Part shown: positions 1 through 64,000 of the stretch, piece by piece | Position numbering within the stretch: position 1 is the stretch's first letter | How the letters are laid out: each line of letters begins with the position of its first letter | Assembly: GCF_038806765.1 (NCBI RefSeq) | Contig: NZ_CP152389.1 | Coordinates: forward strand, 3,844,001 to 3,908,000 | DNA length: 64,000 nucleotides | Origin: Mucilaginibacter sp. CSA2-8R | GTDB lineage: Bacteria > Bacteroidota > Bacteroidia > Sphingobacteriales > Sphingobacteriaceae | Direction of reading: 5' to 3' | Notes under the pieces: generated by a model | Database searches by the model: none | The model's input: only the letters and a program-made list of their open reading frames with translations | What the model was told of the DNA's origin: nothing | Program-made: the position numbers and the translations under genes

Positions 1-980
1 CTTTCGTCGGCTGTTTTAAGCTGTACTTTCTGTAACTCCTTATTCCAAGCCGCATCGGCACTGGCTACGGTTTTATTAAAATTCCAGCCCGGTAATTCGG
101 CTTTTATATTGGCGGCTGCATTTTCGATGCTCACCGGTGAGATACCTACTTTAATGTAAATCTTCTCTCCGGCAGTGGTTTTGAAGTTTAAAACGCCTTT
201 TACCTTCACACCTTCTAAAGCAGTGCCTGGCTTGGTAGCTACGCTATCATACACCGCAAAGCTTTTGATAGGCTTGGATAGCAAAGCGGTGAAATAAATA
301 CGCTGGTCTTTAGCCCAACCGGCAGAATAACGATAACCAACGATGGTGGTATCGTTGATTTGTTTGATATAGGTTTTTACCGGATGGTCCCAACCTATAC
401 CCTGCTCCAGGTCGATAATAATGTGCGATTGCTCTGATTTTGGGAAAGTATACTCGTGGAAACCCACACGTGTAGTAGCCGTTAATTGCACACCGATATT
501 GTAACGTTTTAGTTTAACGGCGTAATAACCGGCACGGGCCGTTTCATCTTCATGGCTAAACGGCGATGCATAGCCGCTTTGCACATCCTCGAAAGTACCT
601 TTCATTACTTTTACCGGGCCAGTGGTAGGCATGATAGACACATCGCCCAAATCGCCGATGCCGGTACCGCTTAAGTGCATATGCTGAAAGCCCACAATAT
701 TATTATCTGAAATATGATAGCCCGAGCACCAGTCCCAGCCGTCTTTGCCTTTAGCCGGACCAAGCTCGGTAGGGCCTAATTGTACAGCGCCAAACGGCAC
801 GTTTGCACCTAAAAAAACGTGGCCATGAAACCCTGTTCCGATGTACGGATCTACATACCGGGTAAGCCCTGTTTGCGGTTTAACCTGTGCCATAGCCGGA
901 GCGATGGCGCAAAAACCGGTTACCGAGGCTGCCAGCGTTAGTAAGGCTGCTTTACCTTTTATAGAAGAGAAATTAATCAT
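1..980 (-). CDS. GH92 alpha-mannosidase, C-terminus cut by window edge
   Basis: Exo-alpha-mannosidase of glycoside hydrolase family 92, a Ca2+-dependent family that removes alpha-linked mannose from N-glycans. The gene starts at ATG 978-980 on the minus strand and runs off the left edge, so only about 326 N-terminal residues are visible. A signal peptide ends near an AMAQ sequence around residue 32. The start of the mature protein is typical of GH92: RYVDPYIGTGFHGHVFLGAN, then VPFGAVQLGPTE, a GWDWCSGYH segment and a GFQHMHLSGTGIGD segment. It is the last visible gene of the minus-strand glycosidase operon, about 100 bp after the TIM-barrel hydrolase. A second GH92 lies at 19820-21868, so the locus probably covers two mannose linkages. 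Which linkage each cleaves cannot be read from sequence. Confidence 0.93.
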   Translation of the reverse strand, partial: MINFSSIKGKAALLTLAASVTGFCAIAPAMAQVKPQTGLTRYVDPYIGTGFHGHVFLGANVPFGAVQLGPTELGPAKGKDGWDWCSGYHISDNNIVGFQHMHLSGTGIGDLGDVSIMPTTGPVKVMKGTFEDVQSGYASPFSHEDETARAGYYAVKLKRYNIGVQLTATTRVGFHEYTFPKSEQSHIIIDLEQGIGWDHPVKTYIKQINDTTIVGYRYSAGWAKDQRIYFTALLSKPIKSFAVYDSVATKPGTALEGVKVKGVLNFKTTAGEKIYIKVGISPVSIENAAANIKAELPGWNFNKTVASADAAWNKELQKVQLKTADE

Positions 981-1082
981 TATATTAGTTTATATCTCCG
1001 GTTTTACCCACCGGTTAAAGTAAAAACGTAAAGTTTCTTATCGTCATATATCACACCATTAACTATGATGCGGACACACGCA

Positions 1083-2177
1083 TTATATCATTTTAAGACT
1101 GCTCGCCGTTGCAGCTTTTAAAGTATCCAACACGTCCTGTTTGGGTGTACCGAATAACGAAACACCGGCAGCGCCATGCTGCAACGCTAGTTCAATACCT
1201 TTGTGCAGTTCCTGGTTGTTAGCAAAATCCGGCAGAAAAAGCCCGGCATATAATGGAAAACGGCCTGCCAAAAAGTGTACACCTTCGGTTACAGCATCGC
1301 CAATCCAGTCTACCTTTTCTTTATAAAAGCCATGGTAAATCATGGGGCATATACCGGTCAGGTTCCAGTTGGTCCAGTCTTGCCTTACGTTACGGCGGGC
1401 AACCTCAGGCGTCGGGAATACCGCTGCAGTAATTGCCTTTTTATGCGAACCGGCTACCACGGCCAAACTGTTGACCACGTTGTTGATGGCATTGTACCTG
1501 AACAGCCGCCACGAAAGGCTGGCCTCCGGAAACTGAATATCTTTAATATCTGTTCCGCGCCATGCTTTAAACTTACTGCGGCATACATCGCAATAACAGT
1601 AATCGTACTCGGGCAGCTCTTTGGTTTGCTCAATTTTATATTTATCCCACAAGTTTACCGGCAGTATCACATCGCAAAAACGGATATAATCCAGGTGAAT
1701 GCCATCTACATAATCTTTTTGCAAAATGGTGTTTACCTGATCTTTTAAATACTGCAACACTTCGGGCTTGGACGGGCACAACCAGCGGTAATAATCAACG
1801 TAAGGCGGTTTATCAGCGCATGATTCGCCTTTGCGGTTAATAGCATACCATTCGGGATGAGCATTGAGTAAAGATTTTTCGCCGCGATTCATGGTCCACA
1901 TCCAGCGGTGGGCTTCCAGCTTTTGAGCTTTCGCTGCACGAAAATGCTTCTCACTGTCTGCCTCAAAAAACATTCCGCGTACACCCGCCTCGTAGTACTG
2001 CTTGTAGCGTGTAGCTAATTCTGCTTCAGTATCTTTTTCGTCGGGGTTTGTCCACACCCAATGTTTAACTGTTTTTTTTGGCGCAAGCGTAATTTCTTTA
2101 CCTGTGCTTTTAAACGGCTGCGCGGCGGCAGCTACACCCAATAAACTGGTGGCTACAAAACTTCTTCTGCTGGTCAT
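1083..2177 (-). CDS. Putative secreted TIM-barrel glycoside hydrolase (GHL6/GHL10-like)
   Basis: A 364-residue protein with a twin-arginine-like leader (MTSRRSFVATSLLG), probably exported. The body looks like the hypothetical glycosyl hydrolase families GHL6/GHL10. Around residues 150-170 is the strand-end motif DGIHLDYIRF, which carries acidic residues where these barrels place catalytic groups. Around residue 195 is a CYCDVCRSKF cysteine cluster of the kind seen in GHL6-type proteins. The start codon overlaps the stop of the upstream CBM9-like gene by 4 bp (ATGA), so the two are probably translated together and may act on the same glycan. No substrate can be assigned; its position suggests an N-glycan or a peptide-linked sugar. 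An enzymatically inactive binding protein is the main alternative. Confidence 0.7.
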   Translation of the reverse strand: MTSRRSFVATSLLGVAAAAQPFKSTGKEITLAPKKTVKHWVWTNPDEKDTEAELATRYKQYYEAGVRGMFFEADSEKHFRAAKAQKLEAHRWMWTMNRGEKSLLNAHPEWYAINRKGESCADKPPYVDYYRWLCPSKPEVLQYLKDQVNTILQKDYVDGIHLDYIRFCDVILPVNLWDKYKIEQTKELPEYDYCYCDVCRSKFKAWRGTDIKDIQFPEASLSWRLFRYNAINNVVNSLAVVAGSHKKAITAAVFPTPEVARRNVRQDWTNWNLTGICPMIYHGFYKEKVDWIGDAVTEGVHFLAGRFPLYAGLFLPDFANNQELHKGIELALQHGAAGVSLFGTPKQDVLDTLKAATASSLKMI

Positions 2178-3295
2178 GGTTTTGGCTTTTGCGTTTCAAC
2201 TAATCCTTCATCATTAATATAAATTACCGGCTCACCGGCTGTGCTTACACTTGCTTTAAACTGTCTGCTGGTCGCTTCGAGTTGCAAGGTGTTCTTCTTA
2301 CCATCAATCACCGGCGTTGCATTAATGCCAAGTTGTGTTAATGTTGCAGCATAGCGCTTGTTTTTTTGCTGATATTCTTTCTGCTTATAGTACACCAGCC
2401 ACAGCCATTTGCGTTGCAATTCGGCGTAGGGCAAACTAAACCCGGTATTAGGCTTGCGGGTAAACTGTAAATATCCCCAACGCTCGGGAGCATGCATGCT
2501 AATGATGCCCGGTGCAGACCACACCCAGTTTTCTTCGGGAAGTTCGCGCCCGTCGGAACCTTTCAGTTTTACGTTGCGCTTACCGTCAGGCTTGATATGC
2601 CACTCCACCCTCGAAAAATTGATGCGCCATATAGCACCCTCCTGCGGTATGGTTACCGGAAAGCCCATACGCAGTTCTTTAAGCGGGATAGCCATTTCTA
2701 AAGTCCAGCCTTCATCTTTGTCGGCCGGGTTATTTAACGTTCCCTGTATTTGTACGCCGGTTTTCAGGCCTTCCACGTTCCAGCCAATCAGCGCATCTCC
2801 CTGGTTACGATATGGTTTTGGCAAGAACAAGTCAAATATCTTATTCACCGCATTAATCTCAATTTCGAAATACTGGTGCGTATTGTTGTCCGGATCGATG
2901 AACACCTCAAAATCGTTATCCTTAAAAATTATATCGTCGTGGTGCATCTGGGTAGCCCACACCTGTGGCTCCTGCATTTTGGCGGCTATAAACAGTGTCG
3001 AGTCATTCCACAGCATTTTCACCTGCGTTTTAAACTCAGGCATCGGCTTTTTAGCGCCCTCTATATCTACAAAATCAGTTGTCCAGGCTGCACTCTGCCA
3101 GGCAGGCTCCTGCAGGTTACCATCTATGGTAAGCATAGCTTTAGTATGCTGCACCACATAATGTTTAGGTTTGGTAAACAGCGCTTCCATCCCTTTAAAA
3201 TCCTGTTGGGCAAAAGCGTTTGATCCCGTAAACAAAAGCATCAGCCATAAACCGGCTGTTACTTTTTTACTTATAGACAGCTGTATTATTTTCAT
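2174..3295 (-). CDS. Secreted CBM9-like carbohydrate-binding protein
   Basis: A 373-residue protein with a hydrophobic leader ending near NAFAQQ (residue 31). The central part (about 45-275) matches the CBM9-like fold found in secreted Bacteroidota proteins: an MLTIDGNLQEPAWQSA opening, then WNDSTLFIAAKMQEP, and DNDFEVFIDPDNNTHQYFE, which is the most characteristic stretch. No catalytic domain is evident, so it probably binds sugar at the cell surface or in the periplasm, or presents substrate to partner enzymes. It lies 14 bp after the GH29 fucosidase gene and overlaps the TIM-barrel hydrolase gene by 4 bp. That coupling suggests it works with the hydrolase. The C-terminal 100 residues are not recognised. 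Confidence 0.8.
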   Translation of the reverse strand: MKIIQLSISKKVTAGLWLMLLFTGSNAFAQQDFKGMEALFTKPKHYVVQHTKAMLTIDGNLQEPAWQSAAWTTDFVDIEGAKKPMPEFKTQVKMLWNDSTLFIAAKMQEPQVWATQMHHDDIIFKDNDFEVFIDPDNNTHQYFEIEINAVNKIFDLFLPKPYRNQGDALIGWNVEGLKTGVQIQGTLNNPADKDEGWTLEMAIPLKELRMGFPVTIPQEGAIWRINFSRVEWHIKPDGKRNVKLKGSDGRELPEENWVWSAPGIISMHAPERWGYLQFTRKPNTGFSLPYAELQRKWLWLVYYKQKEYQQKNKRYAATLTQLGINATPVIDGKKNTLQLEATSRQFKASVSTAGEPVIYINDEGLVETQKPKP

Positions 3296-3309
3296 TGAAT
3301 GATGTAAAA

Positions 3310-5421
3310 TTATTTGGTGGTCAGCACTCCAATCTCGGCTGCTGTAGCACCATTACCTGCAATAACATGCAGGGCTTTAAATTGAATGTAGCGAGCCTTA
3401 ACCGGCTGCTTTAAAGTGACGGTTTGCTCTAATGGGTTGGCCTTGATGTTCGAAAACTCCCCGGCGGCTGCCTGCTGCCATTGCTGTCCATCGGTGCTAA
3501 TAAAAAACACATAGCGGTCTACCAAACCCACTGCCGATTTATCCTGCCGTGGCAAATAAGTAAAGGCGCTGATATTTTGAACAGCTCCTAAATCAATGCT
3601 TAATTGTGCCGGCGCAAAATTGCTTGCAGTGTCAGCCTTTAAGGTGCTCCAAATCGATTTAGATTCGTCAATCGCATTTTCGGGTTTTGAACCGGTCGAG
3701 GCATCCGGCATAATGTGCCAGGCTGCCTTGCTTAGGCCAAAAGTACCTGTAGCAATTTCGCTTTGTTTGTTACCTTCTACCGCAATAGCTTTGACTACTC
3801 CCCCATTTGGTAAATTAAATAATGATGAGTATTGGGTTGATTGCAACGTAGGTCGGTCTCCGTTTACGGTGTAATATATAGCCGATACCGGCGCAGTGGT
3901 TATAATGCTTAATTTACCTTCGCGATTACGGCTGATAACCGGTGCTGTTAAATGTGCCGGCTCCTTAAACAAACCAAAATCGCTCAGGGCAATACACACG
4001 GGCGATCCGGTAATGCGCAAACGCACTTTAGTGGTCGTAACATTTTGCGGCAAACGGATGAGCCGGTTGGCGCCAATGCTGGTGGCCGCTGCAATTTGTT
4101 TCCATGCACCATTTAGCCAGGCATCTACCGCAAAACTTTCAATACGCTGCCCCAGCTTGATATTTTCGCGCAGGCGGACGACGTTAAACGTTCGGTTGTT
4201 GGGCAAGGCAAAGATTACCTCAGGCGTTTTAACCCGGTCGTCAGATGCCCAGTAAGAATAGCGGTCGTTATCAACCAAGTTTTTCGTACCAAACTTGGCA
4301 CTTTTCGCGCGAATATTACTGCCCGTTATTTTTGCGCCTTTCGCCAAGTTTATCGCAAAGGTTTGCTTTAGTAAACTACCAAATTGCTGCAAAGACTGTA
4401 CATCCTCTGCATTTAGCAAACCATCAGGATTGGGCGATAAGCCTAAATCCAGGTTAGCACCCCTGCCTACGCTTTTATAGTACAAATCCAGCAACTCATA
4501 AGGCGATTTTACCTGACTGTTCTGACTGGCGTGGTAAAACCATCCGGGCCTCAGCGACACGTCGCATTCGGCGGGCATCCAATATTTACCGTTGCGGGTG
4601 CCTTGTACGCCCAGTTCGTATTTGGTAAATCCGTTAGCCGGTTCTTTACCTGGTTCGGGCGCTTGCGGAGTATAGGTGGCCCAACAGGTTTCGCCGGCAT
4701 GGCCTTCTTCGTTACCTACCCAGCGCACATCCGGGCCAACATCGCCAAATAAAATGGCGCTTGGCTGCAAACGCCGGGTAATGGCCCAGGTTTGCGGCCA
4801 GCCGTAATAAGTGGTCCGGTCTATTTTTCGCACCTCACGACTTCCGCCGTAATAGCCGTCGCCCCCATTGGCACCATCATGCCAGGATGCAAAAAGTTTC
4901 CCGTAACGGGTATACAGTTCTTTTAACTGGTTGCGGTAAATTTCCACATATTTAGCCTGCCCGTAATAAGCGTTATTACGGTCCCACGGCGAGCAGTACA
5001 AGCCCAGTTGCATACCCAACTTTTGGCAGGCCAGCTGGTACTCTTTCACCATATCGCCTTTGCCGTTGCGCCAATTGCTTTGGCTGATGTTATGCTCCGT
5101 GGTTTGCGTAGGCCATAAGCACAAACCATCGTGGTGCTTGGCAACTACCACCACCCCTTTAAAACCGCCGGCTTTAGCTGCGCCAACAATTTGTGCCGCA
5201 TCAAACTTAGCCGGGTTGACCAACTTTGGGTCTTCATCGCCGTAGCCCCACTCTTTGTTTGTATAGGTATCTACCCCAAAATGGATGATACAATACATCT
5301 CCATTTGGTGCCAGTTAAGCTGCGCTGGGGTGGGCAGTACACCATAAGGCGCAGGGGCATTTTGGCCCAGGCCGGTTACCGCACGGGCTGCCAACGCAGC
5401 CAATAAAAACCACTTTTTCAT
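3310..5421 (-). CDS. GH29 alpha-L-fucosidase with C-terminal binding domains
   Basis: Secreted alpha-L-fucosidase that removes fucose by a retaining mechanism. A signal peptide occupies about residues 1-20. The GH29 barrel covers roughly 25-370, with IIHFGVDTYTN, a VVAKHHDGLCLWP active-site segment, and an ASWHDGANGG motif in which Asp182 is the likely nucleophile. Downstream are a first discoidin-like (F5/8) domain (about 370-490), a chitobiase C-terminal-like repeat containing YYTVNGDRPT (about 505-560), and a second discoidin-like domain (about 565-700). At 703 residues it is much longer than a minimal GH29 because of these binding modules. It sits between the GH20 gene (6 bp away) and the CBM9-like gene in one operon. 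It differs strongly from the other GH29 here (15890-17356), so the two may cut different fucose linkages. Confidence 0.92.
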   Translation of the reverse strand: MKKWFLLAALAARAVTGLGQNAPAPYGVLPTPAQLNWHQMEMYCIIHFGVDTYTNKEWGYGDEDPKLVNPAKFDAAQIVGAAKAGGFKGVVVVAKHHDGLCLWPTQTTEHNISQSNWRNGKGDMVKEYQLACQKLGMQLGLYCSPWDRNNAYYGQAKYVEIYRNQLKELYTRYGKLFASWHDGANGGDGYYGGSREVRKIDRTTYYGWPQTWAITRRLQPSAILFGDVGPDVRWVGNEEGHAGETCWATYTPQAPEPGKEPANGFTKYELGVQGTRNGKYWMPAECDVSLRPGWFYHASQNSQVKSPYELLDLYYKSVGRGANLDLGLSPNPDGLLNAEDVQSLQQFGSLLKQTFAINLAKGAKITGSNIRAKSAKFGTKNLVDNDRYSYWASDDRVKTPEVIFALPNNRTFNVVRLRENIKLGQRIESFAVDAWLNGAWKQIAAATSIGANRLIRLPQNVTTTKVRLRITGSPVCIALSDFGLFKEPAHLTAPVISRNREGKLSIITTAPVSAIYYTVNGDRPTLQSTQYSSLFNLPNGGVVKAIAVEGNKQSEIATGTFGLSKAAWHIMPDASTGSKPENAIDESKSIWSTLKADTASNFAPAQLSIDLGAVQNISAFTYLPRQDKSAVGLVDRYVFFISTDGQQWQQAAAGEFSNIKANPLEQTVTLKQPVKARYIQFKALHVIAGNGATAAEIGVLTTK

Positions 5422-5427
5422 CCCGGT

Positions 5428-7731
5428 TTAGTGTTTAAGCCAGCTTGCAGGTACGCTTTGCAGCGGCGAACCATTTACGCTATATTTTAATTTGAGGGTG
5501 TAACCACCACCGCCTTCTACAAAATTAAGCTCAACAGGCTGTAGGCCTTTTTTTAGGGCTACTTGCCCGCTTTTTTCGATAGGTGCATGCCAGCCATCGT
5601 TATCAACCACATTGCGGTTGGCTATTCTGAGAATGCCGCCATCATCGCAGGTAAAATAAAAGCTATAAATGCCATCCTGAGGAATGTTGAAATACCCGTG
5701 ATAACGCAGGCCGAAGCTTGGTGCAGTTACCGCTTTAGGTACGGTTAAACTATCGGCCACCAAGGTTTCTTTAGGTGCTTTACCTGCCATCAAAGTGGCG
5801 CTTTTATATTCGCCGGGATAGTAGCTGCAAAGCAAGCCATTTTTTACGCCTGCTTTAATTACTGGTGTGGCCAGGCTTTGCTGGTTGTAACGCAGGTTAT
5901 ATAAATCGCCCGCAACTCCATTAAGCTTAAATGCAGCCAAACGGATATAACTTGTTTTGGTGATAGTTAAAGGCGCTGTTAGCTCTGGCGATTTAACGGT
6001 AGGCACGGTGCCATCCGTAGTGTAATGAATACTGGTGTTAGGCAGCGGCCTTTTAAGGTTGAGCACGGTTTTATCTAAAAACACACTCTGCTCTACCAAA
6101 CCGTCAAAATCAGGCAAACGGTAGTTTACATGCAGGTTATCCAACCGCTGATACTGACGGATAAGCCGGGTTAAATATGAGTTATAATCATGATCGCGGC
6201 TCCATAGGTTTTCGGCCAGGGCAGTCATGCGGGGCATATACATATAGTCGGCGCGGTTTTCGGACGGTACGTACTCCGTCCACAAGTTGGCTTGTGCACC
6301 AATGATGCCTTTGGCTTCGGCATCCGTAAGGCCTTTGGGTATCGGATTAAAGTGATAAACGTTGTCGATGGAGTTACGGTCGGGCGGTGTATCGAAATAC
6401 AAAGGGTTCCCCGGCGACATCACTACCTGGTTACCATTTTTTGCCGCCTCTACAGGTGCCTTGGGCACCCAGGTACGCCAGTACATGACTAAAGCGGTCG
6501 GACTGATGCCACCGTCGAGTATCTCATCCCAACCAATCAGCTTACGGCCTTTGGAGTTGAAATATTTTTCCATGCGGTTGATGAAATAGCTTTGCAAACC
6601 GGCTAAATCTTTAATGCCTTCTTTTTGCATAAAGGCCTTACACACTTCGGATTTACCCCAGTCGGTACGGTCAACCTCGTCGCCACCGATGTGGATATAT
6701 TTAGACGGGAAGATTTGCATAATTTCGTCAAAAACATTCTGGGCAAACTCAAAGGTGCTTTCGTTACATGGGCAAATAGGTTTGGTAAATACCCTGCCCC
6801 ACGAGTTTTCGCCGTTGCAGGTTAAAAACGGGTACGAATTGATGGCCGCCATCATGTGGCCGGGCATATCAATTTCGGGAATAATATCGATATGACGTGC
6901 CAGCGCGTAGGCTACCACATCTTTCATCTGCGCCTGGGTGTAAAAGCCGCCATAAATCGTTTTACCATTTTTTTGAACGATGTGCTTCGGGTCAATCACA
7001 AAGTCAGGATTATCGGCAGCCCTTTTCATACATACCGAGTCCTGGTTATTAAAAGTACGCCAGGCACCTTCTTCGGTAAGTTTAGGATATTTTTTTATCT
7101 CGATGCGCCATCCTTGGTCGTCGGTAAGATGTAAATGGAACTTATTGAATTTATATAAGGCCAGCAGATCAATAAATTTTTTAAGATAATCTACCGAAAA
7201 AAAGTGACGCGACACATCCAGATGCATCCCGCGCCAGGCATACTTCGGCTCATCCTCGATGGTCAGCGCCTGTAATGATAATTGCGAAGGAAGCGCCTGT
7301 TGTTTGTTTTCGATACCGGCAGGCAACAGCTGACGGATGGTTTGAATGGCCCGGAAAGCCCCTGCACCATCTTTAGCCTTAATAACCACGTGCTGCGGCG
7401 TAATTTGCAGACGATACCCATCTTCGGCCGACAGAGTTTGGTCGTCTACCAGTTGAATTGTATTTTTTGTATTTGATGTTTCACTGCTTTTTACGGTTAG
7501 CTTATTGTGCAGCATCTCGTTCAGCAACTCAGCTTCAGATTTGAACTTGCTGCCCGGTGCGGTAATTACTGTTTGTGCATTGATTACAAATAACCCGGTT
7601 CCGGCAGTTAACGTTTGCGGGTAAGGCACCAGCGGAAAACTTGCAGCCGCATCCTGCGCTTTTACTCTGCCTGCAACGGTGACTATCACTACCAGCGCCA
7701 ACGCTACTTTACAACTCCATCTTTTTTTCAT
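5428..7731 (-). CDS. GH20 beta-N-acetylhexosaminidase with PA14 domain
   Basis: Exo-acting beta-N-acetylhexosaminidase that releases terminal GlcNAc (or GalNAc) by substrate-assisted catalysis. The order is: signal peptide (about 1-25), GH20b N-terminal domain (about 30-160), catalytic barrel (about 163-515), chitobiase C-terminal-like repeat with SIHYTTDGTVPT (near 560), and a C-terminal PA14 domain (about 625-765). The catalytic pair sits in HIGGDEVDRTDW as Asp351-Glu352, and HLTDDQGWRIEIKKYP is the usual barrel motif. The PA14 module probably binds sugar. In the pathway it acts after GH35 removes galactose, exposing antennal GlcNAc, and could also trim core GlcNAc. The gap to the next gene is 6 bp, consistent with one operon. 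Confidence 0.96.
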   Translation of the reverse strand: MKKRWSCKVALALVVIVTVAGRVKAQDAAASFPLVPYPQTLTAGTGLFVINAQTVITAPGSKFKSEAELLNEMLHNKLTVKSSETSNTKNTIQLVDDQTLSAEDGYRLQITPQHVVIKAKDGAGAFRAIQTIRQLLPAGIENKQQALPSQLSLQALTIEDEPKYAWRGMHLDVSRHFFSVDYLKKFIDLLALYKFNKFHLHLTDDQGWRIEIKKYPKLTEEGAWRTFNNQDSVCMKRAADNPDFVIDPKHIVQKNGKTIYGGFYTQAQMKDVVAYALARHIDIIPEIDMPGHMMAAINSYPFLTCNGENSWGRVFTKPICPCNESTFEFAQNVFDEIMQIFPSKYIHIGGDEVDRTDWGKSEVCKAFMQKEGIKDLAGLQSYFINRMEKYFNSKGRKLIGWDEILDGGISPTALVMYWRTWVPKAPVEAAKNGNQVVMSPGNPLYFDTPPDRNSIDNVYHFNPIPKGLTDAEAKGIIGAQANLWTEYVPSENRADYMYMPRMTALAENLWSRDHDYNSYLTRLIRQYQRLDNLHVNYRLPDFDGLVEQSVFLDKTVLNLKRPLPNTSIHYTTDGTVPTVKSPELTAPLTITKTSYIRLAAFKLNGVAGDLYNLRYNQQSLATPVIKAGVKNGLLCSYYPGEYKSATLMAGKAPKETLVADSLTVPKAVTAPSFGLRYHGYFNIPQDGIYSFYFTCDDGGILRIANRNVVDNDGWHAPIEKSGQVALKKGLQPVELNFVEGGGGYTLKLKYSVNGSPLQSVPASWLKH

Positions 7732-7759
7732 ATTCAGGGATATAATTGCCTTAAAAAAA

Positions 7760-9592
7760 TTACATTTTTCGGTCTAAAACGGCATGGTTTAAAGCCTGCA
7801 ACATTTGGTGACCAACTTTCAATTCGTCAAAAACTACCACTTCATTCATCCCCTTTTTTAACCAGCCCGCAGGTACATACAAAGTTTGTTGCGGACCGAT
7901 TTGCCAGTATTTACCCAAGTTGTGCCCGTTTAAAAACACAAAACCTTTCCCAAACCCGCTCATGTCAAGGTAAGTATCTGCCAGTTTGCTTAGGTTAAAG
8001 GTGCCTTTAAATAAGGTTGGATGCATTGCAGTAACCGGTTGCATTTTATAAGCAAATTTGCCTAAATCAGCAAACGGCAAACGGTACATCTTCCAGTCAA
8101 AAACCTCCTGCCCATCCAGCATAACCGCTTGGGTAATACCGTGGCGGTTATCGGCCAGGTAAGGCCCGTAGTTGATCCGGCCGTTATTTTCTACCAGTAT
8201 ATCCAGTGTAGCGTTGACCGGCACGTTACTCAGCTGTAAGGAGTCTTGCTTTAAGCGGCGGTCGAGGGTGGCTATCTGCTTACCGTTGAGGTATACAATG
8301 GCATAATCTCTTAGTTCTTTTAACTTTAACAAACCGTTGTTGCTTATTTGCGTACGGTAAAGTACAAAGCCGTAGGCCTGATCTAAATCCTCAAAGCATA
8401 TTGGCTTTTTGGCGGTAACCGGCTTGGGCAAATTATCAAACACATCAGCGTAAGCACTCAGCTTAATATTGCTGATGGCTATGGTTGGCTTTTTGGCAGG
8501 CACATCAGGCAGCTTTTGCCCCGCCGGTAAATGCCTGGCAATAACGTCCCGGAACTTATAATACTTGTCAGTCGCATTACCGGCCTCATCCAAAGGAGCA
8601 TCATAATCATAACTGGATACCTGAGGGGCATAGGGCTCGTTTCTGCCCATGTTGGCCCCGTTCATAAAACCGCGGGTAGTACCGCCATGAAACATATACA
8701 TATTGATAGACACGCCTGCCCCTAAAATCTGGTCGAGCGTTTTTGCGGCCTGCGCAGCATCTGTACGGGCGTGTTTATCGCCCCAATGGTCAAACCATCC
8801 CGGATACCATTCGGCTATATAATACGGCCCTTTACCGTTATGATATTTATTTATTAATTCTTTAACCTTTGCAGGGTCTTCTAAACCATTTACGGCAGGC
8901 AGGTAACCCGGCAGGTAGCCTTTGGGCATCTGCGTCTCGCCATCGCAGGTAAAAAGCACCCCATCAAACCCTGCATCGCGGAATATTTTACGGTTGAGGT
9001 CGAGATAGTTTTTATCATCACTGTAAGAGCCGTATTCGTTCTCAATCTGTACCAGCAAAATGTTGCCACCATGCGTTACCTGCAATGGCACCAGTTGTTT
9101 AGCCAGATGATTGATGTAGTTGGTATAGGCTGATAAGAATTTAGGGTCGGTGCTTCTAACTTTTAAGGTGCTGTCTTTAAGCAGCCACCAGGGGTAACCG
9201 CCAAACTCCCATTCGGCACAGGCGTACGGGCTTGGCCGCAGCACCACCCACAAACCTTCTTCTTTCGCCATTTTTACAAAGGCAGCAATATCGTTGTTGC
9301 CGGTAAAGTCAAATTGTCCTTTTACAGGTTCGTTCGCATTCCAGAAAACGTAGGTACCTATCGTATTCAGCCCCATGGCTTTAGCCATTTTCATGCGGTC
9401 GCGCCAGTACTCACGCGGAATACGTGCGCAATGCATTTCGCCCGATATCATTTGCAGCGGCTTGCCGTCCAACATAAAGTCGGTATTGCCTAAGGCAAAA
9501 GTGTGCTTAGCCTGCGCTTGTGCGCCCAGGCTACCGGCCATTAACAGCATGCCGCTTACTACAGAAATCAGTTGGCTTACAGATACCTTCAC
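7760..9592 (-). CDS. GH35 beta-galactosidase
   Basis: Exported beta-galactosidase that removes terminal galactose. A signal peptide ends near residue 28 (GAQAQA). The GH35 barrel follows: MISGEMHCARIPREYW near residue 49, the FWNANEP segment, and QIENEYGSY, where Glu186 is the likely acid/base. The likely nucleophile is Glu261 in YIAEWYPGWFDHWG. The C-terminal 230 residues form the beta-sandwich domains usual in 600-residue bacterial GH35 enzymes; FLNGHNLGKYW near residue 560 is a typical jelly-roll end. It sits in the operon next to GH125 and GH20. That fits removal of antennal galactose from complex N-glycans, the step before GH20. Activity on beta-1,3 versus beta-1,4 galactose is not determined by what is visible. 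Confidence 0.96.
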   Translation of the reverse strand: MKVSVSQLISVVSGMLLMAGSLGAQAQAKHTFALGNTDFMLDGKPLQMISGEMHCARIPREYWRDRMKMAKAMGLNTIGTYVFWNANEPVKGQFDFTGNNDIAAFVKMAKEEGLWVVLRPSPYACAEWEFGGYPWWLLKDSTLKVRSTDPKFLSAYTNYINHLAKQLVPLQVTHGGNILLVQIENEYGSYSDDKNYLDLNRKIFRDAGFDGVLFTCDGETQMPKGYLPGYLPAVNGLEDPAKVKELINKYHNGKGPYYIAEWYPGWFDHWGDKHARTDAAQAAKTLDQILGAGVSINMYMFHGGTTRGFMNGANMGRNEPYAPQVSSYDYDAPLDEAGNATDKYYKFRDVIARHLPAGQKLPDVPAKKPTIAISNIKLSAYADVFDNLPKPVTAKKPICFEDLDQAYGFVLYRTQISNNGLLKLKELRDYAIVYLNGKQIATLDRRLKQDSLQLSNVPVNATLDILVENNGRINYGPYLADNRHGITQAVMLDGQEVFDWKMYRLPFADLGKFAYKMQPVTAMHPTLFKGTFNLSKLADTYLDMSGFGKGFVFLNGHNLGKYWQIGPQQTLYVPAGWLKKGMNEVVVFDELKVGHQMLQALNHAVLDRKM

Positions 9593-9602
9593 TTTATAAA
9601 AA

Positions 9603-11021
9603 TTAGCTGTTTAATAGTTGCGGCTTCTGCTGATAGGTTTTCCATAAAAATTCGCCAAAAATGGTGTTGGCCCAGGCAAACCAACTGCGGGTAAAATCGG
9701 CCGGGTTGTTTTTATTGAACGACTCGTGCATAAAGCCTTTGCCGGCATGGGTAGCCAGCAGCATTTTAATACAATTTTTAATCTCCTGGTCGTTGGTACT
9801 GGTTAAGCCGCGGCTGATGATGCTCAGCGGCCAAATCATGCCATCTTTACCCACGTGCGGACCGCCGATGCCTTCGGCAATGGAGCTTTTATAGAAATAC
9901 GGATTATATTCTGACAGCGCAAACTTGCGGGTATTTTGATAAATGGGGTCTGTTACGGATATGGCATCCAGATAAGGCAAAGCCATTAAGCTTGGGATGT
10001 TGGCATCATCCATCATGTTGGCATTGCCCAAACCATCCACCTCAAAAGCGTAGACTTTGCCTGCATAAGGGTGGTTAACAATGCCGTGTTTTTGTATGGC
10101 CTGCTCAACCTCGGTGGCTAAACTTAATAATTCGGCTGCCAGTGGGCTTTCATTCAACGTCTTCAATATCTCGGCAGTTTGCTTTAAGCTTACCACGGCA
10201 AAAAAGTTAGACGGTATCAGGTAAGGATAAATCGTAGCATCATCACTCGGACGAAACATAGAACAGATCAGCCCGTTAGGCTTTGCCGGAAAGCCATAGC
10301 CTTCCATCGGCAAGGTATCGGTAGGCTTGTTGGTATCGCGCTGAAAATGGTAGCTGCCACGACCTGTTTTGCGTTGCTGCTCTTTAAATGTGCTTAAAAT
10401 GGTCTTTACGCCCTGCTTCCAGTGTTCGTCAAAAGGCGTCGTGTCGCCGGTGTTTTTCCAATAGTGGTAAGACAGGCGTAGCGGATAACACAACGAATCT
10501 ATTTCCCATTTGCGCTCGTGTACGCCGGTCTTCATGTCGGTATGATCGGTTTTCCATTCGCTCTCCTTATTCTCGTCTTTATAAAAAGCATTGGCATAAG
10601 GGTCTTTGTGAACGCACTGCATCTGGCGGTTAAGCACACCAGCTACCATTTGCTGCAATTTTTTATCTTTTTTGATGAAGGTAAGGTACGGCCAAACCTG
10701 GGCCGAACTGTCGCGCAGCCACATGGCATCAATATCGCCGGTAATAACATAGGTATCGGGCTTGCCATTACTCACCGAGTGAAAAACGGTTGTATCCAGC
10801 GTGTTTGGGAAACAGTTCTCAAACATCCAGGCCAACTCTTTATTGGTGACTTTAGCTTTAAACTGCTTGATGGCATCCTCAACGGCGGTGCTGGTAAAAT
10901 TACGCTTACCCACAGGCGGGCGCAGGCTAATGCGCTCGTCAAAAGCAGCCAGCACGGTTTTATTTACAACTACTCCGGCAGTAAGTAATCCTGCATTACG
11001 GATAAAAGCACTTCTTTTCAT
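9603..11021 (-). CDS. GH125 exo-alpha-1,6-mannosidase
   Basis: Metal-independent exo-alpha-1,6-mannosidase of family GH125 (formerly DUF1237), which cleaves alpha-1,6-mannose of N-glycans or mannan. The 472 residues match the family length. Diagnostic stretches are TYVITGDIDAMWLRDSSAQV near residue 90, RKWEIDSLCYPLRL near 170, and GPHVGKDGMIWPLSI near 390. A short leader with a hydrophobic core (residues 5-26) suggests export. A strong terminator lies between this gene and nagB upstream, so it probably begins its own transcript, which runs on through the GH35, GH20, GH29, CBM9, hydrolase and GH92 genes. I could not identify a convincing promoter in the 180 bp ahead of it. Confidence 0.95.
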   Translation of the reverse strand: MKRSAFIRNAGLLTAGVVVNKTVLAAFDERISLRPPVGKRNFTSTAVEDAIKQFKAKVTNKELAWMFENCFPNTLDTTVFHSVSNGKPDTYVITGDIDAMWLRDSSAQVWPYLTFIKKDKKLQQMVAGVLNRQMQCVHKDPYANAFYKDENKESEWKTDHTDMKTGVHERKWEIDSLCYPLRLSYHYWKNTGDTTPFDEHWKQGVKTILSTFKEQQRKTGRGSYHFQRDTNKPTDTLPMEGYGFPAKPNGLICSMFRPSDDATIYPYLIPSNFFAVVSLKQTAEILKTLNESPLAAELLSLATEVEQAIQKHGIVNHPYAGKVYAFEVDGLGNANMMDDANIPSLMALPYLDAISVTDPIYQNTRKFALSEYNPYFYKSSIAEGIGGPHVGKDGMIWPLSIISRGLTSTNDQEIKNCIKMLLATHAGKGFMHESFNKNNPADFTRSWFAWANTIFGEFLWKTYQQKPQLLNS

Positions 11022-11154
11022 TTATAGGTATTAAGGGTTGATTAAAAGCAAAGTGGTTAGCTCTGCATTTAAACTTATGGCTTGGTTTAGGTAAAAATTA
11101 AACAGCAATATCGGCAACAATACACATGGTAAAATATTGAAGGTTTAATTAAGA

Positions 11155-11193
11155 AAAAGGGAAAAAGAAGCTGCGGGCGGGTTGCCCACAGCT
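11155..11193 (-). terminator. Intrinsic terminator after nagB
   Basis: On the minus strand, a 10-bp stem (arms 11184-11193 and 11169-11178, one G-T pair, GC-rich) with a 5-nt loop is followed by a T-rich run. It lies just past the nagB stop at 11204 and ahead of GH125, so it should separate the two transcription units. Confidence 0.75.
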
Positions 11194-11203
11194 GTATTTA
11201 TTT

Positions 11204-13123
11204 CTAGAACTGAAAGCGTACAAACGCTTCCATAGCCTCATATTCGGCCAGGCCAAGTTCATTGTAATTAGAAGCCGTTTCGCGGTTGCGGTCTTCGGCA
11301 CGTACCCAAAACTCGCGGGCGTCATCACCCGGAAATACCGGCGTATCTTTTTGCGACTGATGCTTAAATATAGCATAACGTTTACGCAATACCTCTTGCG
11401 GAGAAAGCGGAACAGCCATTTCAATTTCGTGCGTTTCAAACTCGTGCCATGCGCCGCGGTACAGCCACAACCAGCAGTCTTTAACCCACTCTTCGGTTTC
11501 CTTTAAACGTTTTAGCGCTTCCAGAATAATGTTAAAGCAAACTACGTGGGTACCATGTGGGTCGGCAAAATCACCTGCGGCAAAAACCTGGTGGGGTTTA
11601 ACGGCTTGCAACAATTCCATCGTTAAACGAACGTCTTCCTCACCTACTGCGTTTTTTTGCGTTTTACCCGATTCGTAAAACGGTAGGGCCATAAAGTGAA
11701 TATGATCATCGGGTAAACCGGCAAAACGTGCACCGGCAATAGCCTCGGTTTTACGGATAAAACCTTTTACATTCCTGATTTCCTGGGTATCTACCTGGTT
11801 AGGACGTTTTTTTTCTAAAAAGCTGCGCATGTCTTCGTAGATGCCGCTTAATTTACCGGCATCATCGCCAATACTTTTGTTAAAGTCGATAGCAAACTCA
11901 ACGTAGCGCAGCACGTCATCATCCCAAACGGCAGTATTACCCGAAGTTTGGTAAGCCACATGCACGTCATGCCCCTGGTCAACCAAACGGATGAAAGTAC
12001 CACCCATCGAAATTACGTCATCATCAGGGTGCGGCGAAAACACAATGGAGCGCTTTTTAGCAGGATTAGCACGCTCCGGACGCTGACTGTCGTCGGCATT
12101 AGGCTTGCCACCCGGCCAACCGGTAATGGTATGCTGTAAACGGTTAAAGATGTCAATATTAATGTTGTAAACCGGGCCCTGCTCAACCGCTAACTGAGCC
12201 ATGCCATGGCTGTTATAATCTTCTTCGGTAAGTTTAAGTACTGGTTTTTTGAGCGTTGTAGCCAGCCAGATCACGGCCTTCTTCCTCAGTTCATTGGTCC
12301 AAACGCAATCTTTTACCAACCATGGGGTATCAAAGCGGGTTAGGTCTGAAGCAGCGCCTTCATCCAACACAAACTCAACATGGTCAGATAACTGAAGGTA
12401 AGTGGCCGGTACGTCGCCCGAAATTTCGCCTTCAACTGCCTTTTTAATAATGGCAGCTTTACGCTGGCTCCAGGCCATCAATATAATTTCGCGGGCTTTG
12501 AAGATAGTACCAATACCCATGGTGATGGCTTTAGTAGGTACGTTTTCTTTACCGCCAAAATCACGCGAGGCATCGCTGCGGGTCAGGTCGTCCAGTGTTA
12601 CCATACGGGTACCTGAATTAGGTGCCGAGCCAGGCTCGTTAAAACCAATGTGACCGGTACGGCCAATACCTAATATTTGCAGGTCTAAACCGCCTAAATC
12701 TTCAATCTGGCGTTCATATTCCACACAAAAAGCAGTTACTGCATCTTTATCTAAAGTACCATCGGGGATATGAACGTTGTTTTTATCGATGTCAATATGA
12801 TTGAACAGGTTTTCGTTCATGAAGGTGACGTAGCTCTGCGCAGAGTCGGGCTGCATCGGGTAGTACTCATCCAGATTAAAGGTGATTACATTTTTAAAGC
12901 TTAAGCCTTCTTCCCGGTGCAGTCTTACCAGTTCTTGGTATACCCCAACCGGTGTAACACCAGTAGCCAGGCCCAATACGGCCGGTTTACCGGTTTCTTG
13001 TTTGCTCTTAATCAGGCCGGCAATTCTTTGCGCTACCCGTCTAGAAGCTTCTTTCTGGTTTGGATAAACATTTACCGGAAGTTTCTCATACCGGGTTTCT
13101 TCTAAAAGATTTAAACGTGCCAT
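11204..13123 (-). CDS. nagB: Glucosamine-6-phosphate deaminase fused to PIG-L deacetylase-like domain
   Basis: Cytoplasmic enzyme that converts GlcN-6-P to fructose-6-P and ammonia, linking GlcNAc salvage to glycolysis. Residues 1-270 are the NagB domain, with GLATGVTPVGVYQEL near 51, the NLDEYYPM motif with catalytic Asp85, and LGIGRTGHIGFNEPG near 151. Residues about 355-630 are a PIG-L/LmbE-type domain with the metal-binding SPHPDDDVISMGG motif (His365 to Asp369). Such 640-residue fusions occur in Bacteroidota annotated as NagB. The second domain might deacetylate GlcNAc or GlcNAc-6-P, because no nagA is present nearby, but this is inference. There is no signal peptide. It is the only cytoplasmic enzyme in the set and is followed by a strong terminator. 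Confidence 0.95.
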   Translation of the reverse strand: MARLNLLEETRYEKLPVNVYPNQKEASRRVAQRIAGLIKSKQETGKPAVLGLATGVTPVGVYQELVRLHREEGLSFKNVITFNLDEYYPMQPDSAQSYVTFMNENLFNHIDIDKNNVHIPDGTLDKDAVTAFCVEYERQIEDLGGLDLQILGIGRTGHIGFNEPGSAPNSGTRMVTLDDLTRSDASRDFGGKENVPTKAITMGIGTIFKAREIILMAWSQRKAAIIKKAVEGEISGDVPATYLQLSDHVEFVLDEGAASDLTRFDTPWLVKDCVWTNELRKKAVIWLATTLKKPVLKLTEEDYNSHGMAQLAVEQGPVYNINIDIFNRLQHTITGWPGGKPNADDSQRPERANPAKKRSIVFSPHPDDDVISMGGTFIRLVDQGHDVHVAYQTSGNTAVWDDDVLRYVEFAIDFNKSIGDDAGKLSGIYEDMRSFLEKKRPNQVDTQEIRNVKGFIRKTEAIAGARFAGLPDDHIHFMALPFYESGKTQKNAVGEEDVRLTMELLQAVKPHQVFAAGDFADPHGTHVVCFNIILEALKRLKETEEWVKDCWLWLYRGAWHEFETHEIEMAVPLSPQEVLRKRYAIFKHQSQKDTPVFPGDDAREFWVRAEDRNRETASNYNELGLAEYEAMEAFVRFQF

Positions 13124-13164
13124 ATAAAATCGTATATCTGAAAAGTTGAATGCATGTAATGTAT

Positions 13165-15837
13165 TTAGTTGGCTATGGGCAACAGTTGCTCAGGCAAATT
13201 CCAGCCGCTTACCGACAGCATATTCTGCTGGCCGGCATCCTGAGGCTGATAATCTAAAACAATTTTGCGCTGTTCGCCCGGTAAAACCGAGACGTAATTA
13301 TCGGAATAAAAAACCGGTAATACCCGTTTTTTGGTACTGCTATTTATTAACGACAGCCGGTTAAAAAATGCCACCGGTGCTTTGGCCGGGTTGGTTAAGG
13401 TAACCTCTACCTTACCCGAACTAACGCGTTTGCCCGAAATTTTAAGTTGAGAGGCCGGCATGCGCTTTAAACCCGAATAGGTTCCCTCGGCATCCGGCAG
13501 CCAGTAAGTATTGCTGCTTACCACATTTTTATTAAGATCTAATAGTTGGATAGATAAAAAAGCGCCTTCATCCTTAGCCAGTTTATCAATGGTAGTTTTA
13601 ATGGGTAAAAAGTTTTTGCTTGATGACGGCTGGATTTCAATTACCACCTGGGTAATTAAACTATCGGCTCCTTTCATGTCATGTGTTTTTACTACCAGCA
13701 TCAAATCACGCTTAGTTTCGAAGGTATTGTTTATCACGCCTACCACGCCGGTGATAGGATTATACATACCGTGCAATGGCTCGCTGCCGCTGTGCAGTCC
13801 ATACAAACAGGCATTGGGGTCCAGGTAGTAATCGTACATCTGGCCGCGCATAGCTGTCCATGGGTTTTGTGTTTTCCAGATGATTACCCCGGTGTACCAG
13901 TCCCACATGTGTGAGCTAAAGCCTTCCATCAGGGCGCGGTACTGGTCGTAATTTACCAATTGGGCCTTGTTTGCAAAATCCTCCGCGTCTTTAGCTTTGC
14001 CATAAGGATCAATCGATGCATCATAGCCAATGTATTTATGGTAATCCCAAACCGAGTCTACTTTGGAGGTATTTTTCTCGACAGAGTATTGCGGGGCCAC
14101 CCTGTTTTTTTCGGGGATGAAACGTTTTAGCGACTCGTAATCACTAACACCCACCGAGCCAATTTCGGAATTAAACGGAAACGTACGCGTTTGCCAGAAT
14201 GTTGAAAGCTGCTGTATTCCATAAGGCCCATCGCCATTACCACCCAAGGTATTTAATGACATCTTATCAGAGTTAGAATACTCTACAAACCAACGGGTGC
14301 CATCCAGTTTAGGGATGATGGAGTCGCGCAAAGGCAACAAAATATCTTCGGGAGGAGTAATTTCGTTACCGCCGCACCAAATGGCTAACGACGGATGATT
14401 GCGCACCATTTTAACCTGATCGGCAGCCGAACGCAAAAATAACTGGTGATCATCAGGGTATTTACGGCGGGTCCACTGGTCTTCGGCTTTCAACGGGTCG
14501 AGCCATTTGCCATCGGCGTCTCCAGATATCCAGAAATCCTGAAATACCAGCATACCATATTTATCACAGGCATTATAAAACTCAGGGCGTTCTATAATTG
14601 CGCCTCCCCAAATTCTGATTAAATTGAGGTTCATGTCTTTGTGAAAGCGAACTTCCGCATCGTAGCGGGCATCTGTAAAGCGCAGCATGGCATCCGAAAT
14701 AATCCAGTTACCGCCTTTAATAAACACTTTCTGGCCATTTACCGCAATTTCGCGGCTATTAGTATGACTGTTCCAACTGGTTTGTATTTCGCGAACGCCT
14801 ACATTGATATTTTGTTGGTCAGACAGTTTGTTATCACTGGTATAAAACTGTATTCGTGAAGCATACAAGTGAGCGTTACCATAACCGTTTGGCCACCACA
14901 AAACCGGGTTTTTAAGTACAACGTCAGCCAGGTTAACTTCGGTTACCGAGTTGGCTTTAAGTATTACCTTTTGGCTAACGCGATGACCGTTGATGGTATA
15001 TTGCAGCGTGCCGCTAACCGGTGCAGGCAGTGGGTTTTGCAACTCGGCAGAAGCCTTGATGATGGCAGGTTGCTGTACCCCTCCTACTTTGCGCACACCT
15101 GGCACCAGTGTAACAACATGCGGGTTGTTGATTTTAACTTTGCCAGTAGTTTGAACAGTCACCTTGTCCCATATACCGGTATTGCGGTCGCGCATGGGCT
15201 GTATCCAGTCCCAACCGGCGGTATATTGCAAACCCACATTTTTACCAATACGGCCATCACCACCCTGACCACCATTGGGATTACCCACCGGATCGGGCGG
15301 ATAAACTACCACCGCCAAACGATTATTCCCTGATGGATCGAGCACAGAAGTTATGTTGTAAGATTGACGCAAAAACATACCGTAGTGTGTTTTTGAATTG
15401 AGTTTATGACCGTTTACAAAAACATCGCAGCTATAATTGATGCCGCGAAGATTTAAATAAACCTGTCCACCGCTTTGCGGAGTTGCTGCTTTAAAATTGT
15501 TTACAAACCAATAGGTATAGTAATCGCGCCCGGTGTAAAATATGTCTTTAATCCGCTCATTGTTCATGCCATAAAATGGGTCGGGCACTTTATGGTTGTT
15601 CAGCAAGGTGGTTAACACTGTTCCAGGTACGGTGGCAGCCATCCACCCGGTTACATTGTAGTTAGCTTTAGAAATAGCAGTTCCGTCAACATTCACTTCT
15701 TTAATAGCAGCACATTTCCATCCGCTATTCAGTTCGACCGAGGTTTGTGCTTTTGCAGTCAGCAAAATGGCCAAGCAAGCAACAGCGGTTAATAAAGTTT
15801 TTTTGTATTGTTGATATCGGAATTTTGATTGATGCAT
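13165..15837 (-). CDS. GH2 beta-mannosidase-like glycosidase
   Basis: Secreted GH2 enzyme of 890 residues, probably acting on the Man-beta-1,4-GlcNAc core of N-glycans. A signal peptide ends near AKAQ (about residue 31). GH2 sugar-binding, immunoglobulin-like and barrel domains follow. The likely acid/base is Glu492 in AIWCGGNEITPPED and the likely nucleophile is Glu558 in FPFNSEIGS. The layout and motifs resemble mannosylglycoprotein endo-beta-mannosidases and exo-beta-glucosaminidases more than LacZ. A C-terminal Ig-like domain ends the protein. It sits between the short GH29 fucosidase and nagB. A second, diverged GH2 of the same type is at 57481-60249. Substrate choice between beta-mannose and glucosamine is inferred from context only. 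Confidence 0.88.
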   Translation of the reverse strand: MHQSKFRYQQYKKTLLTAVACLAILLTAKAQTSVELNSGWKCAAIKEVNVDGTAISKANYNVTGWMAATVPGTVLTTLLNNHKVPDPFYGMNNERIKDIFYTGRDYYTYWFVNNFKAATPQSGGQVYLNLRGINYSCDVFVNGHKLNSKTHYGMFLRQSYNITSVLDPSGNNRLAVVVYPPDPVGNPNGGQGGDGRIGKNVGLQYTAGWDWIQPMRDRNTGIWDKVTVQTTGKVKINNPHVVTLVPGVRKVGGVQQPAIIKASAELQNPLPAPVSGTLQYTINGHRVSQKVILKANSVTEVNLADVVLKNPVLWWPNGYGNAHLYASRIQFYTSDNKLSDQQNINVGVREIQTSWNSHTNSREIAVNGQKVFIKGGNWIISDAMLRFTDARYDAEVRFHKDMNLNLIRIWGGAIIERPEFYNACDKYGMLVFQDFWISGDADGKWLDPLKAEDQWTRRKYPDDHQLFLRSAADQVKMVRNHPSLAIWCGGNEITPPEDILLPLRDSIIPKLDGTRWFVEYSNSDKMSLNTLGGNGDGPYGIQQLSTFWQTRTFPFNSEIGSVGVSDYESLKRFIPEKNRVAPQYSVEKNTSKVDSVWDYHKYIGYDASIDPYGKAKDAEDFANKAQLVNYDQYRALMEGFSSHMWDWYTGVIIWKTQNPWTAMRGQMYDYYLDPNACLYGLHSGSEPLHGMYNPITGVVGVINNTFETKRDLMLVVKTHDMKGADSLITQVVIEIQPSSSKNFLPIKTTIDKLAKDEGAFLSIQLLDLNKNVVSSNTYWLPDAEGTYSGLKRMPASQLKISGKRVSSGKVEVTLTNPAKAPVAFFNRLSLINSSTKKRVLPVFYSDNYVSVLPGEQRKIVLDYQPQDAGQQNMLSVSGWNLPEQLLPIAN

Positions 15838-15889
15838 ATTTCTAATCTCTGCAATGTAATTTCTATGTTGAACCGTTTAGTTTTATGTA

Positions 15890-17356
15890 TTAGTTGTAAG
15901 CCAGTTTAAAAGTTGCGGCCTGTTTTAAACCGCTACCATCGCGAAGACTTGAAGGTACAGTTACCTTAACAGCACCACCCTGCTGCTGCCACTGTATCTT
16001 TTGCGACGAGCCTAACAGGCTGACTTTTTTTACTTTTTTAGGATCGCTTATTTTAAACTCCAGCGTAGCCGGCAGTTTTACATCCTCTTTGTCGCCAAGC
16101 ACATAAGCATATACAGCCGATTTATTTTTTGCTTGTGTGTAAAACACATTATTTTCTGAGTAAGGTGCAATGGCTTGTGAGTTATAAATGCCCTCGCCAT
16201 TAATTTTCATCCAGGCACCTATACCGGCCAGGCGTTTGTAGGCCTCGGGGTCCCAGTCACCATCAGGGCCTGGGCCGATATTCATCAACAGGTTACCACC
16301 GCGCGACACGATTTTAACCAGCAACTGCACAATATCGTGGGTTGATTTATAATGGTCGCCTGGTACATAGCTCCAGGAGTTGCCCATAGTGATACAGCTT
16401 TCCCAAGGGAAACCTTCCGGCTTGTTGGGTACCTGCTGCTCTGGAGTGGTGTAATTTTCATACTGCCCAGGCACCGTACGGTCTACTACAATTAACCCAG
16501 GCTGGTGCTTACGCGCCATGGCCGCAATTTTAGGCATATCAATATCCTGGTTAAACTTAATACCGCGTTGCCAATCAATAGCCGTATCAATAGTAGCTTT
16601 AGGTCTTACCCATCCGCCATCCAGCCACAAAATATCTACACTGCCGTAACCAGTCATCAGCTCCTGGATTTGGTTGTAGGTAAAATCTTTAAACTTGTTC
16701 CAGCGCTCCGGGTATTTAGCCGGGTCGTAATTTACGTTGCGGTCTTTAGGCGGAAAGTACGGCCACCAATAGTCGGGTGAATGCCAGTCGGGCTTAGAAA
16801 AATAAGCACCGATCATAAAGTTTTCTTTCCTGAAGGCGTTAAAAATTTCCTTAGTAACGTTTGCACGAGGATTGGTTGCAAACGGCGATTTAGAGTCGGT
16901 GATCTTGTAGTCTGACTGTTTAGTGTCAAACATGGCAAAACCGTCATGGTGCTTAGTGGTAAACACTACATATTTCATTCCGGCATTTTTAGCGGCGGCC
17001 ACCCACTTTTCGGGATTAAATCTAACTGGGTTAAAAGATTTTTGAAGATTTTCGTAAGCCTGCTTGTATCCGTTATAGGTAGCACTATACGGACCTTTGC
17101 GTTGGGTCCAGCCTTCATCCTCGGGGCAAATACTCCAACTTTCAACCACGCCCCATTGCGAGTAGGTACCCCAGTGCATAAATAAACCAAATTTAAGATC
17201 TTGCCAGTGTGTAAGTTTGGTTTGAACAGCCGGGTCTGTAGGAGCTTCATATTTTTTTGAAGTTTCGTGTACCTGCGCTTTAGCGTGGCCGGCAAACAGC
17301 AATGCTGATAAGATAAGTGCCTTAGTTAACCGCTTGCCCTGCATTTGTATCGCCAT
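15890..17356 (-). CDS. GH29 alpha-L-fucosidase
   Basis: Exported alpha-L-fucosidase with the plain GH29 layout (488 residues): signal peptide to about residue 28, barrel, and a short C-terminal sandwich domain. Key motifs are FGLFMHWGTYSQWG near residue 56, VVFTTKHHDGFAMFD near 130, and DILWLDGGWV, where Asp246 is the likely nucleophile. NLLMNIGPGPDGDW near residue 355 is also typical of GH29. It starts 9 bp after the ROK regulator stop, so the regulator and enzyme are almost certainly on one transcript. Compared with the 703-residue GH29 at 3310-5421, it lacks the discoidin modules. An internal ATG at 17344 is an alternative start that leaves the signal peptide intact. Confidence 0.95.
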   Translation of the reverse strand: MAIQMQGKRLTKALILSALLFAGHAKAQVHETSKKYEAPTDPAVQTKLTHWQDLKFGLFMHWGTYSQWGVVESWSICPEDEGWTQRKGPYSATYNGYKQAYENLQKSFNPVRFNPEKWVAAAKNAGMKYVVFTTKHHDGFAMFDTKQSDYKITDSKSPFATNPRANVTKEIFNAFRKENFMIGAYFSKPDWHSPDYWWPYFPPKDRNVNYDPAKYPERWNKFKDFTYNQIQELMTGYGSVDILWLDGGWVRPKATIDTAIDWQRGIKFNQDIDMPKIAAMARKHQPGLIVVDRTVPGQYENYTTPEQQVPNKPEGFPWESCITMGNSWSYVPGDHYKSTHDIVQLLVKIVSRGGNLLMNIGPGPDGDWDPEAYKRLAGIGAWMKINGEGIYNSQAIAPYSENNVFYTQAKNKSAVYAYVLGDKEDVKLPATLEFKISDPKKVKKVSLLGSSQKIQWQQQGGAVKVTVPSSLRDGSGLKQAATFKLAYN

Positions 17357-17365
17357 TCGTATATA

Positions 17366-18577
17366 TTATTGATTGATGTCCAGTTCTTTATTTAATGCCT
17401 CAATTTTATCGCCCAGCAATTTGCCAATATTTTCTACCACCAGCACGGCGCCGCCTATTAACTGTGCTTTGCTGTTTAGGTTTGATATCACCAGCTCGGT
17501 GTAGGCTGCCAAACGAGGTATGCAATGTTCATTAATAGCCTGCTGTATAGGCGCCATCCATAACCGGCCAATTACGCTAGCCTTGCCACTAAAAATAATA
17601 ATAGCCGGGTTCATGATGTGAATAAGGATAGCCAGGCACTGCCCGATGTGATAGGCTGCCTCCGATATCAGTTTTACTGAAAGCATATCGCCTTTAACGG
17701 CCTCGTTAATAATGGCATCGGCATCAATGGTCGGGTAATTGGCTAAACTACTGCGTTGCCCTTGTGCAATCTCTTCATTAGCTTTTGAGATGATGGCAAT
17801 CAGGGATGCTTCTGTTTCTAAACAGCCATGCTTGCCGCATTTGCAGAGTTTACCGTTTTTAATTAAGGGGATATGGCTAAACTCGCCGGCCAAACCGCTG
17901 TGCCCTCTAAAAATTTCGCCGTTTACAATCATACCCAAGCCTATACCCCAGCCCAAATTAATTACCATGGCATCATCCTGGTACATGGCAGCTCCAAACT
18001 TTTGCTCGCCTAAGGCAATAGCGGTCGAGTCGTTTTCGATAAATACAGGCAGCGAAAGTGCCTGCTGCATATAATCAACCAGCGATACATCCTTGCAATC
18101 AAGATGGGTATAGTTGATACCTTTTACCGGGTCTATAAAACCGGGCATGGTTACGCCAATGCCTAATATTTTACTGTTGTCTATCCCCGACTGAGCTATA
18201 TACTTTTCAATTTCGGTAATCAGGTTGTCCGCCTTTAAGTTGTAAAGCTCCAGTTTGTGCTGAACAATGTCGGCCACAAAACGATTGTTCATATCCAGTA
18301 TACCAATCTGGATATAAAACTGGCTTACAGCTACCGATACAATGTAGTGCGTATCTGGTATTAGTGAGTATTGTAAAGGTTTACGGCCGCCGCTGGAGCT
18401 GGCATAACCTTTCTCAATCACGTACCCTTCTTTAATTAATTCGTTAAGTACTTTGATGGCATGCGGAATGCTTTTTCCTATATAACTACTTATATCGGAA
18501 CTTGAAAGCGCTTCATTATAGTAAAGACATTTAATCGCCTTGGCGTTGTTTACCAAAGCAGATATGTTTTGCGACAT
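17366..18577 (-). CDS. ROK-family transcriptional regulator (NagC/XylR type)
   Basis: A 403-residue repressor with an N-terminal winged helix-turn-helix (about residues 8-70; SSDISSYIGKSIPHAIKVLN is the recognition region) and a ROK sugar-sensing domain. The ROK part shows the VAVSQFYIQIGILD and GWGIGLGMIVNGEIF segments. The zinc motif CKCGKHGCLE lies around residue 246. It is the first gene of the unit carrying GH29, GH2 and nagB, which suggests it senses a released amino sugar or its phosphate and controls this operon. A palindrome at 18676-18703, 99 bp upstream of the start, is a plausible operator for autoregulation. Regulated genes and ligand are inferred. Confidence 0.9.
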   Translation of the reverse strand: MSQNISALVNNAKAIKCLYYNEALSSSDISSYIGKSIPHAIKVLNELIKEGYVIEKGYASSSGGRKPLQYSLIPDTHYIVSVAVSQFYIQIGILDMNNRFVADIVQHKLELYNLKADNLITEIEKYIAQSGIDNSKILGIGVTMPGFIDPVKGINYTHLDCKDVSLVDYMQQALSLPVFIENDSTAIALGEQKFGAAMYQDDAMVINLGWGIGLGMIVNGEIFRGHSGLAGEFSHIPLIKNGKLCKCGKHGCLETEASLIAIISKANEEIAQGQRSSLANYPTIDADAIINEAVKGDMLSVKLISEAAYHIGQCLAILIHIMNPAIIIFSGKASVIGRLWMAPIQQAINEHCIPRLAAYTELVISNLNSKAQLIGGAVLVVENIGKLLGDKIEALNKELDINQ

Positions 18578-18675
18578 TGACTAAGAAAATTAAAGATTTA
18601 CATATTTAGTTTATTTCTGATAACAAAGCAAACTTTTTTAAATTTTTAAAAAGATTACTGCCTTTAGCCTACCAG

Positions 18676-18703
18676 TTTGCACAACTCATAGGAGTTATGC
18701 AAA
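18676..18703. promoter_or_regulatory. Candidate operator palindrome upstream of the ROK gene
   Basis: Two 12-nt arms, TTTGCACAACTC and GAGTTATGCAAA, flank a 4-nt centre and pair at 11 of 12 positions. It lies about 100 bp upstream of the ROK start, in the only long gap inside the locus (18578-18938). The size and symmetry suit a dimeric ROK repressor. The rest of the gap is AT-rich, and I see no clean promoter in it. Confidence 0.45.
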
Positions 18704-18845
18704 TTGTGATATTAAGCTATCATTTTAAATGTATTCTTTTACGACGTTATGAGTAATAATAGAGTTACACTTATAGACAATTATAAATGGCTTTGATAAT
18801 CAATACTTAATGAAGTCAAATTTCTCCATCGCCAACTAAACGAAT

Positions 18846-18877
18846 AAAAAAAGCGTCTTTATTACTAAAACGCTTTT
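18846..18877 (-). terminator. Intrinsic terminator after the GDPD gene
   Basis: On the minus strand an AAAAGCGT arm, a 13-nt loop and an ACGCTTTT arm run into a T-tract. It lies 62 bp past the stop of the glycerophosphodiesterase gene, so it should end the susC-susD-GH92-GDPD transcript before the ROK unit. Confidence 0.75.
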
Positions 18878-18938
18878 AAACAACTGTATGAAAAGTGACA
18901 GTCCATCCGAGATGAACTGGTTAATTATCGCACGGCAT

Positions 18939-19802
18939 TTATTGATGCTCTTTTTTTTCTTTCAAATATTGCAGCATTTGTTTGGGGCGGTCGGTCTGTA
19001 AAATGGCGGCACCATGTTCTATCAACCATTCCCAACTATCCTTGGTATTGCCTTGCTCAATAGCCAGATCATCCTCGTGCCCGGCATTGAGTGATGCCCA
19101 AAGTGAATTGTACCACAATTTAGCACCGGTACTGGTGATAAACTTATTGTCTTTCAGGATGGCTGAGGTATCCTGCTTAAAATTACATTCAAAAGCGTAA
19201 GGCTTCATGTTCTTTAGATAATCAGTTATCGTTTTTTTGGCATCGGGCTTATCCAGGTTAACAACGGGCATGTAAATGATGCTATCAATGAGGGTAGGGT
19301 ATTTCTCTTTTAGCTGTGCATAGGTAACTTCTGCTTTAAAAATGGCCTGTTTTAGTGTGCCGGTTTCTTTTAACACAGCAAACGCTTCGTGGTAATAAGG
19401 ATAGCTCTTATCGAGGTTAACCATTATTTTTTCGCCTTTGAGTGCCAGCATCACTTCTTTTAGAGTTGGGATATGGTTGCCGGTTACACGGCCCAGTCCA
19501 TTGCGTAAACCAAATTTCAGAATCTCGTTGTAAGTATAATCACCGGGAAGGCCTTTGCCGTTAGTAGTGCGGTCAATGGTTTGATCGTGCATGATGACGA
19601 TGACGCCGTCTTTGGTTTTAGCTAAATCGAGCTCTACAATATCTACGCCCATGGCAGCGGCGTTTTTAAAAGCCCACAGTGAGTTTTCGGGCGCGTTACG
19701 CCAGTCGCCGCGGTGTGCGGCAACCATTATTTTATTTTGCGCGTCAGCAATTAAGGTAAAGGCTTGTAATAAGAGTATGGTTAAAATTATTTTAGTTTTC
19801 AT
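18939..19802 (-). CDS. Secreted glycerophosphodiester phosphodiesterase family protein
   Basis: A 287-residue GDPD-family protein with a signal peptide ending near ADAQ (residue 22). The GDPD signature is clear: VAAHRGDWRNAPENS near residue 27 with the catalytic His, VDIVELDLAKTKDGV with metal-ligand acids near 53, and MHDQTIDRTTNGKG near 71. Enzymes of this family hydrolyse glycerophosphodiesters to glycerol-3-phosphate and an alcohol. It starts 17 bp after the GH92 gene in the susCD operon. That is an unusual partner for mannosidases; it may remove phosphodiester-linked groups from mannose-rich glycans or teichoic-acid-like material. The family call is firm, the substrate is open. Confidence 0.88.
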   Translation of the reverse strand: MKTKIILTILLLQAFTLIADAQNKIMVAAHRGDWRNAPENSLWAFKNAAAMGVDIVELDLAKTKDGVIVIMHDQTIDRTTNGKGLPGDYTYNEILKFGLRNGLGRVTGNHIPTLKEVMLALKGEKIMVNLDKSYPYYHEAFAVLKETGTLKQAIFKAEVTYAQLKEKYPTLIDSIIYMPVVNLDKPDAKKTITDYLKNMKPYAFECNFKQDTSAILKDNKFITSTGAKLWYNSLWASLNAGHEDDLAIEQGNTKDSWEWLIEHGAAILQTDRPKQMLQYLKEKKEHQ

Positions 19803-19819
19803 GAATTAGGGATAAAAAA

Positions 19820-21868
19820 TTATTGCATATCAACCGATGATATCCATTGGTTGGTAAGGCCAAAATTTTGGTTTGGCTTATCAGCGGCTGTAATGATTAA
19901 AGTTCCGCCTTTTATAATCTCCTGGTGAGTAAGCCAGTTGCGGTTAAGCGGCTTACCGTTTAAAGTAACCGACTGTATGTAGCGGCGTTGAGGGGCATAG
20001 TTAACCACCTTAACTATGAAATTTTGCCCGCCGGTTTTAAGCTGTACCTCGTTAAATAGAGGCACACTTAAATAATAAACCGGCCAGCCCGAGCAAGCCG
20101 GAAAAATACCGGTTGCCGCAAAAACGTACCAGGCCGACATGGCACCGGCATCATCATCCATAGTACGGATGTACGTATCGGGCTTGTTCTGGTAAATCAC
20201 ATCTACAAACGGGTCGATGCCACGGCTATTATCATTAAAATAGTACTGTACTACGGTATCAACCGCATATTTTTGCACCAGATACTGCGAGCGCCAGGGT
20301 TGCGACGTAGCGTTAAACATTAACGGCGCTTGTATGTCGGGCTCATTGGCATGGTTATAATAGTCGTTATCGAAAAACTCATTAAGCTGCTTTAAGTACT
20401 CTTCCTCCCCGCCGGCCAGTTCCATCAGTCCTTTATTATCAAAAGGTACCAGCCATCGGTATTGCCAAATGGTTCCCTGGTACATGCCCCGTGCCGAAAC
20501 ACGGTCGACGTCAGGCTTGGTTAAATCCTTAAAATCTTTGTTCCAATATTCTTTGTATTGCAATGCTTGCTGGCGGTATTTAGCGCTTAGTTCGGTTTTG
20601 CCCATAATTTTCATAATCTCCGACAAAGCCCAGATATCGTAACTCGACTCGAGCGCCTTATCAGGATGCGTAAAATCCAAGCGGCCGGCTTCAGCCACCA
20701 ACGAATCGGCGATGCTTTTGAAATCAACCTTAAAGCCTTTTCGGTAAGCATCCAACAATACTACCATAGCATGCTCGGTACGTACGGTGTTGGATGGTTC
20801 GTGTTGAGTGGCGTAGTCTTTTTTGCCATACTTGTACATGCCGGCAATTGAATTCACCATATACTGGTACTTATCCGGGTAAAGCAATGCCAGCAAGGGC
20901 AACTGGGTACGGTAATTATCCCAGATAGCCCATCCATTGTAAACCTGCCCATTAGTGTGCTGCAGGCTGCCATCAGTAGCGCGATAGCTGCCATCTTTTT
21001 CTGACACCAGGTAAGGCGATTGCATAGTGCGGTACAATAGAGAATAAAATAATTTTTCGCGGTTAGCATCACCTTTCACAGTTACATTACTTAGCAGGCT
21101 ATTCCAATTATTGTGTCCGGCATTTTTAATAGCTAACAGATCAGCATCAGTAAGCGCAGCTTTAGCATGTTGCACATCAACGCTTGAAAAGGCGACGTGA
21201 ATCTGCATGTGTGCAGTGTTACCCACGTTAGCCAGCAACTCATGCTCACCCACTGCCTTTAACATTACCGGCCCGCCAAATTTAATAGCGTAGTATACCC
21301 TATAAGTACCTACGTTACAAGTGGTGCGCGAATCTATCCAACCGCTAATGCCATTATTTGCAACCTGATGTTCCTCGGCTACAAATTTATTAGCCAGCGT
21401 ATGACTCAGGTCTATCAAAAAACCTTTGCTGCTGCTTTCGGGAAAGATATAATCTTCTACCCCAGTGTTACCGTTTACGGCAATTGCCACTTTAATATTG
21501 TTTGCAAAAGCTAGCTGGTAAAAGCCGAGACCGGCATTTTCGGTTGCTTTGTTCAACACGCATGCGGCCGCATCATTGCCAATAAAGGGCTTAATTAAAA
21601 TATTACCGCCGCTCCCCTGGCAGCCCACCCCCTCAACACGGTTATGAGTAAAACCTAAAAATATTTTAGCTCTGTGCTCATAGCCCATATGCAGTTTGGG
21701 ATACGTTTGCGGACCAATGCTTAACATACCAAAAGGAGTTGAAGCAGCGGGCGACATCTGACCATGGTCGCCGGACGATCCCAGAAACACGTTAACCTTT
21801 TGGGCATTTTGGGCGGATGCAAAAGCAACAACGAATAACAAAACAGTAGCGGAGAACAGTTTTTTCAT
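19820..21868 (-). CDS. GH92 alpha-mannosidase
   Basis: Exo-alpha-mannosidase of family GH92, about 682 residues. I chose the ATG at 21868 because it begins a proper signal peptide (MKKLFSATVLLFVVAFASAQ); an in-frame TTG nine bases upstream is less likely. Diagnostic stretches are GDHGQMSPAASTPFGMLSIG near residue 35, GFTHNRVEGVGCQGSGG near 70, the GWAIWDNYRTQLPLLALL region, and DDDAGAMSAWYVFAATGIFP near 585, a family hallmark. It follows susD directly, with a hairpin between them that could lower its expression relative to susCD. It differs from the partial GH92 at the left edge, so the two may act on different alpha-mannose linkages. Confidence 0.95.
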   Translation of the reverse strand: MKKLFSATVLLFVVAFASAQNAQKVNVFLGSSGDHGQMSPAASTPFGMLSIGPQTYPKLHMGYEHRAKIFLGFTHNRVEGVGCQGSGGNILIKPFIGNDAAACVLNKATENAGLGFYQLAFANNIKVAIAVNGNTGVEDYIFPESSSKGFLIDLSHTLANKFVAEEHQVANNGISGWIDSRTTCNVGTYRVYYAIKFGGPVMLKAVGEHELLANVGNTAHMQIHVAFSSVDVQHAKAALTDADLLAIKNAGHNNWNSLLSNVTVKGDANREKLFYSLLYRTMQSPYLVSEKDGSYRATDGSLQHTNGQVYNGWAIWDNYRTQLPLLALLYPDKYQYMVNSIAGMYKYGKKDYATQHEPSNTVRTEHAMVVLLDAYRKGFKVDFKSIADSLVAEAGRLDFTHPDKALESSYDIWALSEIMKIMGKTELSAKYRQQALQYKEYWNKDFKDLTKPDVDRVSARGMYQGTIWQYRWLVPFDNKGLMELAGGEEEYLKQLNEFFDNDYYNHANEPDIQAPLMFNATSQPWRSQYLVQKYAVDTVVQYYFNDNSRGIDPFVDVIYQNKPDTYIRTMDDDAGAMSAWYVFAATGIFPACSGWPVYYLSVPLFNEVQLKTGGQNFIVKVVNYAPQRRYIQSVTLNGKPLNRNWLTHQEIIKGGTLIITAADKPNQNFGLTNQWISSVDMQ

Positions 21869-21883
21869 GCAGGGCAAAGAAAG

Positions 21884-21911
21884 AAAAAAGGAGGAAAGTA
21901 TTTCCCTCCTT
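21884..21911 (-). terminator. Hairpin between susD and GH92 (possible attenuator)
   Basis: On the minus strand AAGGAGGGAAA and TTTCCTCCTT pair around a 3-nt loop (one bulged G) and are followed by TTTTC. It lies 20 bp past the susD stop and upstream of the GH92 start, so partial termination here would give more SusCD than enzyme. Confidence 0.55.
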
Positions 21912-21930
21912 AAGCATAACTATAAGGTTA

Positions 21931-23466
21931 TTAATAACCCGAATTTTGATACATCCTTGTCGGGTCGAGCTTATACTCATCGAAAGGGATAGGATAATAA
22001 CGATCTTTAGTGCTAAAGTTGGCTAACCTGGCAATACCAAAATCGGCCTGGCTTTTACTTTTAAAATAGGCCACCAACTCGTCGGTACTAAAGGTACGCA
22101 GCAAATCAAACCAGCGGTGATGCTCAAAAGCCAGTTCAACGCGGCGCTCGTGTAAAATAGCTAAACGCAATGTCGGATATTTACTGCTGTAAGCTGATGT
22201 AGCCGAAACTGCCGAGTATAAAGGCACTCCTGCCCGGGCACGCACCATATCCAAATACTGTATGGCACCGGCGGCGTCGCCTAAGTAATTGCTTACCTCG
22301 GCCAGCATTAAAATTACATCGGCGTAGCGAATCAGTATCCAGTCGTTGCCACCGTAACCTAAGTTTGACGCTGCCGGACTGGTATCTCTGAACTTGGTAA
22401 TAAAATAATCTTTGACCGACGAGGCACTGGCAAATTTTACCGAAAACGCCATCCGTGGGTCGCCATTCTCGTAATCTTTAATTAAATCGGGCGTTACGTT
22501 GCCACCAACGCCAGTAGTAGTTTTAAGCGAGTTGATGGTTTCGCCTGTAGGCTGATTGTTGGCCGCGATAGATGAGCTGTAGTTAGGGTCGCCCTGTTTG
22601 TTTACAATCTGCCAGATGAGTTCAGGACAGGTTGATTTTTTATTCACATCAAACACATCAGTGTATGGAACAGTGCTTAACGCCCCAAACGTACGCATGT
22701 TGTAGGCTGCCAGCAAATAAGTTTTGGCATCATTCAGGTTGCTTTGGCGGTTGGTTTGGTCTTGCGTGGTGGCCATGGTTAAGTAAACCTGGCCCAGTGT
22801 TGCATTGATGGCTGCTTTTGATGTACGCCCGATGCCCGCTCCGGTTTGCAAATTAGGCAGATTGCTGTTTAAGGCATCTTTTAGGTCAGCTACAATCTGC
22901 GCATAAACGGTAGCCTGCTTTTCGCGAAAGGTGTTTGCAGCCACTTCTTCGGGGGTAATTAGCTGTTTGGTTACCAGCGGCACATCGCCCCACATACGTA
23001 CCATATGAAAGTAGGTAACCGCACGTAAAAACTTGGCCTCAGCAATATATTGCTGTTTAACTGCCGGATCGGTAAAAGAGACTTGGTCGATATTAGACAA
23101 AACCACGTTTGCACGGCTAATGGTGGTGTACATAGACACCCAGTGGCTTTTTAAATATGTATTACTTGGCAGGATAGAAAAATCGCCGAATTGAAATGGC
23201 TCACCGGCATTACTCTGGTTATCATTTCGGCCGGTATCATCCGAGCGCTCGTCTGTCCATAAGCCGCTGTTTTCGCCAATATTATTGCTGCTGCGCAAGG
23301 ATTGATAAATGCCATTTACCGCACTTGAAATATCATCAGGCGTACGAAAGCTGGTAGCCAGCTCAATGGCGTTGGGATCTTTTTGTTCTAAAAACTCTTT
23401 TTTGCACGAAGCCGAAAAAACGATCAGGCCGGCAGCAAAGGCAGTAGTTATAAATATTTTCTTCAT
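21931..23466 (-). CDS. susD: SusD/RagB-family glycan-binding lipoprotein
   Basis: Outer-membrane surface lipoprotein that captures glycan at the cell surface and closes over its SusC partner. The leader ends in a lipobox with Cys21 (FSASCKK), followed by the usual opening FLEQKDPNA. The RagB/SusD helical core is present, with LRAVTYFHMVRMWGDVPLV near residue 145. ILIRYADVILMLAEV near 395 and ERRVELAFEHHRWFDLLR near 460 form the conserved C-terminal segment. The gene lies 11 bp downstream of susC in the expected order. Length (511) is typical. The glycan it binds is probably the N-glycan or mannan handled by the nearby GH92, GH125, GH20 and GH29 enzymes; this is inferred from context. Confidence 0.95.
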   Translation of the reverse strand: MKKIFITTAFAAGLIVFSASCKKEFLEQKDPNAIELATSFRTPDDISSAVNGIYQSLRSSNNIGENSGLWTDERSDDTGRNDNQSNAGEPFQFGDFSILPSNTYLKSHWVSMYTTISRANVVLSNIDQVSFTDPAVKQQYIAEAKFLRAVTYFHMVRMWGDVPLVTKQLITPEEVAANTFREKQATVYAQIVADLKDALNSNLPNLQTGAGIGRTSKAAINATLGQVYLTMATTQDQTNRQSNLNDAKTYLLAAYNMRTFGALSTVPYTDVFDVNKKSTCPELIWQIVNKQGDPNYSSSIAANNQPTGETINSLKTTTGVGGNVTPDLIKDYENGDPRMAFSVKFASASSVKDYFITKFRDTSPAASNLGYGGNDWILIRYADVILMLAEVSNYLGDAAGAIQYLDMVRARAGVPLYSAVSATSAYSSKYPTLRLAILHERRVELAFEHHRWFDLLRTFSTDELVAYFKSKSQADFGIARLANFSTKDRYYPIPFDEYKLDPTRMYQNSGY

Positions 23467-23477
23467 TTCAATATGTC

Positions 23478-26400
23478 TTAAAATGCCACTCTTAAACCTA
23501 AGTTGTATGAACGTACCAATGGGTAAACGCCATAATCTACACCGGGTGCCAGGTTGGGCGGCTGCGTGCTGTTTGATGAGCCGCTGGTGTAATTGTAATC
23601 TACTTCGGGGTTGTAACCTTTGTATTTGGTGATGGTAAACGCATTAACCACACTGGCATAAAGGCGCGCGCTCGAGATGCCCAATTTGCCATTTAACAAT
23701 TTAGGCAAGGTGTAACCCAGCGTGATGTTGTTACAGCGCAAAAACGAACCATCCTGCAGGTAAAAGTTAGACAAGCGGGTACTGTTGCTTTGCGTACCCG
23801 CACGCGATGCACGGTAAACAGTACCATTGCCCGATTGTGCAGCATTGCGGTAACGGTTAACCACATCAGCATAGTTATTGCCCGAGCCCTCCATATTGTA
23901 CAGGTAGTAATCCTGACCATCGAGCACGCTGTTACCTTTCGAGCCGTTAAACGAGGCATTCAGGTCGAACTTTTTGTAAGTGGTAGTGATGGCAAAACCG
24001 TAGGTAAAATCAGGGTAAGGGTTACCAATCACCGTTTTATCGGCATCGTTTACGATACCATCTTTGTTGGTATCTTCAAAATACATATCGCCTACCCGTA
24101 ATGGGTTAGATTGCGAGGCCGATGGTGCCACTTTACCCAACGTTTCGGGCGTAACAATACCGGCTACTTTAAAGCCATAAAACATGCCTACCGGCTGGCC
24201 CTGTTGGGTAATATTGGTAAGGTATGAGCGCTCTGCACCGTTAATGATAATGGTGTTATTACCGCTTAACCTGGTTACCATGTTGCGGTTAATAGATATG
24301 TTACCGCTTAAATTTAATGTAAAATCTTTAGAGCTAACTGCGCGTCCGTCTAACTGGAAATCGAAACCGCGGTTTCTGATTTGTGAGTTACGCAAGTTGG
24401 TTAAAATGGTAGTACTGCCAGAAATAGCCGAGATTGGCTGATTATATAGTAAATCGGTTGAATAGCTTAAGTAATAGTTGGCAATGACAGATAAGCGGCC
24501 TTTAAACAATCCAATATCAGTACCAAAATTATACTGTGAAGTTGTTTCCCAGCTTAATTTAGAATCGGCTATACCATTAGGATAAGTAGCGGTAGCTACA
24601 CTGCTTGAGCTGCCAAACACTACACCGGTTGGGCTGGCCAAGGTTTGATAATAACCATAGTTACCAATGTTGTAGTTACCACTTACGCCCCAGCTGGCAC
24701 GTAACTTAACCGTTGATTGGTCGCCCAGGAAATCATGATAAAATGGTTCTTGCGAAATATTCCAGCCGGCAGATACAGAAGGGAAGTAACCATATTTATT
24801 TTCGGGGCCGAAACGTGATGAACCATCAGCACGGAACGAACCGGATAAGAAATATTTACCTGCATAATCATAACTCAAACGGCCGAAGTATGACAGCAGC
24901 GTAAAGTTTGATTTACCTGTTGGGCCGCCGTTAAGCGTAAAAAATGACGGGTCGGCACCTTTGCCGGTAATTTCGGGCACGTTATCATTCAAAAACCCTT
25001 TTGCAGTTACGCTAATGGCATCGCGCATATTTTTTTGAACGGTGTAACCACCCAAAGCATTTAAATGGTGCTGCTTAGACTGTTTGTTGTAATTTAAAGT
25101 AAACTCGGCCAGCTGGTCATTTACCGTAGTATTTTGTGCCGTTGCCGTTGCCGCAGCAATAGCCTGAGCCGAGCCCGGAGGGTTAGCGCCGCTACTCAGG
25201 TTGGTGGGCAGGTAATAGTCGTATTTTTCGTTATAGGTATTGGTACCTAGGTTAGCTTTAAACATCAGGTCGTCCAGTATTTTGTAGCTGGCAGCAACGT
25301 TGATGTTGGTACGGTAGCCTTTGCGGTTAATTTTGGTACGCGTAGCCAAAGCCACCGGGTTTTCAATGCTTTGATAACCAAATGCTGCTGACTGGGCTGC
25401 TGCTGCGTTGGTAGCTAATGAACCATCCGGATTATAAGCCGGGAAGAAAGGCATGTAGATTAAGGCACCTAATATAGGCCCGTGGTCAAAGCGGCCTTCC
25501 TGAATTTCGCGGTTGTAGTTTTGAGTGTAAGCCACGTTAGCATCCACATGCAGGCGTTTGCTGACATCTGAAGAAATGTTTGAACGGAAGTTATAACGCT
25601 CCTGTCCCGAAGAAACAATGATACCCTGCTGGTTTTGATAAGCACCGCTTACATAGTAACGGGTATTGTTATTATTGCCCGAAAATGACAGCGTATGTTT
25701 CTGGAAAAACGCATGCTGATACAATTCATCCTGCCAGTCGGTGTTTACCGTTTGCGGGATTAATGCTTGTGAGGAAAAATTATAAAGATAAGTTGGGATT
25801 TGAACGCTGCCTGCATTACCTACGTTGGCTACACGGGTGGCGTTGTTATCTGAGTACATAGCATCATTCCAAACTTTTCCGGCATTTTGCCATAAATCGT
25901 GGTAAGCATTGTTACGGCCATCAATAACCAGTTGGGCAAAATCAATTGAGTTTAACAATTTTACTTTGTGTGCCAATTGGTCGCTTCCCATCTGCACGTT
26001 ATACTCAAATTTTCCTTTGCCATCTTTACCATGCTTGGTAGTAATTAAAATAACACCACCTGAGGCCCGCGAACCATAAATAGCTGCCGATGCCGCATCT
26101 TTTAGTATATCAACCGATTCAATATCATCGGGATTAATGTAAACATCATTATTGGCAGGATAACCATCTATAACATAGAGGGGATCTGAACTGGCATTGA
26201 AAGAGCCGACACCACGAACCCTTATTTTGGTGCTTTGGTAAGGCGCTCCGGTTGTTTGCGAAACCTGTACACCGGCAACTTTACCCACTAATGCCTGGCC
26301 CAAAGTAGGCGCCGCCAAATTAAGCTCGCTTGCCTTAACGCTGGATACTGCACCGGTAACATCGCTTTTACGCAAAGTTTGGTAACCAATGGCTACCACT

Positions 26401-26774
26401 TCGTTCAGTTTATTGTACTGTAGTTTAAGTTTAACGTTAACGGGACTATCGCCTACGGTAACTTCTTGGCTTAAGTAACCTATAAAGGTAAATACCAATA
26501 CGGTACCTTTATTTACATTAAGCGTGTACCGGCCTTCGGCATTTGTGGTTGTGCCGGTAGTAGAATTTTTAACGTGTACTGATGCACCGGCAATGGGCTG
26601 GTTATCCTCATCAGTTACCATACCGGTAACCGGTGGTAAAACGTTTGAGCTTGATTTTGCGAAAGAAGCTGCGGGAATTGAAAATGACAAAACGAACAGC
26701 ATCAAAAAACAAATGCCATTCAAAGTCAGTTTTAAAAGAGCAGGAATAATCTTTTTATTCATACTTTTAAACAT
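23478..26774 (-). CDS. susC: SusC/RagA TonB-linked outer-membrane transporter
   Basis: TonB-dependent outer-membrane importer for oligosaccharides. I chose ATG 26774; the ATG at 26762 (MNKKIIPALLK) also starts a good signal peptide, while the TTG at 26807 is unlikely. After the leader comes a carboxypeptidase-regulatory-like domain (about 45-125; GMVTDEDNQPIAGASVHVKN). The plug domain includes GVGSFNASSDPLYVIDGYPA and the conserved IESVDILKDAASAAIYGSRA. A beta-barrel of about 850 residues completes the protein. There is no N-terminal STN signalling domain, so it should not act through an anti-sigma factor. It leads susD, GH92 and GDPD on one transcript. A palindrome lies about 225 bp upstream. 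Confidence 0.95.
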   Translation of the reverse strand: MFKSMNKKIIPALLKLTLNGICFLMLFVLSFSIPAASFAKSSSNVLPPVTGMVTDEDNQPIAGASVHVKNSTTGTTTNAEGRYTLNVNKGTVLVFTFIGYLSQEVTVGDSPVNVKLKLQYNKLNEVVAIGYQTLRKSDVTGAVSSVKASELNLAAPTLGQALVGKVAGVQVSQTTGAPYQSTKIRVRGVGSFNASSDPLYVIDGYPANNDVYINPDDIESVDILKDAASAAIYGSRASGGVILITTKHGKDGKGKFEYNVQMGSDQLAHKVKLLNSIDFAQLVIDGRNNAYHDLWQNAGKVWNDAMYSDNNATRVANVGNAGSVQIPTYLYNFSSQALIPQTVNTDWQDELYQHAFFQKHTLSFSGNNNNTRYYVSGAYQNQQGIIVSSGQERYNFRSNISSDVSKRLHVDANVAYTQNYNREIQEGRFDHGPILGALIYMPFFPAYNPDGSLATNAAAAQSAAFGYQSIENPVALATRTKINRKGYRTNINVAASYKILDDLMFKANLGTNTYNEKYDYYLPTNLSSGANPPGSAQAIAAATATAQNTTVNDQLAEFTLNYNKQSKQHHLNALGGYTVQKNMRDAISVTAKGFLNDNVPEITGKGADPSFFTLNGGPTGKSNFTLLSYFGRLSYDYAGKYFLSGSFRADGSSRFGPENKYGYFPSVSAGWNISQEPFYHDFLGDQSTVKLRASWGVSGNYNIGNYGYYQTLASPTGVVFGSSSSVATATYPNGIADSKLSWETTSQYNFGTDIGLFKGRLSVIANYYLSYSTDLLYNQPISAISGSTTILTNLRNSQIRNRGFDFQLDGRAVSSKDFTLNLSGNISINRNMVTRLSGNNTIIINGAERSYLTNITQQGQPVGMFYGFKVAGIVTPETLGKVAPSASQSNPLRVGDMYFEDTNKDGIVNDADKTVIGNPYPDFTYGFAITTTYKKFDLNASFNGSKGNSVLDGQDYYLYNMEGSGNNYADVVNRYRNAAQSGNGTVYRASRAGTQSNSTRLSNFYLQDGSFLRCNNITLGYTLPKLLNGKLGISSARLYASVVNAFTITKYKGYNPEVDYNYTSGSSNSTQPPNLAPGVDYGVYPLVRSYNLGLRVAF

Positions 26775-26998
26775 GGTTGGTAAGATTAAATTAATTTGAT
26801 TGGTCAACCAGGCACATTAACCGGACGATTGTTGGCGCACTCACCGGTTTTTGTGTTTTATGGGGTTGTGATTGTTAATACGGAGTGGAGTGTCAGCGTT
26901 TTACATAGGCAAGTATATAAGGAAAGCGTTAAGAGCTGGATAAAATGGATAACTTGAGCAGCTATCATTGACGAAATAAAAACAACGAGTGTATTTGT

Positions 26999-27013
26999 TT
27001 GCCATATTGGCAA
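26999..27013. promoter_or_regulatory. Candidate operator upstream of susC
   Basis: TTGCCA and TGGCAA form a 6-bp inverted repeat around TAT, with partial symmetry continuing outward (TTTGT and ACAAA). On the minus strand a TAGCTTTG box overlaps its left side and matches the Bacteroidota -7 element, but a well-placed -33 TTTG is missing. The 332-bp gap 26775-27106 otherwise holds no gene. Confidence 0.4.
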
Positions 27014-27106
27014 CAAAGCTACCGGCAGCATCTTAAGTTAATTATGCAATAAGATTAACTTTGTGTTAACAAATATTAAGAAGAAATAAAACAGAATCAA
27101 GAAACG

Positions 27107-27985
27107 CTACCACTGAACATTGAGGTAGTTAACGTTATTTTTGCGGGACGATGTTACCGCGATGCCCTTTGTTTTATTAATGAAGGCAAAACCTTCCAGT
27201 TCATCAGCCCGCTGGTTGAGGTCAATCTGTTTAATCACCCTCATTTGTCCGGCTTTAATTGATGCCTCAAAATCTACATAAGTAAAACGCCATCTGCGGC
27301 CCTCCACCTGATTTTGGATAAGTACCAGCATTTTTTCTTTAGGCAGCCAGTGCAGGTTTTGTACCCAAGGGGTACAGGTAAACTTTTTAAAAAGCACACC
27401 CGGCTCTGAGGTTTTACTGCAGTTAGCCAGCTTTTCGGGGTCATACAACCGCACCTCGTTACCATGGTCGCCATAGTCGGCCGTGGCTACATACCAGCGA
27501 TTGTTGTATTTAACATATTCAGGCCGGGTACCCTGTATACAGGCATCATCATCAATGGTTTTCAACAAATTACCATCAAGCGTGCCGGTTTTCAGTAAGC
27601 CTTTCCAGTTCACATAATAGATCGTTGTTTTCCATCGGGTGCCTTCAGGGTTTAATTTTACCGAATTACCTATAAATACCCGGTCGCTACCGTTATAAGC
27701 AATACCAGTAGGATGGCTAATCACATCCTGGCCCTTTTCAGTAAGTTTATATTCTTTCTCCAAATAGCGCAGACTATCGCCCTGCATTCGGTATTCGCGA
27801 ATCATACCGACCTCACGGTCGCCGTATAAAAATACTCGTCCGTTTTGATTAGATATACCCTGGCAGGCGCCTAACGAGTCAACCGTTGTTTCACGGTCTA
27901 TTTTTATATCAACTTCTCTGTTTAAAAATGCTGTAGCAGATGCAGCAATTAAAGCAAAGCATGAAATGAGGGTAATCTTTTTCAT
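27107..27985 (-). CDS. Secreted protein of unknown function, possibly beta-propeller
   Basis: A 292-residue protein with an N-terminal hydrophobic leader (residues 1-20) and no recognised family signature. Repeated short beta-rich blocks such as GRVFLYGDREVGM, HPTGIAYNGSDRVFIGN and EGFAFINKTKGIAVTSSR are spaced as in beta-propeller folds, so a propeller is a reasonable guess. Two central cysteines are present. It lies 25 bp after the DUF218-domain gene and on the same strand, suggesting co-transcription, and it precedes susC by about 330 bp. No enzymatic role can be assigned. Confidence 0.75.
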   Translation of the reverse strand: MKKITLISCFALIAASATAFLNREVDIKIDRETTVDSLGACQGISNQNGRVFLYGDREVGMIREYRMQGDSLRYLEKEYKLTEKGQDVISHPTGIAYNGSDRVFIGNSVKLNPEGTRWKTTIYYVNWKGLLKTGTLDGNLLKTIDDDACIQGTRPEYVKYNNRWYVATADYGDHGNEVRLYDPEKLANCSKTSEPGVLFKKFTCTPWVQNLHWLPKEKMLVLIQNQVEGRRWRFTYVDFEASIKAGQMRVIKQIDLNQRADELEGFAFINKTKGIAVTSSRKNNVNYLNVQW

Positions 27986-28010
27986 CAGGATTATTTTCTA
28001 TTTACAGCGA

Positions 28011-29258
28011 TTACGGATCCATGGGCTCGTCGGCATCAATTTGCAGCGAGGTGATAACCGGATAAAATTCAAGGGCAGTTTCGGTTAAGCGGTTGCCGAG
28101 TTTATAAGGCACATAACCTAACTCTTTTAAGCAGCGCTTTTCCATATTGGCAATCCCGTCATTTTGGCTTTTATCAGTCACAATTAGCCCGGGCTTGGCC
28201 ATAGGCATTCCGTATCTGAATATCAGCCTTACATCATTACGAATATTAGTGGTGGTATGACGTGCATGAGGTTCAATGATTACCGCATAATCGGGCAAAT
28301 GAAGCGTACCAACCATATATTTTTTCATTTCGGCGGCCTCATTATATTTTGTTTTGTAAGGGTGTACACTTCCTCCAGATACCACTACAAATGGCGCTTT
28401 GCCTGCAAAATATTGCCTCGCCGCAGCCCGGCAGCGCAGCATCCCCTCTCCGCTTAACGGCGTAGTCAGATTATCTGGCCCGGCACCTGGTACCAAAATA
28501 TGCGAGTACGGATAGGATGCCCATTTAACTTTGCTTACCTTATCAGCGGCCAATTTATTGGCTGTAGACGCCATCGGTTCGTAGAAACTCGCATTACGGC
28601 GTTCGTTAATCTCCAAGTAAAGTAAAGCGGCGTTTAAAGAGGGGGCAAAAAACAACCCTTCGCTTTTGTTGCTTTCTGCTATATCGGTTGCACAATCGTA
28701 CATCAGGTTTAGATAACCTTTCCTTTTTACATCAAAACTGATGGAATCAACCTGGGGGTAATTGGGCTTGTTACCCTCTGCATAAACGCCGATGGTGTAA
28801 TTTACGTAATTGGCATCCTGCTCCCAGGCTTTTACCAAGAGGTCAACGGGTTCCTCATTACTGTATTTGATGTACATACCCGAGGGTATCAAATGCGTTT
28901 TAACCAAATTGCCCAAGGCATTGTCAGGCTTGTAAAGCGCCCGTAAGCGATTGCTTGCCATTTGTATCTCATCGCCGGTCAACTTTTGTTTCTCGGGCAG
29001 GCATAACGCCTCTTTACATTCCGTGAGTGAAGCTTGAACAGCTTTATATTTGGCCTGGGCCAGTTTCACAAACTCCGGATCTGACTTAAGCAGTTTTTTT
29101 ACAGCTTCGTTTTGCTCAAATAAAGTAAGCAGGTAATAATTTTTCGCTTTCACCCAGTCGCCGCCGGATACAAGTTTGTAATTAGCCTGCGCACCCATTT
29201 GCTGCGAAAAACCATTAAAGCCAAGCAAACTGAATAAAATCAAGAAGCGAATTTTCAT
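28011..29258 (-). CDS. Secreted protein with C-terminal DUF218 (YdcF/SanA-like) domain
   Basis: About 415 residues from ATG 29258, which starts directly at a signal peptide ending near GFSQQ; an ATG at 29273 is also possible. The N-terminal 200 residues are helical and unrecognised. The C-terminal part (about 235-400) is a DUF218 domain: YSHILVPGAGPD, then PFVVVSGGSVHPYKT, then IIEPHARHTTTNIRNDVRLIF. DUF218 proteins (YdcF, ElyC, SanA) are linked to the cell envelope, but their reaction is mostly unknown. It is probably co-transcribed with the gene that follows. Its link to the adjacent glycan locus is not evident. Confidence 0.82.
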   Translation of the reverse strand: MKIRFLILFSLLGFNGFSQQMGAQANYKLVSGGDWVKAKNYYLLTLFEQNEAVKKLLKSDPEFVKLAQAKYKAVQASLTECKEALCLPEKQKLTGDEIQMASNRLRALYKPDNALGNLVKTHLIPSGMYIKYSNEEPVDLLVKAWEQDANYVNYTIGVYAEGNKPNYPQVDSISFDVKRKGYLNLMYDCATDIAESNKSEGLFFAPSLNAALLYLEINERRNASFYEPMASTANKLAADKVSKVKWASYPYSHILVPGAGPDNLTTPLSGEGMLRCRAAARQYFAGKAPFVVVSGGSVHPYKTKYNEAAEMKKYMVGTLHLPDYAVIIEPHARHTTTNIRNDVRLIFRYGMPMAKPGLIVTDKSQNDGIANMEKRCLKELGYVPYKLGNRLTETALEFYPVITSLQIDADEPMDP

Positions 29259-29541
29259 GCTGATATTTACCATTACAAACAACCGATATGTTTATTAACT
29301 CAATGTTAGCGTTAAGTTATTAAGATTAATTGTATCTCGTTGCCGTAAACTGATGCTTTTTGCTCAATCATTCAGAAGAGGTCAAATGAAAAAAACTCAT
29401 TTGGGTACATTGAGGCTTTACTTAAACACTAGCCAACACTTCTCTAATTAAAGTTTCGCATGTTTTAATTGACAATTAAAAATCAATGCTTTAACTTGGT
29501 TAAACCGATTAGACAAGCAACCAGTTATAAATTCTAAACCT

Positions 29542-30216
29542 ATGAAACAGCGATTATTTTCAGGAAGTCTGTTGATGACTTGCCTGCTCGTTAGTATGAT
29601 GTCAGTGGCGCAAACGGTAGGCACACCTCAGCCAACTCAATCAATGCGTTTGGAAGTGGACGGGGTACGGACCAACCGTTACGGTAACATTGAGGTAGAC
29701 GGCTCGCCTTTTTTGACCGATAATTGGACGCCGGGCATGGCCATCAATGACAAAGGTGCCGAGTATCCCCTACTTTTAAAATACGACATTGTTAAAGATC
29801 AGCCTATTTTTGCGGGCAAAGACAGCGACATGATGGAATTTACCGTTCCCATCAATCGTTTTGCCTTAAAGCAGGATACCTATCAGAACGGATATCCCGC
29901 AGTAGACGAGTGGTCTAAAGCAAGTTACTATAAAAATATAGGCAGCGGCAAAAGCAAGTTACTTAAACACTATTACAAAAAAAGAATTGAGGTGCGGGAC
30001 ATTGGCGGCTTAACCGGTTACAAATACGAAGATAATACGGCCTTTTACTTATTTAAAGACAGCAAGATGACCGCCGTCAAACCTGGCAAAAATGGCATTT
30101 TAGACGCCTTATCCGATAAAAAAGGTGAAGTTGAAAACTTTGCAAAAGCGAATAAGCTTAATTTTAAACAAGATGCTGATTTAGCCAAATTAATGGATTA
30201 CTACAGCAATTTGTAA
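29542..30216 (+). CDS. Secreted protein of unknown function
   Basis: A 224-residue plus-strand protein with a signal peptide ending near VAQT (residue 25). The mature part has no domain I recognise. It begins with a beta-rich segment (MRLEVDGVRTNRYGNIEVDG) and ends with a lysine-rich helical stretch. It is the only plus-strand gene left of the tRNA and is divergent from the DUF218 gene, with 283 bp between the two starts. It is the last gene before the island. A typical lineage-specific Bacteroidota secreted protein is the best description. Confidence 0.75.
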   Translation: MKQRLFSGSLLMTCLLVSMMSVAQTVGTPQPTQSMRLEVDGVRTNRYGNIEVDGSPFLTDNWTPGMAINDKGAEYPLLLKYDIVKDQPIFAGKDSDMMEFTVPINRFALKQDTYQNGYPAVDEWSKASYYKNIGSGKSKLLKHYYKKRIEVRDIGGLTGYKYEDNTAFYLFKDSKMTAVKPGKNGILDALSDKKGEVENFAKANKLNFKQDADLAKLMDYYSNL

Positions 30217-30306
30217 GTAAAATATTAATGACCAACCGATTGCTGCTGAAATCCGCAGTTGCCCAAACAAAGCGAACAAGAAAATTTCATTTATTTGAAC
30301 TTAACT

Positions 30307-30337
30307 TTTGGAAATTTGCAATAAGCGATTACCTTTG
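30307..30337 (+). promoter_or_regulatory. Bacteroidota-type promoter of tRNA-Asp
   Basis: A -33 box TTTG (30307-30310), a 19-nt spacer and a -7 box TACCTTTG (30330-30337) match the Bacteroidota sigma consensus exactly in sequence and spacing. The tRNA begins 16 bp downstream. Confidence 0.85.
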
Positions 30338-30352
30338 CAATCCCAAACGGGA

Positions 30353-30426
30353 GGAGTGGTAGTTCAGCTGGTTAGAATACATGCCTGTCACGCATGGGGT
30401 CGCGGGTTCGAGTCCCGTCCATTCCG
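30353..30426 (+). tRNA. tRNA-Asp (GTC)
   Basis: A 74-nt cloverleaf. The acceptor arms GGAGTGG and CCATTCC pair over 7 bp with one G-T, the D arm is GTTC/GAAT, the anticodon stem CATGC/GCATG carries the loop CTGTCAC with anticodon GTC at 30387-30389, and the T loop is TTCGAGT. The discriminator base is G and CCA is not encoded. Its 3' end is the integration site of the island, and the integrated copy keeps the tRNA intact. Confidence 0.95.
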
Positions 30427-30427
30427 C
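30406..30427 (+). repeat. attL: tRNA-Asp 3' end, 22-bp direct repeat
   Basis: The 22 bp from the T arm to just past the discriminator base are identical to 55868-55889. The left copy belongs to the functional tRNA; the right copy is a fragment without the rest of the tRNA. This is the usual signature of tyrosine-recombinase integration into a tRNA gene, and a tyrosine recombinase gene lies 250 bp to the right. Confidence 0.9.
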
Positions 30428-30450
30428 AGATAGCAATATCAAAAACAACT

Positions 30451-30490
30451 AAAAGCCTGTAAACTAAATGTTTGCAGGCTTTTTTATTTT
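30451..30490 (+). terminator. Intrinsic terminator after tRNA-Asp (supplied by the island)
   Basis: AAAAGCCTGTAAAC pairs with GTTTGCAGGCTT around a 5-nt loop and runs into a T-tract, 25 bp after the tRNA. It lies inside the island, so the element appears to bring its own tRNA terminator. A second one sits after attR. Confidence 0.8.
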
Positions 30491-30540
30491 GCCTCGTTTG
30501 CCACTATATCTAACCATTCCCATAAAAAAGGTTAGCATCT

Positions 30541-30576
30541 GGTGAGCACTCTTAAAGGCAATCAATCATGCTCACC
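30541..30576. repeat. Two inverted GGTGAGCA sites inside attL (candidate integrase arm sites)
   Basis: GGTGAGCA occurs at 30541-30548 and, inverted, at 30569-30576. Two more copies in direct orientation lie just inside attR (55799-55806 and 55810-55817). Their placement near both ends, close to the integrase gene, suggests arm-type binding sites for the recombinase. Confidence 0.55.
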
Positions 30577-30679
30577 AAAACGCTTGTAATGAGCTGCATT
30601 ACAAGCTGTTCACTCAATAAACATCTTGACTGTAAGCAACGAAACTACCACTTTTGTTTTACTTAATTCATCATGCAAC

Positions 30680-31890
30680 ATGAGAACTAACATGCATCTG
30701 CTCTTCTACCTCAAAAAAAGAACCGGCTACCAGAGCGGCCCTGTAGCTATCTACCTGCGCTTCGGCTATGATGGTCAGCGCTCTGAAACTTCTACCGGCA
30801 GGAGCTGCGAGCCTGCCCGCTGGAACGCAGCAGCAGGCAGAATGAGCGGCACCCGCGAGGACGCCCGCACCCTGAACGCTTACCTAGACAGCCTGCAATC
30901 ACAGGCACAGTCCCTCTATCAAACCATGATCGCTAATGATGAAGTACTGACCGCGGGAAACATCCGTAACCGCTTTACCGGTAAAGGAGAAAAGCTGCGC
31001 ACCCTGGTCAGCGTCTTTTCGGACCACAATAAGAAAATGGCAAGCCTGGTCGGCCAGGAGTTTGAGAAAAGCACCCTGACGCGTTACAAGACCTGCCTGA
31101 TGCACGTACAGGACTATTTAAAGCTAGACTACAACTTGCAGGACCTTCCGGTGGCTAAGATCACCTTTGAGTTTTTGACCGGCTTTGACTAATACCTCAG
31201 AAGCACACGTAAGTGTGCTAATAACTCAGCCATCAAGTACGTCAAGAACCTGCGTAAAATCGTGCGTATCTGCTTGAGTAACGGCTGGCTAGCTATTGAC
31301 CCATATATTAACCACAAGCCCAAAACTAAAAAGACCAACCGTGTGGTGCTGTCCAAAGAGGAACTGGCGCGCCTGATACAAAAAGAGTTTACCATTGAAA
31401 GATTGGATCTTGTCAGGGATATCTTTGTCTTTAGCTGCTATACGGGTCTAGCCTATGCGGACGCCCGTAAGCTTAAAGTTTTGGAGATTACCCTCGGGAT
31501 TGACGGTAACCGCTGGATTCATACGGCCAGTAAGAAAATGGATACCATCTCGCGCTTTCCTGTGCTCCCTGTAGCATTATCCATCATGGAAAAGTATTCC
31601 GGCCATCCACAATGCGTCAGCAAGGGTTTGGTGCTACCGGTGATCAGCAACCAAAAAATGAATGCTTACTTAAAAGAAATAGCCGACCTGTGCGGCATAC
31701 ATAAGCCTTTCATATTGCCCGGCACACTTTTGCTACTACGGTGACGCTCAGCAACGGCGTTCCTATTGAAAGCGTCTCGAAAATGATCGGACATACCAGT
31801 ATCAAGACTAAACATATCTATGCCCAGGTGCTGGACCATAAGATCAGCGAGGATATGCAAATGCTCAGGAATAAACTGGTGGCCAGCTAA
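30680..31890 (+). pseudogene. Tyrosine recombinase (island integrase), disrupted
   Basis: A phage-type integrase of the Bacteroidota tyrosine-recombinase group, about 400 residues if intact. The N-terminal arm-binding region and SAM-like core-binding domain read from ATG 30680 to an in-frame TAA at 31190-31192, where relatives carry a Tyr. The same frame resumes with the catalytic domain (YTGLAYADARKLK holds the first catalytic Arg). Near 31,705 the reading frame shifts just before the HIARHTF box, and the last part, with GHTSIKTKHIYAQV and the nucleophilic Tyr, is in another frame. Both lesions should abolish activity, so the island is probably fixed unless another recombinase acts in trans. 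It lies 250 bp from attL, the usual place for the integrase. Confidence 0.9.
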
Positions 31891-32007
31891 TCAATCTTAT
31901 TAATAATTATCCATCAATAATTCTGCTGACAGTTCCCATATGCTATAAGGCAACTGTCAGCTACTTTACTTATCCATTAAGGTGCTTACAAAATAAACTA
32001 TATTTGT

Positions 32008-32280
32008 ATGAAGACGTTAACCCAACATATGCGTACTCCGGCTAAAGATGACCTTCGCTTGAAATCGATCCTCGACCTATCGGACGAGGAGCTGCATGAG
32101 CGGTTAAGGTCAACTGCCGAAAACATCACCAAGGAAATTTGGTCGAAAAACGGGTACATCACTTATTATGATGCTGTCATCTGTCCGGACACCCGGCATA
32201 TGATCCATGAATACCGGGACCGCAAAGAACTGGTGAAGATTGCCCCAAGCGGTGCCGTTTACCTGGTTAAAACGTTGTAG
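32008..32280 (+). CDS. Small protein upstream of zeta-like toxin (candidate antitoxin)
   Basis: A 90-residue charged, mostly helical protein with no recognised domain. It ends at TAG 32280 and the zeta-like kinase begins at 32283, two bases later, so the pair would be co-translated. Size, order and spacing match type II toxin-antitoxin operons in which the antitoxin precedes a zeta-toxin-like kinase. The assignment as antitoxin is inferred from position only. An AGGTCA-type ribosome site is not obvious, as is usual in Bacteroidota. If the kinase is inactive, this gene may be under no selection. Confidence 0.55.
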   Translation: MKTLTQHMRTPAKDDLRLKSILDLSDEELHERLRSTAENITKEIWSKNGYITYYDAVICPDTRHMIHEYRDRKELVKIAPSGAVYLVKTL

Positions 32281-32282
32281 TG

Positions 32283-32948
32283 ATGGCCAGCGCAAACCCG
32301 CAGCTGCTCATCATCGCGGGAAGTAACGGTGCAGGTAAGTCCACTTATTCCAGTGATATGTCCCAGCCTGGTGCGATTATATTCGATGCTGATAAAGAAA
32401 GGGTCGCGTTTATCCGTCAGTTTCCTGACTTGCCGGAACAGAGCATAGCTTTCGCAGTAGAGCAGGTTTTTCTGGATCAGGTGGAGCTTGCCCTGAAGCG
32501 AAAAACAGACTTAACCATCGAAACCAACTTTCGCGATCACGGAATGATGTCTACCGTATCACAGTTTCAACAAGAAGGCTATAAGGCAAGCCTGATCTAT
32601 TGGGGTCTGACCAGCATAGAGCAGTCCATCGACCGGGTAAAGCACCGAGTCCACCACGGCGGCCACTTCGTGGATAACCATAGCATTCGCTACAATTAAA
32701 TAGAGGGATTGAGCAACCTGGTTTTCTTTGCTGACCGCTTTGATGCGGTTAGAATTATAGATACCTCAGGCGACTATCTCAACTTAACGACAGTATACCA
32801 GTCGGTGGGCAGGGACATTATTTATCTGACTGAACAGGTGCCGAACTGGGTAGCGGATACGCTGCGTATAATGATCAGTAACCTTCGTCAAAAGCATGAT
32901 CGCAAGCAGGATGATGACGAAAGCCGAAACTGGGGACCGAGGCGGTAG
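32283..32948 (+). pseudogene. Zeta-toxin-like P-loop kinase interrupted by a stop
   Basis: A protein of about 220 residues related to zeta toxin/AAA-type small kinases, with a Walker A motif GSNGAGKST near residue 14, the FDADKERVAF segment, and TIETNFRDHGMM near 80. The frame is broken by TAA at 32697-32699 after HSIRYN, then continues in the same frame with GLSNLVFFADRFDAV, typical of the C-terminal half of these kinases. The change is probably a Tyr codon turned to stop. The truncated 138-residue product keeps Walker A but would lack the C-terminal part. Zeta toxins phosphorylate UDP-GlcNAc or related sugars; activity here is doubtful. Confidence 0.75.
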
Positions 32949-33050
32949 CTTCGAAAACCAATCCAAATACTTAGGCCAGCAGCTTTATAAAAACCGTTTT
33001 GTACAGTCCTACTCATTGCAGCGCTTAAACCCCGAAGCAGCACACGAGCG

Positions 33051-33128
33051 GCAAAGTGTCAAGGGGAAGGTCAGCGCAAAAAAAAACAAATCACTGTGAC
33101 CTTACTTGTCATGCCCTTGACGCTTTGC
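33051..33128. repeat. Long inverted repeat (15-bp arms), possible oriT or mobilization-site remnant
   Basis: The arms GCAAAGTGTCAAGGG (33051-33065) and CCCTTGACGCTTTGC (33114-33128) pair over 15 bp with a single G-T. Inside it a second pair, AAGGTCA (33067-33073) and TGACCTT (33097-33103), extends the structure. The arms are far longer than a terminator needs and there is no T-tract outside them. Position between the zeta-like gene and decayed cargo in an integrated element is consistent with a transfer or replication site. Confidence 0.5.
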
Positions 33129-33242
33129 TGCGGTGCTTACCTTTGTGGCAACGAGGCGATGGAGGTTTGACGTTTTTTGCGCTTTCATACGACAGGTGTG
33201 TTACGCGCGCAGCAAGTTTTACTCCTGTCCAGCTGTAGCAAG

Positions 33243-33298
33243 GCTGACTGCGCAATGCAGTATCGCGCGGTAGCGCGTGACGCAATGCAGCAGTCAGC
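33243..33298. repeat. Palindrome with internal direct repeat
   Basis: GCTGACTGC (33243-33251) and GCAGTCAGC (33290-33298) are perfect inverted copies. Inside them CGCAATGCAG occurs twice in direct orientation (33251-33260 and 33281-33290) around a CGCG-rich centre. Such layered repeats suggest a protein-binding site rather than a terminator. Confidence 0.5.
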
Positions 33299-33367
33299 TG
33301 ATGCGCCAATGTGATGATATTGATTCTTTTAAAACCTTTCATCTAAAAAGCGCAATACTCTAGCAAA

Positions 33368-34392
33368 TTAATTATGCTGGAACAAATGGGTAAAAATACC
33401 GGCAACCAACTGCGGCTTTTTACGAATGATGCTTAGCAGCAACCGATCGTAAAACCTAAACCGGCCGTGCTTACCGATTTGCACATTGGGAAATTTAAAA
33501 TTAAAGTTTTGCGCTAGTCATATACTATCTTGTGTGATACGGTTAAACGTATACCCTGTACTGGCCTTCACCATACCGGCAGCCTTGCCAATCGACACCT
33601 CGCCTGCTTGTCCGTACCGCTTAAACGTTTGTCGGCTCATGGGGATACATCCCTTTTCCGTAGATGTAACCACAAACTTAACGTTGGGGTATTTTTGGTG
33701 CAGATAGTCGTTAATCAGCACGTCATACACGTCATCAGCAGCAACATTGTGCGAAAAAAAGGCAGCTTCGATTAGGCCTCGTGTTTTGGTAAAATGCAAT
33801 AAATAAATAAAATGAACGTCCTGATAGATTTGCACAGCGTAATCCATCAGGCTTGCCGTACCTTCATCAAAAACTACCTGATCTGCCTCAATGTACCACC
33901 CTTTAAAATGTTGCTTTAATTCGTTAATCTGGCTTTCTTTTGCCGGGATGCTGCTATAGCAGGCTTTCCCCTAGGCTATATATTTATCAGCTTTAATCAA
34001 ATATCCTTCCTTACTCGGTTGTATTTGATTTACTCAGGCGTTTATTAAAGTGACGTTGTGGTGTACAGGAATAAACTCATGACTGAAGTAGTCAAAAAAT
34101 ACCTTACCCGGGATATATGATTACTGTACGGACTAATCACCTGAGCTTTAGAGAACGCCATCGAGCTGAACAATAAGTTTTGCCAGAATTTAGCAACCAT
34201 GTGCTGTAAAGGATGCGGCCCGGACGACCAAAAACACCAAGATCGTTGTTTTATAGAGCCGTCATCAATGAGCAATACTTTAAGATTGGGCCATGCTGCA
34301 AGCTGAAAAAATTGATATAAAAGCTGTAAACCTGCGCATCCTGCTCCAACAATAACGATGTCAAACGAAGAGCTGTAATCAGATGCTTTCAT
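33368..34392 (-). pseudogene. crtY: Lycopene beta-cyclase, multiply disrupted
   Basis: Remnant of a CrtY-type lycopene cyclase. The N-terminus at 34392 has the FAD-binding motif DIVIVGAGCAGLQLLYQF, then LLIDDGSIKQRSWCFWS and PHPLQHMVAKFWQN, all typical of CrtY. Near 34,100 the frame shifts (VFFDYFSHEFIP continues in another frame), followed by stops near 34,034. The central part resumes with HFKGWYIEADQVVFDE and GKAAGMVKASTGYTFNRI. A TGA at 33518-33520 interrupts the C-terminus, which goes on as FRFYDRLLLSIIRKKPQLV and ends at TAA 33368-33370. With at least four lesions it cannot make the enzyme. No other carotenoid gene is present. Confidence 0.88.
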
Positions 34393-34613
34393 TTTGCGTC
34401 GAATAATTTATTAACATTTAAATGCTCAGACACGATGGTTGCTTTAAAAAGGTTACTAATCGACGACATTCCTTGGTTACTAAAGTCTTTCAATAAGTAT
34501 ACTCCATTATCAACGCCTGCTATTTTCAAATTATTAAGCTCCATGCTGGCGGGCATTGCTGCTGATAAACATTTCATTGGCTTCTTCTGAAATGATTTCC
34601 AGGAAACGTTCAT
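34389..34613 (-). CDS. Small open frame overlapping the crtY start, uncertain
   Basis: A 74-residue frame whose stop overlaps the crtY start by 4 bp (ATGA), which hints at a real upstream gene. Its N-terminal third overlaps the end of the BCCT transporter gene in another frame and is therefore doubtful; a shorter version starting near 34,541 is possible. No domain is recognised. It may be the tail of a former gene truncated when the BCCT gene was joined here. Confidence 0.25.
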   Translation of the reverse strand: MNVSWKSFQKKPMKCLSAAMPASMELNNLKIAGVDNGVYLLKDFSNQGMSSISNLFKATIVSEHLNVNKLFDAK

Positions 34614-36533
34614 AATGTTTTAACACATCGCTGATTAACTCGTTTTTGGTAAAGTACTGCACGTCATACCCCTCCCGTGCATCTCCGAAAAAGGTTTTTG
34701 GATAGTAAGTTTTCTTCTCTACTACGTCCGGAAGGTTTTTTTCCGTCATCAGGTAATCTGATACGGTTTTGATATGGCATTGCACGCCATAAATAAAATT
34801 GTTTACTACGTTATGCTTGATGACGAGCTCAATCCGGCTTGGACGATGAGTAGAATTAATGCTGACTGCAATGCCATAGGTGTCAAATTCTTGCTTGAGT
34901 TCTGTAAACGCCTCTTTTACCTGACCGTGGATGAATGCATCTACTGCAGCATCATCCTTAAACGATACAATTTGAGTGAGGCGCTCCTTCCAATGCTCGC
35001 CTGACCACGGGATGGTAGATATTGAAAAGTCGCGATCGTAATATTTATAGTCGATCATCAGGCCTTTCATCAGCGACACCACGAAAGACAGCATGATAAG
35101 CGAGAAAGGCAGCGCGGTGATCAGTGTCATGGTCTGTAATGCCTGCAAACCTCCGGCGTTGAGCAGCATGAGCGCTAAAACGGCCAGTAAAACTCCCCAG
35201 AATATTTTTTGCCAGGTTGGAGAATTGTCTGCATTACGGGTAGAAATGCTATCCATCACCAGAATACCCGAGTCTGCAGAGGTCATAAAGAAAATGATAA
35301 TGATGGCGATCACCAAAAAGCTCGAAATGGTCGAGAGTGGCAAATACTCCAGAAAACGGAACATCAGGGCATCTTTGTCACCTACCAAATGGTTTAATAT
35401 GCCATGAGCAACATTTAAATCCAGCCATATAGCGCTGTTGCCAAAAATGGTAAACCAAACGCAATTAAATAAAGTAGGCAATATTAATACAGCTGCTATA
35501 AAAGACCTGATGGTTCGTCCCTTAGATATTTGAGCAATAAAAAGTCCCACAAATGGCGCCCACGAGATCCACCACGCCCAGTACAGGATGCTCCAGTTGT
35601 AAAACCACGGCAGGGTTTCCGCATCGTAAACATGGGTATTAAAGGTGATGTTGAAAAGTTATTGATGTAATTTCCTATCCCGTCGGTAAAGCTACCAATA
35701 AGGTACACGGTTGGACCCAGCGTTAAAACGAACAGCATAAGCACAATGGCTGCAACAATATTAATGTTACTTAGCAATTTGATACCCTTTCCAACACCAG
35801 AGATTGCAGATACAATAGCTAATGATACTAGTATACCTACAATGCCAACTTGGTAACTAAAACTGGTTTGAGGCAACACATGAAGTATTTTCAAACCGGC
35901 ATTAATTTGAACCACCCCAAAACCTAACGTAGTAGTAATACCGAAAAACGTGCTACATAGCGCAAAAACGTCTATAGCATTTACCATTAATCTTTTCTTT
36001 CAGCAATGGGTACAGGCAGCTCCGGAGCGAAAGCGGCAAACGGTACCGGTACGAAAAGTAGGCTAAGCATAAACCTACCAGTCCATATACCGCCCAGGCA
36101 TGAATGCCCCAATGAAAAAAGGTATATAACTGCGCGTTTTTTGCACGGTTGATGTAATGATTATCAGCAAAGGCCTTTGCTGAGTAATGAGACATAGGCT
36201 CGGCGACGGCAAAGTATAACAAACCAATCCCCATCCCTGCGGCAAACAGCATGGCCAGCCACGAGAAAAACGAATACTCGGGTTTGCTATCGTTAGGCCC
36301 TAACTTGATGTTGCCATACTTGCTGAACATCAGATAAATCAAAAAAACAACAAATATGGTAACCGACCAACGTAAATCCAGTTCAAATTCACGAATATAA
36401 ATTCCTTAATCACGTTCAGGACCTGCTCGGTAGGCTGCGGAAAGAAAACAGCCAGCAGGCAAACGCCTATAATAAACGTAAGCCCCGGAACGGTAACACC
36501 TTTATCGAGTGTAGATTTAAGTTTAGTTTGCAT
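34534..36533 (-). pseudogene. BCCT-family betaine/choline transporter, frameshifted
   Basis: A BCCT transporter (glycine betaine, choline or carnitine uptake, sodium or proton driven) with a long cytoplasmic C-terminus as in BetT. The start is ATG 36533. Shifts near 36,385, 35,980 and 35,650 split it into four pieces that together give the whole family fold: AAGMGIGLLYFAVAEPMSHY, FFHWGIHAWAVYGLVGLCLA, and WAWWISWAPFVGLFIAQISK (the BCCT signature region), then FFMTSADSGILVMDS. About 170 C-terminal residues form the cytoplasmic domain. Three independent frameshifts rule out sequencing noise as a likely cause. It fits the osmotic-stress theme of the island but should be dead. Confidence 0.88.
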
Positions 36534-36928
36534 TATCATATATAAGTCATTGCAGCTCAATACCCTACCGCGCTGCCAGGCTTCGGAACCGATCTGAAAA
36601 AGACAGCTACAGTATATGGAAAGCCCCGTTACGGCGGCACAGGTTTTAAAATAATTAGTTAAAGGCGCAGCATCCAATAAAGTCAAAACACCTTAAATTT
36701 TAATACAGGCCGTTTGGTGGTTTCTCGTTAAACCAAACAATGTTTTAACAATAAATCTGTAACACCTGCCTACCGAATATGTTTCTGAGTAAACGCTAAC
36801 GACTAAGTTAAATACAAGGAATAGCAGCCATTTATCGTATTATAGACGCTCTTATAACAAATTAATTTCAATTAAGCATCTTACGCGCTTCATGAATAAA
36901 ACATACATTAAACTACTATTGAATTAAT
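36534..36928. other. Intergenic stretch without recognisable gene
   Basis: This AT-rich gap separates the decayed left part of the island from the intact cargo. The only open frame in it is an upstream extension of the BCCT frame with no coding character. I see no clear promoter or terminator. Confidence 0.5.
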
Positions 36929-37165
36929 ATGAGTTTGAACAATATCAAGTGTCCAAATTGTCAGCATTGGAATTCGGCTGATAGTAAAGCTGACCAACGA
37001 TGCAGCCTTTGTGATGCTTTGCTGGATAGCAGGCAAGTAAATAGAGAAAGCAAGTCTACCGACCATGGCTTTAGTTTTACTGATTCGCTGCCGCCATATG
37101 CGCGTTACGTGTTTTTGGCAATCGTAGCTGCCATTAGCCTGGTAATTGTCATTGCTTTTGCCTGA
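36929..37165 (+). CDS. Zinc-ribbon protein with one membrane segment
   Basis: A 78-residue protein. The N-terminal zinc ribbon has two CxxC pairs, CPNC near residue 9 and CSLC near 30. The C-terminus is a single hydrophobic span (YVFLAIVAAISLVIVIAFA). Such small proteins probably anchor at the membrane facing the cytoplasm, but no function is established. The stop overlaps the start of the next gene (TGATG), so the two are translated together. This is one of the few plus-strand genes of the cargo. Confidence 0.75.
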   Translation: MSLNNIKCPNCQHWNSADSKADQRCSLCDALLDSRQVNRESKSTDHGFSFTDSLPPYARYVFLAIVAAISLVIVIAFA

Positions 37166-37509
37166 TGCATCCAAAATACTGGCTAATTACCTTATGCATT
37201 GTAGGACTAGCGGTGTATTTGTCTGAAAGGGCAAGCCTGGTGCTCCCTACTTTTGTCCGGTTTTACCTCAACGATCTTATCATCGTTCCGCTAACTGCAT
37301 TGGGGACCAGAACGCTGATGCGCTATCTCTTTCGCCTACCAACCTTTATATTAACTTTTGGTGAGGTTTCATATATTGTGCTGTTTTACAGCATTATTTT
37401 CGAGTTGGTGCTACCCTACTTTATGCAACGCTATACATCAGACTATCTAGATGTCATAATGTATGCATCAGGTGGCGCTTTTTACCTTTGGTTTATTAAC
37501 AAAGCTTGA
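37165..37509 (+). CDS. Small membrane protein, three predicted spans
   Basis: A 114-residue integral membrane protein with hydrophobic spans at about residues 5-22, 33-50 and 60-84, plus a possible short one at the end. Similar Bacteroidota proteins are often labelled magnesium citrate secondary transporter, but at this size it cannot be a transporter alone, so I leave the function open. It overlaps the preceding zinc-ribbon gene by 1 bp, and its last 42 bp overlap the 3' end of nhaA on the opposite strand. Confidence 0.7.
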   Translation: MHPKYWLITLCIVGLAVYLSERASLVLPTFVRFYLNDLIIVPLTALGTRTLMRYLFRLPTFILTFGEVSYIVLFYSIIFELVLPYFMQRYTSDYLDVIMYASGGAFYLWFINKA

Positions 37510-38817
37510 AGCCCGCGCTGAATGCTTCAAGATAATGATTCCTGATAACCCCGCAACAATAGAAGCTACCAGAATACCATATTTAGCTTGTTCAATGCGT
37601 TCCGCGTTTTCAAACGCCAGGGAGGAAACGAATAGCGACATGGTAAATCCGATACCAGCCAGGGCCGATACCCCAATGATATGATGCCACCGGGCAGCAT
37701 GTGGCAATTCTGCCACTTTAAATTTGATCAGCAGCCAAGTGAAAGACAGCACTCCCATGAACTTACCTAAGACCAGGCCGCAGATCACACCAATGCTTAC
37801 CGGGTTTATTAATTTATGCACAAAGTCAGCACTGATGGTTATCCCGGAATTGGCTAGTGCGAATAAAGGCATGATGATAAAAGCCACCCATGGATGCAAC
37901 GTTGATTCAATTTTTTGCAGTGGCGTTTGCGCTGCTAAACTTAAACCCTTGATGTGCTCGATGAGTTCATGTTGCCGGGGCGTAGTTAAGGTACTACAAT
38001 CGGGTATTTCCCTTTCAAACTCATCTGACAATTCCCTAAGGCGCGTCGCATAGCGCTGTTCATCCACTCTTCTTTTGGCCGGTATGGTGAATGCGACTAG
38101 AACACCTGCAATCGTTGCATGTACACCTGAGAGCAAAAATCCTACCCAAACCCCGAAGCCCAAAATAAGATAAAATGCCGTATGGCGTATACCCACCGCG
38201 TTTCCTATTATTAAAGCCAATAGAAAGATCCCACCAATCATCAAGGGTCCAAAATGGAGATTATTACTGTAAAAAAAAGCGATCACTAAAACAGCTCCTA
38301 AATCATCCGCTACAGCAAGCGCTGATAGAAATACTTTGACCGATGAAGGAATATGCTTACCCGCCATGGAAAGCAGCGCAAGTGCAAACGCAATATCGGT
38401 AGCCATCGGAATACCCCACCCATGAGCGCCATCACCACCTTTATTAATGAGGGTATAGATCAACGCGGGCACAAGCATGCCACCCAAAGCAGCAACCATG
38501 GGCAATGCAGCTTTTTTTATTGATGAGAGTTCACCTGCCAGAAACTCCCGTTTTAATTCCAGCCCTATCACAAAGAAGAATATGGCCATCAGCCCATCGT
38601 TTAACCATAGGTGCAACGGGTGGCTTAACCGGTCATCACCAAAGCCTACAGAAAAATTGATTTCCCATACATGGTGATAGCTTTCAGCAAAAGGGGAGTT
38701 TACCCAAACAATAGCCAACACGACACCGAAAAGCAGCACCAGACCGCTTGTATACTCTAGATGTATAAACCGGCTTACCGGCTTGATTAAATGATCGATA
38801 GGGGCTTTTGGCGTCAT
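37468..38817 (-). CDS. nhaA: Na+/H+ antiporter NhaA
   Basis: Inner-membrane antiporter that exports Na+ (or Li+) in exchange for two protons, important for sodium and alkaline pH tolerance. The family residues are visible: MATDIAFALALLSM with Asp141, and SALAVADDLGAVLVIAFFY with the Asp171-Asp172 pair equivalent to the ion-binding aspartates of E. coli NhaA. FFFVIGLELKREFLAGEL near residue 80 is also typical. Length (449) is slightly above the usual 390-430, due to a longer loop near residues 255-290 and the C-terminus. The gene is convergent with the small membrane protein and overlaps it by 42 bp. It may share a promoter region with the neighbouring transporters, although I see no clear box in the 79-bp gap upstream. 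Confidence 0.96.
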   Translation of the reverse strand: MTPKAPIDHLIKPVSRFIHLEYTSGLVLLFGVVLAIVWVNSPFAESYHHVWEINFSVGFGDDRLSHPLHLWLNDGLMAIFFFVIGLELKREFLAGELSSIKKAALPMVAALGGMLVPALIYTLINKGGDGAHGWGIPMATDIAFALALLSMAGKHIPSSVKVFLSALAVADDLGAVLVIAFFYSNNLHFGPLMIGGIFLLALIIGNAVGIRHTAFYLILGFGVWVGFLLSGVHATIAGVLVAFTIPAKRRVDEQRYATRLRELSDEFEREIPDCSTLTTPRQHELIEHIKGLSLAAQTPLQKIESTLHPWVAFIIMPLFALANSGITISADFVHKLINPVSIGVICGLVLGKFMGVLSFTWLLIKFKVAELPHAARWHHIIGVSALAGIGFTMSLFVSSLAFENAERIEQAKYGILVASIVAGLSGIIILKHSARASSFVNKPKVKSAT

Positions 38818-38896
38818 GTGTTTATGTTGTTATACAGTTGTTGCAACAGTTGGGATTACGAATAGTGATATAAATTGACCAAGAATAAAGCGGGTA

Positions 38897-40219
38897 TCAC
38901 TGTGTCACCAAGCGAATCTGTTCAGTTCGGTAGCGCACCCGGAGCCATTGCTCCAATTTACTACGATCTGCAGGACGTAAGGCGGTAGCAAAGCTGGCTA
39001 GAATCACCTGCTGGGTATCTCTTTTGGCCGTATCCGGATAACTGATAATCATTTGACTGCGGCCTAAAGACCGCACCGAAGGATAAAGAACTTTTAATTC
39101 TGCTAAAACATTACTATCTGCTACCGCCGGCTTGTTTTTTTGAGCCCTGATTGTATCCTGTGGCTTTTGGGTGCTAAAAACGTCCTCCAGGATACTGGCC
39201 CTGATTTGCGAAAGATCAATTTCCTGTTTGGCATTTAACCCCTGCCGGATCTTGAGTTCTACACCCCGAAGCTTGTAATCATTTAAACGTAACTTTAAAG
39301 AGTCGACCTGTGCTTTATTTAATTCGTCGCCAATCAGCAGCAGGTCAATTTCTTTGCTGTGGCTACCATAACGGTAAGAACGTGACACAACCTGGGTTGA
39401 GGCGAAACGAAACTGCTCATCTACAAATTTACGTGCGCTGGTTTCGAAAAAACTCTTGTCGACAATGCGGTAGGCCATCACGATGCTTGGTATAATGGTA
39501 ATTAATACTAGGGCAATCATATACCGGGTAACCTTGATAGCCGTACGCGGGTTATCAAAATGCTTGCGCTCCAGGTTGAGATACCTAGCTACTAGAAAAG
39601 TAGCTATGGCAATAAAAACACTGTTGATGAAATAGAGGTACAGCGCTCCGATGGCGTAAAGCCAGTTGCCGGTAGCTAAGCCAAATCCGGCAGTACATAA
39701 AGGCGGCATAAGCGCCGTGGCAATAGCTACACCGGGTATAACGTTACTCCTTTCGTTTCTTGAAGCGGCCACCATACCCGCCAGGCCACCAAATAAAGCA
39801 ATAAAAACATCCCAGATTGATGGCGAAGTACGGGCAAGCAGCTCAGACTGCGCCTCATGTAATGGTGTGATGTAAAAATAAACGGTAGAGGTAAGTATAC
39901 TAAACAGTGTAGCGACCAGCAAGTTCTTGCCGCCTCTTTTCACTAGGTCTAAATCATTGATGCCTATACCCAGGCCTACACCCATAACCGGCCCCATAAT
40001 AGGCGATATGAGCATTGCCCCGATGATGACAGCAGTCGAGTTTACGTTAAGGCCGATCGACGCAATAAAGATGGCAAAGATGAGCGCCCACAAGTTTGCT
40101 CCTTTAAAATCAACATTCTTTTTAATGGCTTCAATAATGACTGCTTCTTCTGCCCGGCCTTCCAGCAAACTAAAACGATGACCTATAAAGTTTTTTATAG
40201 CTTTGGTTACTTCTCCCAT
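38897..40219 (-). CDS. DUF389-family membrane protein
   Basis: A 440-residue membrane protein. The N-terminal half carries the DUF389 domain with six or so spans: GAMLISPIMGPVMGVGLGIG near residue 67, then GGLAGMVAASRNERSNVIPG and ATALMPPLCTAGFGLATGN. The C-terminal 180 residues are soluble with repeated alpha-beta pattern (SLKLRLNDYKLRGVELKIRQ). DUF389 proteins are widespread but their substrate is unknown. The gene begins 2 bp after the CPA1 antiporter stop, so the two are almost certainly one transcript and probably translationally coupled. A role in ion or small-solute transport together with the antiporter is an inference from this context. Confidence 0.88.
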   Translation of the reverse strand: MGEVTKAIKNFIGHRFSLLEGRAEEAVIIEAIKKNVDFKGANLWALIFAIFIASIGLNVNSTAVIIGAMLISPIMGPVMGVGLGIGINDLDLVKRGGKNLLVATLFSILTSTVYFYITPLHEAQSELLARTSPSIWDVFIALFGGLAGMVAASRNERSNVIPGVAIATALMPPLCTAGFGLATGNWLYAIGALYLYFINSVFIAIATFLVARYLNLERKHFDNPRTAIKVTRYMIALVLITIIPSIVMAYRIVDKSFFETSARKFVDEQFRFASTQVVSRSYRYGSHSKEIDLLLIGDELNKAQVDSLKLRLNDYKLRGVELKIRQGLNAKQEIDLSQIRASILEDVFSTQKPQDTIRAQKNKPAVADSNVLAELKVLYPSVRSLGRSQMIISYPDTAKRDTQQVILASFATALRPADRSKLEQWLRVRYRTEQIRLVTQ

Positions 40220-40221
40220 AC

Positions 40222-41469
40222 TTATCTCGCTGATTTTTGTTGAAGCTTTTTGGCAACCTTACTGATCGTTAGTCCCTGCACCAAAATAGAAAATACCACC
40301 ACTACATAAGTGATGAGGACAAATTCGTCCCGGTACATTTTGCTGCTTAGTGAAAGGGCCAGTGCCACTGATATACCACCACGTAAGCCGCCCCAGGTAA
40401 GTATCGGCACGGCATGGTCTTCAAACTTTACCCATCGCCTCAATAAACCAACCGGCAGTATTACCGAAAAGAAACGGGCGAGCAACACGACGAGAATAGC
40501 TATCCCCCCAATTAGGAGCAACGTCATGTTCACCTTAATGACTAATACTTCAAAACCGATGAGTAAAAACAAAACGGCATTCAGTATTTCATCAATCAGT
40601 TCCCAAAATTTGCCTAGATAATCACGTGTAATCACCGACATCCCCTCATCTTTAGCTTTGTTACCAGTAATAATGCCTGCTACTACCATGGCTAGCGGGC
40701 CGGATAGGTGCAGGTTGCCAGCAACATAATAACCACCCATCACAATAGCCAGGGTAATTAAAACCTCCACTTTATAATCATCAATAGACTTTAGAGCTAG
40801 AAAGCCTATATAACCTACCAGCGCACCAAAAGCCAGTCCGCCCAAGGCTTCTTGTAAAAAAAGCTTCGAGATTTCTGCAACCGAAACGTCCGTTCCTCCG
40901 GAACGTGCTATTTCTGCAATAGTCACAAAAATCACCACAGCAACACCGTCATTAAACAGTGACTCACCTGATATTTTTAGTTCCAGCGATTCAGGGATGC
41001 GTGCAGCTTTGAGCAGACCTAACACGGCAATAGGGTCGGTTGGCGAGATGAGCGAACCAAAAAGCAAACAATAGACTAAAGGGATATTTAGTCCGAACCA
41101 GCTAAACACCAGCCACATCAGTCCGCCAACCACAGCGGTTGATATCAGTAGCCCGACTGTAGCCATAATCAGTACCGGTAAACGTTGCTGCCATAGCTTT
41201 TGCGCGTTAATGTGTATAGCTCCTGCAAATAATAGAAAACTCAGCATAAAGTCCATCAAAACTTCCTGAAAGTCAATGGAGGATACCAGTTGGACGGCTT
41301 TTTCTGAAAGTAGCGAGTGCGAGTTACCGAAGGTAGCCAACAACAGGGATGCGGCCAGCGACAAGATCATAATGCCGATAGTTGGCGGCCATTTAATATA
41401 ACGGTGGTTAATATAGGCAAATATGGCTGCCAGCATGATGGTAATCGTCAAAATTTCGTTCAAATTCAT
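40222..41469 (-). CDS. CPA1-family Na+(K+)/H+ antiporter
   Basis: A 415-residue cation:proton antiporter with about 12 spans. The CPA1 core motifs are present: LISPTDPIAVLGLLK around residue 140 and GESLFNDGVAVVIFV around 168, where Asn173-Asp174 forms the ND pair typical of electroneutral antiporters. No C-terminal cytoplasmic regulatory tail is present. This is a different family from NhaA, so the cargo combines an electrogenic and a probably electroneutral exchanger. It lies immediately upstream of the DUF389 gene on the same strand (2-bp gap). The ion transported cannot be decided from sequence. Confidence 0.93.
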   Translation of the reverse strand: MNLNEILTITIMLAAIFAYINHRYIKWPPTIGIMILSLAASLLLATFGNSHSLLSEKAVQLVSSIDFQEVLMDFMLSFLLFAGAIHINAQKLWQQRLPVLIMATVGLLISTAVVGGLMWLVFSWFGLNIPLVYCLLFGSLISPTDPIAVLGLLKAARIPESLELKISGESLFNDGVAVVIFVTIAEIARSGGTDVSVAEISKLFLQEALGGLAFGALVGYIGFLALKSIDDYKVEVLITLAIVMGGYYVAGNLHLSGPLAMVVAGIITGNKAKDEGMSVITRDYLGKFWELIDEILNAVLFLLIGFEVLVIKVNMTLLLIGGIAILVVLLARFFSVILPVGLLRRWVKFEDHAVPILTWGGLRGGISVALALSLSSKMYRDEFVLITYVVVVFSILVQGLTISKVAKKLQQKSAR

Positions 41470-41568
41470 TTACATAGCAGGTAAGTGTACGTGGACTAAC
41501 ATTGAATTAAGTCTTGTTGTATAGGGCGGCCATAAATGCCGCTATATCGTGTTTTCAATTTGGGAAAT

Positions 41569-41781
41569 TTACCTTCCTCTTTTATTCAGCGCCAAAAGCA
41601 CGATGCCACCGGCAACTAATAGTCCGCCTGCATAAGGTGGCCAGTTCACGCTTTTTTCTCTGTCCGCCGATATCTGGATGGGGCCGGCATCTACAATCTT
41701 TTCTTTTTGGGTATAAGTAAAGCCTGTCCACATGAGCATAAAGACGCCCAGTACCATTAAAATTATTCCAATGTTTTTCAT
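41569..41781 (-). CDS. Small two-span membrane protein
   Basis: A 70-residue protein with two hydrophobic spans (residues 4-22 and 50-66) separated by a polar loop that contains PIQISADREKSVNWPPYAGG. The compact, Pro-rich loop and good N-terminus (MKNIGIILMVLGVFMLMWTG) support a real gene. It lies between trehalose synthesis (31 bp upstream on the same strand) and the antiporter pair, so it belongs to the same cargo. Function unknown. Confidence 0.7.
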   Translation of the reverse strand: MKNIGIILMVLGVFMLMWTGFTYTQKEKIVDAGPIQISADREKSVNWPPYAGGLLVAGGIVLLALNKRGR

Positions 41782-41812
41782 AATAATGTAGTTTCAAATA
41801 CTATTCTTTTAC

Positions 41813-44035
41813 TTAAAATGTTTGCACAAGGTCGGCAGTTGTACTTAGCCGCTGTAATAACTCATGTACCAGATAAGGTGTAAGCACATTGTGGGCTGCC
41901 AGCGTAGGTTCGTTACCTACTTTGACGGTGAACGCCGCCTTATTGTCGTGTAACACCTTAAACATATCCTCATCAGTCTGGTCGTCGCCGATGCAAAGTA
42001 TAAACTCCGGACTTTGCGGATTGAGCATTTTTTTGACAGCTAATCCTTTGTTGATATTGGCACCTTTTACTTCAATTACCTTGTGCCCGTTTAGCACACT
42101 TAATGTTGACAGATCGACGCTTGCCATCAGCGCATCCAGCAACTGTTTGGCTTTAATGCCCGATAACGCTAAGTCGGCTTTACGGTAATGCCAGGCTACC
42201 GAAAAGTCTTTCTTCTCTATAAAAGATCCAGGGCATTGGTTTAAAAACTGTTCCATCAGCTGTGTTACCTCCGCTAAGGCCATCAAAGCTTCAGGAGCAG
42301 ATCGTGTTTGCCATTCGCCGCCTCGATCCATTATTTTGGTTCCATGTTCAGCAATTAACCCAACCGGTAAATGACCTAGCCAATTTTGCAAAGAAACGCT
42401 GTCTCTCCCCGAAACAATGTACACGCTGTTTTTAGGATCGCTGCCCAGTTTTTTAAGTAGTTGTATAACGATGGGCAAAGGTGCAGCATCGTTGGGGTTA
42501 GCTGCAAACGGCGCTAAGGTACCATCATAATCCAGTAGCAAAAGTCTCTTTTTGGCCTTGTTATACTGCTCAAGCATTTGGGCTTTGGCAAAGTTATCCA
42601 ATAACTGCGGCTCACTTTTTTGCTGTGCATGCCGTACCTCATCAAGTTTAGCAAAAAACGCCTTTGCCCAGGCGACTACGTTGTAAGAACTTATACGGCT
42701 TTGCATTGCCGTCATCCGTTTTTCCTGCTCAGCCGGGCTCATTTCCAAACCGGTACGAATCATGCGGGCGATCTCTTTCCGGTCGTTAGGATTAATGAGC
42801 AACGCCTCGGTCAACTCATGCGCAGCACCGGCCATTTCGCTTAACACCAATACGCCTTGTTTGTCGCGCCGGGAAGCCACAAATTCTTTGGCAACTAAAT
42901 TCATCCCATCCCTCAACGGAGTAATCAATGCTAAATCACAGGCCGTATACAGGCCAAGCAATTCTTCGAAAGATAAGTGTCCATATTGGTAAATGACTGG
43001 CTGCCAGCTTATGTTACCAAACCGGCTGTTAAAGTTGCCGATATACTCGTCAATCAGACTCTTGCGTTCAGCATATTTGCCGATGCTGTCGCGCGAAGGC
43101 ACAATGACCAATGCAAACACGACCTTACCGCGATAGCCCGGATTTTGCACCAAAAACTCGCGGTAGCCTTTTAAACGGTTAAACACACCTTTGGTATAAT
43201 CCAGCCTATCCACCGAAAAAAGTAATTGTTTGTCTTGCTTAGAACGCAGATACTCGGCCCGTTTTGATAATACTTCAAGATTAGTAGATGCATGGTTGAA
43301 GCGTTCAAAATCAACGCCGATGGGAAACGCACCCGTACGTACATTTCTACCCTGCCAATGAATTTCATGCCCTTCGTTACGCACCTTGAGTACTTTTTTA
43401 ACACAGTTGATGAAGTGCGACTGATAATCTTCGGTGTGAAAGCCAATTACATCTGCACCCAGCATACCACTAAGCAACTCTTGCTGCCACTCGCGTGGGA
43501 TAACCCTGAACAGCTCGTATGAGGGGAATGGAATATGCAAAAAGAACCCAATGGTAAGCCCGGGCAATTTTTTACGAAGCATTGCGGCCAATGGCAACAA
43601 GTGATAATCATGTATCCAAACGGTATCGTCGGCGTTTAGTGTTTTGAGTAAGGTTCCAGCAAACTCAGTGTTTACTTTAAGATAAGCGTCGAAATAAGAA
43701 GGCTGATAATCGGCAAATGACGGGAAGTAATGAAATAACGGCCAAAGTACTGAATTGGAAAAACCATTATAATATTGATCGTACTGTTTGGCAGGTATAA
43801 AAAGCGGCTTAAAATCATAGTCGGTGTTAATCGAGTCGGCTGCGGCCTGCCACAATATCTCAGAACATCCGGCCACACCTGCCCATATTTTTTGAGTGAA
43901 ACGGTTATTCTCTTTATTTAAAAATGCACTTACGGCAGTTACTAAACCACCGGAGGCCTGGCGATACGTAATTTTGTCTCCTTGTTTTTCTATAGAAATA
44001 GGCAGCCGATTAGCTACCACAAATAATCTGGACAT
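41813..44035 (-). CDS. otsAB: Bifunctional trehalose-6-phosphate synthase/phosphatase
   Basis: A 740-residue fusion making trehalose from UDP-glucose and glucose-6-P. Residues 1-470 are the GT20 synthase: VVANRLPISI at the start, WAGVAG near 51, WIHDYHLLPLAAMLRKKLPG near 145, and RDGMNLVAKEFVASR near 345. From about residue 490 is the HAD-type phosphatase, with LLLDYDGTLAPFAANP carrying the nucleophilic Asp and CIGDDQTDEDMFKVL near 690. Trehalose is a compatible solute and membrane protectant, so this fits the osmotic and desiccation theme of the cargo. Fused OtsA-OtsB proteins occur widely in Bacteroidota. The gene is followed by the 70-residue membrane protein gene. Confidence 0.95.
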   Translation of the reverse strand: MSRLFVVANRLPISIEKQGDKITYRQASGGLVTAVSAFLNKENNRFTQKIWAGVAGCSEILWQAAADSINTDYDFKPLFIPAKQYDQYYNGFSNSVLWPLFHYFPSFADYQPSYFDAYLKVNTEFAGTLLKTLNADDTVWIHDYHLLPLAAMLRKKLPGLTIGFFLHIPFPSYELFRVIPREWQQELLSGMLGADVIGFHTEDYQSHFINCVKKVLKVRNEGHEIHWQGRNVRTGAFPIGVDFERFNHASTNLEVLSKRAEYLRSKQDKQLLFSVDRLDYTKGVFNRLKGYREFLVQNPGYRGKVVFALVIVPSRDSIGKYAERKSLIDEYIGNFNSRFGNISWQPVIYQYGHLSFEELLGLYTACDLALITPLRDGMNLVAKEFVASRRDKQGVLVLSEMAGAAHELTEALLINPNDRKEIARMIRTGLEMSPAEQEKRMTAMQSRISSYNVVAWAKAFFAKLDEVRHAQQKSEPQLLDNFAKAQMLEQYNKAKKRLLLLDYDGTLAPFAANPNDAAPLPIVIQLLKKLGSDPKNSVYIVSGRDSVSLQNWLGHLPVGLIAEHGTKIMDRGGEWQTRSAPEALMALAEVTQLMEQFLNQCPGSFIEKKDFSVAWHYRKADLALSGIKAKQLLDALMASVDLSTLSVLNGHKVIEVKGANINKGLAVKKMLNPQSPEFILCIGDDQTDEDMFKVLHDNKAAFTVKVGNEPTLAAHNVLTPYLVHELLQRLSTTADLVQTF

Positions 44036-44171
44036 GTGATCCTTTTTTTAGAATTAAATAAAATATTGCATTACTGCCCCGTTAAGCGCAGATACACAAT
44101 TATCGTGTAAGCCTGTTGACGGGCTGTAGCAATGGTTCAATAAAAAGAAGCTTTTAAGCTTTATTTAAGCG

Positions 44172-44564
44172 TCAAAAAGGAGTTAAACGAAATATATGTA
44201 GATCGGGCGACGGTAGCCAATGGGCAGCTATCGTACAGAATACCGTTTTACCAGGATGCTTTTCATCAAATAATATAGTGCTGTAGATGCACTGTATTAT
44301 AGCCCAATATGCTTTAACCACCAGTCTATTACAGCCAAGGTAACGCAGATTATAGCTAATTTTTTCGGTGGTACTATCATCGTCTTCGACTTCCCGACCA
44401 TAATTACGCAACATCCTCAACAACGTGTTCGGAATGTGACGCAGGGCTGTTTTATGTAAAATCTGCTGATGGCCGTTTTCAAAAACATTACTCCCTTGAA
44501 AGCAGACTAAAGCGTTGATTAGCCAAGCAGAAAGCAGGATGTATATCAGTCTTTTTAACGGCAT
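44172..44564 (-). CDS. Hypothetical protein with N-terminal membrane anchor
   Basis: About 130 residues from ATG 44564. The N-terminus (MPLKRLIYILLSAWLINALV) is a membrane anchor or signal peptide; the rest is unrecognised, with four cysteines and a QCIYSTILFDEKHP stretch. It sits between the mscS pseudogene and the trehalose gene on the same strand. Coding is moderately likely but not proven by any known domain. Confidence 0.4.
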   Translation of the reverse strand: MPLKRLIYILLSAWLINALVCFQGSNVFENGHQQILHKTALRHIPNTLLRMLRNYGREVEDDDSTTEKISYNLRYLGCNRLVVKAYWAIIQCIYSTILFDEKHPGKTVFCTIAAHWLPSPDLHIFRLTPF

Positions 44565-44702
44565 ATTTTCTAATATAACAAAATAAAGTGTCTTTAGCAA
44601 TATTGCGGTAAGACAATTGACCTTTATAGACCTTTTTTTAATTTATTATCCAGATTGCATTCAGTATTTTTATGGTCGGCAGTCGTCACTTCGCTGTAAC
44701 TT

Positions 44703-46564
44703 CTACTCTTCCCTGCGAAACCGGAAGGAGGGCGCCTTATAATTTGGGGGCAGATAACTGGCTGGCGTTGTAACCTGATTGCCATCCCTAACGGCCCGGT
44801 AATGTGGTGACATGATTTCTACGCCCGCCTGATTAAAGCAGTCCTGGATGTTAGCATGCAGGCTGGAGTAGATCAAGGCTTGTTTACCTGGTTCTTTGGT
44901 ATAGGCATTGATATTGTAACTGACGTAATAATCTTCCAGGCCGGTCTGCAGTACAAAAGGAGCTGGGTCCTTTTCGATAAATGCAGTCTGAGTGGCCGCA
45001 GTAATAAGCAATTCATAAACCTGTCGCCAGGGCACACCATAGCCAATAGTTACCGTTGTGTGAATTATTAAGCCCGCAGCTGCAGCTTCACTGGTGTAGT
45101 TGGTGGTATGGCTCGACATGACGGTTGAATTGGGTATAGATACCAGCTCATTTTTGATCGTCTTGATCCGGGTCACCAAAACTGTCTTTTCAACGACATC
45201 TCCCGTAACCTCGCCAATTTTTACCCGGTCGCCAATGCGGAAGACACGCATGTAAGTTAATACCAGGCCGGCTACCACATTGCTGAGTGCCCCGGCTGAG
45301 CCAAACGTAAAAAGGACACCCATAAATACAGAAACGCCTTTAAATATGGGCGAATCGGATCCCGGCAGGTAAGGAAAAATCACGATGAGCATAAAGGACA
45401 TGATCAGCACGCGGATGATTTGATAAGTCGGACCTGCCCAATCGGCATAAAAGCCGGGGATATGCAACTGCCCCCGCTCGATTTCGGTCTTAAGGTACCG
45501 GAAGACACGAAGGATATACCGGAAAATTACCAATAGGACAATGACTGTAATCAAGTTAGGCACATAATTCCATACGGCGTGAGCAATGCGCGTCACCGGG
45601 GTAAGGATGTAGTTCAGCAACCGGCCGGACAAATCCCGGGTGAACGGAAATATGCCAAAAAGTACAGGCAAGGCCAGGTACAAAACCAGTAATATTAAAA
45701 TCCATTTGGTGAGCAAGAGTAAACCGTTGATTACAGAAAGCTGCTGACCGGCATTGAAAACTTCATAATTTTTAATCTTCAAGCCATTAATATGCCTGCC
45801 CTGCATGGCGGTTAAGCGCCTATAAAGTAAACGAAACAGGCGGTTTACACCGTAAATAATCAGGTTACTACAGCAATGACCAGCATTGCCAGGATTGCTT
45901 CTCTCAGAAGCGTTTGCCATCCAGTTTCATCCCGGTACTGCCGCACTGCAGAGGTAATTTTGCCGCGAAAGCTCTCGGCCAGCTGGTCGCGGGACATGTT
46001 TTGCCATAGGGCATCCTGCCCAGATACCGAAACCAGCAAATTACTGCCATAAACAATATCTGTACTAAACTCCGCCTGGCTGAGCTGAATCGAATCTGGA
46101 CTGAAGTCATGGCGTTCCGCGAGATTCCCGATCCGCTTGCTGATCGCCTCGGCTCGGTCCTGAGCCGTAAAACTACCTTGCCGGACATAAATATGGAACA
46201 GCGTGTCCTGCAAAATAATTACAGGGAAGCCTTTCACGAAACGGCGCAGAGAATCAATTTCCTTTTTTTGACGTACTGTTTTAAGTGAGTCGTGCTGGCG
46301 CAAGGCATTAAGTTGGCTTTCGAGCACTGACTTTTCAAGGTTACCCGTTCTGCTAAGCTTAGCTACGCGGGCTTCCAGTTCCGCCCGTTTCAGTGAGTCT
46401 GCAAGCCGTTCTGCGGCATAACGCTGTACCCGGACCATTTGGTTATCCAGGCGGGCATTGTGAATGGAGTCATTTTGGACGCGGGCACTATCTTGAGGAA
46501 AGGCGGCAGCCACGGTCAAATACTGACTAAAAAGCCATAGCGCAATAACCCATTTTTTCATCAT
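44703..46564 (-). pseudogene. MscS-type mechanosensitive channel, one-base frameshift
   Basis: A large MscS-family channel (about 620 residues if intact) with an exported N-terminal domain. From ATG 46564 a signal peptide and a 230-residue periplasmic segment with coiled-coil character (repeated LADSLKRAELEARVAKLSR-like helix) read to a TGA at 45860-45862. One base earlier in the frame the sequence continues as LIIYGVNRLFRLLYRR, the first span, then the MscS core with GVLFTFGSAGALSNVVAGLV and RIGDRVKIGEVTGDVVEK. A single lost C in an ACCCTG run would explain the break, so it may be recent or even an assembly error. As it stands the full channel is not made. A separate intact MscS lies at 49090-49995. 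Confidence 0.85.
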
Positions 46565-46802
46565 GATTAATATAGTATTTCCGGCAAAAAATCTAACTCA
46601 ATGGATAGGTATAAGTTATAAATCTGTAGGAATGTTTGATACAAAGTTTTGCAGGAAGCCAAAGCCCTGGAGTCTTGCTTGCGAAAATCGCAGGTTCGCC
46701 GGTAAGCTATGAAGACCGTTGAGGCAAGGTCATTCAGAACGGTACCTCTACTATAAAACTATTCGAGGATGCTGTGTTCTATAGTACAGTAAGTAAACGC
46801 AC

Positions 46803-48038
46803 ATGACAAAAATTATTAAATGGCTGCGTAAGCATTATTCTAAAATCATCAGCAGCATAGCCTTTTACCCGGCCATTATTGCGGTCAGCTTCCTGCTGAT
46901 CTCCATAATCATGCTTAAAATTGATTTTTCCGAAGCGGGGAAAAGCTTTAAACAGCAACTGAGCTGGCTGAGTTTGAAAGATGCCAGTACAGCCCGCTCC
47001 ATATTGACGACGATCGCAGGAGGCATCATTTCGCTCACCGTATTTAGTTTTTCCATGGTGATGATTATTCTGAACCAAGCCGCCTCGCAAATGAGTAACC
47101 GCATTTTGAACAGCATGATCGAGAATCGTTTCCAGCAGATCATTCTCGGAACTTACATTGGCACGATTGTCTACGCGCTGTTTTTACTCAGCACCATCCG
47201 CGATATCAGCACTGGTATCTACGTACCTGCCATAAGCATATATACCCTCATCTTGCTTACCATCGTGGACATTTTTCTATTTATTTATTTTCTAGACTAC
47301 GTTACCCAGACGGTAAAATTTGAGACGGTTATTAAACGAATACAAACGCAAACGCTTAAGGCGATGGAGCAGCAGTTTTGTACGGATACCCCAGCTACTT
47401 TTGAGCTGGCCCAGCTGTTCATTAAACTTCCGGCAGACGAATCAGGCTATTTTCAGGGATTTGATCAGCCTCGCCTGCTTGATCTATTGACCGCTCACCA
47501 GCTGGAAATTGTCTTTCTGCATGCCAAGGGAACCTATCTCATCAAAGGAGCGGCCTTAGCTCAAGTTTATGGAACAACCGCAATACCTGAAAAACTTAGC
47601 AAAGAATTATATCTATGCATTGATTTTTACAGCGGGCAACCTATTGAACGAAACCCTGAGTATGGTTTCCGGCAACTGTCCGAGGTCGCCATCAAGGCAC
47701 TCAGCCCGGGCATCAATGACCCGGCAACGGCTGTATTGAGCATTCATGCATTAACGGACCTGTTTGCTTACCGGCTGAATCATTGCTTGCCGCGGCTAAT
47801 CAACGACGATCAGGGCAAGCGGAGAATCAGCCAGAAAATTGCTGAATTTGATGCGCTGTTTGAGGATTGCATTTTTCCTATCTGGCAATATGGGAAAGAC
47901 GATCGTTATATTCATCAGGGACTCCAGCAAATGCTGGAGCAGCTTCGCTGCGTTCCCGGGCGACACCAGCAAGCGGACGTTTTTCAAGCATTAGAACGCC
48001 GGATGCAAACCGGTCCTAAGGCATCCGGCGGGACGTAA
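46803..48038 (+). CDS. DUF2254 membrane protein
   Basis: A 411-residue membrane protein of family DUF2254. Four spans occupy about residues 15-175; the motif region SILTTIAGGIISLTVFSFSM and VMIILNQAASQMSNRIL near residue 75-100 is typical. The C-terminal half is soluble and includes YGFRQLSEVAIKALSPGIND, the most conserved stretch. Function is not established; members often lie near stress genes. It is transcribed divergently from the frameshifted mscS gene, with a 238-bp gap, and converges on the universal stress gene (41 bp between stops). Confidence 0.85.
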   Translation: MTKIIKWLRKHYSKIISSIAFYPAIIAVSFLLISIIMLKIDFSEAGKSFKQQLSWLSLKDASTARSILTTIAGGIISLTVFSFSMVMIILNQAASQMSNRILNSMIENRFQQIILGTYIGTIVYALFLLSTIRDISTGIYVPAISIYTLILLTIVDIFLFIYFLDYVTQTVKFETVIKRIQTQTLKAMEQQFCTDTPATFELAQLFIKLPADESGYFQGFDQPRLLDLLTAHQLEIVFLHAKGTYLIKGAALAQVYGTTAIPEKLSKELYLCIDFYSGQPIERNPEYGFRQLSEVAIKALSPGINDPATAVLSIHALTDLFAYRLNHCLPRLINDDQGKRRISQKIAEFDALFEDCIFPIWQYGKDDRYIHQGLQQMLEQLRCVPGRHQQADVFQALERRMQTGPKASGGT

Positions 48039-48079
48039 TCTACAGCGCTCTTGCTGAGTAACGCGTACTTGTGCTTTTT

Positions 48080-48997
48080 TTAGTAAGCGACCTGCAGACG
48101 CCTTTTCCCGACGCGGTCTGTTAACAGTGAAGTCGTATTTCCAGCACGTTGCGATGGATTAATACACAGTACTGCGGCATCCGGGTTGCGGAGCATTTTT
48201 TGAGTAAAATTTCCAAAAAAGTACTCTTTGATATTTCTTTGGGTGTCTGCTTCTATGACCACCAGGTCAGCCACCTCCGTCCGGCATATCGAGGCCAGCG
48301 ATGCTGCCCGGTCATGTGTATAATGCTGCCCGGTCGTTACCGACCTGGCCATTCCGTCCAACCGAAACTTAACCCGCGCTGAAAACCGGTTCAAACTACT
48401 GGAAATGTCCGCATCCGCGCGCTCAATCAGGCTGATGACCGATACATCCGCATTATTCTTTTCAGCAATCTGACGCGTCAGCGGGAATTTAGACATCGGT
48501 GTACCTGTACTTTGCACAGGATAGATAATGTGCTGGAAGCGGTCTACAGACTTGTCTGCGGGAACGGTAAGCACATGACTGTTCGTGGCTTGCAGCAATT
48601 GATAAGGGAGACTGTCGAAAAGGTAGGACGCATCGGTCGCACTGGGCGACAAGCCAAGGATCGTCAAGTCAACCGGGTTTTGCTGCACCCATTCTTTGAT
48701 CATCAGGTTACGGTTCCCCGTTACCGTATACAGCCGGCAATCGACCCGGTGAGCGGCTTTAATCGAGGCTGTCAATTTTTCGAGCAAATAAGCATCTTTT
48801 TCCATCACCTCAGCTGCCATCAACTGAACGGCCGTCAGATCGCCGACCTTTGGGTAATAAAACATGATATCACTGACATATAACAAATGGAGCCTGGCCT
48901 GATGTCTGCGTGCCATATTGATGGCCGTATTTAAGGCATTGAATGAGGTATCAGAAAGGTCGATAGGAATTAATATATCTTGAAGGATAGCTTTCAT
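48080..48997 (-). CDS. Tandem-domain universal stress protein
   Basis: A 305-residue cytoplasmic protein with two Usp folds. The first (about 1-145) opens with ILIPIDLSDTSFNALNTAIN and contains VDLTILGLSPSATD. The second (about 150-285) ends with VADLVVIEADTQRNIKEYFF and GNFTQKMLRN, followed by AAVLCINP. Tandem UspA proteins support survival under starvation and oxidative or osmotic stress. The GxxG(9)S/T nucleotide-binding glycines are weak, so ATP binding is uncertain. It lies between DUF2254 and the MscS/permease pair within the stress cargo. Its promoter region is the 90-bp gap before 48,998. Confidence 0.9.
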   Translation of the reverse strand: MKAILQDILIPIDLSDTSFNALNTAINMARRHQARLHLLYVSDIMFYYPKVGDLTAVQLMAAEVMEKDAYLLEKLTASIKAAHRVDCRLYTVTGNRNLMIKEWVQQNPVDLTILGLSPSATDASYLFDSLPYQLLQATNSHVLTVPADKSVDRFQHIIYPVQSTGTPMSKFPLTRQIAEKNNADVSVISLIERADADISSSLNRFSARVKFRLDGMARSVTTGQHYTHDRAASLASICRTEVADLVVIEADTQRNIKEYFFGNFTQKMLRNPDAAVLCINPSQRAGNTTSLLTDRVGKRRLQVAY

Positions 48998-49089
48998 AAT
49001 CTGTAAAATTTAATGGTTTGACAATAGGACTTTGCAGAACAAGCCCGGTGAGTATCCTCAATATACAGAAAAAAAAGTACAATACCAAA

Positions 49090-49995
49090 TCAGGCTTTGC
49101 TTCCGGGGGTGCTCATGTCCTGCCACGAAACGCCGCCTTTGATGCCAAAGTCTAACGTTCTGATGGGGAACGGAATCATGATGTCATGATCATCGAATGC
49201 CTTTTTAATACGCACGATGGCTTCGCTGCCGACTTGCAAATAAGCTGGTTGCTCGGGTGAGTCCACCCACAAACGCAGAACGAAGTTGATGGAACTGTCT
49301 CCGAATTCCCGGAAAAAGAAGGTAGTTTGTTCATCGGGACACAGCCCGGGTAAGTCCTGCACCGCTTGCAAGGTAACCGTTCTTACTTTCTCCAGATCAT
49401 CACCGTAAGAAATGCCCACGTTTAAATCAAAGCGGCGCTTTCCCAACAGGGAAAAATTTTCAATAGGATTCTGAAAAACATCTTTGTTCGGTACGATCAC
49501 CATCTGCCCCTGAAATGTACGAATCACCGTATCGCGCAGATTAATCTCTTCCACCTTGCCCATATAATCTTTAATTTTCACCACATCTCCCTCACTCAAA
49601 GGACGACGTATGGAGATCAGTACACCTGACATAAAGTTGGCTGCAATATCCTGAAAAGCGAAAGCAAGAGCCAATCCTGCGATTCCTGCACCGGCTAATA
49701 TCGTAGTCACCGCTTTGTCCAGCTGGAGAACGCTCAGAGCGATGAAAATAAAAACGCCCAGCAAGAAAATATAAAGGAAAGAACCAAAAAGGTTGTCCAG
49801 CGTCTGGTTATGGATAAAACGCCGGAGTAGCTTTTTGATCGCGCCACTCACTGACCGGGCGATCAAAAAGCCGACGATCAGGATGATGACGGCTAAAGCG
49901 ATATTGGGCAGTAATCTTACCAGTTCTCTCAGCCATAGCGAAAGTTTGTCGGTAATCAGCTGATAGGCACGGTCAATATTCATACTTATTATCAT
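49090..49995 (-). CDS. MscS-family mechanosensitive channel
   Basis: A 301-residue small-conductance mechanosensitive channel that releases solutes on hypo-osmotic shock. Three spans are expected in residues 20-135; the pore-lining region includes ILAGAGIAGLALAFAFQDIA near residue 90, and the beta domain reads GDVVKIKDYMGKVEEINLRD near 138 and VIVPNKDVFQNPIENFS near 166. The length and order match E. coli MscS (286 residues). It overlaps the upstream permease gene by 1 bp (TAATG) if ATG 49995 is used; ATG 49983 is the alternative. The close coupling suggests co-regulation of the two membrane proteins. Confidence 0.95.
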   Translation of the reverse strand: MIISMNIDRAYQLITDKLSLWLRELVRLLPNIALAVIILIVGFLIARSVSGAIKKLLRRFIHNQTLDNLFGSFLYIFLLGVFIFIALSVLQLDKAVTTILAGAGIAGLALAFAFQDIAANFMSGVLISIRRPLSEGDVVKIKDYMGKVEEINLRDTVIRTFQGQMVIVPNKDVFQNPIENFSLLGKRRFDLNVGISYGDDLEKVRTVTLQAVQDLPGLCPDEQTTFFFREFGDSSINFVLRLWVDSPEQPAYLQVGSEAIVRIKKAFDDHDIMIPFPIRTLDFGIKGGVSWQDMSTPGSKA

Positions 49996-51743
49996 TACAT
50001 GATTAGTCTTACACCACCAAGTTCTGAAACATGGTAAGGAAATTTGTTACCGGGAGCACCAATGAACATGAAGTTTTTAGGGATGTTCCATTGATGGGAT
50101 AGTTCATCGATAAGCTCCGGTCCGAAGGTGCCTTCGATTTCTACAAAATCAATATCGATATCCGGATACGCGCGGTCCAGCACTTCCACATCCCTTTTTA
50201 AATGCAGATTATTACTTTGCGCATTAGCGACATGCACAATTTTGATTCGCTTGGTGGCTTCGTTCTCTTCCACATAGATCATCACCCGGTTTAACGCCGC
50301 AATGTTGTCGCCACGAGTAAAAAATACCAGTTCCTGAGCATTCAGCCTGACGAGAATCCGGTACGGGCGGACGTATTTTTTAATCCATTGTTTTAACCGT
50401 CCTCCGGTGTTATTTACCGCATAAATGAGCCAACGGGCGATTTGGGCACGGTTCAGCATCAACAGAATGATTAGGGCGGCAGGGAAAAGGTATTTAACAA
50501 AAACATAGAAAGACGGAAGATTGAGCCGCATATTCCCTAAAAAAGCAGCCAGAATGAATCCAACAGCCAAAATTACCGAAAAAAAGGATGCCCGCTCGGG
50601 GCGAGGCAGTTTGGTACGCTTGACCTTAAGCAACAGATTGCCGATACCAAATAACGCCATGACCAGCAAAAAGGAAAAGGTATATACGCCCGCCAGGCTA
50701 GCCAGATCGCCGCGCGTTACCAGCAATATAGATACGCACAGCAAAAAAAATCCGATTACAATCCGGTAATTGACGCCCCTGCGATTTTTAGCCAGAAAAA
50801 AATTGGGCAGTATCCGATCCAACGTGATCCGCTCTGCCAAGCCCGTCACGCCGACATAAGACGTCAGTACGGCACCACTCAGTACCAGTACAGCATCAAT
50901 TACAATGACATAGCTTAGCCAGCCGCCGCCGACTCTCTCGCCCATAAATGACAGCAGTGATTCCTGATGCCCGCTGATTTCGGCCATTGGAAGTACGGCG
51001 AGCGCCAGCAGTGCAATGACCGGATTAAAAAAACTGACCAGCCCCCACATATTGCGCAACGTTTTTGGAAACACCCCAGGCTGTTGTTCCTCCACAAAGT
51101 TGGCAGAGCTTTCAAAACCGGAAATACCCAGCATAGCTGCGGAAAAACCGAGGAACAAGGCCGTATAGATACCTCCTGTAGCGACTGGAAGATGCCAGTT
51201 CAGCACTAATGCTTCCGTTCCATTTTTGAATAAATACCAACAAGCCATGAGCACGAGTAATGACAGGGTAGCGATATGCCCGATGAAGATGATTACTGCC
51301 ACATAAGCGGACTCTCCGATGCCAATGATGGTCAGCATCATAAAGATGACCAGAATCAGAATAGTTGCGGGCAGCAGCGGCAGATCCTGTACAATATCAC
51401 GAAAATAGAACATCGCCTCATAGGCAGAAATGACAGCGGTGGCCATGTAGGACAAAATAGTCAGGCATGCGGCGAAAGACGCCGTTCGCTTAGAAGCGGT
51501 ATTCAGCAGCACGTTATAAGCGCCGCCGTTCAATGGCAGGGCACCAACTACCTCCCCATAAATTTTGCGGAAAAGAAAGAGCACCAGTGCAACCACTAAT
51601 AATGATATCCAGGCATATTGACCAGCATAAGTAATGGTCAGGGCCGATACATATAAGCAGGAGGAGCTGATATCGTTGCCGGATATGGCCGTAGCCTGAA
51701 GTTCATTTAATTGGTGCAGGTTAGCTTTGTTTTCACTCATCAT
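49995..51743 (-). CDS. APC-family amino-acid permease with extra C-terminal domain
   Basis: A 582-residue membrane protein. The first 430 residues form the APC core with about 12 spans: ELQATAISGNDISSSCLYVS near residue 15 and GEVVGALPLNGGAYNVLLNT near 65 are the usual first-helix and second-helix features, and AAMLGISGFESSANFVEE near 215 the sixth-helix one. The last 120 residues (from about 460) are a soluble alpha-beta domain (RILVRLNAQELVFFTRGD and KRIKIVHVANAQSN) that could resemble a Usp fold. Substrate is probably an amino acid or amine, but not defined. It is 1 bp from the MscS gene, so a solute-uptake plus release pair is plausible. Confidence 0.88.
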   Translation of the reverse strand: MMSENKANLHQLNELQATAISGNDISSSCLYVSALTITYAGQYAWISLLVVALVLFLFRKIYGEVVGALPLNGGAYNVLLNTASKRTASFAACLTILSYMATAVISAYEAMFYFRDIVQDLPLLPATILILVIFMMLTIIGIGESAYVAVIIFIGHIATLSLLVLMACWYLFKNGTEALVLNWHLPVATGGIYTALFLGFSAAMLGISGFESSANFVEEQQPGVFPKTLRNMWGLVSFFNPVIALLALAVLPMAEISGHQESLLSFMGERVGGGWLSYVIVIDAVLVLSGAVLTSYVGVTGLAERITLDRILPNFFLAKNRRGVNYRIVIGFFLLCVSILLVTRGDLASLAGVYTFSFLLVMALFGIGNLLLKVKRTKLPRPERASFFSVILAVGFILAAFLGNMRLNLPSFYVFVKYLFPAALIILLMLNRAQIARWLIYAVNNTGGRLKQWIKKYVRPYRILVRLNAQELVFFTRGDNIAALNRVMIYVEENEATKRIKIVHVANAQSNNLHLKRDVEVLDRAYPDIDIDFVEIEGTFGPELIDELSHQWNIPKNFMFIGAPGNKFPYHVSELGGVRLIM

Positions 51744-51902
51744 AGGACCAGATCGGCAGGGTATGCTTAAAAAATGATTTTCTTCACTTTATTGTTTGCC
51801 GGAATGGTAAAATTCCGGTCCGGGTTGCAAAACACAGAGAAAAGGAAGCTTCCAACCAACAGTAACGTTAAATGCCATTGACCGTAAATAGACTTAAGTG
51901 CT

Positions 51903-51934
51903 AAAAAAAGCCCCTTACTATCGCAGCTTGGGGC
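51903..51934 (-). terminator. Intrinsic terminator after the HEPN gene
   Basis: On the minus strand GCCCC and GGGGC enclose a 15-nt loop and are followed by seven T. It lies about 110 bp past the stop of the HEPN-domain gene at 52045. The rest of the gap 51744-52044 has no gene. Confidence 0.6.
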
Positions 51935-52044
51935 GTTCGCCTAAATGAGTTAAAATATATGAAGGTCAGTTTGCCGGGAGTTAGCCAAATTTATAAACTA
52001 TTCGCTGGCTCCCTGTACACAAGTATAAGCAATATCATTGTAAA

Positions 52045-53457
52045 TCACCTCCCGGTATAAAGCCGCTGCAAATGTGCATCATAAACGGCTTGAGCCTGCT
52101 CGTGGAGCTGCCTGACTTTGCTTAACAGCGCTGCAATGACTGAAGATTCAGGCGCGAAGCTATCACTGTAATGGGCCTGCGCATAATTACTTTTAAGGAA
52201 GGTAAACTCCTGCACGCCGGCTTCGGTGTTTAGCTCAAATACATCTTTTAAGATATCTGTAAACAGTAGGGTTAGCCGGAGCAAACGCGAGATGTTATGC
52301 ATTTGGATGCGGTAGCCTAATACGGCCTGGATGATGCCTTTCAGCGTGGTTTCCGTGGCTTTATGCAGCAGGAAAGCGGCCTGGCGGTAATTGCCGCTCT
52401 CCTGAAAGAATCCTACACCGTGTAGAAGCTCTTTGCCCTGCTTGCCCCACAGCTTCCAGTGGAACTGTGCACGTTCTTGGCGAACCTGATAAGCTACCGG
52501 GTGTGCCTTAAAGGAGGGTAGAGTTTCTGATTTATAAATGACTTCTCCTTTGGTCAAAGCATCGTTCCAGAAGCGGCTGCCTTTATGTAGCGCTGTCAAG
52601 GCGCTGGTAGTCTTGTGCAGGATGATGTGAGTATGTACCAATGGCTTTAAATACTCTTCAATCTGGTTAGACAATTGCCCCTCCTCTTTTTTTTCTTCCT
52701 CTGAGATCAGCACCAAAAGAAAGCAGGTAAAAGGATCAGGCTGGCTGCCGAGGTAAACGATCAGCTGCACGGTAGGGTATTTTGTTAAAATGTCTTCTTT
52801 GACTTTTTTTAGTCCCAGGGCGCAGGCAGAACTGGGTTTTGAATAAAGCGGAATGAACAGCTTGCATTTATTTTCTGAAACCTCTCTCATTTGCTCGGCA
52901 ATATTGAGGTGTTCCAATGGTTCGCTAGTGACCGGCTCAGGAATTTCTAATGGCACCGGTGTGTCTGCCTTTTTTCTTTTCAGGTGCGGACGGTCACTAT
53001 TGCGCTGACAGATAATCCAAGCAGCCGCATGTAGTTCCAACATGTTTTCGTATACCGTGATTACTTCCTCGGCATCCAAATCGGGGTCGCGGTTCTCTGT
53101 CCGGGTCAATGCCATATGCAACCACTCATACAAATAATCACGGTAAACAGCCAGATAGTACTTCTCAAAGAACTTTTGAACGATCAGGTATGGGTTAGCC
53201 AGCCAGTTTTCGTCAAGGTTTATTGGGAAGTAGTCCCACGTACTTCGTTCTTCGGCTAACTGTTCAGCGGCCACTGGCTTATACCTGTAAATGATATTTC
53301 GGTGCTCATGCCAAAGCAGGAACATGGCTTCCATCATCCTTACGTGTTCTTCCCAGACGTAAAGTAGCATGCCGGGGCCGTTCCGCTCGTTGACATAGTA
53401 CTCTAATCTCACGGCGTAGTCACGCCACTGCTTGACGTGCGCGGCATGACCTTCCAT
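52045..53457 (-). CDS. HEPN-domain protein, possibly with nucleotidyltransferase-like part
   Basis: About 470 residues from ATG 53457; an in-frame TTG at 53508 would add 17 residues. The N-terminal 170 residues are helical and rich in Tyr, Trp and His, unrecognised. Residues about 200-310 look alpha-beta (VQLIVYLGSQPDPFTCFLLV), perhaps a degenerate nucleotidyltransferase-like domain. The C-terminal 130 residues match a HEPN domain, with NYRQAAFLLHKATETTLKG near the start and FLKSNYAQAHYSDSFAPES later. HEPN proteins are often RNases in toxin or defence systems and are common at the ends of Bacteroidota integrative elements. The 5' end abuts the DUF3800 remnant at about 53,500, so the original N-terminus may be lost. 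Confidence 0.65.
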   Translation of the reverse strand: MEGHAAHVKQWRDYAVRLEYYVNERNGPGMLLYVWEEHVRMMEAMFLLWHEHRNIIYRYKPVAAEQLAEERSTWDYFPINLDENWLANPYLIVQKFFEKYYLAVYRDYLYEWLHMALTRTENRDPDLDAEEVITVYENMLELHAAAWIICQRNSDRPHLKRKKADTPVPLEIPEPVTSEPLEHLNIAEQMREVSENKCKLFIPLYSKPSSACALGLKKVKEDILTKYPTVQLIVYLGSQPDPFTCFLLVLISEEEKKEEGQLSNQIEEYLKPLVHTHIILHKTTSALTALHKGSRFWNDALTKGEVIYKSETLPSFKAHPVAYQVRQERAQFHWKLWGKQGKELLHGVGFFQESGNYRQAAFLLHKATETTLKGIIQAVLGYRIQMHNISRLLRLTLLFTDILKDVFELNTEAGVQEFTFLKSNYAQAHYSDSFAPESSVIAALLSKVRQLHEQAQAVYDAHLQRLYTGR

Positions 53458-53501
53458 GTCGTCAATTTCAAAAAAGTAAATTACCCCGGTCGGAATATCA
53501 T

Positions 53502-53879
53502 ACGACAACGATAACGAAGCTGTATCAATCTTTTGATGAATTATTAAAAAAAGATAAACAAAATGGTATTGTACTTTTTGAAAGAACCAACGAAAAAAAC
53601 ACTACTACTCATGTACGAAAACTGTTAGGCACAGGGTCTAGTGGCGTCACAATTCCCAATATCCGTATAGCAAAAATCATCGAAGATCCTTTTTTTCAAA
53701 TTTCATCTGAATCATTATTCATTCAAGCAGCAGATGTTATCGCTTATACGTTGAAAGAAAAGGAGTTTCCACAAGCCTCTAGAAGAAAATTTCAAGCTCA
53801 TAAAATTTTCGAAAGGAAATTGTTGCCGTTATGCTATCCATCATCGGTCTCTAATCAAGATGGAATAATTCGTTTATAA
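53502..53879 (+). pseudogene. DUF3800 protein, C-terminal remnant
   Basis: An open frame without a start codon, about 125 residues, ends at TAA 53879. It reads like the C-terminal half of DUF3800 proteins: SFDELLKKDKQNGIVLFERT, then SSESLFIQAADVIAYTLKEK, which holds the conserved Ala-Asp near the end of the family, and RKFQAHKIFERKLLP. The N-terminal half is missing and the frame runs directly into the 5' end of the HEPN gene on the other strand, so a deletion or recombination joined them. DUF3800 genes are common in phage-like and mobile elements. A structured RNA candidate follows 1-66 bp past the stop. Confidence 0.75.
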
Positions 53880-53945
53880 AAAAAACCCCGGTTCGAAACC
53901 GAGGATTTGGTCAAGGCCGTAGGGACTCGTACAAATCCTTAGGTC
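53880..53945. ncRNA. Structured-RNA candidate next to the DUF3800 remnant
   Basis: Two hairpins share their boundary. The first is CCCCGGTT with AACCGAGG (53886-53904, one mismatch). The second is AGGATTTG (53902-53909) with CAAATCCT (53932-53939), 8 bp extended by a G-T pair, around a 22-nt loop rich in G. The shared GAGG makes the two structures mutually exclusive. On the minus strand the first hairpin is followed by eight T, so it could serve as a terminator for a transcript coming from the right (gene 54081-54920). Structured RNAs called DUF3800 motifs are known beside DUF3800 genes; whether this is one needs a covariance search. Confidence 0.45.
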
Positions 53946-54080
53946 CTAAATAGCAAAAGTAGAAAGAAAATATTTATTCTGCAAATTTTCTATTTTAATA
54001 GGTCTTAATGTCACCCTTGTCAAACCCTTTTAGATCTGATGCTTTGTTTATAAATTAACAGGTTAATTAATTAGTACTTT

Positions 54081-54920
54081 CTATTGATTTTCTTTCTTTG
54101 GTGAAGTAAGATCAGTAATGGATGTACCGAAACTAAGCCCGACCCATGGACTTTTTCGGTAAGCCCATTTATCCATTGCATCGCCAAATAATACGTCTAT
54201 TCCAGTAAATATTCCAAAGTTAATTTTGTCGTACTGCCAGTTTATCCCTGCAGTCGGACTTAAGCCTAGTAGTGTAGTCTTTCCTGTTACAATCCCTGGA
54301 ACGGTCTTTTCATCAACTGATACGTTAGTTGCGTTGACCGCAAAGAGTAAGCTGATCGAATTTTTACCAAAGGGTCCGCCGTAATTTTTAGTGTATGAGA
54401 CTGCTGGACCTACATTAATGCTTTGAGTTAACTCGGAAACTCCACCCGGTTGATTATTCTTAAAACGTACTTTAACTGGGATAATAAATGCATCTATGCG
54501 AGCCCAACTATGACGCCTCCTAAAATCTGTGGTTGCAACAATTTTTAGATCAGCACTGGAAATGAAAAATCGTTTACCGTTTTGTGCTTTATCAACAAAT
54601 ACAATTGATGGTGTCATACCTTTGGTAAAGCCCAAGCTTTGTTGCTGTTGCGTTCGGTCCGCATTGAAATGCCAAAACTCAATCTCCCAGCCTTCAACAG
54701 CTTTGTCAGCAATAACTGCGGTTCGTGCCCTAACAATTGTGAAAATATCGCCTTGTGTTGTTCGATACTCGACGTTTCGGGCGTCAACATTTTTCTTTGA
54801 ATCGTCCCAAAGACGAACTTCGGTTTCAAGAACTTTGATAGCGTAACTATCTCCTGAACTTTGAGCAAAAATTGTGGAAGAGCTTAGCAAAGCCACAACA
54901 AAAAAACATAGCATTTTCAT
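54081..54920 (-). CDS. Secreted protein of unknown function
   Basis: A 279-residue protein with a signal peptide ending near IFAQ (residue 20). The mature part is beta-rich, and its second half has alternating hydrophobic residues and Gly or aromatic endings (VGPAVSYTKNYGGPFGKNSI, then LGLSPTAGINWQYDKINFGI), which suggests a small outer-membrane beta-barrel. No family is recognised. It is the last gene in the island and stands alone; a terminator-like hairpin lies about 180 bp past its stop. Function unknown. Confidence 0.75.
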   Translation of the reverse strand: MKMLCFFVVALLSSSTIFAQSSGDSYAIKVLETEVRLWDDSKKNVDARNVEYRTTQGDIFTIVRARTAVIADKAVEGWEIEFWHFNADRTQQQQSLGFTKGMTPSIVFVDKAQNGKRFFISSADLKIVATTDFRRRHSWARIDAFIIPVKVRFKNNQPGGVSELTQSINVGPAVSYTKNYGGPFGKNSISLLFAVNATNVSVDEKTVPGIVTGKTTLLGLSPTAGINWQYDKINFGIFTGIDVLFGDAMDKWAYRKSPWVGLSFGTSITDLTSPKKENQ

Positions 54921-55867
54921 GATAAGTTGGGGGTTTAAATAAAGCTTGGTTTAATATGTAGATATAAACAACCAATTGATTTCCAATAAATTATTTTAAA
55001 AAGGCCTTTTTAATGAAGTCTTTTTTAGTGCATCTAAATTGTAATAGCAATGAGTCATAAAGGCTCATCTAAATTGAGTAATTTCAAAAGCCTTCTCTTG
55101 GTGATCAACAATCCTGACTGATAATTGATGTTTCAAGCTATCATATTGCACCTTGCGGTGTTAAACAAGGAATATTTTATTCAATAATTACTTTCGGGTT
55201 AAATTTAATTGCCTCTTTATGGGCTTTCGGAATCGTTGAAAATTAATCTTGAATTTCCAGATAAATCTTTCAATGTCTAGTCAACTCACAAGGTAAACTA
55301 TACTAACATAAACACAATCTGGTTCTCAATTTTGAATAACATGACGTAATCTTTTGATGGAACGCCACTTTCTAAATTTGTTAATATGCATATTTTATAA
55401 ATTTTGTATTGCAGTGCAGCCCTTCCATGACTTTGCTAAAAGTGATAATCCATTCCAAAAAACGACCGTTTTATAAAATGAAATTTAGTTTTTTGATGAA
55501 AGATTGAGAATCAATCTACAATTGGCCTAAATTCCCTTTTTTGTCTTTCCTAATATTCTCATATACTCATATCACTAATTAAACAGACTCCAATCTTTTT
55601 GATATTGTGTTTCTGAGAAATTTACAGGCATCTTAAAAGATAACAGTGACTATAAATGCAACTAACTAAACAAGATTTTTTGTCACTCTAGCACCCTACT
55701 GAAAACTGCACATCACTTTGCTACTGATTTTAAACAATTCTTCACTCTAAAATCTTTATATTTGAGTAAATCAACTACAGTCAATTAGATTGAAAATTGG
55801 TGAGCATTGGGTGAGCACCGATTGGAAAAGTTTATAAATATTGTTTAAAAGCGGTTTTTGGGGCAAT
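54921..55867. other. AT-rich island end without genes
   Basis: Nearly 950 bp with no convincing gene on either strand. Short coding-like fragments on the minus strand near 55,300-55,480 are broken by stops and match no family I know. The two GGTGAGCA copies lie at its right end, 51 bp before attR. It may hold regulatory or recombination sites of the former element. Confidence 0.6.
55799..55817 (+). repeat. Two direct GGTGAGCA sites inside attR
   Basis: GGTGAGCA occurs at 55799-55806 and 55810-55817 in the same orientation, 11 bp apart (one helical turn). The same octamer occurs twice just inside attL. One-turn spacing fits binding of two recombinase arm domains on one DNA face. Confidence 0.55.
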
Positions 55868-55889
55868 GTTCGAGTCCCGTCCATTCCGC
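55868..55889 (+). repeat. attR: 22-bp copy of the tRNA-Asp 3' end
   Basis: Identical to 30406-30427. Only the T arm and 3' acceptor strand of the tRNA are present here, with no 5' half, so this is not a gene but the right boundary of the integrated island. The chromosome resumes directly after it. Confidence 0.9.
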
Positions 55890-55912
55890 TTAAAGGGTAA
55901 TAAAACCTATCT

Positions 55913-55947
55913 AAAGCGCTTAAATTAATAATTTAGGCGCTTTTTTT
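55913..55947 (+). terminator. Intrinsic terminator, probably the original tRNA-Asp terminator
   Basis: AAAGCGCTTAAAT pairs with ATTTAGGCGCTTT (one T-G pair) around a 5-nt loop and is followed by a T-tract, 24 bp after attR. The distance to attR equals that of the other terminator to attL (24 and 24 bp), so before integration this one ended the tRNA transcript. Confidence 0.8.
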
Positions 55948-56321
55948 ATGCCATAGGCACCCGTTTTATACTCCCAAAATGAACTCTTCGTTTTCCTCCT
56001 CAAAGTTTAATTTTATGTAACCGATTATTAATTGAACTGATTTTAAGAGGCACAACACATTAAATCAGTTTAATACTATCAATCCGGTTACACTAATAAA
56101 CAATGGTTATGAAAAGTTCCGGCAATTTATCGGTACTCTTTTGAACACACAAAGCAAAAGCAAACAGCAATAATTCCGTTGCAATTTGTATAGCAGTTAG
56201 GGTGGAAGATAATGCATAGACACCCTCCCAAACTAAATTTAATGTTTATTATCAGATTTAGTTAGACAAACACCTTTTCATTGCTCTCTAAAAAAACAAA
56301 CTTACTATGCTTAACAATTAT
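55948..56321. other. Intergenic stretch right of the island
   Basis: An AT-rich gap between the attR terminator and the SGNH hydrolase gene. No gene, clear promoter or terminator is visible. Confidence 0.5.
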
Positions 56322-57458
56322 CTAGTTTGAAAAACCATAGCTCTTATTGCGCTTAAGTATCATCAATATTGGGGGGCAAATCTTTTGCAACATCCTGTCA
56401 AAGCCAAGGTCATTCGGATGAATGCCATCCGTTGTTCCCTCTTGGTCATCTCCTAAGAGACCGTCTGCACTAATAAAATATAGATCTTTATCTGTTTTTT
56501 GTATTTTTCTGACCTCTTGTTTAAAATATTCATTTTTACGGGCTACTCTCGCTGCAACTACGGTATCAAAGTTTCCTTTCTCCCGGGCTACGCTTTGTAT
56601 CCCTATTATAGGAATGCCCGGATGGAACTTACGAATTGTTGTGATCAGGTAATGGGTTCTCTTAAGTACTTCCTCTGGCGACGGATTAGGCACGCAATCA
56701 AGTATAATTGCATCCATAGGCATAGCAGCGATCATATCAACAACTGATTTTTCCATCTTTGCATTGCCGCTAAAGCCGAGATTGATAAAATTATATCCTG
56801 TTTCCCGCGAAAGCCTGGCTGGGTAGGCCAACCCGGGACGGCTTGCAGATGCCCCTTGAACGATACTTGAACCATAAATCACTACGCTTTTTTTAAAAGG
56901 ATATTTTTCAGGGTAAAGGCTGGCACCTATATCAACGCCGATACTTAGCGAAAGTGTCTCGTCATAAGTTGGAAGAAAAAGCAAGCATTCTTTTTTTCCA
57001 GCTTTCATATTTTCAACAATCATGGCCTCTGAACAATCGTGAGATTGAGGCCTGGCAACTCCTGCAAATTGCCAGCGCCCCGCACGTTTGATATACAGAT
57101 CCATTCCTTCATACGCAATGCCGGTCATGTTATCATCCGTAACCTGCTTACTCGTGCACCATTTAGCCGAAATTGTTGAACTGTTAGTAGTGAAACTCAC
57201 TGCAAGACCGGCCGAGCGGGTAGCTAAGGTTTTGATGACACTTGGTAGGTCTTTATGTAAAGATGTATCCAACCTGTGATAAAACATTTCACTTTCTTCA
57301 GCTTTACCGATTATGGTAAGATCATGGGCATCGGTAAAAACCATTTCATGCAGGGGCTGCGCTTTGACCGCACTTTCAAAACTTAATATCAGTGAAATAA
57401 CAGCACCAAAAAACACCAATTTGTTTGTTGATTTGACTATTGCAAATATAGGTAACAT
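56322..57458 (-). CDS. Secreted SGNH/GDSL hydrolase with GxDLY domain
   Basis: About 378 residues from ATG 57458, chosen because it avoids overlap with the GH2 stop and begins at a signal peptide ending near VKAQ; ATG 57521 is the alternative. The N-terminal sandwich domain contains GMDLYIKRAGRWQFAG, the GxDLY motif found before SGNH catalytic domains. The SGNH domain has VVIYGSSIVQGASASRPGLA with the catalytic Ser, then INLGFSGNAKMEKSVVDMI, and DGIHPNDLGFDRM with the Asp-His pair. Probable sugar esterase, for instance deacetylating a polysaccharide. It is the last gene of the right-hand operon, 22 bp after GH2. Confidence 0.88.
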   Translation of the reverse strand: MLPIFAIVKSTNKLVFFGAVISLILSFESAVKAQPLHEMVFTDAHDLTIIGKAEESEMFYHRLDTSLHKDLPSVIKTLATRSAGLAVSFTTNSSTISAKWCTSKQVTDDNMTGIAYEGMDLYIKRAGRWQFAGVARPQSHDCSEAMIVENMKAGKKECLLFLPTYDETLSLSIGVDIGASLYPEKYPFKKSVVIYGSSIVQGASASRPGLAYPARLSRETGYNFINLGFSGNAKMEKSVVDMIAAMPMDAIILDCVPNPSPEEVLKRTHYLITTIRKFHPGIPIIGIQSVAREKGNFDTVVAARVARKNEYFKQEVRKIQKTDKDLYFISADGLLGDDQEGTTDGIHPNDLGFDRMLQKICPPILMILKRNKSYGFSN

Positions 57459-57480
57459 CGTCACGGTTGCTTTCAAATCA

Positions 57481-60249
57481 TTACCTGATAGGTACTTTAA
57501 CGGAACTCGAATTGAAGGCATTGAGCATTAACACTGTTGAAGCTCCGGCGCTTGGCGGCATTTCGATGGTTACTGTTTTGGTTTCTCCTGGCATTAAACT
57601 AAAGAAATTATCTGAATAAAAAGTTGCCCCGAGATTTTTGCCCTTGCCATCCTGCAATTTAAGTTGCGTAAAAAAAGACAACCCTGCGGATGGATTGTGC
57701 AGGTTAACGATCAATTGACTTTTACCATTAAGGTTCTGTTTTCGTGCTGAAGCTTCTAACTTGACGCGTGGCAGCTTATTAATATCCTCGAAGCCTGACA
57801 CCGCCGGTCCGGTCATCGTCCACGCACCCTTATATTCATCTTTCGAACGCCAATACAAAGCATCAGAAACTAATTTCCCGACATTATTCTTCAACCTAAG
57901 TTTAATGAAATGAACCTGGCCTGCATTGGTGGGAAACTGAATTTTAAGCGCATCTTTAACTACGCCATCAGCCGGGATATTGATTAGTGCCTTTTTAGAC
58001 CAGATAAGTTTGCTTTCTAATGAGTATACATCAGCTTCTAATTGATAAGCTTTATAAGCTTGACGAAAGTCGTTATAAACCGAAACAGTATTTTTAAGAT
58101 AATCAAACTGCGGATGCAAGGGCGCCAACCCGTTCTGCGAATAATACAGCGCTGCAGTAGGTTCTAAATACCAGTCATACATTCGTGACGCCGTTTGTGG
58201 TGCCGGGCTGTTGTGGTACCAAAATAAAAAGCCTGATGCCCAGCGATCGCCAAAGTTGAACTTGTTGTAATTCCAAACTTCCCAAATCGCTCTAAAATTT
58301 AGAGCTCCTACAAATTGTCCTTTTTGTGCAAACTCTTCAATACTGTTAGATGGACCAAAAGCGTCTACAGCTTCACGATATTTAGTAGTTACCTGATGAA
58401 AACCATTACCATCTAAATAATTCCAAACGGCATCGTTAATTGGCCAAGCTTTGTCGGCCGGCATCATTTTTTTTATAGATTCAGCTATTGGGATACACGG
58501 TGCTCCATACTCAGGGTTAAACCCATCTACCCGACTTCCTCGGCGTGATGCGGTGTTCTCAAAATATTGCATAGGATTTTCATACTTGTACGGACTGCCA
58601 TCATGTATACCGCAACATTCTGATTGTATTTGATAACCGATAGTTGGATCGAGTTTGTAAATAAGCTTAGCGGTACCGGGAACTTCTTTAGCTTCATTAG
58701 CCGCTACGTAGTAAGCTACTGATGGGTGTTTGCGTATGCGCTTTACCGTGTTCTCTACATTACGAAGGTACATGGTTGTGTCTACCGGAAAACGTGTGTC
58801 TCCGGTAAGCCAAAACTCATTCCAAACCATTAGTCCAAATTCATCGCACAATTGATAAAAGTAATCTGATTCAGCTATCCCGCCTCCCCAAAGCCTTAAT
58901 AAATTAACCCCTGCCTGGCGGGTGTATCTTAGCTCGGCATACGTGCGTTCGGTGCTGTTACGCAACATGGCCTCGGGCACCCAATTGGTGCCTCTAATAA
59001 ATACCGGAACACCGTTAACCATAAACCGCCTGGAGCTATCAGGGGTGTTTTGATCCGAAGTAATCTGCCTTATGCCAAAGCGTATATCAGTGTTGTGGCT
59101 TACTGTTCCGTCGTCGCTACGGAATTGTAAAGACAGTGTATATAAATAAGGTTTCCCCTTATTGACAGGCCACCATAATTTAGGTTGCTTTATAAGCAGC
59201 TGCTTAAATTCTTGCGGTGTAAAGTTGACCGTTCTTTTTTCCCTGGCAAGCAAACTGATTTTTTTATTGAATGAAATTCCAGCTTCGTTAATTCGGCCGG
59301 CAAGTGAGCCGGTTTGAGGCGTTGCAGTAACATTTTCTAATTCAACCGACACCGTTTCGTAAGAACGAGAGGTATCAGGCAGATTCATTTTAGTCATCAC
59401 GAATGGAGCATCCATAACCACATTACCGGTGCTGTAAAGCTCAACATTCCGCCATATACCGGTATTGCGATCGCGTATGCCATCGGGCACTGTAAAATCC
59501 CACCCTACACTCATCAGCATGGTAACATCTTTTCCTATTTCGCCGTCGCCGCCATTGTGGTTCTCTCCCACCGCCCCTACGCGATCATTATTACGACGTT
59601 CGTACGTGCCGGGATGGTCAACCGGAAGCATATCTACAGCCAATACGTTAAGTGTCTGTTTGTTTACTACATTGGTAATATCAAAACTCTGCGCATTGAA
59701 CATTCCTTCCATACTGCCCAGTTTATGGCCGTTCAGCCATATCTCGCACCGGTAATTGATGCCATGAAACTTAAGCCATGTACGCTTGCCTTTAAGCGCT
59801 GCAGGAAAAGTAAATGCTCTGCGAAACCAATAGTGATAAAACTCACGCCCGGCATCGGCAATATCAGGTATAAGCTTTTTTGATTTACGATTATTATCAC
59901 TGTAATAAGGTTCCGGATATGTTTTATTAGCTACTAAACTGTTTAACACAGTTCCCGGAACTATGGCCCGCTGCCATTTAGTGGCATTGTAATTAGGCGT
60001 CGATATCTGCTTGCCTTCGGCATTGGCTTCACTAGCCTTTATCATCTGCCATTCATACCCGTTCGAAGGACCAGCTTTTGATCCTAAAAAGACTGAGTTT
60101 ACTGCCGAAGGCGCAGTAACATGATCCGGTTGCTGAGCATGTAGCTGAAACGCCGTTGATAACGTAATAAAAATGATTGTTGCAAAAAGTGAACGTAGTC
60201 TGTCAAACATCACATTTATATTTTGGTTGGATATTCTATTTAAGCTCAT
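57481..60249 (-). CDS. GH2 beta-mannosidase-like glycosidase
   Basis: A secreted GH2 enzyme of 922 residues (or 909 from ATG 60210, which starts directly at the signal peptide ending near LHAQQ). Sugar-binding and Ig-like domains precede the barrel. The likely acid/base is Glu519 in AYYVAANEAKEV and the likely nucleophile Glu580 in DGFNPEYGAPC. LRLWGGGIAESDYFYQLCDE near residue 451 is typical of beta-mannosidase and exo-glucosaminidase relatives. It parallels the GH2 at 13165-15837 in layout but is strongly diverged, so the substrate may differ. It stands between an MFS transporter and an SGNH esterase, which suggests an esterified plant or microbial glycan rather than N-glycan. Confidence 0.87.
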   Translation of the reverse strand: MSLNRISNQNINVMFDRLRSLFATIIFITLSTAFQLHAQQPDHVTAPSAVNSVFLGSKAGPSNGYEWQMIKASEANAEGKQISTPNYNATKWQRAIVPGTVLNSLVANKTYPEPYYSDNNRKSKKLIPDIADAGREFYHYWFRRAFTFPAALKGKRTWLKFHGINYRCEIWLNGHKLGSMEGMFNAQSFDITNVVNKQTLNVLAVDMLPVDHPGTYERRNNDRVGAVGENHNGGDGEIGKDVTMLMSVGWDFTVPDGIRDRNTGIWRNVELYSTGNVVMDAPFVMTKMNLPDTSRSYETVSVELENVTATPQTGSLAGRINEAGISFNKKISLLAREKRTVNFTPQEFKQLLIKQPKLWWPVNKGKPYLYTLSLQFRSDDGTVSHNTDIRFGIRQITSDQNTPDSSRRFMVNGVPVFIRGTNWVPEAMLRNSTERTYAELRYTRQAGVNLLRLWGGGIAESDYFYQLCDEFGLMVWNEFWLTGDTRFPVDTTMYLRNVENTVKRIRKHPSVAYYVAANEAKEVPGTAKLIYKLDPTIGYQIQSECCGIHDGSPYKYENPMQYFENTASRRGSRVDGFNPEYGAPCIPIAESIKKMMPADKAWPINDAVWNYLDGNGFHQVTTKYREAVDAFGPSNSIEEFAQKGQFVGALNFRAIWEVWNYNKFNFGDRWASGFLFWYHNSPAPQTASRMYDWYLEPTAALYYSQNGLAPLHPQFDYLKNTVSVYNDFRQAYKAYQLEADVYSLESKLIWSKKALINIPADGVVKDALKIQFPTNAGQVHFIKLRLKNNVGKLVSDALYWRSKDEYKGAWTMTGPAVSGFEDINKLPRVKLEASARKQNLNGKSQLIVNLHNPSAGLSFFTQLKLQDGKGKNLGATFYSDNFFSLMPGETKTVTIEMPPSAGASTVLMLNAFNSSSVKVPIR

Positions 60250-60262
60250 GACAGGGGTTAAT

Positions 60263-61486
60263 TTATTCGTTATAATTGAGGTCTTTATGATAAGTCTCTT
60301 CCATGCGCCACAGCCCTAAAAGAGAAAGCAATACAGCCACAAAGCCTACCATGGCCGCGCTTCCCATAGTTCCAAAATCTGTTTTGAACAGTAAAAATAT
60401 CGGTGTCATAATATTGATGCTACCCCTAACAAAGTTTGGTACGGTGGTAGCCACGGTTGCCCGCAAATTGGTTCCGAACTGCTCTGCTGCTATGGTGACA
60501 AATAAGGCCCAGTAGCCAATTGCAAAACCAAGCAAAAGGCAAACGGTGTAAAAGAACCAAACCGAATTTGGCATAAAATAAAGGTATACGATGCCAAGCA
60601 CCGTAGTAAGAGCAATAAATACCAGGACTACTGATTTACGACTTTGCAACCGCTGGCTCAGGATGCCACTGCTCAGATCACCCAGTGACAGGCCAATGTA
60701 ATTGAACATTACTGCTTTGCCCGCTTCTATAGGAACACTTAACCCTAAGCTTTTACCAAATTCGGGCGAAAAGGTGATCAGTATTCCTATAACGAACCAT
60801 ATAGGCAGTCCGATTAAAATACAGCGTACATACTTTAAGCATTTGTACCTTGAACTAAACAAGGATAAAAAGTTTCCTCGTGAGACTGACTGCTCCTTGG
60901 CGTTTTTAAACATTACAGACTCAAATACATTGAATCGGAGTAGCAGCAACAGAATACCTAATCCACCACCTATTATATACGCAATCTTCCAGTCGAATAA
61001 ATTTGCTACAAGATAAGCAAGAACCGCACCCATAAGCCCTATAGAGGCCACTATAGAGGTACCATACCCTCTTAAATGTTTAGGTAGTATCTCAGCAACC
61101 AGCGTAATACCAGCACCAAGTTCGCCTGCCAGGCCAATGCCGGCTACAAAGCGTAGCACAACATACTGGCTCAGATTAGTAATAAACCCATTGGCTATGT
61201 TAGACAGAGAATACAACAGAATAGAACCAAAAAGCACAGATAGACGTCCTTTTTTATCGCCTATAATCCCCCACAAAATCCCGCCTATTAGTAAACCGAC
61301 CATTTGTACATTGATGAGATATATGCCGTCAGGCAGCAAACGGTCATCAGGTACGTGCAATGCTTTCAAACTTGGAATACGAACAATACTGAAAAGTAAC
61401 AAGTCATAAATGTCTACAAAATAACCCAGCGCTGCTACAATCAGCGGCATAGACATAAGCTGGCGCAGATCGCTATCTTTGTTCAT
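60263..61486 (-). CDS. MFS transporter, sugar or sugar-acid type
   Basis: A 407-residue inner-membrane transporter with 12 predicted spans. The loop 2-3 signature GIIGDKKGRLSVLFGSILLY near residue 75 is the MFS motif A, and VLRFVAGIGLAGELGAGITL near 110 resembles the motif of sialate or shikimate-type transporters. A cytoplasmic loop with positive residues lies near 205. It would import the mono- or oligosaccharide released by the operon's enzymes. The start overlaps the stop of the upstream SGNH gene by 14 bp, and the GH2 gene starts 13 bp after its stop. The substrate is not known. Confidence 0.88.
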   Translation of the reverse strand: MNKDSDLRQLMSMPLIVAALGYFVDIYDLLLFSIVRIPSLKALHVPDDRLLPDGIYLINVQMVGLLIGGILWGIIGDKKGRLSVLFGSILLYSLSNIANGFITNLSQYVVLRFVAGIGLAGELGAGITLVAEILPKHLRGYGTSIVASIGLMGAVLAYLVANLFDWKIAYIIGGGLGILLLLLRFNVFESVMFKNAKEQSVSRGNFLSLFSSRYKCLKYVRCILIGLPIWFVIGILITFSPEFGKSLGLSVPIEAGKAVMFNYIGLSLGDLSSGILSQRLQSRKSVVLVFIALTTVLGIVYLYFMPNSVWFFYTVCLLLGFAIGYWALFVTIAAEQFGTNLRATVATTVPNFVRGSINIMTPIFLLFKTDFGTMGSAAMVGFVAVLLSLLGLWRMEETYHKDLNYNE

Positions 61487-62243
61487 CAGAATTTACAGTC
61501 AATAGTTTATATAAAAAACCAGGGTAACTATTATTGTTGTTGGAGCCATCGCCCTTAGTAATGCTATCACCAAAACAAACAATTTTTTCTGTGGGCAACC
61601 TGTGGGCAGTTATGTAATCGTATACCGACAAACCAATGAACCGGTAGCCGTTGGCAGTAGGATGAATACCGTCGGTCTTGTTAGCATTGGCTTCATTTTG
61701 TATCAATGAATCTTTATCTAAGCCAATTTTGCCAATGGCCTCAAACCTGCTGCCTACATCCAGCAGATGAGCTTGGTGTGCTTTAGCTACCTTTTTGATT
61801 ACGCTGTTCACCTGCTGCCGACGTACAGACACTCCCTCTGGCTCATAAAACGACGCAGGATGCCTGGTTAAAAGATAAGGCTCGTACAAAGGCAAAATGG
61901 TCATGATTATTAGCTTACTGCCGCTTTTCATTATAAGCCGTGCAAGTTGATTCACGTTTTCCTCAAACTGCACCAGCGGAACGTGTTTTACACTATTCAT
62001 ATCATTGGTGCCAGCCATTAAAACGGTAAGCTTAGGCCTATGCGTAAGGCAATCCTTCTCGAGGCGGGCGAGCATTTCTGTCGTGTTATTACCGCCTATA
62101 CCCGCATTTATAATGTCTATACTACCCTGTTCGGGAGCCTTTAAAGCGGTTGGCCTGGTACTCGCAGATGCAAATGGCGAAAGCGCAAGCATAGCCGCTG
62201 ATACGCTGACACCTTTGATTAATTGTCTTCTGTTAAGGGTCAT
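61473..62243 (-). CDS. SGNH/GDSL hydrolase with Tat-like leader
   Basis: A 256-residue esterase with a leader MTLNRRQLIKGVSVSAAMLA that looks like a twin-arginine signal. SGNH blocks are present: INAGIGGNNTTEMLARLE near residue 46, VLMAGTNDMNSV near 75, and TDGIHPTANGYRFIGLSVYD near 190. The expected nucleophilic Ser block I appears near the C-terminus as VCFGDSITKGDGSNNN, which means the domain is circularly arranged or the usual block order is altered. Overlap of 14 bp with MFS and a 2-bp gap to the oxidoreductase show one operon. Probable sugar acetylesterase. Confidence 0.85.
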   Translation of the reverse strand: MTLNRRQLIKGVSVSAAMLALSPFASASTRPTALKAPEQGSIDIINAGIGGNNTTEMLARLEKDCLTHRPKLTVLMAGTNDMNSVKHVPLVQFEENVNQLARLIMKSGSKLIIMTILPLYEPYLLTRHPASFYEPEGVSVRRQQVNSVIKKVAKAHQAHLLDVGSRFEAIGKIGLDKDSLIQNEANANKTDGIHPTANGYRFIGLSVYDYITAHRLPTEKIVCFGDSITKGDGSNNNNSYPGFLYKLLTVNSDEQR

Positions 62244-62245
62244 GG

Positions 62246-64000
62246 CTATTTTTTTTCTTTTTGTGGAATAAATAATACTGCGTCAGCTACCACAACGCCG
62301 GATGCACCTTCAGCTGAGATTTCGACATAGCTGTTTTTTTTAGTTTGAAGGGCAGCAGCCCCTAACGCAACCCATTCACCAGATGCCTGCCCAACAACCT
62401 GAATTTCATCCTTTTTAATCTTTTTGACAACAAGCTTTTCGCCATTAAATATTTTTATAGCGGTTACATCGCAAGCATCCGGCACTTTAGGAAAGTAAGC
62501 ATAAACCTGATACTGGCCCGATCTTTCAACAGCGGCTTTAAATCTTACGGTTGATTGCGCTGATGATGGATTTATTTTCAGAAATGAAGGGCCATACCCT
62601 CCAATTTTTTCTTTACTCCAGTTTCCCACTACAGAAACGTTATTTGTATCATCGTTATCAATTAACACCTCTGCTAAACTATGGTCGGCCAATGGATTAG
62701 TCTTTAGCTCCGCCTGCAGTTTTGTTACATCAATCTGTTGTATGGCACAATGATTATTAATCGCCTGACAAGCGGCTACGGCCGATGATTGCCCTAACAC
62801 CATAAACACTGGTTCCATACGTATGGAGCCATAGGCCATATGACTGGCTGATAGACAAACAGGAACGGTCAGATTAATACATTGACTTTGCTTTGGAGTA
62901 ATTGAGCGGTAAGCTATTGGATAAGGGCTAATTCCCCGCAATTGTACGTCGCCCTCGTTCTTCACCATACCATTTACAACTAACCTTTGTGCATTATGCG
63001 AGTCCATGTTGTATGCCCCCATACCAATGCCGTCTGGCACAATCACATTGCGTTCGCAATTGGCTTGGGTCATTACATATGCCCCAACCATGCGACGTGC
63101 TTCGCGCACGTACAGTTGTTTGGTGAAGTGCCCGCTTTTTAAATACTCGTCTTTAGGGTAGCCCCATTGCAGCATCTGGGCTCGCAAATGTTCGGGCATA
63201 TGCGCATCGTGCCCTGCAAAGTAAAGCAGGCCTTTGGTATAATCTTCGTGTGCTTTAGTAATAGCATCACGGGTCTTGTAATCAGCCTCTGGGTATTCGT
63301 AATTCATCCCAATCATATCGGTAGAAAAAGGGCCGTTATTATTGATATCAGTTTTATGATTAGGCATAAGACTCATTTTTAAAAAGGCCCACAGATCTTT
63401 ACTTGGCTTGGCAGTAAGATATCTTAGCAACAATTCATACTTGCTGGGATCATAACCTTCGGGCATAGTAATCGGGATACGGTTAGCCGGGTCATCACTC
63501 AGGCAAATACGGAAATTATAAGCCTGAATTTTTTTATCGCCAGTACCGTTAGGCTCCAGTTTAGCGTTGCTGATACCCCAAAGCAAGCCACTTTTAGCAT
63601 CACCCGGAATTTTATAAGGATCAATGTGATCAGGAAACTGATGTTCGTTCTTTAACTGTACACCACTCACGGTTTCGTTGTAAAGTGAGTTATCTTCACG
63701 ACCCGTCGTGTAGCTCACACCAGCCTTTGCCATCAAATCGCCTTCGTAAGAGCAATCAATAAATTGCCTGGCAACAACCAACCGCTTTTGAGCATCCGGT
63801 TGCTGGCTTTGCTCTAACTGAATACTTTTAATGACGGTGCCGGCCTTTGTAACCGAATTAAGTCGCCAATTTAGGCATACGGTAATACCTTTTGTTTTTG
63901 CGTACTTTAAAAACACCGCCTCGGCCACTTTTGGCTCAAAGGTCCATTGTTCAAGTTTGCCATAATGCTGGCCTACCTGCCTATAAAAATCACGGGCCAG
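62246..64000 (-). CDS. FAD-dependent oxidoreductase, N-terminus cut by window edge
   Basis: At least 584 residues; the frame is open through the right edge, so the start and the FAD dinucleotide motif lie outside the window. The visible part matches the FAD_oxidored family: RQFIDCSYEGDLMAKAGVSY near the left of the visible part, then FRICLSDDPANRIPITMPEG and IGMNYEYPEADYKTRDAI. The C-terminal 130 residues (VVGNWSKEKIGGYGPSFLKI) resemble a golvesin-type binding domain. Such proteins occur in glycan operons and probably oxidise a sugar or open a lactone. It lies 2 bp upstream of the SGNH gene in the same operon. Confidence 0.85.
   Translation of the reverse strand: MARDFYRQVGQHYGKLEQWTFEPKVAEAVFLKYAKTKGITVCLNWRLNSVTKAGTVIKSIQLEQSQQPDAQKRLVVARQFIDCSYEGDLMAKAGVSYTTGREDNSLYNETVSGVQLKNEHQFPDHIDPYKIPGDAKSGLLWGISNAKLEPNGTGDKKIQAYNFRICLSDDPANRIPITMPEGYDPSKYELLLRYLTAKPSKDLWAFLKMSLMPNHKTDINNNGPFSTDMIGMNYEYPEADYKTRDAITKAHEDYTKGLLYFAGHDAHMPEHLRAQMLQWGYPKDEYLKSGHFTKQLYVREARRMVGAYVMTQANCERNVIVPDGIGMGAYNMDSHNAQRLVVNGMVKNEGDVQLRGISPYPIAYRSITPKQSQCINLTVPVCLSASHMAYGSIRMEPVFMVLGQSSAVAACQAINNHCAIQQIDVTKLQAELKTNPLADHSLAEVLIDNDDTNNVSVVGNWSKEKIGGYGPSFLKINPSSAQSTVRFKAAVERSGQYQVYAYFPKVPDACDVTAIKIFNGEKLVVKKIKKDEIQVVGQASGEWVALGAAALQTKKNSYVEISAEGASGVVVADAVLFIPQKEKK

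Follow-up and report, generated by a model that had tools for sequence, protein, structure and literature searches.

A genomic island at tRNA-Asp in Mucilaginibacter sp. CSA2-8R with a candidate accessory module for K+, turgor and cation homeostasis

An island at tRNA-Asp and its gene content

We analyzed a stretch of 64,000 nucleotides (hereafter the window) from the complete 5.34 Mb chromosome of Mucilaginibacter sp. CSA2-8R. Among named organisms, Mucilaginibacter species carry the closest relatives of its genes. A tRNA-Asp gene ends in 22 nt, GTTCGAGTCCCGTCCATTCCGC, that recur as a direct repeat on the same strand (Table 1), for a chance expectation of zero matches. The presence of this tRNA 3'-end repeat at both ends supports an integrated genomic island at tRNA-Asp; the preliminary description of this DNA also spoke of an island. 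The island spans about 25.5 kb from the tRNA to the repeat copy and contains the whole gene set of 36929-51743. Its left part is made of decayed genes, i.e., integrase-like pieces, a BCCT transporter and a lycopene-cyclase fragment, and its middle is largely open. The translations also revealed an apparently broken zeta-toxin-type ATPase-like remnant with a small upstream partner (32008-32948). The island also encodes, at 52045-53508, a protein of 487 aa whose C-terminal part is a HEPN domain (Pfam 4e-6). A plasmid search using the module gave no match, and none of the relatives searched for an empty site had the syntenic tRNA-Asp locus. In one genome (G069, locus L245), the genes of the right flank (56322-63928) are kept at 73-84% identity without the island and also without the tRNA.

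Table 1. Features of the island, with positions in the window
Feature	Position	Strand	Length or basis
tRNA-Asp at the left island end, site of integration	30353..30427	+	
attL-like repeat, 3' end of tRNA-Asp	30406..30427	+	22 nt
Tyrosine-recombinase-like integrase remnants adjoining the tRNA, two pieces	30626..31744	+	translation reading and position
Decayed BCCT betaine/choline/carnitine transporter, pieces in several frames	34534..36686	-	
NhaA Na+/H+ antiporter, ADDLGA aspartate pair	37468..38817	-	449 aa; Pfam
DUF389 membrane protein	38897..40219	-	440 aa; Pfam, NCBIfam
CPA1 cation/H+ antiporter	40222..41469	-	415 aa; Pfam, NCBIfam
m70, small membrane protein	41569..41781	-	70 aa; ORF
OtsA-OtsB fusion (trehalose-6-phosphate synthase/phosphatase)	41813..44035	-	740 aa; Pfam, NCBIfam
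o142, small secreted/membrane protein, C-terminal FRLTPF	44172..44600	-	
Large MscS channel gene, frameshifted (45860-46564 + 44703-45920)	44703..46564	-	Pfam
DUF2254 membrane protein	46803..48038	+	Pfam
Universal stress protein (Usp)	48080..48997	-	305 aa; Pfam
Small MscS mechanosensitive channel	49090..49995	-	301 aa; Pfam
KimA-like transporter, APC superfamily, LeuT fold and C-terminal cytosolic domain	49995..51743	-	Pfam AA_permease_2
attR-like repeat at the right island end, second copy of the tRNA-Asp 3' end	55868..55889	+	22 nt

Families were assigned by Pfam, with NCBIfam curated profiles in addition, and Pfam confirmed all those previously named within 36929-51743. The OtsA-OtsB fusion scores above the cut-off of the NCBIfam bifunctional equivalog, and the nearest solved relatives of CPA1 are Na+/H+ exchangers. 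The several tiny membrane proteins reported earlier do exist as ORFs (36929-37165, 37165-37509 and 41569-41781), and none matches a Pfam family; o142 of the window matches no Pfam or NCBIfam family. The length of the Usp makes its description as a tandem plausible, but Pfam scores a single Usp domain.

Both strands carry module genes, which form at least two transcription units. Downstream of OtsBA come m70, CPA1, DUF389 and NhaA in the same orientation, an arrangement suggestive of a second transcription unit. Both gene couplings proposed earlier were found: the TAA stop of the KimA-like gene and the ATG start of the small MscS gene share one base (TAATG, at 49995), and CPA1 and DUF389 are separated by 2 nt on the same strand. 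It was also correct that all genes but one are intact, the decayed ones lying just outside the span. The exception is the large MscS gene, split over two frames at around residue 230. Its halves match, in different frames, residues 29-229 and 232-612 of an intact 628-aa protein of M. lacusdianchii, and its relatives, of 623-642 aa, are unbroken. The broken large MscS fits a partial decay of the module. Elsewhere in the genome there are three further MscS genes. The other NhaA of the host chromosome is split over two frames (G000:C1:703542-704784), and hence the island may provide the sole intact NhaA of the genome.

Gene neighbourhoods in Mucilaginibacter and across Bacteroidota

To describe the distribution of the module, we used two anchors, DUF389 and the transporter gene of 49995-51743, here called KimA-like. 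Among 150 Mucilaginibacter genomes, including our own, DUF389 is found in 21 and the KimA-like gene in 10. This patchy presence points to repeated gain or loss. DUF389 is present in 9 of the 10 genomes with a KimA-like gene vs 12 of the 140 others (Fisher p 3e-8, relatedness being ignored), and the two genes are sometimes far apart on one chromosome (G151, G145). In the stretch around the 21 DUF389 loci, CPA1 occurs in 15, directly adjacent and on the same strand in 14, NhaA in six, an APC-like gene in five and OtsBA in four.

Gene composition varies among all relatives. A clustering of at least five of the families had been put forward as a sign of a conserved islet. The genome of one relative (G066) carries five of them within 20 kb (NhaA, DUF389, CPA1, OtsBA and Usp), and M. 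limnophilus and Pedobacter JY14-1 carry four together with the KimA-like gene; the pattern does not extend phylum-wide. M. limnophilus shares seven genes with the window, arranged as APC-o142-OtsBA-m70-CPA1-DUF389-NhaA; six of the seven, around OtsBA-NhaA, match the order of the window. M. lacusdianchii kept the other half, i.e., the KimA-like gene, MscS, Usp, DUF2254, m70 and the large MscS, while Pedobacter JY14-1 has NhaA, DUF389, OtsBA, two MscS and APC together. In relatives, m70 adjoins CPA1, OtsBA, DUF389 or MscS.

Three further observations concern these neighbourhoods. An o142 ending in FRLTPF or FRLSPF lies just upstream of OtsBA in four genomes (window 44172-44600, L006 8982-9404, L007 11099-11755 and L014 1904-2299). 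A GH15/trehalase-like gene, read as two ORFs (L006 16486-18541), comes after the module in M. limnophilus, so trehalose making and breaking may sit side by side there. A three-gene RND efflux set is found at most about 10 kb from DUF389 in four genomes of the genus (L006, L008, L010 and L014).

Relatives of the KimA-like protein occur in Bacteroidota and in a few Deltaproteobacteria-labelled MAGs. We surveyed 77 KimA-like loci outside Mucilaginibacter with a reach of 8 kb, and compared them with 40 control windows. MscS was found in 24 loci, DUF389 in 11, CPA1 in 9 and Usp in 11, vs 0, 0, 0 and 1 of the controls, a comparison that ignores relatedness and is unevenly sampled, since 45 of the 77 loci are from Flavobacterium. 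Outside Mucilaginibacter, MscS lies near the KimA-like gene in 9 groups, often directly 3' of it. The co-directional 3' arrangement, frequently at a spacing of 5-60 nt, is seen in Mucilaginibacter, Pedobacter, Arcticibacter, Flavobacterium, Kaistella, Chryseobacterium and MAGs. Two Kaistella species have APC-MscS-MscS-DUF389-CPA1 on a single strand. In a Bacteroidales MAG, an Ion_trans voltage-gated-type channel with a zinc-ribbon tail is encoded between the KimA-like gene and MscS (L077 11733-12548).

The survey anchored on DUF389 covered 44 phylum-wide loci from 43 genera, with a reach of about 8 kb and 40 control windows. Any partner was found in 9 of the 44 loci vs 3 of the 40 controls, leaving 35 loci without one, and two or more partners in 2 of 44 vs 0 of 40. 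Across the phylum DUF389 thus usually occurs by itself, and the module is an accessory set of genes assembled in some lineages. The idea of a Bacteroidota islet therefore holds in part: clustering in relatives beyond chance is supported, with a limited scope, and there is no fixed content shared by the phylum.

The tie between DUF389 and CPA1 in Mucilaginibacter is one of gene position only. A fold search with DUF389 gave no usable match (best query-normalised TM-scores below 0.32, with a weak model of pLDDT 67 and pTM 0.54). An internal repeat was considered and rejected, because the real halves barely outscore reversed controls. In the open-access literature we found no functional study of DUF389, and some of the matches to this name were false, actually referring to DUF3893 or DUF3892.

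These data bear on whether the genes belong together at all. Membrane and stress genes could gather in island hot spots with no joint function, each being kept or lost separately. The variable composition, the usual isolation of DUF389, the distance between KimA-like and DUF389 genes in two chromosomes and the partial decay of the island would all fit such a loose collection. On the other hand, the KimA-like-MscS and CPA1-DUF389 pairs recur across orders, with short gaps and on the same strand, and co-occurrence holds even for genes that are not adjacent. We thus regard a loose collection as doubtful, though it deserves serious consideration.

Identity of the transporter encoded at 49995-51743

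The product of 49995-51743 was first described as an amino-acid permease, and it matches Pfam AA_permease_2 at 2.5e-58. Yet KimA itself scores as AA_permease_2 (PF13520), and hence the label is not decisive. With a profile of 27 transporter relatives, the best solved relative is KimA (E 2.4e-8), followed by CAT4 (9e-4). The AlphaFold model (pLDDT 82) contains a KimA-type cytosolic domain at its C-terminus. In Foldseek, KimA structures take the first three places and align with the model along the entire chain, including that domain; cation-chloride cotransporters and then amino-acid transporters come next. The superposition on KimA covers 581 aligned columns including the C-terminal domain, whose placement is uncertain (rmsd 18).

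We matched residues to those of KimA using the profile alignment and a separate MAFFT alignment. KimA D36, Y43, T121, S125, E233 and Y377 correspond to D24, Y31, T102, S106, E211 and Y354, which are invariant in 86/86 relatives. Of these KimA residues, E233 serves proton coupling, while T121, S125 and Y377 bear on affinity. In KimA, K+ uptake is abolished by D36A/N, Y43A and E233A/Q and lowered by T121A, S125A and Y377A (PMC6994465). The residues at the Y118 and N237 positions are identical to those of KimA, with a single N-to-S change at the latter among the 86 relatives. Serine occupies the T230 and D117 positions; KimA T230A and D117 mutants show wild-type-like growth at low K+ (PMC6994465). 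Of the six K+-uptake residues, none of nine amino-acid permeases paralogous to this protein in the genome has more than one; all nine lack the D24 and Y31 pair of TM1, and they show in TM1 a GxG-type motif that is missing here. A complete Kup of this genome keeps all six residues and differs at the Y118 and N237 positions. The genome already has two Kup genes, and on the host chromosome a Kup gene adjoins an amino-acid permease gene (G000:C1:1944937-1949178).

Given that KimA is the best match in profile and fold, that the K+-site residues are invariant and that the Pfam label is shared with KimA, we consider that the protein is likely a K+/H+ symporter and not an amino-acid permease. Against this reading, overall identity to KimA is 14-16%, and a glutamate in TM6 is common in proton-coupled APC transporters too. 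Alternatively, the protein might be a genuine permease for amino acids or polyamines, and the region an osmoprotection set pairing solute uptake (amino acids, formerly betaine via BCCT) and release by MscS with trehalose synthesis. The strong AA_permease_2 score, the lower rmsd of the amino-acid-transporter matches over the membrane part and the adjoining decayed BCCT transporter speak for it. We find it unlikely, since the cation-site residues of KimA/KUP are invariant here and absent from the nine permease paralogues, TM1 is without their GxG-type motif, KimA is well ahead of the next solved match, and the Pfam label does not separate the two.

The position of R337, a c-di-AMP contact in KimA, is N, Q, A or S in 86/86 relatives. 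With this contact not kept and serine in place of D117, regulation by c-di-AMP is not indicated. It is nevertheless possible, as the genome encodes a DAC cyclase, even though the R337 contact is missing. KupB has no such contact and yet is still inhibited by c-di-AMP (PMC10284832).

Proposed working and comparison with known systems

The clustering might also reflect common descent within a small number of clades and carry no special meaning, to which the many Flavobacterium loci with one common, partner-free neighbourhood might point. We consider this very improbable, given that partner-bearing KimA-like loci come from 14 genus-level groups, that gene orders differ between groups while partners recur, and that presence is patchy in the genus.

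With some reservation, we favor an accessory module for K+/turgor and cation homeostasis, located on the tRNA-Asp island. This reading builds on the observed gene content, the coupling of the KimA-like and MscS genes, the conserved K+-site residues and the recurrence in relatives. Against it speak the distribution of the genes over both strands and at least two transcription units, the broken large MscS, the 35 of 44 phylum-wide DUF389 loci that have no partner, and the two Kup and three further MscS genes that the genome already possesses. Reading the permease as a KimA-like K+ transporter makes the ion and osmotic interpretation more specific: the module probably centers on K+ and turgor control, which is narrower than a "stress islet". 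In the scheme we propose, with all transport steps taken from family knowledge, the KimA-like proton-coupled transporter would take up K+ and thus restore or raise turgor. The MscS of the overlapping gene would open under membrane tension, letting K+ and solutes leave on down-shock. CPA1 with DUF389, and NhaA, would swap Na+ or K+ for protons and keep pH and Na+ in range, and the OtsA-OtsB fusion would produce trehalose, which would take over from K+ as osmolyte when stress persists. An auxiliary part would fall to Usp and DUF2254. We infer from the families which substrate is carried and in which direction, how the genes are regulated and under which stress they would pay. Similarly, selection may have retained the module as a useful unit, as previously proposed.

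A bolder version, which we hold only tentatively and rate as rather unlikely, is a hitherto undescribed mobile K+-cycling system of Bacteroidota, with a KimA-type importer overlapping an MscS release valve and a CPA1 antiporter whose frequent partner DUF389 would be a novel subunit, either conducting ions or regulatory. A single transferable unit would then set both turgor and pH. Should the K+ reading of the transporter hold, a widespread "amino-acid permease" annotation would become a Bacteroidota family of K+ transporters genetically coupled to a mechanosensitive channel, DUF389 would be linked to cation/proton antiport, and there would be a testable handle on the setting of turgor in Bacteroidota.

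As in KimA of B. subtilis and the KUP K+/H+ symporters, the transporter combines a LeuT-fold membrane domain with a C-terminal cytosolic domain, and retains every residue of the K+ site and of proton coupling other than the non-essential D117, with T230 as S. It differs from KimA by its low identity, the absence of the R337 contact and the overlap of its gene with that of MscS. Stress islands of other bacteria have similar tasks. Among them, the transmissible locus of stress tolerance (tLST), or locus of heat resistance, of Enterobacteriaceae and Pseudomonas is an accessory stress cluster with a cation antiporter, whose core is ClpK, sHsp20, YfdX and HdeD. The island is similar in being an accessory stress cluster with a cation antiporter, and the M. 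lacusdianchii counterpart has an HtrA-type protease. However, the module proteins scanned gave no Pfam match to ClpK, sHsp20, YfdX or HdeD, and the module is built around ion transport and mechanosensitive release. The stress survival islets of Listeria are small accessory clusters with a presumed role in tolerance to salt, acid or alkaline conditions; the likeness is that of a small accessory cluster, with no common gene families established. We found no islet of such content described in the open-access literature. Taken separately, the osmoregulation genes NhaA, CPA1, MscS, OtsAB and BCCT are each standard family members by curated profile. The parts are thus known families, and what differs is that they occur together, with DUF389 and a KimA-like gene, in a single mobile island.
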